Program-made: the position numbers and the translations under genes | Notes under the pieces: model-generated | What the model saw: only the letters and a program-made list of their open reading frames with translations | Told to the model about the DNA's origin: nothing | The model's database searches: none | Assembly: GCA_903813345.2 (NCBI GenBank) | Contig: CAIIXF020000006.1 | Span: forward strand, 9,412,989 to 9,476,988 | Direction of reading: 5' to 3' | From: Owenia fusiformis | Taxonomy: Eukaryota; Annelida; Polychaeta; Sabellida; Oweniidae | Length of the DNA: 64,000 nucleotides | Shown here: positions 1 through 64,000 of the stretch, piece after piece | How positions within the stretch are numbered: position 1 is the stretch's first letter | How the letters are laid out: every line of letters begins with the position of its first letter

Positions 1-920
1 CCACTGAATATTCTAGCTATTTTGTGAATAAATTAAAACTGTTTTCAACAAATAACATCCTTCTACAAGTGGTCCTTTCTTGGATCATCTTCAAATTGCA
101 ATTGGTACACAATAGATCAGAATCACTTCTGCACTCTGCAAACTAGTTACACAAATGGTCTGTTCCGGTAACAAAATGTTAGAACCTCAGGATCTCCATA
201 ATATCAGAAATATCACTGGGTGTTATTGTACAGATAACACAATAATCGATGGATAAATTCCAATACTGGACAGATTACTTATATGTCCAATAAACATTGA
301 ATTTACATGAGAGAATGTTGTCCATTTCCAAGAAAAGCTTTGAACAATTGATTATTCTAAGTAAAGGGTGAACCCCATTGTCAAGCTAGCACTATCAATT
401 AACACAATTTATCCAACAGGCATGATACAATTTAGAACAGGTTCTAGTTAGCCGTATATTTATTATAATATTTTTGTAATCAATTTATTTATGTAATAGA
501 AATATAAAATTAGGTACGGAATTCGACAAGGTTAAATAATATTCATATCAAACTAAATTTTAATAATTTCTGTTGAAACATTATCTCAATAATATATGAG
601 ATATAATTGGATGGCTGTAATAAACAAGTGAAGTAGATAAGGGTCCATAGTATTGAAGCAAGGCTAATTATTCTACTTTTTCAAATACGAAAATTCCTAT
701 TTTTGTTTACTTAATTTAGGTCTACTCTGACGAAAAAATGTGCAAATACCATATTTGCATGATTAATCTTGTCTAGAGCCAATATTGTCCAAAAATTCTT
801 ACACCTGAATAATATCCTTATCCAGGCTTGTAGAATGATGCGTAAAACCTCATTCTTAATTTGCTCGAACCTATTTTGCTTTGGGAATTTTGTCTCACTG
901 TATGTATACTGTAGATTGGG
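1..920. other. AT-rich non-coding DNA, nothing recognised
   Basis: No exon, tandem repeat or inverted repeat could be supported here. It is probably intron or 5' flank of the GPSM2 gene, because the first GPSM2 exon in the window (15889) is clearly not the first exon of the gene. Confidence 0.5.
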
Positions 921-924
921 TTAA

Positions 925-1566
925 TTTGGCGCTACTTAATTTGGCGATTTTGCCATTTTTGGCGGCTATTTAATTTGGCGGATATGCTGTTTGCGAATTA
1001 TCATCTAAATGGGCATCGGTTTTGGCTATGTTCATTTTTTCTTTTTGGAAAAACTAAACCAGAAGTGACCTAAATACACTGGACGAAATACCCTAGATAA
1101 TTCCCGGGGATTCATTCTAAAGGACGATTCTCGGTTTGGAGAACAGTCTCCTGGGCTAATAATTTTTTTCATGAAAAATATAGAAATATTACCCAAATTA
1201 AACTATGAATATTCAAAACAAGACATTTGAATCTACAAGATGTAAAAATAACAAATTGGTCTGAAGCAGGGAAAACGCTCAATTAGACCGATTCAATAAA
1301 ATACAAGTCTCGATTTGGGGAAAGAAGTTCATCAGTGTACTGCGCTAATATTTTTTTGAGAAAAATCTAGAAATATTACCCAAATTAAATTATGACTATT
1401 CAAAAGAAGACATTCAAATCTATATTATGTAAAAAAATCAAATTTGTCTGAAGCAGGGATAATGCTCATTTAGATTGATGAACTTCTCCAAACCGAGAAT
1501 CGTCCTTTTGGTGAAGATTTATATTGGCGAATTTTTCAAATTCGCCAAATTAAAGCGGGCGCCAAA
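925..1566. mobile_element. TTAA-flanked DNA element with TIRs
   Basis: The segment begins TTTGGCGC and ends GCGCCAAA, with TTAA directly outside each end (921-924 and 1567-1570). The motif aatttggcg recurs twice in each terminal region in opposite orientation. TTAA target duplications are known for piggyBac and Kolobok superfamilies. No transposase is present, so it is non-autonomous. Inside are two diverged direct copies of a segment of about 140 bp (about 1165-1300 and 1348-1490), each containing tagaaatattacccaaatta and a tctgaagcaggga-like core. Confidence 0.7.
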
Positions 1567-1570
1567 TTAA

Positions 1571-2300
1571 CTCATGTTATGTGTAATTTGGCCAAAAATA
1601 CATTTTCGTCAAAAGTCTGTGGAAAATCTTGGCGAGCACAGTGTCTCTTTTCTGATTATATTATTATTGTTTGATTGTTAGCTCACATGGTGTGCTTTTG
1701 CAATCACTCACTTGTTTTTTGTTAGTGATGACATATATATATAAGATCTGGCCTGCATTTTTATAATTAATTGTTGGCATTCGGCATCTCTACAGTTAAT
1801 TTTACATTTACAAAAACTTATCAGGTGGCTGCTATATCTCATGTTTATTTGCTATTATATTATATTATTTGTGTTTATTTGCTCCTCTATAATGCTGAAA
1901 GGCAATCGAGGAGTTCTTGTGTAAAATATTTTACTGATATAAATAAATAAAGTAATGAATAAAAAATAAAAAAAAACAATCTCATGTTAATGCCCATTTT
2001 CATGTTGCCCATTGTGTTTTCTGATTGAAATGGGATCTTTGGGACCTGACAAATTTAAAGGTTACTACTAGGCCTAATGCTCAATTACTTGTATTACATG
2101 AATGTTATATTGGCTACCATTATTGACCTAACATTGTCTCCCAATACAAGTAGAGACTGTTCAAATCCAGGGTATATTTCCTGTAATGTATACTGAAGTA
2201 TATGTAAAACCTCTATTGGGAATCTCTCAAATCTATAATTCTGTTCAATGGCAGTAACTTGACCAGCATTTAAGCAAGTAGGTACTGCGTCAAGTAGATT
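1571..2300. other. Non-coding; possible retroposon tail near 1930-1975
   Basis: No gene seen. At about 1930-1975 the sequence becomes a simple A-rich run with gatataaataaataaa followed by more A runs, the kind of tail left by truncated non-LTR retrotransposons. The body of such an element was not recognised, so this is only suggestive. Confidence 0.3.
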
Positions 2301-2447
2301 GGCTTATACCTAGAACATAGGCTTATACCTAGAACATAGGTTTGCACTTAGAACATAGGCTTGCACTTAGAACATAGGCTTGCACTTAGAACGTAGCCTT
2401 GCACTAAGAACATAGGCTTGAACTTAGAATATACTGTAGGCTTGCAC
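2301..2447. repeat. 19-bp minisatellite
   Basis: About 7.5 tandem copies of a 19-bp unit close to cttagaacataggcttgca. The first units have tatac instead of tgcac, and the last is interrupted by a short insertion (atactgt). Non-coding. Confidence 0.85.
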
Positions 2448-3512
2448 ATAATTGAATATCTATTTACACCTACAATTATTTGAAAATGAAATTATAGATG
2501 GATATGCATTTATAATGTATTGTAAACAACTTTACAATATTGTGATTATTGAATTTTGCAACTTCTTATTGAAAATTTTTGGAGAGAACACTAAATATTA
2601 TGATATATATAATATATATTATATATAAAATATATATAAATAAGATATCTGTAATAGTCAGATAATGGTTATAATTGATCTGAAGCATTCTGCATGATAG
2701 AATCAATCTAAATATATTCATATTTAGCCACAATATTGATAGAAAATGTTCAGTAATTAAAAGAGAGCGGCACATTTTCTAAATGTCCTATTTATTGTTT
2801 CATAGCGCACAGTCTATTTCTAAACTAGTGAAGACGAAGCTATCTTTTAAGAAGTGAAAACGAACAAATGCAAAAGGTAATTTATTATCTCCCTTAAAGT
2901 ATGATAACTCATAGAGTACAGGTATAATATGTTCTGTTTTCTGAATAGATAGAATAGTACCATGCTTTCGATAGTAATATTCCAATGGGAGTTTTTCATT
3001 TCATTATATTATTTGTTAGCTGCAAAAACAACTGTGCAAAATGATATTTGATTGATCATCTCATTTGTCTTTGTCTACAGATGGAATATTGTAGGTCCCG
3101 TGGGTCTGTTCATAACATAAGGTTCATATAAAATCATCCCTTTGATTGACCTGAACAATGAGTTACACAAACTAATAAGTTATTGGATCAAATCTAAATG
3201 GACTTGGAGGATTTATCGACAACATACTTTGTGATTGGTTCTTATGATGTGACATCATAGCTTATGAATATTCAGAGGTTGAATCAAGTAGTGCTAAGGA
3301 GTCACTCTTTATTATTATGGTGTTGAAATTTTGTTTCTTGCAATAAATGAATATTCAGGAATAGGAAGATTAGTTTCTATATAATGTTGATAATTGTCTT
3401 TTAGGATGTTCTGTAATTCTCATTTTTGGCATACATGTTGAGCCTTTAAAGGGACTCATACAATTAGCTACGTTGACCAAAGTGTTTACATTTTCGGATT
3501 AGAAGGGTTTAT
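2448..3512. other. Non-coding, AT-rich
   Basis: Contains an AT-rich simple repeat (about 2600-2643, alternating ta runs) and no supported gene. Short open frames here have no recognisable motif. The sequence tttaaagggactcatacaat near 3449 resembles the start of many TTAA-type DNA transposons, but I could not find a matching opposite terminus. Confidence 0.4.
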
Positions 3513-4082
3513 TTGTTTTTAAGGGGTGTTTGCATTGAAGATTTCGTGCAGTACAAAATAATTCTCAGTTTTCCTTATAATGCTTGCGCTGCCCCGTTGT
3601 TTTCGTATTCCAAAATAACCAATATAATCACTATTGATAGGTGGATTTTTTTGTTGAATACCTTATTATGTTATTCTAAAGTTATTAAACTATGTATTGA
3701 ACTGAATGAGAATGTATGTATTTTTACAAACCATTATGTATATGGACACTCTCTTACAATATGGTCTGTGAACATTGCTACCTTGAAATGTGTGGGGCAG
3801 ATATCGGTCGTTCCCAGGCTTGGTTTGGACAATGAAAATAACCCATCAGATAGGAATCGCATCAAGAGAAAAAAGCTGTATAAACGTTTCTGGTCATTGA
3901 TGGAAAACTTAGGAGCGTGGCGAAGACCAGAATACGTCGCGAAGAAAACGGCGATGACACCTGGACACAGGAATCATCCGAATGTAATTTTCCTAAGACA
4001 GATAATGCCTGATTGCATTACAAAGGTACATCGACTTTTCGGATTATCATCTTTGGAAAATTCACATAATTTACACTGTTAA
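3513..4082 (+). CDS. Unrecognised ORF, C-terminal half looks protein-like
   Basis: An open frame of 189 codons. The first 100 residues have low-quality, AT-driven composition. From about residue 105 it reads like real protein: a basic stretch SDRNRIKRKKLYKRFW, then WRRPEYVAKK, then a segment containing LRQIMPDCI. This may be an exon that starts part-way into the frame (a plausible acceptor was not fixed). It lies 0.5 kb from, and convergent with, the transposase pseudogene at 4581-6159, so it may be a second gene of the same transposon. No function is assigned. Translation of an unrelated intron frame remains possible. Confidence 0.35.
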   Translation: MFLRGVCIEDFVQYKIILSFPYNACAAPLFSYSKITNIITIDRWIFLLNTLLCYSKVIKLCIELNENVCIFTNHYVYGHSLTIWSVNIATLKCVGQISVVPRLGLDNENNPSDRNRIKRKKLYKRFWSLMENLGAWRRPEYVAKKTAMTPGHRNHPNVIFLRQIMPDCITKVHRLFGLSSLENSHNLHC

Positions 4083-4580
4083 AATAGATATGTTACGACA
4101 GATTTATACATTTATGTGTCTCTCAGATTATCGGCAAATGGACGTTCATCATTTTGGTACTGGTTAGAGGGCCGCACATACACGTAACATGTAAATGTGG
4201 AGGGGGTGCCATATCAAGGTCACAAATGGCAGTGAAGAACTGGGGATGCATATACAATATAAATAAACATTGACAAAGCTATAATTATTTATTTCTATTC
4301 AATTCAGAAAAGGTTTTGTTCATATTGTGAATAAAATATTGAAGTTGTATTACCAAAAATAAACATAAGACTCTGCTATTGTGCCTGTGAAACATATAAC
4401 ACTACATACAATTTTTGAATGTATTTCTGGGTACATAATATTGTATTTTTGTAATCTAAACCAGATACAAAGTACCCAGTCAAACAAACATATATATCAC
4501 AGTTAATAAAAACATTTTTATCTATGTTCAACCTATTTATATTGTCTCTGGACGTTTGTTTACGAATAAAAACAATTTAT
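4083..4580. other. Spacer between two convergent ORFs
   Basis: AT-rich, non-coding. It contains AATAAA-type hexamers on both strands that could serve as poly(A) signals for the two flanking convergent frames. Nothing else seen. Confidence 0.4.
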
Positions 4581-6159
4581 CTATGCTTCCAGGTAACTAA
4601 TCCAAATCTTTTCCAAATACTGAAATGTTTTCTTTGATTGATATTTTCGCCCACTGTTTTCTCTTGGAGTTCCCTCGTTTTGAGGAACAACCGCTCTCTT
4701 GAATGGTCGATTAACATTTTCATTCCAATGCAAAATAAATAAATCAACCCTGACTTGAAATGACGTATCACCAAAGGAATGCCTTTTGGGCAGAAAAGAA
4801 CGCAAAGCATTGTTTGCCGCTTCAACGTAACTTGTGCTAAGTCCTTCTAGTACGAGATGCGGATTTTTGTATATTGAAGTGTCATGGACAAATTTCGATA
4901 AGAGGTCAATTGCAATTGGATCAGTAAGTAGCACACGAGATGGGGCATATCTTGGGTTTCTTACACAATGGCTCGTAAGCCTGCAACTTTCGTGGTATCC
5001 TTGGTAATGTGACACGATCGCATCTAGACTGTCTCGTAGTAGAGTCTCATCATTTCCTGAGTGCATGATGGAGTACCATATGTGATTTTAAATTCCATCA
5101 TATTTATCAAATAGCTGACCATGCCAACATATATTTTCAGTTTTCTTTGTCCCTTTCGAAATTTTTTTGAAAGATGACATAACATTTTTAATCACATGCC
5201 AAACGTCTTTTTGTTCCTTTACTTCTGGAAAATCGTCTTTTACGACCTTGCTCACGCTATTGTTAGAATCGTGCACGATGCAACGAACTTTAATTCCTTC
5301 CTGTTTGAAATCATTTAGAATTTCCTTTGTTGCAATCGTTTCATGTCGTTGGACAGAACTGTCATCGTGATTTGTTGATTTCACCTTATCTGCCAATACA
5401 GTATGCGTTTCGTTGCAAAGGCCAAATGTTATACTCCTCTTGGCATTGCGGAATGCAGAAAAACACGCATCGGTTTCCATGGTTATCCCAGACACCCCAC
5501 TGCCTGCTAAACTATTTTGTATCGCTCTTTCTTTAGACGCTTTGGCTTCGTTGGATATAATCGTAGATAAACGATTGCACGTTTCATTATAAACACGCTC
5601 GTTCGTGCTTCCTAATGTAGTAGCATTTAAAAATCTGGTGAATGGAGTATACATAAGTCCACTACAAACTACACCACAAGCCATTTTCTCGTTCACGAAA
5701 AATTTTGACCAACCTTCGATATAAGGCGATGACTTCCATAAAAATGTGTGCTTGCCATTTGAAATTGTGAATGTGGCCACAAAGTTCGCAAAATCTTCCA
5801 ATCTAGTAACGATGGCAGTTCTACTAAAATGGCAGCGTTGACCCAGGCTGTACACGGCACCAACGAGCGAATTGATGGACGACTCACACGTAACAAATAA
5901 GCGTTCACATTTACTTTGTTCCTTGGTAATGTTCACAAAACTGTTGTAGTGGAAATTGGCATCAGGAACAGCTTCATTACCAGTATCTGTGCATTTTACA
6001 GCCAGGGATAAGAAATAGTACATAACTTTCACAATCGTAGACAAATCTGGACGCTTTTTGCGGAAGCCATTCCATTGCTCGTTGAAGTTGTCCTTCTCCT
6101 CCTTACTGTTGAATGAGAGTTCGATAAACTTCTTGAACTTTTTATTCTTTGCAGCCATA
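4581..6159 (-). pseudogene. Transposase-like gene with one in-frame stop
   Basis: Reads 5'-3' on the minus strand from ATG 6156-6158 (MAAKNKKFKKF) to TAG 4581-4583. The frame is broken once, by a TAA at 5088-5090, and continues without shift as NHIWYSIMHSGNDE, so the two open frames are one protein of about 525 residues with a nonsense mutation. The motifs METDACFSAF, IVHDSNNS and KDVWHVIKNV, followed by HIWYSI, match the layout of DDE-type transposase-like proteins that are common and unnamed in marine invertebrate genomes (D near residue 230, D near 300, then WHxxKN). ATG 6156 is preferred over the upstream in-frame ATG because a 3' splice site (tttcttttcag) ends one base before it. An upstream non-coding exon and promoter may lie at 7349-7442. 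The superfamily is uncertain. Confidence 0.65.
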
Positions 6160-6247
6160 CTGAAAAGAAACATATAACAACATATAGTTTAGATAATATT
6201 TACAGCGAGAACAAACAACTGCAATTGTGATTGTTTTCCTCTTATAT

Positions 6248-6674
6248 CACGGGGTGCCAACTATGACGTAAAACGACCGTTAATTTGAATTTTAGACCTA
6301 CCCGATGTTCGAAAATCAAGGATTGTGAGTCTCATACTGCCCGATTTTCTTCAAATTTGTTTTATACAAAGCACAACAAAAATGCCTTTCTGTTGGTACA
6401 TTATTTTGTTATACAGAGTCTCTCGTTTTAGCGACGTCTTGGTCCCCAGCTTTGAGAAGCGTTTCTCTCAGCTGGGGATCAAAATGCCGCAAAAACGAGA
6501 GACTCTGTACAATAAGACAATGTATCGGCAGAAAGGCATTTTTGTTTTGCTTTGTATAAAACAAATTTGAAGAAAATCGGTGCAGTATGACACTCACAAT
6601 CCTTGATTTTCGAACATCGGGTAGGTCTAAAATTCAAATTAATGGTCGTTTTACGTCATAGTTGGCACCCCGTG
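6248..6674. mobile_element. Palindromic MITE, copy 1 (CACGGGGT ends)
   Basis: A nearly perfect inverted repeat over its whole 427 bp, beginning cacggggtgccaactatgac and ending with its complement. The fold centre lies in the ggtccccagc / gctggggatc arms near 6440-6480. It is flanked by tatat on both sides. A diverged relative lies at 46840-47245. It sits in the proposed intron of the minus-strand transposase gene. No coding capacity; the open frames on both strands are by-products of the palindrome. Confidence 0.85.
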
Positions 6675-7348
6675 TATATATTGATGCTTCTCTGACATGT
6701 TTTTTCGCTTTGCTCATTCGTAATAAAATGGATATCACTCAAAATGATCATACAATATTGCATTTTGGTCCTTCAATCGTATTGCTAGCTTATTTATAGG
6801 TTTCACTGAATCACAAAAAGTAATTTGATATGACCCATCCCAGGGACAGATCCAGAAATCAAAAAGGGAGAGGGGGGCAATACAACTTAGCATCCCTAAA
6901 TGCCCTAGAAATACCTAGAAATGCCCCAATAATTGTGGCCCTAAAGCACTTTAGCCCAGATCCGCCATTACATCATTTGATCTCAATGAAAGAATGCTGA
7001 GGAGTGAACCGAGCAAAACATAAATCAGTATTTGTAAACAACAGATAATAAGAGAATAATCAACAAAATTAAAACATTTAGATATCTTGAGCAGTTGTAC
7101 AGTTCGCCACTCTGCAATACACATTGTACATATGCCAAGGATCAGTAAGTCGTACACATGTACTTATCATTACGTGAGCAATCATCCACAACACGTTGAT
7201 ATTTTATATGTATCGGCCTGATAAATAATGCAGTGGAAGTTTTCAATGTTTATCCAAAATATATACCCAACACTATATCAATACATAAAAATATACCTTA
7301 CGAGTTACATCTTGAATAATTATTTGCAATATAAAATATGTTACTTAC
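6675..7348. other. Non-coding; proposed intron of transposase gene
   Basis: Between the palindromic MITE and the proposed 5' splice site at 7343-7348 (minus). Near 6838 a stretch reading cccagggacagatccagaaa followed by a G run looks like the end of another transposon, but no partner end was found. Confidence 0.35.
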
Positions 7349-7410
7349 CTAGATTTGTAAACATGCGAATTTATGTTTAGCACACTGTTTCGACCGTCCT
7401 CTCACACCTA
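7349..7410 (-). other. Possible non-coding first exon of transposase gene
   Basis: On the minus strand the sequence CAAATCTAG is followed by a consensus 5' splice site GTAAGT (plus 7343-7348). About 30 nt downstream of a TATA box is where transcription would begin, which places the exon at roughly 7410-7349. It would splice to the acceptor at 6160-6162, one base before the transposase ATG. The upper boundary is inferred from TATA spacing. Confidence 0.35.
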
Positions 7411-7434
7411 TCTGAACCAAACTTTGGTTGGCCC

Positions 7435-7442
7435 TATTTATA
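7435..7442 (-). promoter_or_regulatory. TATA box (TATAAATA)
   Basis: CTATAAATAG on the minus strand, correctly oriented and spaced for a start site near 7405-7410, with a consensus donor 60 bp further on. It is the best candidate promoter for the decayed transposase gene. Confidence 0.35.
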
Positions 7443-7596
7443 GTCCCCGAGTACGGACAATCGCGCACTCTATATAGATTACCACACACTTTAAGTTTAG
7501 AATCATCAACTTGTCCATGTATCAAAAGTCTTCATCAATGTTTATATCTATTTATGATGGGCTATAGTAACTATTCGAATGAATGAGTTTGATATA
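7443..7596. other. Short spacer before mariner-like element
   Basis: No feature apart from the TA dinucleotide (7595-7596) used as target site by the next element. Confidence 0.4.
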
Positions 7597-8084
7597 CGAG
7601 GGGTGATCAATGGACGCTTTTTTACACAGATGCTTTTTATAGACCAATCCCTTCGATTTTCTTACCAGTGATACATCATTCAATTATCTATCAACTCTGA
7701 AGATTTGAAGACAAAATATATAATATATGTGGATATATCCTCATTTCTGTGAAGGAGGTACGGGTACCCCGGGACCGACATTTACGTCACATATTCTGAA
7801 GCTATTTTAGCTTGTTTAACATGCAATGCAGTTGAATGCAGGCTGAACAAAACAAACCATTAGGGTCATGAATTACCCCATTTTGTTATGCCATAGTTGA
7901 TTTTGAATATTTTATCATCACTATGTGGTATTCATGCCACATTCATTCCACAGGGCCCTCTACATAAGGTCCCATCAAGTGCTGCGTGTACACGATTCCT
8001 CATCCTCTTAACTCAATATTGTGAGACAAGGCTGAATCTATTCTCCGACATGGTAGCAAGATACAGTTGCATGGGTTGTTTTAT

Positions 8085-8348
8085 TTAATCAATGATAATA
8101 AACCTGAGTCCTTTCTCTATAGAAATAAGTAGTATAGAAATAAACAAGTCACATGTGAGCAGATGTGGACAATATAGTGCATTAGCCAAGGGCTCAATTT
8201 TGAGGTCCAGGGATTTTGTTTTCTGAACATTTTGAGATCTGTGGGCAGGTGCATTGTCCATATGGAGTAGGGTGTTCCCCTCTCTCCTCACCCCTTTCTT
8301 CCACAATGCTTTCTCAAATTGACCTACATTACCCCTTCCATACAACAC
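8085..8348 (-). pseudogene. Mariner transposase fragment
   Basis: An 87-codon frame inside the mariner-like element. It contains LLHMDNAPAHRSQNV, matching the second catalytic aspartate region of mariner transposases (family form HDNAPAH, followed by a segment ending in DFFLF; here diverged to CDLFIS). The N-terminal DNA-binding domain, first catalytic aspartate and C-terminus are not recognisable in this 1.7-kb element, so it is a dead remnant. Confidence 0.75.
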
Positions 8349-8694
8349 TCTGACATTACAATACTTTCTGTTTATGTGTTACTAGTCAGCAAAAAATTTC
8401 AAACAATACAACACTTCTTGCATATAAAAAGTTCAAATCTAACTCAAAGGACCTTATACACCCTCCATTGGGATCTCACCATGGGAAAAAAATAATTCAT
8501 CTGATTTTTCAAAATGAGTATTCTGCTTCAATTATTACATTTATATGCACACTAGTATCTTGTTGACCTATATTCAGCACTGTATTGATGTATAGGCCAC
8601 TTATTAGGGTCATAATTCAATCATGAAGTGTAGAGGCATAGATTCCAAACCAGGAAGTATTTTTGTGTCTGTAAAATCTTTTAATTTTAAGTAT

Positions 8695-8791
8695 GACCTG
8701 AATCGATTGCAAACTTCATATTTGCACATTTGATGAGATAAACCATTTGTGTCGTATTGTGAAATTATTAAATTTGCAATCGATTCAGGTC
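8695..8791. repeat. Perfect 19-bp inverted repeat with 59-bp loop
   Basis: gacctgaatcgattgcaaa (8695-8713) recurs as its exact complement at 8773-8791. It lies inside the mariner-like element, outside the transposase remnant, and could be a small nested element. Confidence 0.75.
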
Positions 8792-9290
8792 ATAGTGTAT
8801 TTTTGGTATTTCTGTGATAATCAATGGAAACCAATGGCCTCTATTGGGATCTGCTGATATCCTCATGTTTAGTCAATGGTGCACAGCCCCATGTAGGTCA
8901 ATACAACCTTACTGAACGAAATGATCCCTATCTCAGCTTATGTGTGTCCGAGCACTTTAATATTTTCCAAAGTATTATATGACATTTTATTCTTCATGTT
9001 ACACCTACGATTGATTCAATTTGACCATAGGGATATTTGCCAATAATTGCACCTTGTCCTTTACCAAACTGGCTAAAAATTGAATATGTGACGTAAATGT
9101 CGGTCCAGGGGTACCTGTACCTCCTTCACAGAAATAAGGATATATCAACATGTATTATATATTTTGTCTTCAAATCTTCAGAATTGATAGATAATTGAAT
9201 GATGTATCACTGGTAGGAAAATCAAAGGGATTGGTCAATAAAAAGTATCTGTCTAAAAAAGCGTCCATTACTTATTGATCACCCCTCGTA

Positions 9291-9758
9291 GATATAGTCA
9301 AGCCCTCCATTTATCTTTCCATCAGGCTATTAATTCAGGGGATCCATGCTGGATGTGTATTGTGTACCATTGGCCCCTGCTCCAATTTTTGCCAAGAAAA
9401 TATTTGTCTGTCATATGTCATCTCATCCTCCGAACACAGAGCTCCAAACATGAACCACTATGTTCCTTCCTTCTGAGAAGAAGGATAGTATGAGTTTGGA
9501 GGCCTTTCTCCGGAGGATGATGTTCGTTATGTCTGCACATAACAACATAACAAGTCCTAGCTGCCATCATGACTGCAGTCAGAGGTCCTAATTGAAATAC
9601 AGTAAAGCAAATCAAACCCTCACCTCATCAATCTTTCTATGTTATGGATCAGGTTAACATTATTCCTTCCAATAGTTTGATTTTACACCTTTAGAAATCA
9701 ACTTCCTATATTTAATGTAGCTGGCCCTAAAGTCAGGATATGTCAGTTTGTCTATGTA
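9291..9758. other. Non-coding, nothing recognised
   Basis: Short open frames on both strands around 9275-9615 have no family motif. A small inverted stretch (aaggatagtatgagtttgga region) could be another MITE end. Confidence 0.35.
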
Positions 9759-10401
9759 CAGGGTGTCCCGAAAGTATGGGGCCCCCCCTAGGCAGACATA
9801 TACCAGTGTCGTCATAGTATGTGTCATATATCATTTTAAAGCTTATCCAAAGTTACATTGATTTGCCAAGTATCATGGTTCAACTCTAAAATATGAAAAA
9901 GTTACAGGCATTTCAAAATTTAGTGTTTGGTAAAAATTAAGTTCAATTTTACACCAAATCACTAGTCAATATGTCCTCCCGGGCCATCTTAACAGCAGCA
10001 ATTCTTTTCGGGTCGGATGGATATTGAGTTGGAAAAAGAGAACGGTGACGGTAGAAACTCAAAGGAAACTCTTCTAAAGTCCCTTAACAGGTGTTAAGAG
10101 GGTTATAAGATTCCGCACCCCTATTTGAAGGGCTTTTAAGGTCATATCTGAAAATAATTGCTGCTGTTAACATGGCCAAGGGGGGACACATTGACTAGTA
10201 ATGTGGTGTAAAATTGAACTTTATTTTGACAAAACACTAACTTTTAAAATAACTGTAACTTTTTCCCATTTGGGAGTTAAACCATGATACTTGGCAAATC
10301 AATGTAACTTTGGATAAGCTTTAAAATGATATATGACACATGGTATGAAGACACTGGTATATGTCTGCCTAGGGGGGGCCCCATACTTTCGGGACACCCT
10401 G
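9759..10401. mobile_element. Long-TIR MITE (CAGGGTGTCCC ends)
   Basis: Starts cagggtgtcccgaaagtatg and ends with the complement. TA is directly outside both ends (9757-9758, 10402-10403). The two arms match over most of the 643 bp and meet in a central hairpin (cccttaacaggtgttaag near 10081). No coding capacity. The CAGGGTG terminus and TA target are typical of mariner-derived MITEs; elements at 17761, 31998, 37439 and 38851 share the terminus. Confidence 0.9.
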
Positions 10402-10516
10402 TAGTTCAAAATACAATTTAAATCTACATTTTAGATGGATCAACTCCCTTCTTTATTCTCAGAAAGCATTGCTAAACATTGCCTCTTTCAAATAAAATGG
10501 AGTTTGCATTTTTTAG

Positions 10517-10621
10517 AAGTGATGACATATTGTTATCGTTTGGTGGTTGGTGGGTGGCATTCAGTGGTCGGTTTCTGTAACAAATGGCAGGTTGTAACAT
10601 TTTGCATGTAAATGTCTTGTT
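10517..10621. repeat. Diverged dispersed repeat, copy 1
   Basis: Shares aagtg.tgacatatt at one end and tgtaacaaatggcaggttgt followed by aacattttgcat at the other with segments at 11091 and 13958. Not tandem, not coding. Probably an old SINE- or MITE-like family. Confidence 0.45.
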
Positions 10622-10622
10622 C

Positions 10623-11090
10623 GTAAATAGTTTAAGAGGCACTGTCAATTAGCAAGGATAATTAAATTTTAGTAGAATGTGTTAATCATGTTTTTATTAT
10701 TATCTAGTATACCAATTCTCAGATTCGGATTCTACTTATATAAAATGTATTTTGTTGACAAACAGCTAGATATTTTGTAAAATCCATTCAGTATTAATCT
10801 GGAGATTGAAAACCAGAAATGTTGCGAACATGAAATATCTTATATAAAAATATATAATGTATGTTTAGAAAAAATCCACAGAGGAAAATATTGAATCTAT
10901 AACTGATTGAAGCTTTGTTTAATTTGTAGGCATCCATTGACATATTGTCTTTGTTCCTTGTGTTTTATGGTATAAAATCAGTGAATATAGTGACATATTA
11001 AAGAAGCCAAGAAAGGTCAGTTCTGTCATGTTTATAAGAACATTGATGACAGTTATCCTTTTGACTTCTACATTCTTTGATAGTTTTTAT
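10623..11090. other. Non-coding, nothing recognised
   Basis: AT-rich presumed intron. Confidence 0.4.
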
Positions 11091-11205
11091 AAGTGGTGAC
11101 ATATTATAATCTCCAACTTTTTTGTGAACAGTGTTTGGCAGTTGGCGATATAGCATTTGTAGTAAATAGCAGGTGGTGACATTTTACATAACATTCATTT
11201 CATAA
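11091..11205. repeat. Diverged dispersed repeat, copy 2
   Basis: aagtggtgacatattataat at the start and aaatagcaggtggtgacatt near the end align with copy 1 with similar internal spacing. Confidence 0.45.
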
Positions 11206-13885
11206 TATCCAAGCTTCTTGGATGAGGTTTTGCACAACTGGAAATTAATACATGTCCAAACTTCCAAAAGAGGTTCAAGCAAGCTTCATTTAAGATCTTA
11301 GGACATCAAAATTTTAAAACCTTCTGTAGAAATCAAAATGTAATGTGGCTAGCCAAACAGGATTCCTGGTAGCTGAACACTGAAATCTATTGGCTTTGTT
11401 CAGGAAGATAAAATATGTAGACAAGTTGAGATGTGAAAACATATAAGTCTGATATAAGCAACAATAATAGCATCCTTTTGTGCGTCATTGTTACGTCTTT
11501 TGTAAGATAGGAGAGGTTTTTCTGAGTCAACCCATATGATGGAAGGGGCAGCAAGATGGTAAGAAATTGACAATAATTAAATGTCACAATTTTGATTTTA
11601 ATTAATGATATTTATAACAAAAAAGTATGATTGGCATTGCTTTTTTCCTGAAAGTTATTCACCTTTACACAAAGTCAAGAAAATCAACAATTTCCGCTGC
11701 GTTGATTGGCTATATGCAAATGATTGAAATTGATGATGTCAATGATAGAAAGTTTTGGGGAATTAGTACAGCCAGTATATGAATATTTTGACTTAACTTG
11801 ATAAAAACGACTATATTTGCCCAATGCAGTAATTATTTTTAATCAAATATGAAATATGGATGGGGCACTTTCATCCCAAATCTTAAATAATTTGATTTAA
11901 TCAATTTTCTTTACAGAACTAATGTCTATTAAGACTTAAAATTCTCTGTTCGGTCTCAAATATCCCATGCGATTGTAAACAAAAAAAAAGGTAAATGGTG
12001 AAGTTATACAAGCAACTCGATTGAATTATCTGGTCGTGGTACTATTATGGTTTTATGTCATAGGATAAAATCCCTTCACAAACTCACCACAACTGCCATC
12101 GCGCAAAACATACAATAATTTGTTATTCAGGATCCCATCGACCCTACAGTTCACATAAGCAAAATATTTTCAAAAGCATAAAGATATTATATGGTAACTA
12201 AATTGAGTTTCTTTCACTTTGAACATTTTTCAAGTTGCCATTTCAGTAAAATGTACAATCGGGTTTCTTGGTAAATACAATTAATTATTAGGTCTAGTGA
12301 AATAACCCCGGATGGGCTTATTAAGAAGAAAATATTTCCAAGGCCAAATTCTTGTTATAATATTCATGAGCCGACTTTATGGAAAGGTGAATACATAATG
12401 AATTGAATCTTTATTTAATTTATACCTGATCTCAATCAAAAGTATGTAATTTCCTCTGCAGACAATATTGAATAAAGTCCTGGTAATCATCACATTTTCT
12501 TCTAAAAGGTTCAATTTCTTGTAGATCCACCAGATAATTTTTCCGATAATTAGTCTAAAAGATTGCCAAAAGCAAATTAACTGTGTTTTTGGACGTGAAG
12601 AAGTCCCTGGGGATTTTCTTCGATAAACATTCCAGCGTTATATTGATTTGTTGCCCCTGAAGTATGATTTAAGATGTTCCACCTTCATTCCACCCGTTTC
12701 AATTAACAGTACTTCCTTGTAGAATAATCTTAGATGGGCAGAAAATTAAATCTGAAAATGTTACCCTGTACATGTGGTGATTTCATTAGTAGCATGCAAC
12801 AGGCAATTTTCACCATTTTTTCTCCCCAAACCACTTGTTGTTTTGAGGAATATGTGAGCAGGTACATTATAAAACCTTCAGGTCTGCTCTACCGAGTGTT
12901 TTTTGGATACAGAAGTCAAAAGAGTATGTTCAAAGAAAAGTTGTTTGAGGAATGATGAAGACCCATATTGTTTGGAACATTATTTTACTCTGCAAGCATA
13001 TTTTTATTTAATTTAATTATTTTTCATTTCCTTTATCTGTAGCTCTGTGTCAGATTGGTCCGCTCAACAATAATAATAATCTATAATACAAAACTCAGTT
13101 AATCCATGGATTTGGAGGAGACATTGGCAGATTCAGTTGTCTTGGATCTGGGTTCCAATCCTTTTTGATTGAGTTTTGTATGATACTTATTGCTTGCTTG
13201 TGAAAGTGACTGACATATTGTCTGGAATTTAGAAACTGCCATATCGTAGTAAAACCTCAGTTCTTTTATGTTTTGGAGAAAATTAGTTTTTTCATCTTAT
13301 GCTATAATATTTTAATTTCCAAGAGACTTGACTTTTCCCCCAGGAGACAATGGTCATGAAAAATGTGTCTTTATTTCTACAAAATGGGACTAAATAACCT
13401 ACCAATATTCCATCTCTAGACAAAGACAACTTATATGTAAATGCAACATCCAACAAACAAATTGTTCTTTTTTACTGCCATTATAGATTTCATTGAACCA
13501 TTTATTCAATTACTGTAAATAAAAGCGTAAATCTGTTTTGTATCACTTGATTTATCTTTTTGTGATTTCTGAAGCTTATCAATTATTATTCAAACCAGAC
13601 CTTGTATTTGTAGGGCTTGCTTTATAGATAAGGAAGGCAGTTAAAGGCAGCTATAGAATAATATTCATGCCTGATTGCACACAATCATTCTGATGACGCA
13701 CATCATTGAATGAACACAGATTCTTCCATGTTCTTTTTTAGCAGGGACTTTCAATAGACTAGAGATAAAATATTGAGGATGACGAAAAGACATAAACCAG
13801 ATCTTAAGGTATAACTTCGTGAAATGGCTGCTATTGACTGATCATCAACTTCACAAAATAGGTTTCTATTGGCTGATGGTTCAAT
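11206..13885. other. Non-coding, presumed GPSM2 intron
   Basis: No exon of the missing GPSM2 N-terminus (helices with LGNAYFYL- or SGNLGNTL-like sequence) was found in any plus-strand frame. The open frame at 12734-12955 has no recognisable motif and is likely chance. Confidence 0.45.
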
Positions 13886-13915
13886 CTTTTATTTATTTAT
13901 TTATTTATTTATTGG
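13886..13915. repeat. (ATTT)n microsatellite
   Basis: About seven uninterrupted copies of a four-base unit. Confidence 0.9.
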
Positions 13916-13957
13916 GTTATACACAGGCCAGATTTCATGTTACCACCACCAAAAAGA

Positions 13958-14105
13958 AGTGACATATTGTTAGTTGTGACATTTTATTGACTATTGTAAG
14001 GTGTGACATAGTGATAGCCATCGTCAGCATTGGCATCTGTGACAAATGGTTATATGTATGTTTTTACTATCAGGTTGTAACATTTTGTCATGTCACATAA
14101 CCTTG
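13958..14105. repeat. Diverged dispersed repeat, copy 3
   Basis: agaagtgacatattgttag at the start and caggttgtaacattttgtca near the end match copies 1 and 2. It also has an internal partial duplication of the gtgacat part. A weaker fourth relative may lie at about 15700-15825. Confidence 0.45.
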
Positions 14106-15888
14106 TCTCATTCCGGTTTAGTAGATTCCTAAGTACAAGAGTTACTTTCTTCAAGAGATAATGCAACTCTCCAGTCAGCATCACTAAAAGATGCTTTCGT
14201 GAATCTGAATATACCAGGAGTGTTATATATGCTTTGTATGTCTCTTTTTACTTTAGTTTTTCAATTATCCACAAAAAGTTTTCATATACTGTAAATCAAG
14301 GCCAGTTAGAATCCTAGAATGATCTCAGGAAACAATAGGAAAAAATGAAGCAGTTATATTTGATGAAGGTTTTTTGAAAGATTTGTTGAATCATATGGTA
14401 ATAGGAATTGGCAGGTGTTTATATAAAAATTTAACATGATATTGAATGGAAAAATAGAAAATAAAAGGTGTTTAGATGTGTTCATATTGGGTGGTCTTCC
14501 CATTCAGAGGCTTCAAACTAGAGAATTTATTTGTAATCATACATAATATAACCAATTTGGTTCATTTTCACTTCTGTATCAGACTTGGCAGTATAATGCT
14601 TCAACTAAAAGGTTTAATCTTTGAAATATCACACTGACAGGTCAAAATAACATCTATACCTCGGGATCAATTCCAATTTCGACGCCAATGTATGTTTCTG
14701 ATGTCAGGTGCTATAACCAAACTCCGTTTTTTTAGACATCCAATTTACTTTAGGTCACAAAGTCCCAGGGAAGAGGCGAATTTTATAGACCAATAAATCA
14801 AGTTTATGTACCAGGGAGATAAGTCAGGTTCGAAAGATACTAAAAGAATGATCAGTTTTCACCACGGCTCTGATACTTATTACTTCAGGTTGAATATCTC
14901 ATGTAGGCGCATGAACTAATTATTTATGATTTGGATCTATGTGGAAATCAGAACTCTTTACTTAATTACTCAAAACACTATTTTAGTAATATATAACAAT
15001 ATAACAAAATCAAATACATATACAATTCAATTAATTGTGCTTAATAGATTTGTCAGATAAATGCTTTACGCTAAGGAGATGTACTATTCTATAAAATATT
15101 TGTAATTGTATACTTTCAATTGATTTGTTTGAGAATACACCAGCAGACAGTGATAGATCCCAGCATGTAGTTCAAGTGAATTATCAGATCTGACATTTTC
15201 CCTAATCTTATTTATTTGATGTCACCACAGATAAATATACATTGTAAAAGTGCAACACAGATATCAATATTATTTAGCCATTATGTCCCTATCATTGAAT
15301 ATATGCCTGATGTCTGACGTCAATATAGCCTGAGCTAGCTGCAGCTAGAGACTACAGGAGACAGGGCAATATACCCTCATATTTTCAATCATGTGATCGA
15401 TTCTTATCCAATGAGAAAGCGAGAAACATTCCAATGATATAATAAATATATACATCTAGAGAAATTACATTTATATTTGCCAACAATATTCAGACAGATG
15501 AAAACTGCCATTATAGCTATGTACATACATTTCATAAACTTATGCAAAAGGAAAGAGATTGATCTGGTTATAAGTTTGCTTATTTGATGATACCCATTTG
15601 TCTGTCTGTTCTCGTCAACAATATTCAGACAGATGAAAATTGTAATTTATCCGAAGTAATGCTCATATTTATTTTATGGATTCAATGTTATAGCCACCAT
15701 CTTTTATTTAGTATTGACAAGCTATAGCATTGGCATTTGACATCCGCATATTTAAGAAATTGTTAAACCTTTGCAATTACTTGACAGGCAGTAAAATTTT
15801 GTCATGGTAATGTCTAATTGTGTAATTGTATGTACAATAATATTGCCCTTTTATTCTACTACATAGTATTATTTCTTGTATGTTCTAG
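14106..15888. other. Non-coding, intron preceding first GPSM2 exon in window
   Basis: Two short direct copies of caacaatattcagacagatg (near 15480 and 15615). The 3' end is a usable splice acceptor, with a T-rich tract ending in tgttctag at 15881-15888. Confidence 0.5.
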
Positions 15889-16031
15889 GTAGAGGAAGCC
15901 CGAGCACTCTATAACTTAGGAAATGTTTACCACGCTAAAGGCAAACATTTAGGAAGAAATGGCAACCAAGATCCTGGGAAGTTCCCTGCTGAAGTCAGTG
16001 ATCTTTTACTGAAAGCTGTTGAATATTATGA
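15889..16031 (+). CDS. GPSM2 exon a (TPR)
   Basis: Encodes VEEARALYNLGNVYHAKGKH up to a Tyr-Tyr pair. This carries the signature GNVYHAKGK and the longer loop typical of LGN at this TPR. 143 nt, starts in phase 0, ends two bases into a GAA codon. Donor gtgagt at 16032. Confidence 0.97.
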
Positions 16032-19000
16032 GTGAGTAGATTTTAATTATATTTAATTGATATATATCAGATACTGCTGTATTCAGCATAGAAACAACAA
16101 TCCATATCCATTTGAAAATATAAGAATTATTTTTTAAGGACTTTGTAGAAAAGCTATTAATAGTCACTTGGAAATTTACAGAATCATAGAATTTGGTAGT
16201 CTCATGAAATAAACTAAGTTAGGTCATTGTTTTATTATGATTTGGCAGTTCAAAATTCTAGGCATTTTGCAAGGAATATTTGGGAGGACATTACAAATTG
16301 TTGAATTTTATTTTTATTTATTGACTCACATAGTGAATCACCCACTCGCCAGTCCATCTGTCTGTCATAAATTTTGAAAAATTATCATTTTTCTGAACTA
16401 ATGAACTAATTTTTATCGCAATTTCAAAAAGTGCTACATTAACCATTTTAGCCCATCGAATGGTGTCATTTTCTTTCACTACCTCCAATCTATATTGGCA
16501 ACTCAGACTAAATACATTGGCTCACTATACAAGTTGGATCTCATAATTTACAGCTATGTATTTGTCAATGTGGCTTACTCACTGTGACTTGTTAATACCT
16601 CACAAACAGCAAATAATCAGATAAATCATTTCTTCAATTTAGAGTAGGATTACACTGAGCTCCTCAACCTTGAAGCATCTCTAGTATTACTGCATCAGTT
16701 GAGAATTGAATTGCAGCTAATTTTGAATCTCAAATACCATCCTGTTGAGAACTTGAAAATCATCATATTTGGAAAATCATCATACTTAGCATTTATAGAC
16801 ATTTCTTAGTTACTGAGAATGGAATCATTAAATCATAACTGTTATTGTGTCATTCAGTCTTAAGATTCATATATGGATTACAGTAAAACCTTTAAAATAG
16901 AACACTCCAAAGCTTTATTATACATCGTTTGATGATGTCCTCGTGGTGGTGTCTGTTGTCATGGTATTGAAGTTGTCTATGATGATGCTGTCTATTGTCA
17001 GGGTGTTGTCAGGGTGTTGTCTATGGTCATGGTGTAATGCTATTATCATGATGTTTCCTGTTGTAATGATATTGTCTATTACCAGGGTGTTGTCTATTCT
17101 ACTGGTGCTGTCTTTTTCCAAGGTGTCGCCTATTGTGATGGTGTCATGTATAATCATGATGTTGTCTATTGTTGTGGTGTTGTCTATTGTCATGGTGTCA
17201 AATATACAATCATGATTTTGTCTATTGTCATGGTGTTGTTTTTTTATTATCATGGCACTGTCTCTTGTCATGGTATTTTATAGGTTCACAATGTTGTTCA
17301 TTGCCATCATTCATAGAAGTTTACAGCGCAGAAGCCAGTTTTATCTAGACAAGCTGCTATCACATTTTGCTATAAAAGTATTGTTCATGATCACCCTGGG
17401 ACAGATGAGATTTTCAACATGGCTTCAAGCAGATATTTATGAGCTCTTAACTCCCAATTCTCGGTTATATTGTCGTAATCAGCAGTGATTTATGATGAAC
17501 TTTGATTTTCATTGTTTTTTCAATTTTGGTATCGCTGAAAATAAATGTTGTATATAATATATGTGTAACATAAACAAGCTTGTTATATTATAAATGTGAC
17601 ATGTCAGTTTATATGTATATTTGTTAGAAAGTCATAAAAAAGGTGTATTGGTAAACTATTCACATAAAAGACTTGGTCCATTACTAATGGCAAACACTGA
17701 ATAGCAAGGGATCTTAATAAATTATGAAATGTATCATAAAGTATTCTGTGATATGTTTTACAGGGTGAGCCAAAAAAATGTAACCCAAACAAATGTTAAT
17801 AACTCCGTCTTCCAGCATGGATTTGAACTCAAATTTTGCACAATAAAACATTGTTCAATGCTCCAAATGCAGAAAATCACCCAATGTGAATCTCCAAACT
17901 TTTATTTTTGGGTCCATTTCAAAGATATTGTCCGCATTCTAGATGCATGGGCATAGTGAGAGGAGGTTTGTGGACTCCATGTGAACTCCCCATTCTAAAT
18001 ACAAAACAAACACCCGGCCGGTAATTTTGTGAAAGATCAACAAACCGAAGGCCAGAAAAGAACCCCACTCTCAGAAAGATGACTATTTTCTACACTAGCT
18101 ATTTGATGAGGGTGCATATTGTATTCTGTGATTTGAGTGGTTTGTTGAAACTGTTTCTGTCTTGCAAACCTGCCCATCCTCTCTCTTCGCCTTGAACCCC
18201 CCTCTCGTTAAAAACAGAACCCCCAGGCAGGGGAAAAATTGAACCCCTTTATAAATCATGGCTGCTCCCTTGAGGTAGCATCAGAGTATTGAAACATAGA
18301 TAAGAAGGATGATTAGAGCCATTACACATGATATCTGTGAGCATCTAGTCACCTGGTGTTATTTAATTAGCCTCCAGAGATGAGACCGGCATTTTGAGGA
18401 TTTTTGTAAAATAACCATAAAATCGTGGCCATTGAGATAGACCAAAGAAACTTGATAGAATGAAAAAAACATTGAACAAGATTCAATTGTGCCAAATATG
18501 ATTTTAAACTCATACTGGATGACTGAGTTATTCACATTTGTTTGGGTTACATTATTTTGGCTCACCTTGTATCAAAGCTTGAAATAGCAGGTTTCTAATA
18601 GATCTCAGGATTTAGTTTATTTTAAAGAATTAGATATTGCATTTCTTTCAAGGAGAAAACATTGTAGGTTTTGCTCTAGATGTTTAGATTATTTTTATTA
18701 TCTAACCTACCTTACTTCTTTTTTAATCATCATTAACTGTTAAATAGTTATTAAACAGCCTCGATGTGTGATATTACACTCTAAATGTTAATAATAAATT
18801 TCATTTTTCCCACTTATTTAATTTTCATAAAATAGAACTCTATACTTATCTTTAATCCACCTACTTTCCAGACATATACCGTATTCTCTGTAATTAGCGC
18901 CCAGGGCGTTTAGAAAATTGAAAATACATTATTTAGACCATTCTAATAAGCGCCCATGTATGAAAGAAATCAGAAATCCCGAGGAATTTCATGTATGGCA

Positions 19001-22000
19001 ATTTTTCTTGACAAGAATGCATTTTCTTCAACATATTTTTATAATAATATGACAAGTGCTGTTATTGGAGAGAATACGGTAAAGATCGCTTAGACAATAT
19101 TGACAGTGGTTGAAGACCCGTCTATGTCTAATTTATTTCCGGCACGCCCACTTTGTCATTATCGCCGATTACCTTCAATATTTCCACTAGAGACTGCTGG
19201 ATATCGATCTAAAGTTATACATTATTTCTAATTTGATGAGAGATCATCATTATTCGTGCAAAAGTCGTGTAAAAGTCGAGAAACATTAAAAAGAAACCAG
19301 AAAGTTCACGACCTTGACATGCGCAGAACATCTGCGCAGTAGCTTTTGAAATTTCTGAATGCCGATAAAGAACAATTCCTTCATTCATTATGGACTATTT
19401 GGAGACAATATTAGCATGGTATGGTGTGGGAAGCACCCATCGATAGATATGTATCGAGAGGATGCATAGAATTACAAAACGCGTCGTGTTTACAGCAGTT
19501 TTAGGGTAAGTACTCTATTATCGCCCGCTCCTGGATTTTGAGAAATATTTTTTTCCTGATATATTCTTCAATTCTTGTTGATTCCTCGATGTTTCTTGAA
19601 CTTTGTGAAGCGGGTGGGCGCTTATTAGAGAGTGGGCGGTAATTACAGAGAATACGGTACTTCAGATAAATTGATCATTTTATAGTTATTATTATAAATT
19701 ACTATATTTATGCTTATCCTGGAGTCATTGTACTTCTCTATATGGCTCAGATTACACACATCTAATATATTTAAATCAAGATATCATTTTGCATATTTAT
19801 ATAAATGTAAATGGATCCACTCGCAGCTGCAGGATGAAAGCTTTATGTCAAATTAAATTTGCCCAATTAAGAATAGGTATTTAATTTGGACTTGGATTTT
19901 ACTTTGTACCTATGTACTTGAAAACGTATTTGCACCAAGTCCAGTTACAAGATTTTGAATTTTTGTTTGAAATTACCTTGTACCTACTTGCAAATGAATT
20001 TACCCCAGTTAAACCAAACCATACAAATATTTTGGTTGATTACACTTTCATTACAAAGATCTTCAACCATTAAAGTAACTAGATGTTACTGCCCCTTGAA
20101 AGAAATTTGAACAGTTTGTCAGAAGTTCACTTGAGACATGTGAAGATAGCATTTGTTCTTATCGCCATTACGAAATTACATATAATCAGAATTACTGAGA
20201 ATTACTAAGATTATATCTAGAAGTATGGCTTGTATTATGTTATATAAAGATTCAAGTGCCTAATATAGCTCAGACTTTTCTATCTTCTCTCGACTGATGC
20301 TAGATACATGCCAGCGCCAAAACAGTCTTACATAATAATTATGAAGAATTATAACGGAAGCTCTTATTTCTATAAAACATTACAGTATAGAGAACTAATG
20401 GCTGCTCAAAAGTACCTTATATTCATTCTTGATTTCAGAAATGCTGAAAATGCATACTTGCATTTTAAATGCTTTGTGGTCATCATGTTGACCAGAAGTT
20501 GTTTTGCAGAGAGATCCTTCCCATAGAATTTAGTCCCCCTTATACGAATCTTGATTTATCAAAAGAACCCTGTATATTTTTACATTCCATGTTTTGCAGA
20601 GAGAACCTAGCCATAGTACGTAGCCTTGGGGATAGGGCAGCTCAAGGGAGGGCATGTGGTAACCTTGGCAACACACACTATCTCATTGGTAACTTCAACC
20701 AGGCACGAATTTGTCATGAAGAGGTGAGTCTCTATTTTTCTTAAGCAAGGTATCAAATGACCCTTGTCTTCAATTAAAGTATTATTGGCATTAAATTCTG
20801 ATCTGACTAAAAATGTGTTATTCTAGTATTAAAATCTGCCATGTAACATGATCATACTTTCGTAACCATCTGAATAACTTAATTGAGGTGTCATTTTGTA
20901 GGCCCAATATAAAAGCTTACATAAAACAGTCTTCTCTGTTAAATAACTCATTCAGAAATTGAAATTGAAATATATCTGCTATGTATGTCTTACAGAGGTT
21001 GTCCATTGCAAAGGAATTTGGAGATAAATCAGCAGAACGAAGGGCCTACAGTAATCTTGCTAATGCCCACATATTCTTGGGAGAGTTTGAAATTGCAGCT
21101 GAACATTACAAGTAAGATTATATATATATACATATATATGTACATGCCAATATCATTTGTAAGACATTTTTCCATAGCTTTTGATATGGCACAACATATT
21201 ATGAAAAATGTTTTTACTTGAACACATTTCTAGGAAATATTAATTTTTGAATTTAAATGGTGTCAAATTCATGAATATAATTTAACTTTTCAATGTCTTC
21301 CAACCTACTTCCTGGCTACATGCACATCAATTACTCTATTCTGTATATTTCTCTAGGAAAACTCTCCAAATTGCGATACAGCTTGGTGACCGTGCTTTAG
21401 AAGCCCAAGCATGTTACAGCCTTGGCAACACATACACTCTCCTGAGAGACTACCCAAAGGTAAAATATATTGCACTTTGAATAAGGCAAAATCAGATCCA
21501 TAGGGGTGACAAAGTTACAAGCAATATATACAATTGGCCTACCAATCTATTCCTTACAATCTCAAATGCAATATCTCCAAAAAGATTCACGATATTGTAA
21601 AAATTGGTTTATGGATTCAAAGCGCAAAAATGGGGGAAAAATGTTTAAATTCTCCCAAATAATAAGAATGGTAACCATTCTTATAAAAGAAAAATACATT
21701 ATTGTAAAAATCTTTAGTTTTCCTGAAATAAAGTGTGCACTTTGGGGATTTTTAGAAAATAGACATGACAATAAATGACATGAGCCGGAAAAATTCTAAA
21801 ATTGAAACAATTTTTTGTTTGCCTTCCTGCTAGATCTGATTCTCTCTTTAAACAATTATAGATAAAAGGTTAAAATATAATAGATTTTACTTTCCCTGTA
21901 AATCATTTCATCTTTCCATTTTAGGCAATAGAGTATCATTTACGGCATCTCCGTATTGCCCAGGATCTCCGGGACCGTGTAGGGGAGGGGAGGGCATGCT

Positions 22001-25000
22001 GGAGCCTTGGAAATGCTCAAACTGCGCTAGGAAACCACGAGAAGGCCTTACAGTATGCCAACAAACATCTTGAGATCTCTAAAGAGGTAATTATCTTGTT
22101 TACACTGAATCCCATTGACATAATTTTGCAGATTCTGGCAAGATCCTAAAAATCTCCAATGTAGATTTTATGTGCTTATTTGGAAATTTGAATGTTACAT
22201 TGTAGTCTTGCATTAACAAGACTACTTGCATCCCCCACTACTTACATCCAATCAATGATATCTTTAATGTCTGTTTTTATTAGATGGAAATTAGGGTAGA
22301 GTAAATAGTAGATTTTATCTTGTGACAAATACATGTTCATGAATATTTTGATTGTTGGGGTTTGCTACTCCTTGGAGTTGCAGTTGGTCGAATGTATGTT
22401 TGGTGAAAGAAATATCTCTAATTTAAAAAAGTAGGTATAGTTGAGTTCTTGTACAAGGCTGTAATGTACATGTTCATGTTATTAATGGCCCTAGTGGGAA
22501 AGATAAAATTGACAAAGCTAAAGGCTTTTAGCAAAGGTTATGTGGGTGTATAAAATTAGGCAATAAAATTGCAATCCCTTTTGCCTAATTGATTGTATAA
22601 ATTGGAAAGTTCTAAGGTCTTAAAACACAAAAACAAAACCATATTAAAAAGGGTCCACGTAAGAGCCAGAGTCACTGGGAGCCTGGTTGCAGTTTGCACA
22701 CTTTGTATTGAAAATCAACTGATTAAAACTGATAAACCAATAACCATTTGAAGTAAGTTACCAGGTGATGACATTTTCTTGTAATGATAATGCATTGTTT
22801 CCTTATAAACTTCCTCCCATCCCAATACTTTATATGTTCAGGACGGCCACTCCATCATTTTTAAAATGGAATAGACCCTATAAGAAAATGTTTTGTTTAT
22901 AGATCGGAGATGCCACTGGCCAGGCTACGGCCCAGATGAACCTTGCTGACCTAAAGACAGTATTAGGTATAAACTCAAGTGCCAATATCTCAGATGCCAG
23001 TTTTAGCAGGTAAATAATCATCAATTAGATAATGCGTTTATTTATAATTAATTTAATTTATGATTTAATGTTTATCGAAAAGATTATTAACATTCCCATG
23101 ATAAGGAAATACACTTGTTAAATTGCATGGTTGGATAATTTGACTGAGTCTTAAGTATGAGCAGGTCTTCAGCAAGAGTGAATAGCTCAGTAACTAATCA
23201 GCTTATAGCGTACGTGCAGTAAAGCCATACGCTCTAATCATCCAGCTTTGTTTAATGAAGGACCTACTGTAATATATTCCAGTCATCTTGACCTCCTTCG
23301 GGAAGATATTGATGATTAATTAATTCCATCACTTTAAAGACTGTTTACACTCTGAGTAAGTGATGTCAATCAGGGTAATTAGAGATCTCTGTAGCCTGAT
23401 TTTTACTACATGCAAAAAATCATGTTTGCGTGACGTTGTGTTCAATCAAATATTTATCAGATATTGGACAAGAAATATGATAACATTAATATGGTGATTT
23501 TTTGAACGTCTCAAGAATCTGGGAAAATAATTTAATATAACATATTAGGCATATTTATTACATTTTTTTCATTTAGAGTATAGTTATGGCCGTGAGAGTC
23601 GTACATGTAAAATTATTAATATAAAATTAATATAAATAAATATTGAGCCAATTAACACAAAACACAATACCTTGGAAAATAATGGCTAATTTAAGTTAAT
23701 TAGCTACAAGAGTTTACAATTAGACATAACTGTTAATTAGCTCAATTGGATATATTATAATACCATCTCCAACTCATCTTCTTGGGTGAAAATAAATCTC
23801 CAACTGGTGGTGTAAGCTGGGGAAGGAGGTGAGGGAAAAGAATCGAAATGTATAACTTACATTGATGTTAATGGATTTTGTACGCACCTAGGGAGAAACC
23901 CTACAACTACAATCCTATAGATATCTCGTCTGAAGTCTCATCTCGTTCTCTCGAGATCTGAAGCTTGATGTTTCGTTCAGTGTAACTTACCAGAAACATT
24001 TACCTGGGATAACCGGGGAATGGTCTTCTCAGGGCTTGTTCATACCTAAACCTTAACCGACTCTCACATTGCCATAAATGAAATTATTGTCAATAATTTG
24101 AATATATCGCATTGATGCACAGCAAGTAATTAATAATGTTTAGAATTGTATATCACTAAAAGTAATATTTACTCTTAGAGTGATGATTGATTTTGAATGA
24201 TGATAAGAAATATATATATATATTCTGCTTTGTGTTTAGTATTCCAATGGTCATATTCTGCTTTGTGTTTAGTATTTCAATGATTATATTCTGCCTTGTG
24301 TTTAGTATTTCAATGATTATATTCTACTTTGAGCTTAGTATTCTAATGGTCATATGCTACTTTGTGTTTAGTATTCCAATGGTCATATTCTGCTTTGGGT
24401 TTAGTATTTCACTGATTATATTCTGCTCTATGTTCAGCATTTCAATGATTGTATTCTGCTTTGTGTTTAGTATTCCAATTATCATGTTCTGCTTTGTGTT
24501 TAGTATTTCAATGATTGTATTCTGCTTTGTGTTTAGTATTCCAATTACCATGTTCTGCTTTGTGTTTAGTATTTCAATGATTGTATTCTGCTTTGTGTTT
24601 AGTATTCCAATTATCATGTTCTGCTTTGTGTTTAGTATTTCAATGATTATATTCTGCTTTGTGTTTAGTATTCACGTGGTCATATTCTGCTTTGTGTTTA
24701 GTATTTCAATGGTCATATTCTGCTTTGTGTTTAGTATTCCAATGATCATATTCTGCTTTATGATTAGTATTTCACTGATTATATTCTGCTCTATGTTTAG
24801 TTTTTCAATGATTATATTCTGCTTTGTGTTTAGTATTCCAATGATCATATTCTGCTTTGTGTATAGTATTCTGATGGTCATATTCTTCTTTGTGTTTAGT
24901 ATTCCAATGATCATATTCTGCTTTGTGATTAGTATTTCACTGATTATATTCTGCTCTATGTTTAGTATTCCATTTGTCATATTCTGCTTTGTGTTTAGTA

Positions 25001-28000
25001 TTCCAATTATCATGTTCTGCTTTGTGTTTAGTATTTCAATGATTATATTCTGCTTTGTGTTTAGTATTCACGTGGTCATATTCTGCTTTGTGTTTAGTAT
25101 TTCAATGGTCATATTCTGCTTTGTGTTAAGTATTTCAATGATTATATTCTGCTTTGTCTTTAGTATTCCAATTGTCATATTCTGCTTTGTGTTTAGTATT
25201 CCAATGGATGGAGAAGAGAAGGAGAATAAATCAAGGCGACGCAGCATGGAAAACCTTGAACTTGTTCCTATTAGGACCCCTGATAAGGTCAGTGTTGTAA
25301 TATTAATATTTTTGTACCTTTGTTCCCTTGACACACAGAAAGAGTGGGAGTCCATTGGGAGAATGTATATAAGGGCATATATGATATATTATTAAAGAGG
25401 TCCCAAAGTATTAGGGTGTGTGGTTTGTTACAACTCATTCAGATTATGATATGATTCAGATATGATACATTTATGTAATATGATATTATATGATTTAGAT
25501 GATAATTTTTGTTTTCCAATCAAAATGCTGCTTCTGTTTTTTTGTTTTTGTTATGAAAAGCTTTTGCAATTATTTCCTGAAAAAATTAAATGACATTATT
25601 TTGTGAAGTGTATTTTATGTACTGCAGGCCAAGGAGCTAGCTCAGGGAGGAGCCCGACCAAAGGTGCAGAAAGCAGCTACAATTGCAAGTAATTTAGATG
25701 AGCGAATGAAAACTAACACAGCAAAGCAACCAACTCGGCCAAGTACAGCATCTCTTGCTAGGGAGAGTAAAGCACCAAGAGTAAGCTTAAAATAATTATC
25801 TCAAGAAACTACAGTACATCTATTTAAATGCCCAAAATATCTCCAACAATATTTAGTATGTGCAATCTTTGTTATTTGATCAAAATATCCTCTTACATAA
25901 ACAAGAGATTATTGCATAAATTCAATATGGATAATCTTCCAAATATTTTGCCAAATTAAGGACCTATTCAGATTGCGTTAAACTGATATGCAAAATATTT
26001 GGTTTAAATGATTAAAAGCATTATTACATAAGTCACTGTAATGTTTTATGAAAATAATCTCAATTGGCAAAATATTGAATTCAGTTGAATAGATTTTTAA
26101 ATCTCTTTTAAGCACATAATACTGCACTGTTTAATGTTTGCAAACTTTCATGGTTAATCTCTTTCCTTTGTTTGAATTAAGATTGAACTCTTTGAATTTG
26201 AATTTTCCATATTAACTGTAAAATTCATTTACTGTAGATGGAATTTAAAACCAGTTGAACATTTTTCAATTTTATTATTTCTGCTTGACAAAATGAAAAA
26301 ATGAAATAAAAAGAGGTGCATCAGAACACAAACTGAAATAGAACAGGGATTAAGAAATTAGATGTCTCATTAAACTCAATTCGGAGCAACCAATAATGCG
26401 AAATGAAAATGTTTAATTAATTTTAGAAAATTTCACCTGAAATGACAGATGATGACAATTTCTTTGACCTCTTGAGCAAATTTCAAGGACGAAGGATGGA
26501 CGAACAGAGATGTGCATTTGATGGACCTATCCCAGGTGATGAGGATGGTTTCCCACCTGATCCATCTAACAAAGGTAACTCAAGAAAATAGGTTAAGTCA
26601 GATGTTTTGAGGCCTTAGTTAAAAGAAACTATTTTTGTGAAATGACTTGCAACCCTCAAAATATAAAACAGATAAAAGCAGTTAGGCTATACACTGGGCA
26701 TTTTGTTTTGCATTATATCGCACTGAGTAAAAAATTCATTTTAGATAATGTGACTGGGGCTTGGCGAATAAGCTTTGAGTTTAAAACACAGCCCCAAAGG
26801 AAACATGGGTAGTTGCAAATGAAGTTGACTATGTAAATGAATGGAGAATTTCCTCAATGTTTTTCATATTGAGTCTGAATGTATTCATTTATCAAAAATG
26901 TACTAGAAAATAACTTCTCTATTTCAATTCTCATGAAGAAGTGAGGATATCTCTAGATAAAAGCTCAACTCATGCTATTGGAATATTTTTAGATTTATCG
27001 AAAGCCTTCGATACAGTAAATCATGAAATTCTTCTAAAAAAACTTGAAAATTTTGGAATTCGCAATGTCGCAAAAAATTGGTTTGAAAGCTATTTATCTG
27101 ATAGGAAAATCATTACTTCTTTTAACAACACTCTATCTGAAGAAAATATTATCACTTGTGGTGTACCTCAAGGGTCTGTTTTAGGCCCCATCTTATTCAT
27201 TCTCTATATTAATGATTTATATAGGGTTTCAAATATGCTTAAATTTACTATTTTCGCAGATGATACAAATATCTTATGTTCAAACAAAGACCTTCATGAT
27301 CTATATAGAAATGTAAATCTAGAAATGGAAAAGACATTAGAATGGTTCAAATCAAATAAACTTTCTTTGAATATAGACAAGACAAATTATATGCTATTTA
27401 CAAGATCAAAGTTAAATATTGATGAAAATCAAGATTTTAATATAAAAATAGGGGGTAATATTCTTGAAAGAGTAATGCATACAAATTTTCTGGGAGTAAC
27501 AATTGATTGTAAATTAAAATGGAATGAGCACATAAATAAGGTTATACATAAAATATCTAAAATTATTGGTATTCTGGGAAAGATTAAATATAAATTGAAT
27601 ACAAAAACCATGATTACCATTTATAATTCACTTATATTATCACAATTGAACTATTGCAACATCATATGGGGTAATGCATGTAAAACCTTTTTGAATAAAT
27701 TGCTTTTGTTACAAAAACGTGCAGTGAGAATAATCACAAATTCTGACTTTTTAGCACATAGCCCACCTCTTTTTAAACAACTCAATTTTCTAGATATTTT
27801 TGACATACATAAGCTTGAAGTTGCAAAATTTATTTATCAATACACAACAAAACCCGATGGCTTTCCTTTTGACATATTTGAAAATTATTTTACTCCAAAT
27901 TTGATATTTCATGAACATGAGACAAGATTCCAAAATTGCCTTCACATGAAAAAATTTAGAACAATTATAAGTCAAAACTCAATAAAATATTCAGGTGCTC

Positions 28001-29690
28001 AGCTTTGGAATAATCTGCCAACTTCTTTGAAAACATTACCTTCCATTAACTGTTTTAAAAAGAATTTTAAAATTCATATGACATCAACCTATTCTGAACT
28101 GAATTACTGACAAACATATATGTAGATTTTATATATTGTTATCAATTTTATTCTCATTTAACTGAGTAAATATTTTTAAATTGTTCTTTTTTCTCATTTC
28201 CATTTGACTCAGGTTAATATTTAAATGTTTTCACGCTGATACACTTATTAAAAGTGTCTAGTGTTATTATGTTTTTGATTTTAATTTTAGAGAATAAATA
28301 TTTTTAATAAAAAAAAAAAAAAAAAAAAAAGATGTAGCTAATGTGCATAAGTCAAAACATGTATATTATAAAAAGCAAATCAATTTCATGAATGATACAC
28401 TCCCCCTCTAAGTTTAGGTCCCCTAAACAAATTTCTGGCCTATTGTGGTTTAAGCAACAAAATAAAGTTTCAGATATAAACAGGCTTTAAAATCCAATGT
28501 CTATTTGTCAGACTTATGGAAGGGGTGTAAATCCTAATATTTTCAAAAAAGAGCAAATATGCCTAGTCTTCTCAAGTATAATTCATTAGTATTTTTGTCT
28601 TCCAGCATTATCCCAAGGTGACCATGATTTCCTAGATATGGTCGCAGGAATCCAAGGGTCACGTATGAATGAACAGAGAACAACGCTAGAAAATCTACCC
28701 GGATTGCACAATAGCAAGGATGTGATTGGTCAGTTATTAACCAATAAGGGTGAAGCTCCAGATGATGCATTCTTTGAAATGTTAATGAGATGTCAGGTTT
28801 GTAGTGTTTATATTTTAGGTGTTTTTATTATTATTAATTCTGTACAGTTGAAATTAAGTTACAATTAAGCCATTTGATTTAAGTTCTTCGTGTTAACAAT
28901 ATCCTGTTATTTCAAGAAATCTTAATATATTAGGCCTAAAAGCTAAGGACATTGACTGGTCAACCAAATTCCTGTGGGATTTTCTCAGGATCTGGTAGCT
29001 GGCTCTTGGAATTCTGTTTGCTCCACTAGAAGCACTTTGAATACTAAGATACATGTATTTTCTTTATGTATTAATTAATATTCACTGGAGCTAAGTGAAT
29101 TCTCTTGTTTTATCATGTATAAGGTTAAACTCTAAAATGTTTACTAATCCTACTGCATCTATAACAAGTCGAAATCATGTCATTGTTTCGTTTTTTTGTT
29201 TGAAGTTTTCCTTGCTTTCAAGATTTGTATTCCATTGTTCAGAAGGGAGACAAAATATTTTAAACCTAGAAGCAGAATTAAAAAATGTTCAACCTTTTTA
29301 TCTGATAGCAACCTTAGCAGCAGGTAAATCTCCTCTTTGCCTAAACTCCCTCAATACATGGGGTTGGTTTTGTTGAGAATTGAACCAGTTGTTATCCCCT
29401 TTCACCAAAAATACATTCCAATCATGTTGAGGACTGAAGCACTCATTGCCTTTTCTGAATAAAAAGCCTTAAATAAAAAGTCATATATTTTTATTTTCAT
29501 CTTGCAGGGTTCGAGAATCGAAGAGCAGCGTAGTGCGCTCCCAACTCAATCTGCACCCACAGTCCCCGATGAAGACTTTTTTAGCCTCATAACTAGACTA
29601 CAGGGCAATCGCCTTGATAAACAAAGAACAGATTTACCACCTAAAAGAGGTTCAAGTAAAAAGAAGAAGAAGGATAAGGAAAAGAAATAG
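15889..29690 (+). CDS. GPSM2/LGN/Pins orthologue, last 11 exons
   Basis: Exons 15889-16031, 20600-20723, 20996-21111, 21357-21459, 21925-22086, 22903-23009, 25197-25287, 25628-25780, 26427-26574, 28606-28796 and 29508-29690 join in one frame of 1521 nt: 506 residues plus TAG. Residues 1-about 245 are TPR repeats (YNLGNVYHAKGK, CGNLGNTHYLIGNF, YSNLANAHIFLGEF, CYSLGNTYTLL, CWSLGNAQTALGNH). The linker holds RRRSMENLEL (265-274), in vertebrate LGN a phosphosite segment that binds Dlg-type GK domains. Four GoLoco motifs follow at about 341-361, 388-407, 435-454 and 467-486, each ending xxQR. GoLoco motifs bind G-alpha-i-GDP; the TPR domain binds NuMA/Mud or Inscuteable; the protein orients the spindle at the cortex. 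The protein ends in a lysine-rich tail. The N-terminal TPRs are not in the window; the exon at 15889 begins in phase 0 at the equivalent of VGEARALYN. Nearest family alternative is paralogue GPSM1; most invertebrates have one gene. Confidence 0.97.
16032..17760. other. Intron, first part
   Basis: Intron between GPSM2 exons a and b (16032-20599). This part contains the minisatellite at 16930-17280 and otherwise nothing recognised. Confidence 0.7.
16930..17280. repeat. Imperfect gtgttgtctattgtcatg minisatellite
   Basis: Tandem units of roughly 18-27 bp built from ggtgttgtctattgtcatg with length changes mostly in threes, so both strands stay open for about 90-117 codons. The frames encode monotonous MVLSIV- or TIDNIM-type peptides and are not considered genes. 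Confidence 0.85.
17761..18569. mobile_element. TA-flanked MITE (CAGGGTGAGCC ends)
   Basis: Begins cagggtgagccaaaaaaatg and ends with the near complement (ttttggctcaccttg), with TA outside (17759-17760, 18570-18571). Arms match for about 130-200 bp, including cccaaacaaatg / catttgtttggg. The 809-bp element has no coding region. Confidence 0.88.
18879..19657. mobile_element. TA-flanked MITE (CCGTATTCTCTGTAATTA ends)
   Basis: Starts ccgtattctctgtaattagc and ends with its near complement (ggcggtaattacagagaata then cgg). TA outside both ends (18877-18878, 19658-19659). A third inverted terminus-like copy (gagagaatacggta) lies at 19068-19080, suggesting a nested or rearranged unit. Non-coding, 779 bp. 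Confidence 0.88.
19660..20500. other. Intron, last part before exon b
   Basis: AT-rich, no recognised element. Confidence 0.5.
20501..20533 (+). promoter_or_regulatory. Duplicated 3' splice site 90 bp upstream of exon b
   Basis: gttttgcagagaga and the following 19 bases match the true exon b start (20591-20623) at about 27 of 33 positions, exactly 90 bp upstream. Using the AG at 20508-20509 keeps the phase, and the 90 bases contain no stop, so 30 residues would be added in frame between the GAA codon and exon b. It could be a used alternative acceptor or a relic. Confidence 0.5.
20600..20723 (+). CDS. GPSM2 exon b (TPR)
   Basis: Encodes ENLAIVRSLGDRAAQGRACG and continues NLGNTHYLIGNFNQAR to CHEE. 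The first base completes GAA from exon a. Acceptor ttttgcag at 20592-20599, donor gtgagt at 20724. Confidence 0.97.
20996..21111 (+). CDS. GPSM2 exon c (TPR)
   Basis: Encodes RLSIAKEFGDKSAERRAYSN then LANAHIFLGEFEIAAEHYK. Acceptor tcttacag, donor gtaaga. 116 nt, ends two bases into an AAG codon. Confidence 0.97.
21357..21459 (+). CDS. GPSM2 exon d (TPR)
   Basis: Encodes KTLQIAIQLGDRALEAQACY then SLGNTYTLLRDYPK. Acceptor ttctctag, donor gtaaaa. Closely parallel to KTLLLARQLKDRAVEAQ of vertebrate LGN. Confidence 0.97.
21460..21924. other. GPSM2 intron
   Basis: Contains a 21-bp palindrome (taagaatggt-a-accattctta) near 21662-21682; otherwise nothing recognised. The open frames on both strands around 21506-21778 are chance. 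Confidence 0.6.
21925..22086 (+). CDS. GPSM2 exon e (TPR)
   Basis: 54 codons in phase 0: AIEYHLRHLRIAQDLRDRVG, then EGRACWSLGNAQTALGNHEK, then ALQYANKHLEISKE. Acceptor ccattttag, donor gtaatt. Confidence 0.97.
22087..22902. other. GPSM2 intron
   Basis: Non-coding; no recognised element. A fragment ggtgatgacattttcttg near 22769 weakly resembles the dispersed repeat at 10.5-14 kb. Confidence 0.6.
22903..23009 (+). CDS. GPSM2 exon f (last TPR helix)
   Basis: Encodes IGDATGQATAQMNLADLKTV then LGINSSANISDASFS. Matches the end of the TPR domain (human form LNLSDLQMVLG). Ends two bases into an AGT codon; donor gtaaat. Confidence 0.96.
23010..24221. other. GPSM2 intron upstream of minisatellite
   Basis: AT-rich, no recognised element except an (AT)n run (about 24210-24221) directly before the 33-bp array. 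Confidence 0.6.
24222..25204 (+). repeat. 33-bp minisatellite made of splice-acceptor copies
   Basis: 30 tandem units of 33 bp; a typical unit contains tctgctttgtgtttag, then tattccaatg, then a variable gatcat-like end. Every unit keeps the AG before T, and the last AG (25195-25196) is the working 3' splice site of exon g. The array is therefore an expansion of the intron-exon border. Because 33 is divisible by three and no unit has a stop, the exon frame is open through the whole array (hydrophobic 11-residue repeats such as IFCFVFSIPMI). Longer blocks are also duplicated: units 12-15 resemble 24-27, and 8-13 are three 66-bp dimers. Confidence 0.95.
25197..25287 (+). CDS. GPSM2 exon g (linker, RRRSMENLEL)
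   Basis: The first base T completes AGT with exon f. Encodes SIPMDGEEKENKSRRRSMEN then LELVPIRTPDK. RRRSMENLEL is the conserved linker phosphosite segment of LGN/Pins. The first three full codons (Ile-Pro-Met) lie inside the last minisatellite unit. Donor gtcagt. Confidence 0.95.
25288..25627. other. GPSM2 intron
   Basis: Non-coding, no element recognised. Confidence 0.7.
25628..25780 (+). CDS. GPSM2 exon h (linker)
   Basis: 51 codons, phase 0: begins AKELAQGGARPKVQKAATIA and ends SLARESKAPR. Low-complexity, basic, Ser/Thr-rich linker as expected between the TPR and GoLoco regions. Acceptor actgcag, donor gtaagc. Assigned by phase fit and position, since this linker is poorly conserved. Confidence 0.9.
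25781..26426. other. GPSM2 intron
   Basis: Non-coding, no element recognised. Confidence 0.7.
26427..26574 (+). CDS. GPSM2 exon i (GoLoco 1)
   Basis: Encodes KISPEMTDD then DNFFDLLSKFQGRRMDEQRC, a canonical GoLoco motif ending in the DEQR arginine that contacts nucleotide on G-alpha. An acidic proline-rich spacer follows. Donor gtaact at 26575. Confidence 0.97.
26920..28330 (+). mobile_element. 5'-truncated LINE in GPSM2 intron
   Basis: Contains the C-terminal two thirds of a reverse transcriptase ORF (26941-28110), a short 3' UTR and a 22-nt A run (28309-28330) just after AATAAATA. The endonuclease and RT N-terminus are absent, as in typical 5'-truncated insertions. The 5' limit is approximate; I could not find a convincing target-site duplication. 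Confidence 0.85.
26941..28110 (+). CDS. Non-LTR retrotransposon reverse transcriptase (partial)
   Basis: 389 codons with no internal stop. Motifs in order: FLDLSKAFDTVNH (RT motif A), GVPQGSVLGPILF (motif B), FADDTNIL (catalytic DD, motif C), LSLNIDKTNYMLF (motif D), FLGVTID (motif E), then thumb/C-terminal regions typical of Jockey/CR1/RTE-like LINEs (YNSLILSQLNYCNIIWG, LQKRAVRII). The frame is open upstream to about 26920 but has no natural start; the printed start is not the protein start. The intact frame implies recent insertion. It serves the element, not GPSM2. Confidence 0.92.
   Translation: MRISLDKSSTHAIGIFLDLSKAFDTVNHEILLKKLENFGIRNVAKNWFESYLSDRKIITSFNNTLSEENIITCGVPQGSVLGPILFILYINDLYRVSNMLKFTIFADDTNILCSNKDLHDLYRNVNLEMEKTLEWFKSNKLSLNIDKTNYMLFTRSKLNIDENQDFNIKIGGNILERVMHTNFLGVTIDCKLKWNEHINKVIHKISKIIGILGKIKYKLNTKTMITIYNSLILSQLNYCNIIWGNACKTFLNKLLLLQKRAVRIITNSDFLAHSPPLFKQLNFLDIFDIHKLEVAKFIYQYTTKPDGFPFDIFENYFTPNLIFHEHETRFQNCLHMKKFRTIISQNSIKYSGAQLWNNLPTSLKTLPSINCFKKNFKIHMTSTYSELNY
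28606..28796 (+). CDS. GPSM2 exon j (GoLoco 2 and first half of 3)
   Basis: Begins with two bases completing GCA. GoLoco 2 is DHDFLDMVAGIQGSRMNEQR. It is followed by ENLPGL (human SNLPGL) and GQLLTN, then DDAFFEMLMRCQ, the first half of GoLoco 3, split exactly before GSR. Donor gtttgt. Confidence 0.97.
28797..29507. other. GPSM2 intron
   Basis: Last intron. No element recognised; the open frame at 29095-29376 has no family motif. Confidence 0.65.
29508..29690 (+). CDS. GPSM2 exon k (GoLoco 3 end, GoLoco 4, stop)
   Basis: GSRIEEQRSAL completes GoLoco 3; PTVPDEDFFSLITRLQGNRL followed by DKQR is GoLoco 4 (human PTVPDEDFFSLILRSQGKRM). It ends in a Lys-rich tail and TAG at 29688-29690. GoLoco 4 has K in place of the usual D/E before QR. 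Confidence 0.97.
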   Translation, partial: GSRIEEQRSALPTQSAPTVPDEDFFSLITRLQGNRLDKQRTDLPPKRGSSKKKKKDKEKK

Positions 29691-31335
29691 AAATTGATCA
29701 ACATAATCTATATTTAGTCAAATAATCATAGTAATTCAATGCTTTTAGTTGGAATAAACATATAGAGGTGAGCCGTCTGCTTTATAGTCAAAATGAGGCT
29801 GGTTGTGAGTAAATGGTGGAATCTTAGTCTGTTTTTATATCCAAAATGAGGCTGGATGTTACAAATAGGAATAGTCAAAGGAAATAAAAACAGAGGAAAT
29901 CAACATGCATTATATCCAAAATGGAGGAATTTGAATAGAAAGAAGAATTCTTTCCAATCAGATGCCGATCCTGTCATTTATTGATGCATGATATGCACAT
30001 GTTCGTTAATATTTTTCAGAATCATGATTTTTCTATCTGAAAAGGCCATACTTTTAGTTAGGATATTTATTAATTTTAATTTTGTATAAATCACAGTTTT
30101 TGATCTAAATATATGAATTGAAAAAAAACTGTTTATAGAGATGCATGTACATGTAATTGTTGAAATCATTTAAAGGAACAATATTGACTCAGGGTTATCA
30201 GCTTTTATCCATTGTTTATTTGGAACCTGATTATAATATGTTCCTTTCTGTATATCATTTATCAAGGCTAGTATCAGTATTTGAATTAACTTTATTCATT
30301 TGAAATTACAATGACCAATCATATATATTGATATTATGTGTTCAAGCATGGACAACCAGTGATAAATGGCTACTTACTATTTGAAAGACATTTATATTTA
30401 TTAACGCTAATATTAACATTAGCTCATACATTTTAAGTTGCTTTTCATTTGTTGGTAAACCTAAATCATCAATTGTTGCTATAAGGTGAAAATAAAATTA
30501 TATTATGATTAATAAATATAGGAAATATGATCAAAATTTTTTGATTGAAAGCAAAAGGATATGGCTAGCCCTATAAGGCTATTTCTTAAATAGTTCACTA
30601 TTGTATAGCTCTGGTACTATTTAAGGTCTATGACCTTGTCAAATGTGTCTCCTACTTAATCTTGTTCCTGGCTTTGCAATATAACTTTGTTAACATTGAT
30701 CTAAATTTATTTGTTTTTCTTTTGAGATATTTCATCAGACTATGTCAACTAAGAATTGTTAATTGAATTGTTTTGCTCAAATTTCAAATTGGCTGCCTTT
30801 AAAGTGTTCTCTGAAGAACATGTTTCTCATTGGATGAAAATAATGAGATTCTGAGAAGCATCCACAAAATTCATAATAAATATAGAGCTGTTATTGCTCA
30901 TTAGACATACAGTAAACCTAGAAAAATTAAATCCTTAAGATTTCTGAATATCAGCAAAATTGTGAAATATACTCACATTAATTTTTCTTGGTTTACAATA
31001 AGAACAATGTGTTCCAGTAATATGAATTGGTGCCATTGATGAATGATTCTAGACAAAATGATGAACTCAGAGCTGAAATGGCATCATATTATATAGTCAA
31101 ATGACAAAAAGAATGTAAGTAAGGGTTTTTAGTGGATATTTTGCAAATGTGAATGATTTTTAGTTGGTCACTTTGTAAATATAGAAGCACATGTACATAC
31201 TCGTATATTAGAAAAGGCTCAAACATTGTAATATGAAGTAGATATGTACAATATTCAAGTACTTATACATTTTATTGATGAGGGGTACATTACCAGATGC
31301 ATTGATAGAGTTATAAGATTTCTTTTCTCATTGTG
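29691..31335. other. GPSM2 3' UTR and flank
   Basis: AATAAA at about 29752 and further AATAAA/AATAAT hexamers (29883, 30489) are candidate poly(A) signals; which is used cannot be told. The short segment caaaatgaggctgg occurs twice (29790-29850). No other gene seen. Confidence 0.55.
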
Positions 31336-31440
31336 TAACCATAGAAATCATGATGTCATAGTTAGGTTGTCATAGTATGAGAACATAGTAACTATAGAAA
31401 TCATGATGTCATAGTTAGGTTGTCATAGTATGAGAACAAT
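31336..31440. repeat. 53-bp tandem duplication
   Basis: Two copies of a 53-bp unit containing atcatgatgtcatagttagg, differing at a few positions. Recent local duplication in intergenic DNA. Confidence 0.9.
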
Positions 31441-31997
31441 AGATTAAGAATCTGTTAACTTTAAAAAGCTTTTGGTGAAGACCCCTTGTATGTGATGCTA
31501 AACAATGCATACATACATTGCACTGGTTCTACACTACACTTTGAGTGAACATCAACACACGCATCCACATAAACACAAACATACACATTACGTCCTTTGT
31601 CTTACAAATACCAATGTTACCTTATCTGTGTCAGTCAGACCAGTCACAAATTATTTATTTATTTATAATTGTTTTATGTATCATTGTCTGATAGCATAAC
31701 TGAGAAGGATATTTTTATTTGAATCTTAAATATGTGCTGCCTTTAATTTCCACCATTTTCACTTTTGACAAAAAATAGTAAAAACTGTCATGAAAATATT
31801 GGCTACTTTATTTGAATATTAAGTGTATGGTTAAAACTTTGGGTGCTGTTTGCACTTTTTCTTCATAAGAAAGTATAAATATTGTACTCTTGTGGCATAA
31901 TTTAAAAATGTGTAAAAAAATTATGATGTAAATTTTGAATACTATCTATTTATTCTTCATTAGAGTAAATCTATTTTATGATTTAAACTCTTAATTA

Positions 31998-32173
31998 CAG
32001 GGTGAGCCAAAGGTCTAAAGAGTTTTCCAAAGGGATAGATTTCCTGGTGTAAATGTTTATTTCTCCAACAATTAACAACAAATCAGTACACCAATAGACT
32101 AGACTGAGAAACAAGCCATCTTTTCACAACTGAAAATCTTTCCGGTGAAATATCTGACATTTAGCCCACCCTG
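31998..32173. mobile_element. Possible short MITE (CAGGGTGAGCC / CCCACCCTG ends)
   Basis: cagggtgagccaaaggtc at the start, tttagcccaccctg at the end, TA before the left end. The inverted match is limited to about 15 bp, so this is a weaker case than the others. Confidence 0.4.
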
Positions 32174-32646
32174 TGTACTTTCAAGGAGCCCCAATGGTTG
32201 ATTTAATGAAATGTCTTGATCTGTATCTTTCTGCAGGTCACCTATGTTTATCATGTCGTATTTTAGTACATTATATTTATGTAAGGGCTGTCTCATAATT
32301 CTCACTGAGTTCTACACATAATCACTTTTGCTTTGTATCGAATGGTCAAAAAACTGAAAATTGTGAAATTATTTTTAGTGTATTCTACTTTTTTTGTTTT
32401 GTTAAGGGTGGGTGGAACATAAAGCAACAAACAAATTGATTACTTGTAGAATTTAGTGGGGAAATTTTGAAACAACACCTAGAAAATATACGTTATGGTC
32501 ACATTTTGTGATGTAAGGAATTTGTACAAATGTAGAAATTATGAATACACAAGCCAAAATATAGAACATATTCATTATCTTCTGTTCTTCGTGTATGAGA
32601 TCTTATACAACCACTAGGTGAAAGGAATATAAAAATATTTTATGAT

Positions 32647-32795
32647 TTACTCCAAGTTAGAATCAGAATACGATTCAAACTGCCAACTTGAATCCAACTG
32701 AAAATCTGAGCTGAGTTGTTTTCTAATGTAAGGAATGTCCAGAGGGTTGAACTGTCTGGTGGGCAGAGTGAACGTGTCAGCTTTGTTGCTATTAC
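32647..32795 (-). CDS. Coiled-coil gene, last exon
   Basis: Acceptor cttttcag directly before the exon; the first two bases complete a GGT codon. Encodes NSNKADTFTLPTRQFNPLDI and ends SYSDSNLE then TAA. Acidic-aromatic C-terminus. 48 codons plus stop. Confidence 0.72.
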
Positions 32796-35055
32796 CTGAA
32801 AAGATAATAACCTAGTATTGGAACCTAGTATTGAATGCAACTTTCGGCTGTCGGCTACCGGATTAGTGTACTTTTTTTATGGCAAACTCTAAATATGAAT
32901 GGAATAGTGGCAGGTACTATTCATATTTAAATGGGTTTGTCATAAAATAGTATGTTTACTCTATCAACCTACAGCCAACAGTTGAATTCGCGAATACAAG
33001 ATCAATCTTACAATAAAAACACTTGCTTTAAAATTATACAAGTGGATGGAAAAAAGGTGATGATTGAAGTTGTAGTCATTTCAGAGTTATTTATATCAAT
33101 GAAAATTCTCAGATACCAGAGCATTTTTATATTTGGCAGTTTTTTTGTTTGTTTGAGTATAATAGACAAATATGCAAATGAGTGTGATCCATGTTATTTT
33201 TGAAAATTAAGAGTTTAGTTTGGGTCAGGTTGGCCTTGCATATCAAGGACCTTATGCATAGATTTTAAGTCAAATGCTCCATTGAGTTTTATCCATATAT
33301 TTGCACTGTTCTACTTGCTAGTACATACCTCCAATATTGAAGACCGCACATGATGCAAGGGCCGGGTCGTCTGGATACTGCGGGATATATTTTGACTTGT
33401 CACAGAATATTATATCAGACATGTTGCTCAATGTATCTAGAAAAAATAAACCAAGAATAATGAGTCCTATCAACATCAGGATCAATTTTGGTGTCCATGA
33501 AATCTACCCGTTTCATAGAATTTGTATCGTAATTGTAATATATTAGCCTTTCCCAATGGCCATGATGATATCATGATATCATATAGGACTAGGGACATCT
33601 TGAAGTCTATAATATATCGGGGGCCCGTTCTTGTACCGTTCATCTGGCATGGAAATAGTTTGAAGATATGAAAAGGGGAAGCTTAGTTCTCATCTCTTGG
33701 TTTCGCATGATTACACAGGGGCGTCAGAAGGATTTGCCAAGGGAGGGGCGACTTTTGGGTATGGATGGGTCATGCGTGAAGCTCACCGCACGCGGAGCGC
33801 AATCTAGGGTATCGGAGGGCGTGCTCCCAGAAAATTTTCAAAATTAGACCCTCTCTGGTTCATTCTGAACATATCTCAGCACAATATTTCCAAGAAAATT
33901 TAACTTGACTTTGACTTAAATATAACATTTTGCACTTATTCTTCAAAGTATTTACGGGTTCCTGAGAAACTATAAATGGTAATTAAATATAATATGAGAA
34001 ATCTGCTTGATGTAACCTATATACTGACATAGAATCATTTCTGTCATTATTACACGTTGACTTTATTTAACTCTAGAGCTTTCAATTCTAGGCTAGGTTC
34101 GAAATCTAAAAAAATCAGGGAAAGGGGGGGGGGCGGTTCGACGATTATTTATAAACGGTGAAACTCGTAAACATACTCATTTCAAACTCCCCGGTTGGAG
34201 ATACTCCATTAGCGTCCCTGCTACGAAGATTCTCTGTTAATGATGATTTGAGTTGTAGATTTGTCAACTCTAAGTCAGAAAGATGTCTCTGCTGTTTGAT
34301 AACCAAAAGTCTCAATTCATTGATTTTGTTCCTCAAACCGATGTTCACAGCAAGTTCTTTATCTGACTTATACTTTATCTTGATAAGTTCGTTTGTTACA
34401 ACCTTGTTGTATTTACCTGAAATATAAAAATCTTTTACACATTCATTGTTTTCAGTTGTTGCCCTTTATTTATGCTCGGCTTCATTTTAACCTCCGACAT
34501 TTTTTCTTAGAAAATTAAAATCGCTTAAAGAATATTATACCTTTACACGAGCCCTTACTATCGTCTAGAAGTTTTGTATTTTGTTTCCGAAGCAATAATA
34601 TTTCCCTCTGTAGCTTGTCTATGACTTTCAACGCCTCTTCCTCACGCCTTTCCACATAATCCTGGAACATGCATTTTGAGATTTGTAATTAATTATATGA
34701 TGGAGAATCTTCACGGCCATTATCATTTGGACTTGTTCTGTAAGTTCTGTCTGTAACTTTCTACAAAAAATCTGGTTCAACACCAACAAGATCAAATTCA
34801 AAATACGTCTATTAAATAGAGAATCAGATCTAGCGAGCAAGCTGAACAAAAATTGTTTCAATTTTAGAATATTTTTGGCTCATATCATTCCGTGTCATGT
34901 CCATTTATTATTCGGAATTTTCTTGGGATGCATTCTTCGGCGGGAACATTGTATACAGCCCCCCCCCCCCGTCATTTGCCAAAGATGATTGATAGTATAG
35001 ATATAAAGACACCTACCATCAATCGATTCCAAACATAATTTTTTGCGTTCTTCAT
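32647..35055 (-). CDS. Unrecognised coiled-coil protein gene, at least 5 exons
   Basis: Minus-strand exons in transcript order 35055-35017, 34661-34541, 34416-34177, 33436-33329, 32795-32647 join without frame break into 218 codons ending in TAA (32647-32649). All internal borders are GT/AG and the phases agree (0, 1, 1, 1). The first half is a charged helix (YVERREEEALKVIDKLQREI, then KINELRLLVIKQQRHLSDLE), predicted coiled coil. The second half is less charged, with YIPQYPDDPALASCAVFN and a C-terminus DIPYIRKQL then SDFQLDSSWQFESYSDSNLE. I do not recognise the family. It is convergent with GPSM2 (stops about 3 kb apart). Upstream exons may lie beyond 35.06 kb, where transposons begin. Confidence 0.72.
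33329..33436 (-). CDS. Coiled-coil gene, penultimate exon
   Basis: Acceptor tttttctag, donor GTATGT. Encodes TLSNMSDIIFCDKSKYIPQY then PDDPALASCAVFNIG. 108 nt; both ends fit the neighbouring exons. Confidence 0.72.
33437..34176. other. Intron of coiled-coil gene with transposon fragments
   Basis: Near 33550-33605 a segment (ctttcccaatggccatgatg onward) is the inverted copy of sequence at about 42155-42205 in the duplicated region. Near 33716-33890, acaggggcgtcagaagg followed by gcacgcggagcgcaatc resembles a common DNA-transposon terminus. No complete element delimited. Confidence 0.5.
34177..34416 (-). CDS. Coiled-coil gene, central exon
   Basis: 79 full codons. Acceptor tatatttcag, donor GTATGT. 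Contains KYNKVVTNELIKIKYKSDKE, then heptad-like KINELRLLVIKQQRHLSDLE and LTNLQLKSSL. The longest exon and the clearest coiled coil. Confidence 0.75.
34541..34661 (-). CDS. Coiled-coil gene, second exon seen
   Basis: Acceptor atgttccag, donor GTATAA. Encodes DYVERREEEALKVIDKLQRE then ILLLRKQNTKLLDDSKGSCK; strongly helical and charged. Ends one base into a GGT codon completed by the next exon. Confidence 0.75.
34662..35016. other. Intron of coiled-coil gene
   Basis: Includes a 13-base C run near 34962. No other feature. Confidence 0.5.
35017..35055 (-). CDS. Coiled-coil gene, small upstream exon (possible)
   Basis: 39 nt, phase 0 at both ends, acceptor tacatgtag, donor GTAGGT. Encodes MKNAKNYVWNRLM, which runs smoothly into DYVERREEE. 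The ATG may be the start codon or an internal methionine. Small size makes it less certain than the other exons. Confidence 0.5.
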
Positions 35056-35114
35056 CTACATGTATTACAGTAAATGTGACTGATCGATTTATGAAATGCA
35101 TATTATCATAGCTA

Positions 35115-35222
35115 TAATACAATGCAATGCAATGCAATACAATACAATACAATAATACAATACAATGCAAAACAATAGAATACAATACAATACAATACAA
35201 TACAATACAATACAATACAATT
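35115..35222. repeat. (ATACA)n microsatellite
   Basis: About 20 copies of a five-base unit (atgca variants first, then pure ataca). It keeps five minus-strand codons cycling (YCIVL), so long minus-strand frames through it are not genes. It may be the 3' tail of a non-LTR element, as a similar tail ends the insertion at 47934-48051. Confidence 0.9.
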
Positions 35223-36861
35223 CATAGACTCGAAGAATAATTTTGAATTTTTTAGGTGTCTCATCTTCTGAAATATTGTCTTTATTTCCTATTTTTCGTT
35301 TTATTTTTGAAAATATAATGACTTGAATCAAAATGAAGTTGAAAAGTCTTGATATAAGTCTAAACACGGGCCTTTTAAATAAATCATATGAGAAGTCCAT
35401 GGTCTTAAAAGGTTTTGCAGACAAAAAGTAATAGGTAGTAAGCTAGGACACAAAAATGTTTTTACCAGTGAACAAATTGAAATTACTTGTTTCTTATGTA
35501 TTTTTATGTGATACTTCAGAAATTTGTTGTCTGACGCGCCGTATCCGGGGCGAAAGTTGCCAAAGTGGGGTTTTTGACCCTAATATAGAAAATAACAGGG
35601 GGTACTTTATTATCCTTGAATAACTTTTTCAGTTGATCTTTAATCATCACAATAACTATACTGGAAGTTGTTAATATCATTCTTAATTAGTATGCAAAGG
35701 TTCAATGATCTGTCATTAATGGTTGTCATGGAAACCATGATCTTTGTTGAAAAAGTCCATAATTTTGGTAAAACCTGTACCTGTACATCATAAAGAATGT
35801 GCATTATTTTTCAAATCAACAGATATCAGAACATGTTAGTACTCTAAAAGTTACCAGGACAGTTCAGACATTTGTTTAAATATAATGCATATTGTTATAC
35901 ACATGATTGGTAAGTGTCAAAGACCATACAATTACATAGGTGATCAAAAGTGGGCGTCGCCCTTATAATAGTAGATGATTACCATTCCCTTTAAATACAG
36001 ATTTTAAGTTGACTTGAGATACAATTATAATGTACTTCTATTACCATAAACTATATCAAGCAATTCTGGTAGATACATATAAGTGTTGTAGGTATTACAT
36101 CATGCTAGGGATGGTGGGTACATTGGGGGGGGGGGGTAGAGGTACCCAGCCTTATATAAAACTCATATACAAAGTTTAATTTCATGTAGTACATCTTTTG
36201 GATCTTGTTCTGATTTATCTCAATATATAGGATTTTGCAATTTACATTATTGGAAAGTGTATAAGACCATACAATACAACAAACATAAGTGTTTAAAAGT
36301 GGGGTTTGCCTTCATAATAACAGGGTTCATAGACCTTTTTTAAAATGAAATTCCCTGACATTTCCAGGCAAAAAAGGAAGTTCTTGCGCAGCCTACTAAA
36401 AAGTCTCAAACAACTGTACAAGACTTATAATAAACATTTTACCCAGTACCCAGTTAATGTCAAGGGGGTGAAATTCTTTGGGTTTGCATCACTATGAGTG
36501 AAGCGAAACCCAAAAGGGAATACTGGGGTTTACCTCCCAAAATATTTTAAAAATTGCATTGTAAATGGTGCATTCTAAGCATTTCAAACTATAATTTGTC
36601 AACTACTGCATGATCATTGTTAACATTATATGATAACAATAACCTGGCATTACTATTGTCAAATAAAATAATCGGTATTTGTGTTATCAGGAATATTACC
36701 TCATCTGAAAACATCAACTTTTTGTAGCAACAAGCTTTTTTCTTGAACAGAGTCATGTGCCCATCTGCAAAATAAAGCTGAACCAAAAATGGTGAGTGTC
36801 TTTTTGAGCAGAGGCCCCATATAACCAAAGCATCAGTATATAAAGTCTGATATTTGAGTTA

Positions 36862-37726
36862 TTAGAGAGATTTCGCACATAAGTGAAAGTACAACTTATA
36901 CGTATACGTATAGTTTAAAGGGTCATGTCGAACTATTATATTTACTAAAATCAATTTTAAATTGTACCTAATGGAACATAACTTTTCCCGTTATAGAAAA
37001 GCTCCATCAACTAGAGACTGTGAATGCACTGTCATCTGCACGTGTAGATTATGCACATTATAATTAAATGCTTGCTTCCGTGTCCTTTTAGTTGTAGTGT
37101 ATTATAGACACGATCCTTTAAAGTGAGTCATGATTCTTTAAAGTGAGTCATTACATAAACAAGTTGATTATTTCAATGTTTTCATGATCAGTATAAGTTC
37201 AATGAACTTACAAAACGGTATATTTACGTAGATGAAATCGTATACAGTTGGATCTCCGTATAAAGATTTGCCTACATGAGTGTGGAACAATTGACCGCAA
37301 GCATTTTTTAAAATTAATTGGCTGAGTGGGAACAGTATCCAATCAAATACTTTAACCATCAATTTGAAACATCAATCAAACCAGTAGGTTCTAACAATTC
37401 CTGGAAATGACCCATTCAGTAGCTCAACAAATAACATACAGGGTGTTTCATAATGAGCATCTCCAAAAAGTCAATTTGAGAAGAGATGGGTCTATAACAT
37501 ATGTATTATTTATGAGCCTATTTTGTTCTAGACAAACACATTTGGATCAACTAAACACGATACAATTCAAGAAAGTACAAATGGCATCCCTTTGGCCTGT
37601 ATTTATTACAGTCCGAGAAGATCTTTCCTGACGAAAAGCCCACATTATGAAACACCTTGTACGTTTACCTATAAGTATAAGCATACGTTATAAGTTGTAC
37701 TTTCACTAGGTGCGAAATCTCTCTAA
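36862..37726. mobile_element. MITE with TTAGAGAGATTTCGCAC ends
   Basis: ttagagagatttcgcacata at the left and its near complement at the right (gtgcgaaatctctctaa). The arms continue through gtgaaagtacaacttata / tataagttgtactttcac. A second MITE (37439-37659) is inserted inside it. The interior also has a short tandem repeat (tttaaagtgagtcat, twice). Confidence 0.85.
37439..37659. mobile_element. Small TA-flanked MITE nested in another MITE
   Basis: cagggtgtttcataatgagc at the left, cattatgaaacaccttg at the right, TA on both sides (37437-37438, 37660-37661). 221 bp. Its terminus resembles the element at 38851-39473. Confidence 0.88.
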
Positions 37727-38649
37727 TGCCTTGACAGATGGGCAGGTGAATAGACTGACGTAAGACAGCTTCTCATATAAATACAGTTTCACACAGAATC
37801 GTTATTGTTTTTCACCACCCACCCTCCTCAGATTAAACCCTCAACAAAACATGAAACATATACCAATAATTAACTTTTAATGGCCTAAGACTAACTTACT
37901 ACAAGGAAAAGCATAATTGTATTGAACCATCTATACTGTATATGTATATTCTTTATTGTTCGGTTTCAGTGTAATGTTCACAATGTTCTTACAAATAGAC
38001 AATACCAGATAGATTGTCATCTAATCAACCCTAATGAAAATATTTCCAATTAGTGGAAACAACTGAATGTTAGAATTTGAATTTCATTGATATCCTGTCA
38101 TAGCCTAAAATGTATTTTGCTGGAACATTATATTTTCAACATTGATACAAAATACCCTGACATATCTACTGTTACAAAATTCCCGGACATTTTTGTCTCT
38201 TTTTGACCCAATTTTAACATTCCCTGACATTTCCAGCACCTGGAAATTAAATCAATTTCCTTGTCATGCCTCATCATGAGAAATGATGTCTTTCTTTTCT
38301 AAATTCTAAATACGGAGTATAACTTATAAGATACAATTATACTGTATTTCTGTTATATTACCATAATTCATATCTAGCATTTCTGGAAAACACATATAAG
38401 TCTTGAAGTGGGGGGATAGAATGGGTGGGGGGGGGCAATGCTAGTCAGCCTTAGGTATAAATCTCATCAACATAATTTTGTGTCTCATAGTCAGTACATT
38501 TCTTGGCCTTGCATTTTCTTAGCATATTGTGGTCTTTTCCAATCATTTAACATTAACTGGCATAGTTGCTTCTTGTTTGCATCACTCTTCAAGAACTCAT
38601 TCCAATCTTTTGGGACTCTTATATTTCTCCCTTTGGTTGAGTTGCTGCC

Positions 38650-38850
38650 AAGCCTCTTCTCATCCTTTCATACCAAAATATGTGAAGCCCTCCCAGTACT
38701 TCACGCTTTCACTGGGTGTAACACTGTAAGTGCCTTGGTTCGGAGGGGCAAAGTAACACCTTTCAAAACAATGGCAAAGGGGGAGAATCATACAGACACA
38801 TTCAAAGGACTAGGACTCTCAGCAGACATAAATGATTTGTTTACCATATA
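38650..38850 (+). pseudogene. Transposon protein fragment, N-terminal piece
   Basis: The last 65 codons of an open frame read HTKICEALPVLHAFTGCNTV, then SALVRRGKVTPFKTM and a DTFKGLG segment. The LHAFTGCDT.SA...GKGK pattern recurs in many unnamed mobile-element proteins of invertebrates (here GCNT for GCDT). The frame is cut at 38850 by insertion of the MITE at 38851, which supplies the stop codon. The continuation of the same protein lies at 40345-40573. Confidence 0.6.
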
Positions 38851-39473
38851 AATGGTGTTTCATATGTATGCACCTAATACATTTAACTCATACATGTAGC
38901 TTTGCCACCCTATCATGTTATATATCATTTTGTTCCTTATGAAAAGTTACATGGGACTGGAAAGTTTCAGAATAAAGAGGTGTCCCTGGAAAAAGATACA
39001 ATCCAACAAAATATGTGGGCAGGGTAGGGGGTCATTTATAAGCAGTTTTGTAAGGATTTTTATGCCAGTCCAGTGATCTGTTCACTGTGTCTGCTACCCA
39101 ATTTTAGTGATAAAGGTGGTCCCATGGTTCCTGACCTCCCTATAAGCCACTGCATGAATCTTGTCTATATATCTTTGTGCATAACTGCCACAGACATGTG
39201 GACTGAGCTCTGCCATGGTGACAATAGCAAGAAATGTGCAAAACGGAATCTAAATTTGTCCTTTAAATTGTCCTCAAAATCACCAGAAATTGCCGTCTAA
39301 ATGACCAGTACCCACAATCTTTGATAGATTATAACTTTTGTCAGTGACACCTCTGAATTCTGAAACTTTGGAATCCTATGTAACTTTCCATAGGCACAAA
39401 TTGATATATAATATGATACGGTGGCAATGCTACATGTATGTTTAGAGGGGGTGCATACATATGAAACACCCTG
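38851..39473. mobile_element. TA-flanked MITE interrupting the transposon gene
   Basis: ggtgtttcatatgtatgcac near the left end, its complement at the right, ending accctg with TA outside (38849-38850, 39474-39475). The arms match about 150 bp each (aagttacatggga / tcctatgtaactt). The open frame at 39073-39300 inside it has no recognisable motif. Confidence 0.85.
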
Positions 39474-39496
39474 TATACTAGTATAGGATTAGGCCC

Positions 39497-40316
39497 CATA
39501 CTTAAACATTGGAGAGGTTAAGCTAACGATGTTTTTCACAACGTAACCGTGAACGCAAAGTACAAAAATTAACAAAGGAATGTATCGAGCGCTCCAAGGA
39601 GGATTGGCTCCCAGGATCGACAATCGATATTTTCCAACAATGAAAACGTCGAAATGTCGTTATTTTCTGAATTTATTACCGACTATAAATTCAAAATAAA
39701 CAGTCCAAAAGATTCATACCAATATCTCGATCATTTCTTGTGAGTTATTTCACGATTCAAATGTCAAAGTGAACAAAATGGCGGCTGTTTGAATTCAAAT
39801 TTTGAACCAAGACATTTCCATATATGGGACAGAATATCGATGTTGCACTCTGGGAGCCAATCCTCCTTGGAGCGCTCATAGTTTTATGCGCGCTTAGTCT
39901 ACTTCAGATACTCTTTCAGCTTCAGAGTTTCGAGTTTAGAACGGGAGATTTGAATATTTGACGTTGGGTCAACGGGAACCATTTTACTCGTGTCTATTGA
40001 ACACTATGCTGTCAATTTTGATTTCGATGCACAGTTGAATTCTTGCTGAAAACGATGATGTATGTCATGCATGATTTAGCGCCAAAAATCTTACGAAACG
40101 AGCTCGTTTAAAATATGTATTAGAAAACCAGCTATAAAACCGCATCAATGACATACTATAGAATCATTACACGCTATGGTGTAGTCTAAACAAACACTGG
40201 ATTTGAACGGCTATTTATATGAGAAGGCTACATGAATTTGTATATGGTCGAGTGATACGTACAGGTTCAGTTTCGATTATATATGCAAAGCTTAACCTCT
40301 CCAATAACTGAGTATG
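39497..40316. mobile_element. MITE with CATACTTAAACATTGGAGAGG ends
   Basis: cattggagaggttaagct (39507 on) and agcttaacctctccaat (near 40289) are inverted, with catac / gtatg at the extremes. It contains another inverted-repeat element at 39587-39877. Confidence 0.8.
39587..39877. mobile_element. MITE nested in MITE (GAGCGCTCC ends)
   Basis: gagcgctccaaggaggattg and its exact complement bound a 291-bp segment; the matching arms extend to ctcccagg / ctgggag. Target duplication not resolved. Confidence 0.8.
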
Positions 40317-40344
40317 AAGGAACAGATATTACTCTACCTCCCCC

Positions 40345-40573
40345 TTGTCAAGACTCCCCATGCTTTACTTAGCAAGGGCCAACTTACAGGCACTTATCTG
40401 GCGTATGGTCAATTTTGAAAAAGCTAATATTTCAGCACCAGATGGGCATGGGTGGAAACTTAATGATTCTAAAAAACCTGGAAGTTCAATGGGTAACAAC
40501 AGATATTCTACCACAAGAGATTGTTGATATCTTAACACCAGGGGAAGAATCAGAAGATGACCCAGGAGATTGA
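40345..40573 (+). pseudogene. Transposon protein fragment, C-terminal piece
   Basis: Reads LYLARANLQALIWRMVNFEK then ISAPDGHGWKL. After a frameshift in an A run near 40471 it continues LEVQWVTTDILPQEIVDILT to DDPGD and TGA (40571-40573). The order RANLQA.IWR ... P.GHGW ... W matches the end of the same protein family as the LHAFTGC piece, so the two pieces are one gene split by two MITEs and broken by a frameshift. Confidence 0.6.
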
Positions 40574-41917
40574 CCCTATAAGATCCAAAATGATGTTGAT
40601 GAGATTTATAACTAAGGCTGACTAGATTTGCCCCCCCCCCCCCTCCCCACATTGCCCCCTCCCCCCTCCCCCAGCCTGATGGAATAACATCACTACTTAA
40701 ATGTGTTTTCTAGAAATGCTTAATATGAATTAAGGTTATAGAAATCCAGTATAATTGTATCTCATAAGTTAAACTCCATATTTATAGAAAATGGTGGTCT
40801 TCTATTATCAGGGCAAAGCCCATCTTTGATCACATTTGTATTGTAATTGTATGGTCTTTCCAATAATGTAAATTGCAATATCCTATATATTGAGATAAAT
40901 CAGAACAAGATCCAAAAGATGTACCACATGAAACTAAAACTTTATATATGAGTTTTATATAAGGCTGGGTACCTCTACCCCCCCCCACTGTACCCCCCCC
41001 CCCCTGACTCCCCATCCCTAGCTTGATGTAATACCTACAACACTTATCTTATATGTATCTACCAGAATGGCTTAATATAGATTATGGTAATAGAAGTACA
41101 TTATAATTGTATCTCAAGTCAACTTAAAATCTGTATTTAAAGGGAATGGTAATCATCTACTCTTATAAGGGCGACGCCCACTTTTGATCACCTATGTAAT
41201 TGTATGGTCGTTGACACTTACCAATCATGTGAATAACAGTATGCATTATATTTAAACAAATGTCTGAACTGTCCTGATAACTTTTAGAGTACTAACATGT
41301 TCTGATATCTGTTGATTTGAAAAATAATGCACATTCTTTATGATGTACAGGTACAGGTTTTACCAAAATTATGGACTTCTTCAACAAAGATCATGGTTTC
41401 CATGACAACCATTGATGACAGATCATTGAAACTTTGCATACTAATTAAGAATGATATTAACAACTTCCAGTATAGTTATTGTGATGATTAAGGATCAACT
41501 GAAAAAGTTATTCAAGGATAATAAAGTACCCCCTGTTATTTTCTATATTAGGGTCAAAAACTCCACTTTGGCAATTTTCGCCCCGGATACGGCGCGTCAG
41601 ACAACAAATTTCTGAAGTATCACATAAAAATACATAAGAAACAAGTAGTTTCAATTTGTTCACTGGTAAAAACATTTTTGTGTCCTAGCTTACTACCTAT
41701 AAGAACATTTAACAGGCTATATGATTAAGGCCTTGTCAAATTGGATAAACGGAACGAATGCGATTTGAAAAAAATGCAGTACAAAGTAAAACAAAACTTC
41801 CCAATACTAGAATAGTAAAACATTATTACAAAGTTAAATTAATTTCAAGGTGTCCATGGATACAAAATGTGACCAGATTTACGTCATAACTCATGAGTGA
41901 CTGAAATACACAAATGT

Positions 41918-42000
41918 TATGTGACGTTATCAATCACGTGACTAGAAACACATGTTACCATCATAAACATTGGAGTTCTGAAGACAAAAGGAAAGGGAAA
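41918..42000 (+). promoter_or_regulatory. Promoter-like module, copy 1
   Basis: Within unit 1: gtgacgttatcaatcacgtg, then aaacacatgttaccatcata and aacattgg. It has a CACGTG E-box and an ATAAACA element. Similar blocks at 44628, 49232 and 52170. Promoter activity is inferred only. Confidence 0.35.
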
Positions 42001-43126
42001 AATTCAATCCAAATCTGGGAAGCTGTTTAGATTAACAAATGTAAGCAAAAGATTGTCAACGGTTCTCTCTTGAGATTACTGTCGATCATAATGAAAAACA
42101 TCACGCAACATGAAGACCACAGTTCAACACCGACATAGGTCTCTATTATCGAATAGACTTCAAGATGTCCCTAGTACGATATCATCATGGTCATTGGGAA
42201 AGGCTATTATCGAATGGATGTATGAGAAAGGAGTTCAGGAAGATGAACATATTTTGATAATTCAGTAGAGTGGTTTGGTATCCAAATGATGACAAAAATT
42301 ATGATCATCATATCACGTGCTCATAATTGGACGGCAGTGTTTGATCTCGATAACAGGTAGGCCATTTCTCAGTTTTAAAACTTAGATGCAAGAAAATATC
42401 AGTCCGGGGTAAAAAGTGCGTCGTGAAACTTGCCTCCTGCTTCCCATTTATCAACTCGGAGGTTGATACAACAATTAGAAGTCCATGATACAACTAGGTA
42501 CACAGGTTATGGTCCTTTTCCATTAAAGCAGTGTCACACTCCATTCTCAACACTGAACGGAACTGAACGACGTGCTTGTGGCGCCAAATGTGTAAGTACT
42601 CATTTATTTCAAAGTTTTGACAGCCTATAAGCCTTTCTTCTTCATAGAGGCATCACTCATGCTACACAGAGATGCCTCTTAATAAAATCATTAAACATCA
42701 TCCAGACAGTTCAGTTTCCAAAATAGGAAGAATTTGGAGAAATTAATTTCAGTTGAGAAGTGTACGACGTGAAGGGGATGTACGAAGTGCGCCATGAAAT
42801 TGTCGTGGTACATTATCTAGAAGATTTGAGAAGTTCTAGATCGCGTTCTGAAAAAATATTGAGACGTAGCGATACTAGAGGCATCTCTGCTTAGCATGGG
42901 CGATGTTTATATGTATATGAGGAGGAAAGGCTCTTGTCTTGTTCCGTCAAAACGTTGAAATAAATAAATAAGCACGTCCCGTTAGTACGACGTGTTGAGA
43001 ATGGGATGTGAACAAGTTAGACCTAATCAATCAGAGACTCACTGGCAAACCATACCTATTACCAATCAGCTATTTCACGCCTGAACCATCGACAAGGTAC
43101 AGTAACAAAATATACCGTAGTACACT

Positions 43127-43899
43127 TGAAACATTGTTGTTTTTTATTGAATATTTTAGTTGACAATGTTTATTGTACAAATATTTTGTGTTTGAGGACA
43201 AACACTTTTAATTAAGTTGGGGGTAATGAAACAGGGTTTAGGTTTTCATATACATTAAATTTTGGTACAAACTTCATTTTTATATTACATTGATTTAGGT
43301 TTCAAGATATATGTTATTGTTCTATACATTTGATGTACATCATTTCTATTCTTTTTTCCTCTTTAGTTCATTTGCACTCAATACGTGCTATCATTCATAA
43401 ATAACATTAAAATCTTGGCTCTTTTCATATTGTTATGTCTTTTCTATCAGGAAAGTCCCAATTCCCATAAAGGAGGATTTTTTAGTTCAGGATATTCTAG
43501 TGTATTACATAATCTACTTGGCTTTCTATTGGTCCAAATGTTGGTTCCTCATGGGAATCAACATTTGCCTCCATTTAGAGGAGGTTTAGGAAGTCCAGTA
43601 GATTTTGATTTGATATTATCTTTAATTTGTTCATTATTGGTTCATTTATTTGGTAATTATGGGAAATTATTATTCGCCTCCTTTTTGGAATCTTCTCTGT
43701 GGAACTTTCCATACTTTCGGTCTTTTCTTGATTATCATCTCAGAATATCATGATCAGAACAGTTTTTACCACGGCACAACATACTGATTAAACTAAACTC
43801 AATGTAAAGATTGGATTTTGATAATGAAATAATAAACGTTTAGGACTTCAACTTTTAGGAATTTTATGTTACTTTATTCGAACCTAAAAAACTGTTTCA
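43127..43899. mobile_element. LTR retrotransposon remnant with 4-bp TSD
   Basis: Begins TGAAAC and ends GTTTCA with CACT duplicated on each side (43123-43126, 43900-43903). Unit 2 (47612-47615) and the inverted third copy (near 49072) show the empty site with a single CACT. At 43197-43226 it holds a gypsy-like 3' end of internal region (aggacaaacacttttaatta, then agttggggg, a purine tract), followed at 43227 by a second TGAAACAGGG start, taken as the 3' LTR (43227-43899, 673 bp). Nearly all of the internal region is gone. The 122-codon frame at 43385-43753 lies within the LTR and is probably not a gene. Confidence 0.8.
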
Positions 43900-44627
43900 C
43901 ACTTTAGATGTACGATGTCACTATTTAACCGATTTGAAGCAAAGACAATGACTCAGGTGTGGTGTAGGTTTTAAAAAATTAATCTTGGGAATACTTGAAA
44001 GATTTCATGTTTAATTTCGTGTGTATTCGTTTAGGAAGACATTTAACTTTCAAATAACTTTAAAAGATTTTCGAACAGGGCTCAGTTTTTCGTAGTCAAT
44101 CTACCCACGAAAATTGATCGGTTGGAAAATGTTGGGGTTTTCACATTTCCTTTGATAATTTTTTCCCCTGTTGCCTAAGAGTGTCGGTTACTTTTATGAC
44201 AATATGTTTCTCTATACTACACAATTTAGGACGGGTGGAGATTAATAAATATTCAAGTATTTAGTAGTGTCTCATCTTCTGAATTATCGTAAATAGCGCT
44301 CGTCTTTATTTCTTATTTTTCGTTTTATTTTTGAAAATATAATGACTTGAATCAAAATGAAGTTGAAAAGTCCTAAGTCTAAACACGGGCCTTCTAAATA
44401 AATCATATTAGAAGTCCATGGTCTTAAAAGGTTTTGCAGCCAAGAAGTAAGAACAGGCTATAACATTAAGGCCTTGTCAAATTGGATAAATGGGAACGAA
44501 TGCGATTTGAAAAAATGCCTTAGAAAGTAAAACAAAAACCTTCCTAATCCTAATAATAAATTTCAAGGTGTCCATGGAAACAAAATGTAACCAGATTTAC
44601 GTCATAACTCATGAGTGAAATACACAA

Positions 44628-44725
44628 ATGTTATGTGACGTTATCAACCACGTGACTAGAAACACATGTTACCATTATAAACATTGAAGTTCTGAAGACA
44701 AAAGCAGAGAAAAGGAAAAGGAAAA
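44628..44725 (+). promoter_or_regulatory. Promoter-like module, copy 2
   Basis: gtgacgttatcaaccacgtg followed by aaacacatgttaccattata and aacattg. The unit 2 counterpart of copy 1. Confidence 0.35.
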
Positions 44726-45302
44726 ATTCAATCCGAATCTGGAAAGCAGTTTAAGATTGTCAACGGGTCTCTCTTGAGGTTACTGTTGATCATAATGAAA
44801 AACATTACGCAACATGAAGACCCGAATGGATGAATGAGAAAGGAGTTCAGGAAGATGAAAATAATTTGATAATTCAGTAGATCTAGAGTAGCTTGGTATC
44901 CAAATGATGAGAAAAATTATGATCATCATATCACGTGCTGATGATTGGACGGTAGCGTTTGATCTCGATAACAGGTAGGCCACTTCTCAGTTTTAAGACT
45001 TAGATGCAAGAAAATGATCAGTCCGGAGTAAAAAGTGCGTCGTGAAACTTGCCTCCTGCCTCCCATTTATCAACTTGGAGATTGATACGATTTTTCGTAA
45101 ATCGGTTGACAACTATACACCGGTTATGGTCCTTTTCCATTAAAGCAGTGTCACACCCCATTCTCAACACGTCGTACAAACGGAACTGAACGACGTGCTT
45201 GTGGCGCCAAATGTGTAAGTACTCATTTATTTCAAAGTTTTGACAGCCTATGAGCCTTTCTTCTTCATAGAGCCATCGCTCATGCTACACGGAGATGCCT
45301 CT

Positions 45303-46436
45303 ATGGCTGGCCATCTGGACCAATGTATCGTCATACTTTTAACGCCGTAAAATCTACTTTTAACGCCGTAAAAACGATTTTATACGCCGTAAAGAATTAC
45401 TTTTACGCCGTTAAAAACGATTTTGTACGCCGTTAAAATTCATTTTGAACGGCGTCAAAAATAATTTTTAACACCGTAAAAACGATTGTATACGCCGTAA
45501 AGAATTACTTTTTACGCCGTTAAAAATTATTTTTACGCCGTTAAAAATCACTTTTTATTTTTACGCGGTTAAAAATTATTTTTTACGCCGTTAAAAATTA
45601 TTTTTTTACGCCGTTAAAAAATTTTTTTTACGCCGTTAAAAATTACTTTTTACGCCGTTAGAAATTACTTTTTACGCCGTTAAAAATTATTTTTTACGCC
45701 GTTAAAAATTATTTTTTACGCCGTTAAAATTTATTTTTTACGCCGTTAAAAATTACTTTTTACGCCGTTAAAAATTATTTTTTACGCCGTCAAAACTGAT
45801 TTTTTACGCCTTTCGAAATTGCGAACGTACAGAACATTGTTAATCATTTGCGAAAAAATATTTAAACAATGAAAACTCGATGTATATCAAATTCCCAGTT
45901 GTTAAATGATAGTTGTAGTCTTCTATACAACCAAATGCGTCTGGCAAGTAAAAATTCCAATATAAATGATAAATGTGACATGTACAGTAACAGAAAAATA
46001 GGGTTTTGGATTTATATCAATCAGTCGGTAAGTTGAACATACACGTTCGTTTGTTCAATGAATACCAGATTGTAACGCTGGTTTTAATTGGCTGCCAGCT
46101 ATAATTTCTAACGGCGTAAAAATCAATTTTGACGCCGTACAAAATAATTTTTAACGGCGTAAAAATCGGTTTTGACGGCGTACAAAATCATTTTTAACGG
46201 CGTAAAAAGTAATTCTTTACGGCGTATAAAATCGTTTTTACGGCGTAAAAATTATTTTTGACGCCGTTCAAAATGACTTTTAACGCGTACATAATTATTT
46301 TTGACGCCGTAAATAATCAATTTTGAAGGCGTACAAAATCGGTTTTAACGGCGTTAAAAGTAATTCTTTACGGCGTATTAAATCGTTTTTACGGCGTTAA
46401 AAGTATGACGATACATTGGTCCAGATGGCCAGCCAT
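45303..46436. mobile_element. hAT-like non-autonomous element with ACGCCGT arrays
   Basis: Starts atggctggccatctggacca and ends with the complement. The 8-bp ATGCCTCT is duplicated on both sides (45295-45302, 46437-46444), the length used by hAT transposons. Inside each end is a dense array of ACGCCGT on the left (about 20 copies over 45334-45810) and ACGGCGT on the right (about 12 over 46109-46400), spaced about 20-22 bp and embedded in A/T runs. Subterminal repeats of this kind bind transposase in hAT elements. No coding capacity. Confidence 0.88.
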
Positions 46437-46839
46437 ATGCCTCTAGTATTGTTACGTCTTAAAAATTTTCTGAACAAGATCTTGAACATCTCAATCTTCT
46501 AGAAAGCGCGCCAATTTCTTGAAAAATTATAATTTTTTCACAAAATCATTCATTTTCCTGACATGTTGAGTCATATCATTATGTAATCATGATTGAGTAA
46601 TTAATAAAATCATTAAACATCATCCAGACAGTTCAGTTTTCAAAATAGGAAAAATTTGGAGAAATTAATTTCAGTTGAGAAGTGTACGGCGTGAAGGGGA
46701 TGTATGAAGTGCTCCATGAAATTGTCGTGGTACATTATCTAGAAGATTTGAGAAGTTCTAGATCGCGTTCTGAAAAATATGTTGAGACGTAGCGATACTA
46801 GAGGCATCTCTGCTTAGCATTGGCGATGTTTATATGTAT

Positions 46840-47245
46840 CACGCGGTCCTAACTTCGACCGTTAATTTGAATTTTTGACCTACCGGATGTTTGAAAATGA
46901 AAGATTGCAACTCTCATACTGCACCGTTTTTTTTTCAAACTTATACCATTAAAAGTAGAACAAAATTGCCTTTCTGTCGGTGTTTATTGTAAAGAGTCCC
47001 TCGTTCTTATAGCAGCGTTTTGGTCCCCATCTGTTAGAAGGCCTTCTTACAGCTGGGGACCAAAATGCCGCTGGAAGTAAGGACTCTGTTTAAGAGAATA
47101 ATGTACCATCAGAAAGGGATTTTTGTTATGCTTTGAATGGAACAAATTTGAAGAAAAACAGTGCAGTATGAGACTCATAATCCTTGATTTTCAAACATCC
47201 GGTAGGTCAAAAATTCAAAATAACGGTCGGAGTTAGGACCGCGTA
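46840..47245. mobile_element. Palindromic MITE, copy 2 (CACGCGGT ends)
   Basis: A relative of 6248-6674: same order of gaccgttaatttgaattt, gcctttctgtcggt and the tggtccccat / agctggggaccaaaatg centre. ATGTAT is duplicated (46834-46839, 47246-47251), and unit 1 at about 42910 shows the uninterrupted tttatatgtatatgagg. 406 bp, non-coding. Confidence 0.92.
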
Positions 47246-47386
47246 ATGTATATGAGGAGGAAAGGCTCATATTCCGTCAAAACGTTGAAATAAATAAATA
47301 AGCACGTCCAGTTTATACAACGTGTTGAGAATGGGATGTGAACAACTTAGACCTAATCAATCAGAGACTCACTGGCAAACCATACC

Positions 47387-47541
47387 CAGGCCCGTAGCCA
47401 GAGGGGGAAATTCTTTCAAAATCATGCAGTTTTTCACCATTCTGAGAATTTTTCGCATGATTTTTAGCCAAAATTGTGAAAAAGCTCCCCCCCCCCTGGA
47501 AAAAAGCTCCCCCCCCCTGGTAAAAGCTGGCTACGAGCAAG
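47387..47541. mobile_element. 155-bp MITE (CAGGCCCGTAGCCAG ends), 5-bp TSD
   Basis: caggcccgtagccag at the left and ctggctacgagcaag at the right; inner TIR gtagccag / ctggctac. ATACC is duplicated (47382-47386, 47542-47546). Unit 1 near 43050 has the empty site accatacctattacc. C runs in the middle. Confidence 0.9.
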
Positions 47542-47933
47542 ATACCTATTACCAATCTGCTTTTTCACGCCTAACCATCGACAAGGTACAGTGACAAAAT
47601 ATACCGTAGTACACTTTAGATGTACGATGTCACTATTTAACCGATTTGAAGCAAAGACAATAATGCAGGTGTGATGTAGGTTTTAAAAAATTAATCTTGG
47701 GAATACTTGAAGGATTTCATGTTAAATTTCGTGTGTATTCGTTTAGGAAGACATTTAACTTTCTAATAACGTTAAAAGATTTTCGAACAGTGCTCAGTTT
47801 TTTTCGTAGTCAATCTACTCACGAACATTGATCGCTTGAAAAATGTTGGGCTTTTCACATTTCCTTTGATCATTTTTTCTCCTGTTGCCTAAAAGTGTCG
47901 ATTATTTTTATGAGAATATGTTTCTCTATAAAG

Positions 47934-48051
47934 CAATTTATTTCATGTATAAAAATCGCAACCTGTTGATGTAAATATGTTTGGAAAAAATATTGAAAAT
48001 TGTAATGTACTCACATAGAAATAATGTGGTAATAAAGGATACAATACAATA
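47934..48051 (+). mobile_element. Short retroposon with ATACA tail
   Basis: Present in unit 2 but absent from the matching place in unit 1 (near 44215). It ends ggtaataaaggatacaatac followed by more ATACA, the kind of short-repeat tail made by some non-LTR elements. About 118 bp, so a strongly truncated copy. Confidence 0.65.
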
Positions 48052-48108
48052 CACTATACTACACAATTTAGGACGGGTGGAGATTAATAAATATTCAAGT
48101 ATTTATTG

Positions 48109-48738
48109 TAATTTAAAAAAATCAGAAATGTGTGTTGTCAACTCGAATGTACGTTGTCCCTGTAAATGAAATTCATGAGATATACGTATTAAACAATGTA
48201 ATGATTTCATTTCAAAATTCATTAAGGTTTTTATGAGTAACAAGTGATATTTAACGAACATGTTCAAGTATCCTTTTTGCTTTTTCATTCATGAAAGTAT
48301 TGTTGTGGTGGTTAATTTGTGCCCATTTGGTGTTAGCTTCCAGCCCAAACTCCCATCCAGTGTCTCGGAATACAATATGTTGAAGACTAGCACTGCCACG
48401 GAGTCTGCTTCCAGCCTGTTTGATTATTTGGCGTCTGTACCTTACGTTTTGTTAGTTACATTGATAGATAGATCTACTGATCTATACTTGCTTCTTGAAT
48501 ATGACTTTGAAATCCCGTTTATGATATATCTGGAAAGTTTCAAAAGTACAATCAAATTGAAGTAATTCTGTAATTGTTCTGTTTCAAATGCAATTTTAAA
48601 TGCATCTGACCCCCCTCCCTGTCTGTTAGTGTTGTGAAAAATACGTTGTCTGCATTAGGGTTAACTGTGAATTGAGTAAGTTCAATGGAACAACGTACAT
48701 TCGAGTTGACAACGTTCACTTGTGATTTTTTAAATTAT
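48109..48738. mobile_element. Inverted-repeat element, TAATTTAAAAAA ends
   Basis: Left arm taatttaaaaaaatcag, then gtgttgtcaactcgaatgta and cgttgt; right arm is the near complement (acaacgtacattcgagttga onward, ending tttttaaatta). 630 bp. The frame at 48260-48565 inside has no recognisable motif. Confidence 0.75.
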
Positions 48739-48789
48739 AGCCAAAATGTTAATACTTATTAAATCTTCAACAGACCTTAATTGTGCTGT

Positions 48790-49120
48790 TTAAAGAATCA
48801 TATTCTCATACACTCTAAGACGACAGGGGAGGAAATGATCAAAGGAAATGTGTAAAAACACAACATTTTCCAACCGACCAATAATATGGGTAGATTGACT
48901 TCGAAAAAATCGAGCACTGTTCGAAAATCTTTTAACGTTATTAGAAACGAATGCACAAAAAATCAAACATGAAATCCTTAATGCATTCCTCATATTATTT
49001 TTTTAAAACATACATCAAACATACATCATTGTCTTTGCTTCAAATCGGTTAAATAGTGACATCGTACATCTAAAGTGTACTACGGTATATTTTGTCACTG
49101 TACCTTGTCGATGGTTATTA
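48790..49120 (-). repeat. Inverted third partial copy of the duplicated segment
   Basis: Complement of the end block of units 1 and 2 (atgtacgatgtcactattta, gattttcgaacagtgctc and taccgtagtacacttt are all recognisable in reverse). Together with 47616-48108 it makes a large inverted repeat around 48109-48738. Confidence 0.85.
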
Positions 49121-49201
49121 GGCGTGTATTTGGCTATTTCAAAACATAAGCAAAACAAACATTGCCGTATCCTCAGTAACCGACTATGAATATCCAGCAA
49201 T

Positions 49202-49612
49202 ATGACGTCAGGACCAATGTATCGTGTTTGTAAAAACGTCATGGGACAGTTTGTTTCATCACTAATCACGTGCTTAGATACACACGTTTCCATAATAAAC
49301 AATGTACTTCAAGAACAAAACCAAAACATAAAAAGGAAGAGAAAAAAGCTATTGCAAAATTGTGGACCTGAAAGTCCACGACAAAATGAGAAAATAAACA
49401 GCTTCATGGTGAATGAATCAATACATACAGATAAAAACAAAAAGGATGGAGTTAAACAATCAAACAATGGAAACGAAAGTTGTAAACGGTTAAAGAATAT
49501 TGGAATAAAAGGAAAAAAGCGACGAGGCAGAAAATATCATCTTTTGAGAAACTTTCATTATTTAGATTTCAAAATAGTGGTTACATGTTACTCACTTCGA
49601 GAGCCATGTTAG
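49202..49612 (+). CDS. Unrecognised Lys/Asn-rich ORF
   Basis: 136 codons, highly basic, with NLS-like clusters (IKRKRKKLL and KGKKRRGRK). It begins inside the third promoter-like module. There is no family motif, and copies of the module elsewhere do not preserve this frame, so it may be chance in A-rich DNA. Confidence 0.2.
   Translation: MTSGPMYRVCKNVMGQFVSSLITCLDTHVSIINNVLQEQNQNIKRKRKKLLQNCGPESPRQNEKINSFMVNESIHTDKNKKDGVKQSNNGNESCKRLKNIGIKGKKRRGRKYHLLRNFHYLDFKIVVTCYSLREPC
49232..49325 (+). promoter_or_regulatory. Promoter-like module, copy 3
   Basis: tcactaatcacgtgcttaga, then acacacgtttccataataaa and caatgtac. It shares the E-box and ATAAACA spacing with the other three copies. Confidence 0.35.
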
Positions 49613-49657
49613 ATTTTCAATTTATGACTCTCGAACAGGAAAATAGACAGCTGAATA

Positions 49658-50138
49658 ATCGTGACCTCTGAAACACGAATTGAGTCGATCAGCGTCGATC
49701 AGCGCCTTACTTTTGTTCTCTAACTATGTCATACATCATTATCATCCTTCCGTGCAAGTATTGGAGCGCTGAAGTACTTCCTTTTCGATCAAGACTTGTA
49801 ATTGTTAGTCGAGTGAATCTTTTTTTTCTGCCAAATTCCAATATGGCGTTTTCTGCTCGGACATTTTCGTAAATCTCCGGAGGTTGTTCATTCTCAAAAT
49901 TCATTTCGTTCGTTGCGTATCTCGCTCCTAGCAAACCGCCATATTGGAAATGGGTCGAAAAAAAACATTCACTCGACGAACGATTTACACGTCTTGATCG
50001 AAAAAGAAGTATTTCAGCGCTCCAATACTTGCACGGATTGATGATACCGATGGAAGACACAGTTAGAGACCAAAAGTAAGCCACTGATCGACGCTGATCG
50101 ACTTAATTCGTGTTTCAAGGGTCACTATTATTCAGCTG
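49658..50138. mobile_element. Palindromic MITE (CAGCTGAATAATCGTGACC ends)
   Basis: cagctgaataatcgtgacc and its near complement (ggtcactattattcagctg) bound a 481-bp near-palindrome; inner arms include gtattggagcgctgaagtac and gtcgagtgaatc. The 125-codon minus-strand frame is a by-product. Confidence 0.88.
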
Positions 50139-51486
50139 CCCAAGTGCGCCGTGGGAAAGCTATTATATCAAAATCCACATAGCTTTCGCAGTAAGTTAGT
50201 TACATGCCTGTCAAGTAAAAATTAAAACGGGACGTTTTATCTAAAAATCGGGGTTGTTGGAGTACTGTTTTGGGATGAAAATTGGGATTCATTTTCTGAA
50301 AGTTCGTGAGAAAATTGAGATTTCTAGAAAATCTGTGTTTCTTGGAAAATCAGGAGAAAAAAGTTTATAACGTAATATCGAGGGATTATATGAAAAATTT
50401 GGGGTTTTGACAAAAAATCGGGAAAAGTACTAAATATCTGAATTTCTCCCAATTTAAATAGGGACAGGTGACACGGTGGAGTGCAGGTGAGGACTATTTC
50501 ACTCAGAACTGTTAATTATTCGTCAGAAACATTAACGCAAGGTTATATTTATGAAGCACCTATATGAAAATATGAACTTAGTTCGATGATGGCAAAAGCA
50601 GAATACGATGATAACCCTCAGCCTGTGAGATTGTGCACAACTGAATCGAAAAATTGATGACTTGAGATTAAAAATCGATAACAGTTATACAGCCAGGGTG
50701 AGAGAGGCCTCGACGCTTTTCTAACATCCTTTGAGAAATAAAGTAATTGTAAGTTTAGTGATTTTCGAATCTGAATGATGTAAATGTTTCTCACAAGACG
50801 ATTTTTTCATTCCGTTTCGGTAACAAGATAGCTACGATACCGGTTGGAAAGTTCGGTAAGATTTTTCTTTTTCCTTAGCTTGATTTCTTGAAATATAGCA
50901 TAAATCATCGGGTTTACGAAAAAGACCGACCGCCGAACACAGACCAGGCAATCTCCACAGTCGGGTACACATGGTCGGTCGGTGGTTGGCTGTTAACATT
51001 ACATAATATGCTCAGTATGAAATAAAAAACACACTTACATAGTCGGTCTTTCAAATCACGTTGTCGTCTTGTTAAAGATTAATACGTAAATGTATGATTT
51101 CACAGTTGTTAAACGTCAATCTGGTATTCAATATGACAAAAATAGCTTTCCAACTGTGTGCCTCTTTTGATCCTGACAAGAGAACGCACGTAACATTGTT
51201 CAGTAATCGGTATGACAATAACAAATAATTTTAAGAAATACGTGATTTTAAAAATTAGGATAGATTCCCGTTGAAAGGATAGTGTGCTTGCTTTTCGTTT
51301 AACCATTTTAACTTCATTGGAAAGAACAAAATGGCTTAAAAAACTTCAGTCATCCCAATCTTTTCGATACAAACATGTATCATAAGGATCATATGTTTTT
51401 GAAAATCTCCCTTGATGTCCGAGTTTGTCCGGCAAGTGTATGGCTAGCTTAGCAGTGCCAGTCGACTATTTCGTTGTGGCAAATAT
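50139..51486. other. Non-coding, nothing recognised
   Basis: No exon or delimited element. A local inverted pair of gaccgaccgccg / cggtcggtcggtgg lies near 50925-50990. Confidence 0.45.
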
Positions 51487-51945
51487 ACGCCGGAACACCC
51501 TGACAATGGTTAAATCAGATACCGTTGTCACAAATGGCCCCCACAGGTTCGTATTCGATTCGATTTTCATTAACTGCGTGTTTAATAGAGTACCTAGATT
51601 AAATTCCTTTGGTACAACAATCACTCATCGTATAGTTAAATTTGTCCTACCATCGAAAAAGCTTTTAATTTTACCGATCAAAATATGACACAAGACAACG
51701 GATACCGTAAAAGATAAATAATCAGATCTATCCTTTCCCTGTTAATTATCTGAAATTCAGGTTCCGTTGTCATTGACGATATGAAAGGCGATTCAGGACC
51801 ACATTTGATCGAATTGGAATTTCTCATTGACTTAATACATGCACAAAATTAGCGACGATAAGGTCCAATGAAATGAGAACCAAGCTTACGTCCGCCATTT
51901 GTGACAACGGTATCTGACTTTACTGTTGTAAGGGTGTTCCGGTGT
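51487..51945. mobile_element. Inverted-repeat element (CACCGGAACACCCT ends)
   Basis: acgccggaacaccctgacaa at the left and the near complement of acaccggaacacccttacaa at the right. The arms continue through cagataccgttgtcacaaat plus gg. About 459 bp, non-coding; the frame at 51425-51688 overlaps its left arm. Confidence 0.75.
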
Positions 51946-52538
51946 GAAAAAGCCTTCATGGAAATTTGGAATCACTGATTGTCTTCACAAACCTTAGAAT
52001 ACTAGAAATCAGTGGTTTAGTATTTCCAGCGCAACCCTTTTGTTTATTTCTTAGGTCTGAAGTCATGGAGATTCAACGGTGCAATGCAAAACAAATATTG
52101 TGTCCATTAGGAGCATAATTTCACGGAACTATATGGCGTCATAAACGATGTGGCACATGTCATAAGTCAACAATGGAAGTTACGTCATTAACCACGTGGT
52201 TGGAAACAAATGTTTCCATAATAAACATTGGTGTACATGAAAGACAAATCAAAAGCAAGAGAGGACTTCCGTGACAATCCAGCTTCACAAACATTACATC
52301 TCCATAATTATAAGGTAAGATAACAGATAAGTAATTTAGATAAAGTCATTGCAAGTTCATAGAACTACAAATGCATCAAAATCTGAGGTCAATTATACAT
52401 TCAAATAAAGACAAAATTAGCCTACATGGGCAAGACTATAAGATACTCTAGAGGCTTTTCATTTTCAGTTTTAAATTAATTCCATACCCAATTTGCTTCA
52501 TCCACTAGCTAGAAATTAAATAAACATGCCTCAATTAG
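51946..52538. other. Spacer before satellite; fourth promoter-like module
   Basis: Contains the fourth module (52170-52260) and, at 52237-52314, a short open stretch starting ATG AAA GAC AAA and ending at a consensus donor (taag then gtaaga), which could be a first exon. Otherwise no feature. Confidence 0.35.
52170..52260 (+). promoter_or_regulatory. Promoter-like module, copy 4
   Basis: gttacgtcattaaccacgtg, then gttggaaacaaatgtttcca and taataaacattgg. The most symmetrical copy (ggaaacaaatgtttcc is an inverted repeat). Confidence 0.4.
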
Positions 52539-55500
52539 AAGTCTTTGCCAGGTTCTTTCGCAAATGGATTTATTGAAATCACAGTATTTATAGTTCATTA
52601 ATTGAAGCCCGTGGTTAGTCGAGTCGATCAAATGAAAAAAGTATAATCTGGCAAAACAGGCCACGTAGCTAGTACTCTAATTTTGTATCAGACGTGAATA
52701 AGAAGCCTTTGCAAGGTTCTTACGCAAATAAGCTTAGATTGATTTAGACAGTCGAGTCAAATGAAAGAAGAAGTATGAAACTGGCAAAACAGGCCACGTA
52801 ACTGGTACTCTAATTTTGTATCAGACGTGAATAAGAAGCCTATGCCAGGTTCTTACGCAAATAAATTTATTAAATTTTGTCAAGTCAAATAAAAAGAGAA
52901 GTATGAAACTGGCTAAAACAGGCCACGTAACTAGTACTCTTATTTTATATCAGACGTGAATAAGAAGCATATGGCAGCTTATTACGCAAATAGATTTATT
53001 TAGGCAGTCGAATGAAATGAAGAAAGAAGAATGATACTGGCAAAACAGGCCACGTAACTGGTACTCTAATTTTGTATCAGACGTGAATAAGAAGCCCGTG
53101 CCATGTTCTTACGAAAATAGATTTATTTAAGTTAGTCGAGTCTTCTTTATTTAAGCATTGAAGTCAAATATGAAAAAGTAATATGAAACTGGCAAAACAG
53201 GCCACGTAACTGGTACTCTAATTTTGCATCAATCGTGAATAAGAAGCCTATGCCAGGTTCTTACGAAAATGGATTTATTTAAGCATTGAAGTCAAATGAA
53301 AAAAGTAATATGAAACTGGCAAAACAGGCCACTTAACTGGTACTCTAATTTTGTATCAGACGTGAATAAGAAGCCTAAGCTAGGTTCTTACGAAAATAGA
53401 GCTATTTAAGTTAGTCGAGTCAAATGAAAAAAAAAGTAAGTATGAAACTGGCAAAACAGGCCACATAACTGGTACTCTAATTTTGAATCAGACGTGAATA
53501 AGAAGCCTATGCCAGGTTCTTACAAAAATAGATTTATTTAAGTAAGAAATTGGCAAAACAGGCCACGCAACTGGTACTCTAATTTTGTATCAGATGTGAA
53601 TAAGAAGCCCGTGCCAGGTTCTTACAAAAAAAGATTCATTTAAGTTAGTCGAGTCAAATGAAAAGTAAGTATGAAACTGGCAAAACAGTACTGGTACTGG
53701 TACTCTAATTTTGTATCAGACGTGAATAAGAAGCCTATGCCAGGTTCTTACGAAAATAGAGCTATTTAAGTTAGTCGAGTCAAATGAAAAAAGAAGTAAG
53801 TATGAAACTGGCAAAACAGGCCACGTAACTGATACTCTAATTTTGTATCAGACGTGAATAAGAAGCCTATGCCAAGTTCTTACGAAAATAGAGCTATTTA
53901 AGTTAGTCGAGTCAAATGAAAAAAGAAGTAAGTATGAAACTTGCAAAACAGGCCACGTAACTGATACTCTAATTTTGTATTAGACGTGAATAAGAAGCCT
54001 ATGTTAGGTTCTTACGAAAATAGAGCTATTTAAGTTAGTCGAGTCAAATGAAAAAAGAAGTAAGTATGAAACTGGCAAAACAGGCCACGTAACTGATACT
54101 CTAATTTTGTATCAGACTTGAATAAGAAGCCTATGCCAAGTTCTTACGAAAATAGAGCTATTTAAGTTAGTCGAGTCAAATGAAAAAAGAAGTAAGTATG
54201 AAACTGGCAAAACAGGCCACGTAACTGATACTCTAATTTTGTATCAGACGTGAATAAGAAGCCTATGCCAGGTTCTTACAAAAATAGATTTATTTAAGTT
54301 AGTCGAGTCAAATGAAAACGGAAGTATGAAACTAGCAGAACAGGCCAAGCAACTGGTGCTCTAATTTTTTTTGTATCAGACGTGAATAAGAAGCCTATGC
54401 CAGGTTCTTACGAAAACACATTTATTTAAGCATTGAAGTCAAATGAAAAAAGTAATATGAAACTGGCAAAACAGGCCACGTAACTGGTACTCTAATTTTG
54501 TATCAGACGTGAATAAGAAGCCTATGCCAGGTTCTTATGAAAATGATTTATTTAAGCATTGAAGTCAAATGAAAAAAGTAATATGAAACTGGCAAAACAG
54601 GCCACGTAACTGGTACTCTAATTTTGTATCAGACGTGAATAAGAAGCCTATGCCAGGTTCTTACAAAAATAGAGCTATTTAAGTTAGTCGAGTCAAATGG
54701 AAACTGGTGCTCTAATTTTTTTTGTATCAGACGTGAATAAGAAGCCTATGCCAGGTTCTTACGAAAACACATTTATTTAAGCATTGAAGTCAAATGAAAA
54801 AAGTAATATGAAACTGGCAAAACAGGCCACGTAACTGGTACTCTAATTTTGTATCAGACGTGAATAAGAAGCCTATGCCAGGTTCTTATGAAAATGATTT
54901 ATTTAAGCATTGAAGTCAAATGAAAAGAGTAATATGAAACTGGCAAAACAGGCCACGTAACTGGTACTCTAATTTTGTATCAGACGTGAATAAGAAGCCT
55001 ATGCCAGGTTCTTACAAAAATAGAGCTATTTAAGTTAGTCGAGTCAAATGGAAAAAAAAGTAAGTATGAATCTGGCAAAACAGGCCACGTAACTGGTACT
55101 CTAATTTTGTATCAGACGTGAATAAGAAGCCTATGCCAGGTTCTTACAAAAATAGAGCTATTTAAGTTAGTCGAGTCAAATGAAAAAAGAAGTAAGTATG
55201 AAACTGGCAAAACAGGCCACGTAACTGATACTCTAATTTTGTATCAGACCTGAATAAGAAGCCTATGCCAAGTTGTTACGAAAATAGAGCTATTTAAGTT
55301 AGTCGAGTCAAATGAAAAAAGAATTAAGTATGAAACTGGCAAAACAGGCCACGTAACTGATACTCTAATTTTGTATCAGACGTGAATAAGAAGCCTATGC
55401 CAGGTTCTTACAAAAATAGATTTATTTAAGTTAGTCGAGTCAAATGAAAGAAAGAAGTATGAAACTGGCAAAACAGGCCACGTAACTGATACTCTAATTT

Positions 55501-58500
55501 TGTATCAGACGTGAATAAGAAGCCTATGCCAAGTTCTTACGAAAATAGAGCTATTTAAGTTAGTCGAGTCAAATGAAAGAAAGAAGTAAGTATGCAACTG
55601 GCAAAACAGGCCACGTAACTGGTACTACAGGTTTGCATCAGACGTGAATAAGAAGCCTATGTCAGCTTCTTACGCAAAAAGATTTATTTAAGTTAGTCGA
55701 GTCAAATGAAAGAAAGAAGTATGAAACTGGCAAAACAGGCCACGTAACTGGTACTCTAATTTTGTATCAGACGTGAATAAGAAGTCTATGCCAGGTTCTT
55801 ACGAAAATAGAGCTATTTAAGTTAGTCGAGTCAAATGAAAAAGAAGTAAGTATGCAACTGGCAAAACAGGCCACGTAACTGGTACTACAGGTTTGCATCA
55901 GACATGAATAAGAAGCCTATGTCAGCTTCTTACCCAAAAAGATTTATTAAAGTTAGTCGAGTCAAATGAAAGAAAGAAGTATGAAACTTGCAAAACAGGC
56001 CACGTAACTGGTACTCTAATTTTGTATCAGACGTGAATAAGAAGCCTATGCCAATTTCTTACGCAAATGGATTTATTTAAGTTTGTCAAGCCAAATGAAA
56101 ATGGAAGTATGAAACTAGCAAAACAGGCCACGCAACTGGTACTCTAATTTTGTATCAGACGTGAATAAGAAGCCCGTGCCAGGTTCTTACAAAAATAGAT
56201 TTATTTACGTTAGTCAAGTCAAATGAAAAAAGAAGTAAGTATGAAACTGGCAAAACAGGCCACGTAACTGGTACTCTAATTTTGTATCAGACGTGAATAA
56301 GAAGCCTTTGTCAGATTCTTACGAAAATATAGCTATTTAAGTTAGTCGAGTCAAATGAAAAAAGTAATATGAAACTGGCAAAACAGTCCACGTAACTGGT
56401 ACTCTAATTTTGTATCAGACGTGAATAAGAAGCCTATGCCAGGTTCTTACGAAAATAGAGCTATTTAAGTTAGTCGAGTCAAATGAAAAAAGAAGTAAGT
56501 ATGAAACTGGCAAAACAGGCCACTTAACTGGTATGCTAGTTTTGTATCAGACGTGAATAAGAAGCCTATGCCAGGTTCTTACAAAAACACATTTATTTAA
56601 GCATTGAAGTCAAATGAAAAAAGTAATATGAAACTAGCAAAACAGGCCACGTAACTGGTACTCTAATTTTGTATCAGACGTGAATAAGAAGCCTAGGCCA
56701 GGTTCTTACGAAAATGATTTATTTAAGCATTGAAGTCAAATGAAAAAAGTAATATGAAACTGGCAAAACAGACCACGTAACTGGTACTCTAATTTTGTAC
56801 CAGACGTGAATAAGAAGCCTATGCCAGGTTCTTACGAAAATAGAGCTATTTAAGTTAGTCAAGTCAAATGAAAAAAGAATTAAGTATGAAACTGGCAAAA
56901 CAGGCCACGTAACTGATACTCTAATTTTGTATCAGACGTGAATAAGAAGCCTATGCCAGGTTCTTACAAAAATAGATTTATTTAAGTTAGTCGAGTCAAA
57001 TGAAAGAAAGAAGTATGAAACTGGCAAAACAGGCCACGTAACTGATACTCTAATTTTGTATCAGACGTGAATAAGAAGCCTATGCCAAGTTCTTACAAAA
57101 ATAGAGCTATTTAAGTTAGTCGAGTCAAATGAAAGAAAGAAGTATGAAACTGGCAAAACAGACCATGTAACTGGTACTCTAATTTTGTATCAGACGTGAA
57201 TAAGAAGCCTATGCCAGGTTCTTTCGAAAACACATTTATTTAAGCATTGAAGTCAAATGAAAAAAGTAATATGAAACTGGCAAAACAGGCCACGTAACTG
57301 GTACTCTAATTTTGTATCAGACGTGAATAAGAAGCCTATGCCAGGTTCTTACGAAAATGATTTATTTAAGCATTGAAGTCAAATGAAAAAGTAATATGAA
57401 ACTGGCAAAACAGGCCACGTAACTGGTACTCTAATTTTGTATCAGACGTGAATAAGAAGCCTATGCCAGAGCCATTTAAGTTAGTCGAGTCAAATGAAAA
57501 AGAAGTAAGTATGCAACTGGCAAAACAGGCCACGTAACTGGTATTACAGGTTTGCATCAGACATAAATAAGAAGCCTATGTCAGCTTCTTACCCAAAAAG
57601 ATTTATTTAAGTTAGTCGAGTCAAATGAAAGAAAGAAGTATGAAACTTGCAAAACAGGCCACGTAACTGGTACTCTAATTTTGTATCAGACGTGAATAAG
57701 AAGCCTATGCCAATTTCTTACGCAAATGGATTTATTTAAGTTTGTCAAGCCAAATGAAAATGGAAGTATAAACTAGCAAAACAGGCCACGCAACTGGTAC
57801 TCTAATTTTGTATCAGACGTGAATAAGAATTCCGTGCCAGGTTCTTACAAAAATAGATTTATTTACGTTAGTCAAGTCAAATGAAAAAAGAAGTAAGTAT
57901 GAAACTGGCAAAACAGGCCACGTAACTGGTACTCTAATTTTGTATCAGACGTGAATAAGAAGCCTTTGTCAGATTCTTACGAAAATATAGCTATTTAAGT
58001 TAGTCGAGTCAAATGAAAAAAGTAATATGAAACTGGCAAAACAGGCCACGTAACTGGTACTCTAATTTTGTATCAGACGTGAATAAGAAGCCTATGCCAG
58101 GTTCTTACGAAAATAGAGCTATTTAAGTTAGTCGAGTCAAATGAAAAAAGAAGTAAGTATGAAACTGGCAAAACAGGCCACGTAACTGATACGCTAATTT
58201 TGTATCAGACGTGAATAAGAAGCCTTACCAAGTTCTTACGAAAATAGAGCTATTTAAGTTAGTCGAGTCAAATGAAAAAAGAAGTAAGTATGAAACTGGC
58301 AAAACAGGCCACGTAACTGATACTCTAATTTTGTATCAGACGTGAATAAGAAGCCTATGCCAGGTTCTTACGAAAATAGAGCTATTTAAGTTAGTCGAGA
58401 CGTGAATAAGAAGCCTATGCCAGGTTCTTACAAAAATAGATTTATTTAAGTTAGTCGAGTCAAATGAAAATGGAAGTATGAAACTAGCAGAACAGGCCAC

Positions 58501-61500
58501 GCAACTGGTGCTCTAATTTTTTTGTATCAGACGTGAATAAGAAGCCTATGCCAGGTTCTTACGAAAACACATTTATTTAAGCATTGAAGTCAAATGAAAA
58601 AAGTAATATGAAACTGGCAAAATAGGCCACGTAACTGGTACTCTAATTTTGTATCAGACGTGAATAAGAAGCCTATGCCAGGTTCTTATGAAAATGATTT
58701 ATTTAAGCATTGAAGTCAAATGAAAAAAGTAATATGAAACTGGCAAAACAGGCCACGTAACTGGTACTCTTATTTTGTATCAGCCGTGAATAAGAAGCCT
58801 ATGCCAGGTTCTTACAAAAAAGAGCTATTTGAGTTAGTCGAGTCAAATAAAAAAAGAAGTAAGTATGAAGCTGGCAAAACAGGCCACGTAACTGGTACTC
58901 TAATTTTGTATCAGCCGTGAATAAGAAGCCTATGCCAGGTTCTTACAAAAAAAGAGCTATTTAAGTTAGTCGAGTCAAATGAAAAAAGAAGTAAGTATGA
59001 AGCTGGCAAAACAAGCCACGTATCTGGTACTCTAATTTTGTATCAGACTTGAATAAGAAGCCTATGCCAGGTTCTTACGAAAATAGAGCTATTTAAGTTA
59101 GTCGAGTCAAATGAAAAAGAAGTAAGTATGCAACTGGCAAAACAGGCCACGTAACTGGTACTACAGGTTTGCATCAGACATGAATAAGAAGACTATGTCA
59201 GCTTCTTACGCAAAAAGATTTATTTAAGTTAGTCGAGTCAAATGAAAGAAAGAAGTATGAAACTGGCAAAACAGGCCACGTAACTGGTACTCTAATTTTG
59301 TATCAGACGTGAATAAGAAGCCTATGCCAATTTCTTACGCAAATGCATTGATTTAAGTTCGTCAAGCCAAATGAAAATGGAAGTATGAAACTAGCAAAAC
59401 AGGCCACGCAACTGGTACTTTAATTTTGTATCAGACGTGAATAAGAAGCCCGTGCCAGGTTCTTACAAAAATAGATTTATTTAAGTTAGTCAAGTCAAAT
59501 TAAAAAAGAAGTAAGTATGAAACTGGCAAAACAGGCCACGTAACTGGTACTCTAATTTTTTATCAGACGTGAATAAGAAGCCTATGTCAGATTCTTACGA
59601 AAATAGAGCTATTTAAGTTAGTCGAGTCAAATGAAAGAAAGAAGTATGAAACTGGCAAAACAGACCACGTAACTGGTACTCTAATTTTGTACCAGACGTG
59701 AATAAGAAGCCTATGCCAGGTTCTTACGAAAATGGATTTATTTAAGTAGTCAAGTCAAATGAAAAAAGAAGTATGAACCGGCAAAACAGGCCACGTAACA
59801 GGTACTCTTATTTTGTATCAGACGTGAATAAGAAGCTTATGCCAGGTTCTCACGAAAATAGATTTATTCAAGTTAGTTGAGTCAATCTAATTTTGTATCA
59901 GACGTGAAGAAGAAGCCCGTGCCAGGTTCTTACAAAAATAGATTTATTTGAGTTAGTCGAGTCAAATGAAAAAAGAAGTATGAATGCAACTGGCAAAACA
60001 GGCCACGTAACTGGTACTAGAGGTTTGCATCAGACGTGAATAAGAAGCCTATGTCAGCTTCTTACGCAAAAAGATTTATTTAAGTTAGTCGAGTCAAATG
60101 AAAGAAAGTAACATGAAACTGGCAAAACAGGCCACGTAACTGGTACTCTAATTTTGTATCAGACGTGAATAAGAAGCCTATGCCAGGTTCTTACGAAAAT
60201 GATTTATTTAAGCATTGAAGTCAAATGAAAAAAGTAATATGAAACTGGCAAAACAGGCCACGTAACTGGTACTTTAATTTTGTATCAGACGTGAATAAGA
60301 AGCCTATGCCAGGTTCTTACGAAAATAGAGCTATTTAAGTTAGTCGAGTCAAATGAAAAAAGAAGTAAGTATGAAACTGGCAAAACAGGCCACGTAACTG
60401 ATACTCTAATTTTGTATCAGACGTGAATAAGAAGCCTATGCCAAGTTCTTACGAAAATAGAGCTATTTAAGTTAGTCGAGTCAAATGAAAAAAGAAGTAA
60501 GTATGAAACTGGCAAAACAGGCCACGTAATTGATACTCTAATTTTGTATCAGACGTGAATAAGAAGCCTATGCCAGGTTCTTACGAAAATAGAGCTATTT
60601 AAGTTAGTCGAGTCAAATGAAAAAAGAAGTAAGTATGAAACTGGCAAAACAGGCCACGTAACTGATACTCTAATTTTGTATCAGACGTGAATAAGAAGCC
60701 TATGCCAAGTTCTTACGAAAATAGAGCTATTTTAGTTAGTCAAGTCAAATTACAAAAGAAGTAAGTATGAAACTGGCAAAACAGGCCATGTAACTGATAC
60801 TCTAATTTTGTATCAGACGTGAATAAGAAGCCTATGCAAGGTTCTTACGAAAATGGATTTATTTAAGTTAGTCTATGCCAAGTTCTTACGAAAATAGAGC
60901 TATTAAAGTTAGTCGAGTCAAATGAAAGAAAGAAGTATGAAGTACTCTAATTTTGTATCAGACGGGAATAAGAAGCCTATGCCAGGTTCTTACAAAAACA
61001 CATTTATTTAAGCATTGAAGTCAAATGAAAAAAGTAATATGAAACTAGCAAAACAGGCCACGTAACTGGTACTCTAATTTTGTATCAGACGTGAATAAGA
61101 AGCCTATGCCAGGTTCTTACGAAAATGGATTTATTTAAGTTAGTCGAGTCAATCTAATTTTGTAGTGAAGAAGAAGCCCGTGCCAGGTTCTTACAAAAAT
61201 AGATTTATTTAAGCATTGGAGTCAAAATTCAGGAATTTTGTTTATGGATACTGTTGTCACATATTTAGTCTTATTGGTGTGACGTCATATAGAAATGATA
61301 CTAGAAATGATGGAATCACGAAATGGCGGACACGTGGCAGTTTTGAGCTAAAAATATTGTCGTTTCTTTTATGAAAACCATGGGTCGGATATTTACCAGG
61401 TATGCCGATTTGACTAGATTATGAGTTTATCTATATATGTGCGAAGTTTGGGTGAAATTCATATCAAACATCGATGCCTATAAGCGCCCCCCGTTTTTGT

Positions 61501-64000
61501 CAAAATCGGGGGGCTCTTAACCGCTATCTAAATCATGTCAGTAAGATCTTAGACTTGGTATATGCTTAGCATGAATGTTGATCTAGTCAAATTGAACGCG
61601 TTTGTGAAAAATTAATCAATAAAGCATGAAATATAGAAGATAATCTCTCAAAATCAAGCATCTAAAGCTGGCTGGCCTAATTGTGACGTCACTAAAAGAT
61701 AGAATCCATTCGGTGATCGCAAATCGTCAATTTCTTACGCAAATAGATTTATTTAAGTTTGTCAAGTCAAATGAAAACGGAAGTATGAAACTAGCAAAAC
61801 AGGCCACGCAACTGGTATGCTAGTTTTGTATCAGACGTGAATAAGAAGCCTATGTCAGATTCTTACGAAAATATAGCTATTTAAGTTAGTCGAGTCAAAT
61901 GAAAGAAAGAAGTATGAAACTGGCAAAACAGACCACGTAACTGGTACTCTAATTTTGTACCAGACGTGAATAAGAAGCCTATGCCAGGTTCTTACGAAAA
62001 TGGATTTATTTAAGTAGTCAAGTCAAATGAAAAAAGAAGTATGAAACCGGCAAAACAGGTACTCTAATTTTGTATCAGACGTGAATAAGAAGCTTATGCC
62101 AGGTTCTCACGAAAATAGATTTATTCAAGTTAGTCGAGTCAATCTAATTTTGTATCAGACGTGAAGAAGAAGCCCGTGCCAGGTTCTTACAAAAATAGAT
62201 TTATTTGAGTTAGTCGAGTCAAATGAAAAAAGAAGTATGAATGCAACTGGCAAAACAGGCCACGTAACTGGTACTACAGGTTTGCATCAGACGTGAATAA
62301 GAAGCCTATGTCAGCTTCTTACGCAAAAAGATTTATTTAAGTTAGTCGAGTCAACTGAAAGAAAGAAGTATGAAACTGGCAAAACAGGCCACGTAACTGG
62401 TACTCTAATTTTGTATCAGACGTGAATAAGAAGCCTATTGCAATTTCTTACGCAAATAGATTTATTTAAGTTTGTCAAGTCAAATGAAAACGGAAGTATG
62501 AAACTAGCAAAACAGGCCACGCAACTGGTATGCTAGTTTTGTATCAGACGTGAATAATAAGCCTATACCAGGTTCTTACGAAAACAGATTTATTTAAGTT
62601 AGTCGAGTCAAATGAAAAACGAAGTAAGTATGAAACTGGCAAAACAGGCCACGTAATTGGTATGCTAGTTTTGTATCAGACGTGAATAAGAAGCCTATGC
62701 CAGGTTATTACGAAAACAGATTTATTTAAGCATTGGAGTCAATTGAAAAAAGTAATATGAAACTGGCAAAACAGGCCACGTAACTGGTACTCTTATTTTG
62801 TATCAGACGTGAATAAGAAGCCTATGCCAGGTTCTTACGAAAATAGAGCTATTTAAGTTAGTCGAGTCAAATGAAAAAAGAAGTAAGTATGAAACTGGCA
62901 AAACAGGCCACGTAACTGGTACTCTTATTTTGTATCAGACGTGAATAAGAAGCCTATGCCAGGTTATTACGAAAATGGATTTATTTAAGTAGTCAAGTCA
63001 AATGAAAAAAGAAGTATGAAACCGGCAAAACAGGCCACGTAACTGATACTCTAATTTTGTATCAGACGTGAATAAGAAGCTTATGCCAAGTTCTTACGAA
63101 AATAGAGCTATTTAAGTTAGTCGAGTCAAATGAAAAACGAAGTAAGTATGAAACTGGCAAAACAGGCCACGTAACTGGTATGCTAGTTTTGTATCAGACG
63201 TGAATAAAAAGCCTATGCCAGGTTCTTACGAAAACAGATTTATTTAAGCATTGAAGTCAAATGAAAAATGTAATATGAAACTGGCAAAACAGGCCACATA
63301 ACTGGTAGTCTAATTTTGTATCAGACGTGAATAAGAAGCCTATGCCAGCTTCTTACGAAAATAAAGCTATTTAAGTTAGTCGAGTCAAATGAAAAAAGAA
63401 GTAAGTATGAAACTGGCAAAACAGGCCACGTAACTGGTACTCTAATTTTGTATCAGACGTGAATAAGAAGCCTATGCCAGGTTCTTACGAAAATGGATTT
63501 ATTTAAGTAGTCAAGTCAAATGAAAAAAGAAGTATGAAACCGGCAAAACAGGCCACGTAACTGATACTCTAATTTTGTATCAGGCGTGAATAAGAAGCCT
63601 ATGCCAGGTTCTTACAAAAATAGATTTATTTAAGTTAGTCGAGTCAAATGAAAGAAAGAAGTATGAAACTGGCAAAACAGGCCACGTAATTGGTACTTAA
63701 ATTTTGTATCAGACGTGAATAAGAAGCCAATGCCAATTTCTTACGCAAATAGATTTATTTAAGTTTGTCAAGTCAAATGAAAACGGAAGTATGAAACTAG
63801 CAAAACAGGCCACGCAACTGGTACTCTAATTTTGTATCAGACGTGAATAAGAAGCCTTTGCCAGGTTCTTACGAAAACACATTTATTTAAGCATTGAAGT
63901 CAAATGAAAAAAGTAATATGAAACTGGCAAAACAGGCCACGTAACTGGTACTCTAATTTTGTATCAGACGTGAATAAGAAGCCTATGCCAGGTTCTTACG
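52539..64000. repeat. Satellite array, ~120-133-bp monomer, ~1659-bp higher order
   Basis: Nearly 90 head-to-tail monomers, continuing past the window end. Each carries aaactggcaaaacaggccac, ggtactctaattttgtatca and gacgtgaataagaagcctat. Monomer types differ at the end: gagctatttaagttagtcga or atttatttaagcattgaagt, and a rarer type with ctacaggtttgcatcagac. The first monomers (52539-52900) are the most diverged, as at an array edge. Rare variants repeat at a fixed distance of 1659 bp (tacccaaaaag at 55931 and 57590; gcctttgtcagattc at 56303 and 57962), indicating a higher-order unit of about 13 monomers. Non-coding. Confidence 0.97.
61219..61727. other. Non-satellite interruption within the array
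   Basis: About 510 bp unlike the monomer. It has a G/C-rich hairpin (ccccccgtttttgtcaaaat then cgggggg near 61485-61517) and a gatactgttgtcaca segment resembling the arm of the element at 51487-51945. The satellite stops and resumes at different monomer positions, so it is not a clean insertion. Confidence 0.7.

Follow-up and report, generated by a model that had tools for sequence, protein, structure and literature searches.

The closest described systems are the 'mirages' of amphioxus, for which Canestro et al. (2002) is said to be the original report; human introns arising from tandem arrays have reportedly been described by Zhuo et al. (2007), and intron creation through internal duplication by Gao and Lynch (2009). 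Mirages are arrays whose units span an exon-intron boundary, carry a splice signal in many, not all, copies and occur in several genes at both 5' and 3' boundaries; in the sections of the source used here, the units of amphioxus Adh3 measure 10-72 bp, and RT-PCR of Adh3 and globin transcripts suggests normal splicing (PMC3087553). As far as the consulted sections of the literature go, the published cases are all from cephalochordate hosts. In the human ABCA7 VNTR, according to the part of the report used, the donor of unit 2 is used and one unit is retained (PMC5954066).

Judged by its sequence, the GPSM2 array described here is of the kind reported in amphioxus: its last unit comprises the acceptor AG (25195-25196) and 11-12 exon bases, the AG is present in 30 of 30 units, and further arrays lie at both 5' and 3' boundaries in several genes of the same genome.

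A minisatellite at a GPSM2 acceptor

In the window, the whole stretch of 64,000 nucleotides that was analysed, the following features were assigned:

21925-22086, + strand, GPSM2 TPR exon (TPR_12, 4.5e-8)
22903-23009, + strand, GPSM2 exon before the array (IGDATGQATAQMNLADLKTVLGINSS..), ending in AG, phase 2 (PDB GPSM2 residues 340-369, E 7.6e-7)
23010-25196, + strand, intron, the array being its last ~45%
24222-25211, + strand, minisatellite of 30 x 33 bp, consensus ATTCTGCTTTGTGTTTAGTATTCCAATGATCAT (TRF and unit register)
25179-25211, + strand, last unit, with the GPSM2 acceptor AG 25195-25196 and the first 11-12 unit-matching exon bases
25197-25287, + strand, GPSM2 exon after the array, (AG)T ATT CCA ATG GAT ... 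RRRSMENLELVPIRTPDK, donor GT at 25288
26454-26519, + strand, GoLoco motif
28626-28688, + strand, GoLoco motif
29571-29636, + strand, GoLoco motif

The TPR exon upstream and the three GoLoco motifs confirm the predicted gene as GPSM2/LGN, a gene of cell division. The exon after the array had no Pfam match of its own; its RRRSMENLEL presumably resembles LGN. At its 3' border the exon before the array reads TTTTAGCAG followed by GTAAAT and leaves 2 nt of a codon, so that AG/T encodes Ser, as the sequence-only reading of this DNA had proposed. The locus is single copy (DNA search, one assembly) and GC amounts to 34.5% across 80 kb; a search of the genome for a GFP-family match gave none, as did a control query, and a COX1 search also found no match. 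With this GC and no GFP-family match, the host is probably not Branchiostoma.

TRF reported the array at 24220-25206 with a period of 33, 29.9 copies, 85% matches, 0% indels and a score of 1372, and a unit register over 24222-25211 resolved it into 30 indel-free units of 33 bp. The sequence-only reading had described 30 such units, the last being the acceptor itself, and both methods bear this out; of the extent it gave, 24222-25287, the start stands but the end does not, 25287 being the end of the exon, while the array ends at ~25206-25211. Each unit does contain the elements that had also been claimed for it, namely a tract, the AG and the opening bases of the exon: the AG occupies unit positions 17-18 and is followed by T in 29 units and by C in one (unit 7), a pyrimidine tract (67-78%) recurs in each unit, and 29 of the 30 are AG-free between consecutive unit AGs. 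A branch-point-like site lies 21-26 nt 5' of the AG in 17/30 units, including the last, whose match is weak (score 2.6, on an approximate matrix); in the other 13 the sole candidate is a poor one at 10-11 nt from the AG. Among the first 29 units 22 are distinct, the mean pairwise identity is 0.86, and identical units form four pairs at a spacing of 12 units.

With a tract in every unit, the array might be an aid to splicing, in which serial tracts and branch-point regions would recruit U2AF and U2 cooperatively and boost a weak acceptor, the last AG alone being used. The dependence of acceptor use on scanning and tract content, described in the part of PMC10946897 used here, is consistent with such a role. 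However, we consider it unlikely, as arrays exist on the donor side too, copies would compete besides recruiting, and no constraint beyond the AG was seen in the GPSM2 units.

Open frame and variation of the units

The AG/T frame is uninterrupted from 24187 to 25395; in the two remaining sense frames, the array contains 29 and 20 stops. All 29 upstream AGs are in frame and free of stops, in agreement with the earlier description of phase-preserving acceptors that would add n x 11 hydrophobic residues. The same description had also raised possible use in splicing, and the open frame was not upheld as a pointer to it. Only one of the 99 single substitutions of the unit consensus gives a stop. 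The 30 distinct variants fall into 6 synonymous and 24 non-synonymous changes with no stop, against 17, 81 and 1 possible; by this comparison they look neutral, and coding constraint on the units was not found. Moreover, a random 33-bp unit of the local base composition is open with P ~0.44, or 0.15 if a length divisible by three is also required. In ten other acceptor arrays of the same genome, 5 of 139 upstream AGs are in frame and open, and among the arrays examined GPSM2 is the only one open throughout. Since so few changes make a stop, the variants look neutral and the other arrays are so rarely open, we read the open frame as no sign of function.

As for the AG itself, 11 of the 33 unit columns are invariant and a given column pair falls among them with P = 0.10, a value at which we rejected AG invariance as proof of selection. 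Nevertheless, an AG kept in 30/30 units stands as a counterpoint to the neutral reading, being what a ladder in use also predicts (chance P = 0.10).

Such a ladder, kept by selection, would let upstream AGs yield GPSM2 isoforms with n x 11 residues between the TPR domain and the linker, variable between individuals, and it would account both for the open frame at 29/29 upstream AGs and for the invariant AG. Nonetheless, the neutral substitution pattern, with its one possible stop, the ~15% likelihood of openness for any unit and the mostly closed state of the other arrays argue against it, and the added residues would be membrane-like, which is improbable for a cytosolic scaffold; on the whole, we regard the selected ladder as decidedly improbable.

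Junction arrays elsewhere in the genome

By our assignment of exon borders, the GPSM2 array is one of many splice-junction arrays in the genome. Motif scans, in which the counts are those among the matches listed and cover contigs C1 to C4 at most, gave 20 arrays for TTTCAGG (20/20 retrieved), 16 for TGTTTAG (15 retrieved as 16 loci, plus the Hsp110 array), 17 for AGGTAAG (12 retrieved; four GGAGGAGGTAAGG-family repeats and one array overlapping L033 omitted) and 23 for GGACTTT (17 retrieved as 20 regions; five almost identical members of a single family, as well as C3:30572469, omitted). The scans also revealed dispersed repeat families with tandem motifs. TGTTTAG was rejected as a signature of acceptor arrays, having 909 occurrences compared with 819 of its reverse. 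A single reading frame per array was searched against Pfam for 19 of the 20 TTTCAGG arrays (L015 left out); Pfam was also applied to 10 of the 12 AGGTAAG loci (L049 and L053 left out), to L029 and L031 only among the TGTTTAG loci, and to L067, L069 and L072 only, chosen by eye, in the GGACTTT set; frames were picked by two rules or by hand (L011, L014, L018 and L019), and thus the classification was not blind.

At least 15 further junctions (8 acceptors and 7 donors) combine a tandem array with a protein-profile match, some of these matches being weak, and at least eight further junction arrays were recognised by eye. Weak matches to DUF5671, AveC_like and SF3A3 (Pfam) and to CrgA and a Cas3-extension model (NCBIfam) were excluded from the count. 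L051 was likewise uncounted: a tRNA-synt_2d exon is present, but the array was read as intronic, beyond the donor. Donor arrays were found at Muted, NIF, COesterase and DnaJ_C, and a UPRT-like exon has one array on either side. In the acceptor arrays of Rab, SLC17-like, ligand-gated channel, 7tm_3 and UPRT genes the units contain conserved exon codons, and therefore the exon must be their source. In most of the other acceptor arrays, splicing at an upstream AG would break the frame or run into a stop, so that the last AG must prevail in them.

Two DNA searches, in which very common words were skipped, found related copies of the GPSM2 unit elsewhere only in the Hsp110 array and in one further junction array. 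A dispersed family was rejected as an account of the unit: used as queries, the GPSM2 and Hsp110 arrays retrieve each other and that one array, itself junctional. The Hsp110 array has an equal period and shares 21/33 bases with the GPSM2 consensus, a match reached by 0.18% of random genomic 33-mers, so that about one is expected among some hundreds of 33-bp arrays; as these searches gave no genomic copies of the unit beyond this near-chance match, the array is local. An older satellite or mobile repeat that landed at the end of the intron, where its final unit was recruited as acceptor, could be suspected from the Hsp110 likeness and from the tandem motifs of the dispersed families, but the Rab, SLC17-like, UPRT and channel units hold conserved codons of their own genes, unlike an inserted repeat, and we hold this origin to be very improbable. 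An assembly artefact, with a true locus of one or few units, is extremely unlikely: tandem arrays are difficult to assemble and the four identical pairs lie 12 units apart, but 22/29 units are distinct and many independent junction arrays exist.

Proposed origin and relation to known systems

We favour, with considerable though not full confidence, a junction-spanning minisatellite of mirage type, made by local tandem duplication of a module of branch point, tract and AG, and tolerated as the exon-proximal copy stays usable. A segment comprising the branch-point region, tract and AG plus the initial 11-12 bases of the exon would have been duplicated in tandem, and slippage or unequal exchange would have expanded it to 30 units. 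Each unit would be a whole 3' splice site, and since the duplicated unit is complete, duplication would leave splicing intact: the exon-proximal copy would join the upstream exon to an unaltered exon and the other 29 copies would become intron. In the cell, splicing at GPSM2 probably still goes to the last copy alone. We infer that the array is mostly neutral for the animal and its length free to change, with at most leaky isoforms carrying n x 11 hydrophobic residues. As a counterpoint to last-AG use, the sequence gives no reason for the last of 30 equal acceptors to win, and scanning alone favours the first AG past whichever branch point serves.

A broader and rather doubtful suggestion is that, in this animal, minisatellites arise preferentially at splice junctions, and that exon borders numbering from the hundreds up to a few thousand (a rough extrapolation) carry tandem copies of their own sites, above random placement, as length-variable ladders genome-wide in a lineage outside cephalochordates. 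If true, these ladders could give rise to new introns, to altered exon borders and to isoforms peculiar to individuals, the open GPSM2 ladder being the extreme case. The junction arrays are candidate source material for the gain of introns and the shifting of borders. They are also natural experiments on how the spliceosome chooses among acceptors or donors that are nearly identical, of which GPSM2 has up to 30 and the UPRT-like gene has arrays on both sides of one exon, so that ordinary RNA-seq could put the rules of scanning and exon definition to the test.

Some candidate relatives were set aside on the parts of the sources used: the dog MCHR2 33-bp VNTR is located off splice sites, junction-spanning units are not described there for earthworm metallothionein intron minisatellites, and the intronic minisatellites of C. 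elegans, which lie near multiply spliced exons (PMC4039745), are linked to splicing with no splice-site-spanning unit described. Tandem-array intron origins share with GPSM2 splice-signal-bearing tandem repeats as intron raw material, whereas the GPSM2 intron is presumably old, its array lies on an existing border and no new intron is shown. Introners, in the part of PMC9860276 used, resemble the present arrays as repeats at splice sites in many genes, but they form a dispersed set of related elements and create new introns, whereas here the unit sequence is gene-specific; the word 'tandem' is absent from the main text of that paper. The ABCA7 intron-18 VNTR, as described in the sections used (PMC5954066), is like the GPSM2 array in beginning at a splice site and repeating that site in each short unit, but it lies on the donor side, has a 25-bp unit, shifts the frame on retention and is itself polymorphic and disease-associated; the GPSM2 array lies on the acceptor side with 33-bp units. 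With respect to the amphioxus mirages, the host organism is probably a different one, copies number 30 and 36 here against 3-6 in BflGb6 (in the part of the report used), the GPSM2 units keep the frame and lack stops, and the present arrays occur in many genes of a single genome; if this genome is non-cephalochordate, the phenomenon is wider than the published reports found suggest.

The acceptor array and its gene

The array occupies positions 24222-25211 of the window with 30 units of 33 bp, regular and free of indels. Its unit reads ATTCTGCTTTGTGTTTAG before the splice boundary and TATTCCAATGATCAT after it, and the last copy continues into the exon as TTTAG followed, across the boundary, by TATTCCAATGGATGGAGAAGAG. 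The gene is GPSM2/LGN/Pins. A TPR exon 5′ of the array hits PDB chains of PINS and GPSM2, the exon directly 5′ of the array matches GPSM2 residues 340-369 (PDB), and GoLoco motifs lie downstream:

22903-23009, exon directly 5′ of the array
26454, GoLoco motif 3′ of the array
28626, GoLoco motif 3′ of the array
29571, GoLoco motif 3′ of the array

The gene itself contains a LINE-like reverse-transcriptase ORF (26914-28110), placed after the first GoLoco motif and before the second. The window also holds 22-bp arrays with the core TTTTTACGCCGTTAAAAATT (45337-46406; both orientations in adjacent blocks), a large satellite of ~127-132-bp units (52622-64000, running past the window end) and a region of 18-bp repeats (16901-17283) in which both strands carry long open frames.

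The exon at 22903-23009 terminates in AG, so that AG joined to T gives Ser and all unit AGs are in phase. Any of the 29 upstream AGs (29/29) would lengthen the protein without a stop, which bears out the array, the phase and the open frame that the sequence-only reading had described. In 29 of the 30 units no further AG stands between successive unit AGs, and the tracts are 67-78% pyrimidine. With an approximate matrix, a branch-point-like site was found 21-26 nt upstream in 17/30 units, including the last, where it is weak; in 13/30 the best site, at a distance of 10-11 nt from its AG, scores poorly. One unit is thus roughly a whole acceptor module, and the last module remains intact at any tandem copy number. 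The AG is chosen by 5′-to-3′ scanning from the branch point, as described in PMC10946897, so that use of the last AG requires a branch point in the final 33 nt. How this acceptor would win over its equals is likely to be answered by exon definition. Most likely, the array is neutral and its last acceptor is the one used.

What the open frame is worth

The same reading had seen in the array a ladder of potential alternative acceptors, in frame throughout; a special ladder of this kind finds only partial support. Phase and openness stand, but constraint does not emerge: among 30 distinct substitutions in the first 29 units, 6 are synonymous, 24 non-synonymous and none creates a stop, against 17, 81 and 1 possible, and 1/99 single changes from the unit consensus codons produces a stop. 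The ratio is that of unconstrained sequence. With the base composition found here, the probability that a 33-bp unit has no stop in a particular frame is ~0.44, or ~0.15 when a length divisible by three is also required. Of the 33 columns of the unit, the AG and 9 others are invariant, and any particular pair would be so with P = 0.10. The residues that upstream AGs would add, (IFCFVFSIPMV)n, appear membrane-like, so that their abundant use in a cytosolic scaffold seems unlikely.

Searching the 498-Mb genome at the DNA level returned one other array similar to that of GPSM2, 36 x 33 bp, ending where an Hsp110-like exon has its acceptor (SSE1, E 2.7e-4; HSP70, 0.0062); the likeness of the two units, 21/33, is near chance. 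Used as a query, the Hsp110 array led to a 31-bp array that stops at an SLC17-like exon's acceptor (TIGR00894, E 1.9e-5) and has the opening codons of that exon in its unit. The following loci carry repeats at two junctions:

G000:C2:10272748-10276723 (1370-2558 and 2873-3116), Hsp110-like intron; 36-copy acceptor array at one end, 2 x 122-bp duplication at the other, taking in exon end and donor (by reading)
G000:C1:58372100-58372900, minus strand, UPRT-like exon; acceptor array of 3 units (period 36) on one side, donor array of at least 7 units (period 43), continuing to the edge of the sequence examined, on the other

None of the upstream AGs of the Hsp110 array meets the homology threshold; by reading, its units hold an in-frame TAA, 3/35 have lost the AG and its own acceptor is 3 nt out of register. 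In ten further acceptor arrays, four of which are read-only cases, 43/139 upstream AGs keep the frame and 5/139 keep it stop-free. GPSM2 is the sole array open throughout among those examined, and one such array in a dozen is about what chance predicts.

Junction arrays across the genome

Pattern scans required three exact heptamer copies spaced 25-55 bp, with the reversed motif as comparison. The totals are not array counts, because one array can give several overlapping matches and dispersed repeat families contribute as well.

Matches of each heptamer and of its reversed motif
TTTCAGG: 1139 vs 301
TTTTAGG: 628 vs 308
TGTTTAG: 909 vs 819 (no excess)
AGGTAAG, donor-like: 1531 vs 530

Among the matches listed, a hand count on contig C1 gave 20 arrays for TTTCAGG (to 61.1 Mb) and 4 for GGACTTT (62.2 Mb). 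Five of these 20 TTTCAGG arrays enter an exon with a Pfam match, and 5/12 donor arrays adjoin one with a profile match.

Exons at arrays, with E-values
TTTCAGG arrays: ligand-gated channel domain 1.3e-15; UPRTase 6.1e-7; 7tm_3 2.1e-5; nSTAND3 1e-4; Ank_2 0.017 (weak); the last three under the Pfam gathering score
AGGTAAG arrays: Muted 3.1e-15; COesterase 8e-13; NIF 2.3e-6; alpha/beta-hydrolase model 0.0032; tetraspanin 0.016 (weak)

By reading only, three further TTTCAGG arrays (L011, L018, L019) and three donor arrays (L044, L045, L052) join exons, as do a WD40-like case in the TGTTTAG set (L031) and an SLC5-like donor array in the GGACTTT set (L067); supporting profiles were found for 0/8 read-only cases. 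At 15/20 TTTCAGG arrays there was no profile-supported exon, and at 12/20 none by profile or reading. The 17 arrays of the GGACTTT comparison set include a DnaJ_C donor array (5.2e-13) and a Rab acceptor array (Ras 1.2e-4; PDB Rab-22A 2.1e-8), so that this set is no clean negative control.

Two dispersed families were also observed on C1: tandem TTTCAGGCAGGCATGTGAAGTTTGTAACATGCACCAG units at L008, L013 and L022, with no exon match and perhaps part of a mobile element, and a purine-rich GGAGGAGGTAAGGAGG family at five places (near 2960609, 9402179, 15584848, 17746920 and 27630098), which fits a donor-like heptamer, with no exon evident.

Chance placement by itself could yield junction arrays on the order of a thousand, assuming a few hundred thousand exon borders: 80 kb contained 5 minisatellites (18-60 bp, 2.8 copies or more), or ~60 per Mb. 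By reading, 0/5 spanned an exon border, and one (L079) lies near a transporter-like ORF. The genome sample has 34.5% GC. As controls, 23 TTTCAGG occurrences were taken from 134 kb, made up of 80 kb at preset positions and 54 kb from the window. Scanning the 10 frames downstream that reach at least 20 aa gave one Pfam exon (Pyridoxal_deC, 0.0087) and one more possible by eye. Exon adjacency was 8/20 for arrays vs 2/23 for controls (P = 0.028), or 5/20 vs 1/23 with profile matches only (P = 0.08). Since the exon classification was not blind, a preference for junctions is suggestive, not decisive.

Comparison with known arrays

Among the papers listed, judged by title and the opening of the abstract, none deals with junction minisatellites as a class across a genome, or in an invertebrate other than a cephalochordate; subscription literature lay mostly outside this scope, and absence is not proven. 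The surprise is the scale of the junction arrays and, if confirmed, the taxon. The GC content of 34.5% and the lack of a GFP-family match, where the GFP control had no match either, would weigh against Branchiostoma. The kind itself is already known: the GPSM2 array is a junction minisatellite of the mirage type, described in amphioxus, and one of many in this genome. Amphioxus also has such arrays in PGBD5 and TnC (PMC3902484), and human ABCA7 has a VNTR on the donor side, its first GT serving as the exon donor (PMC5954066).
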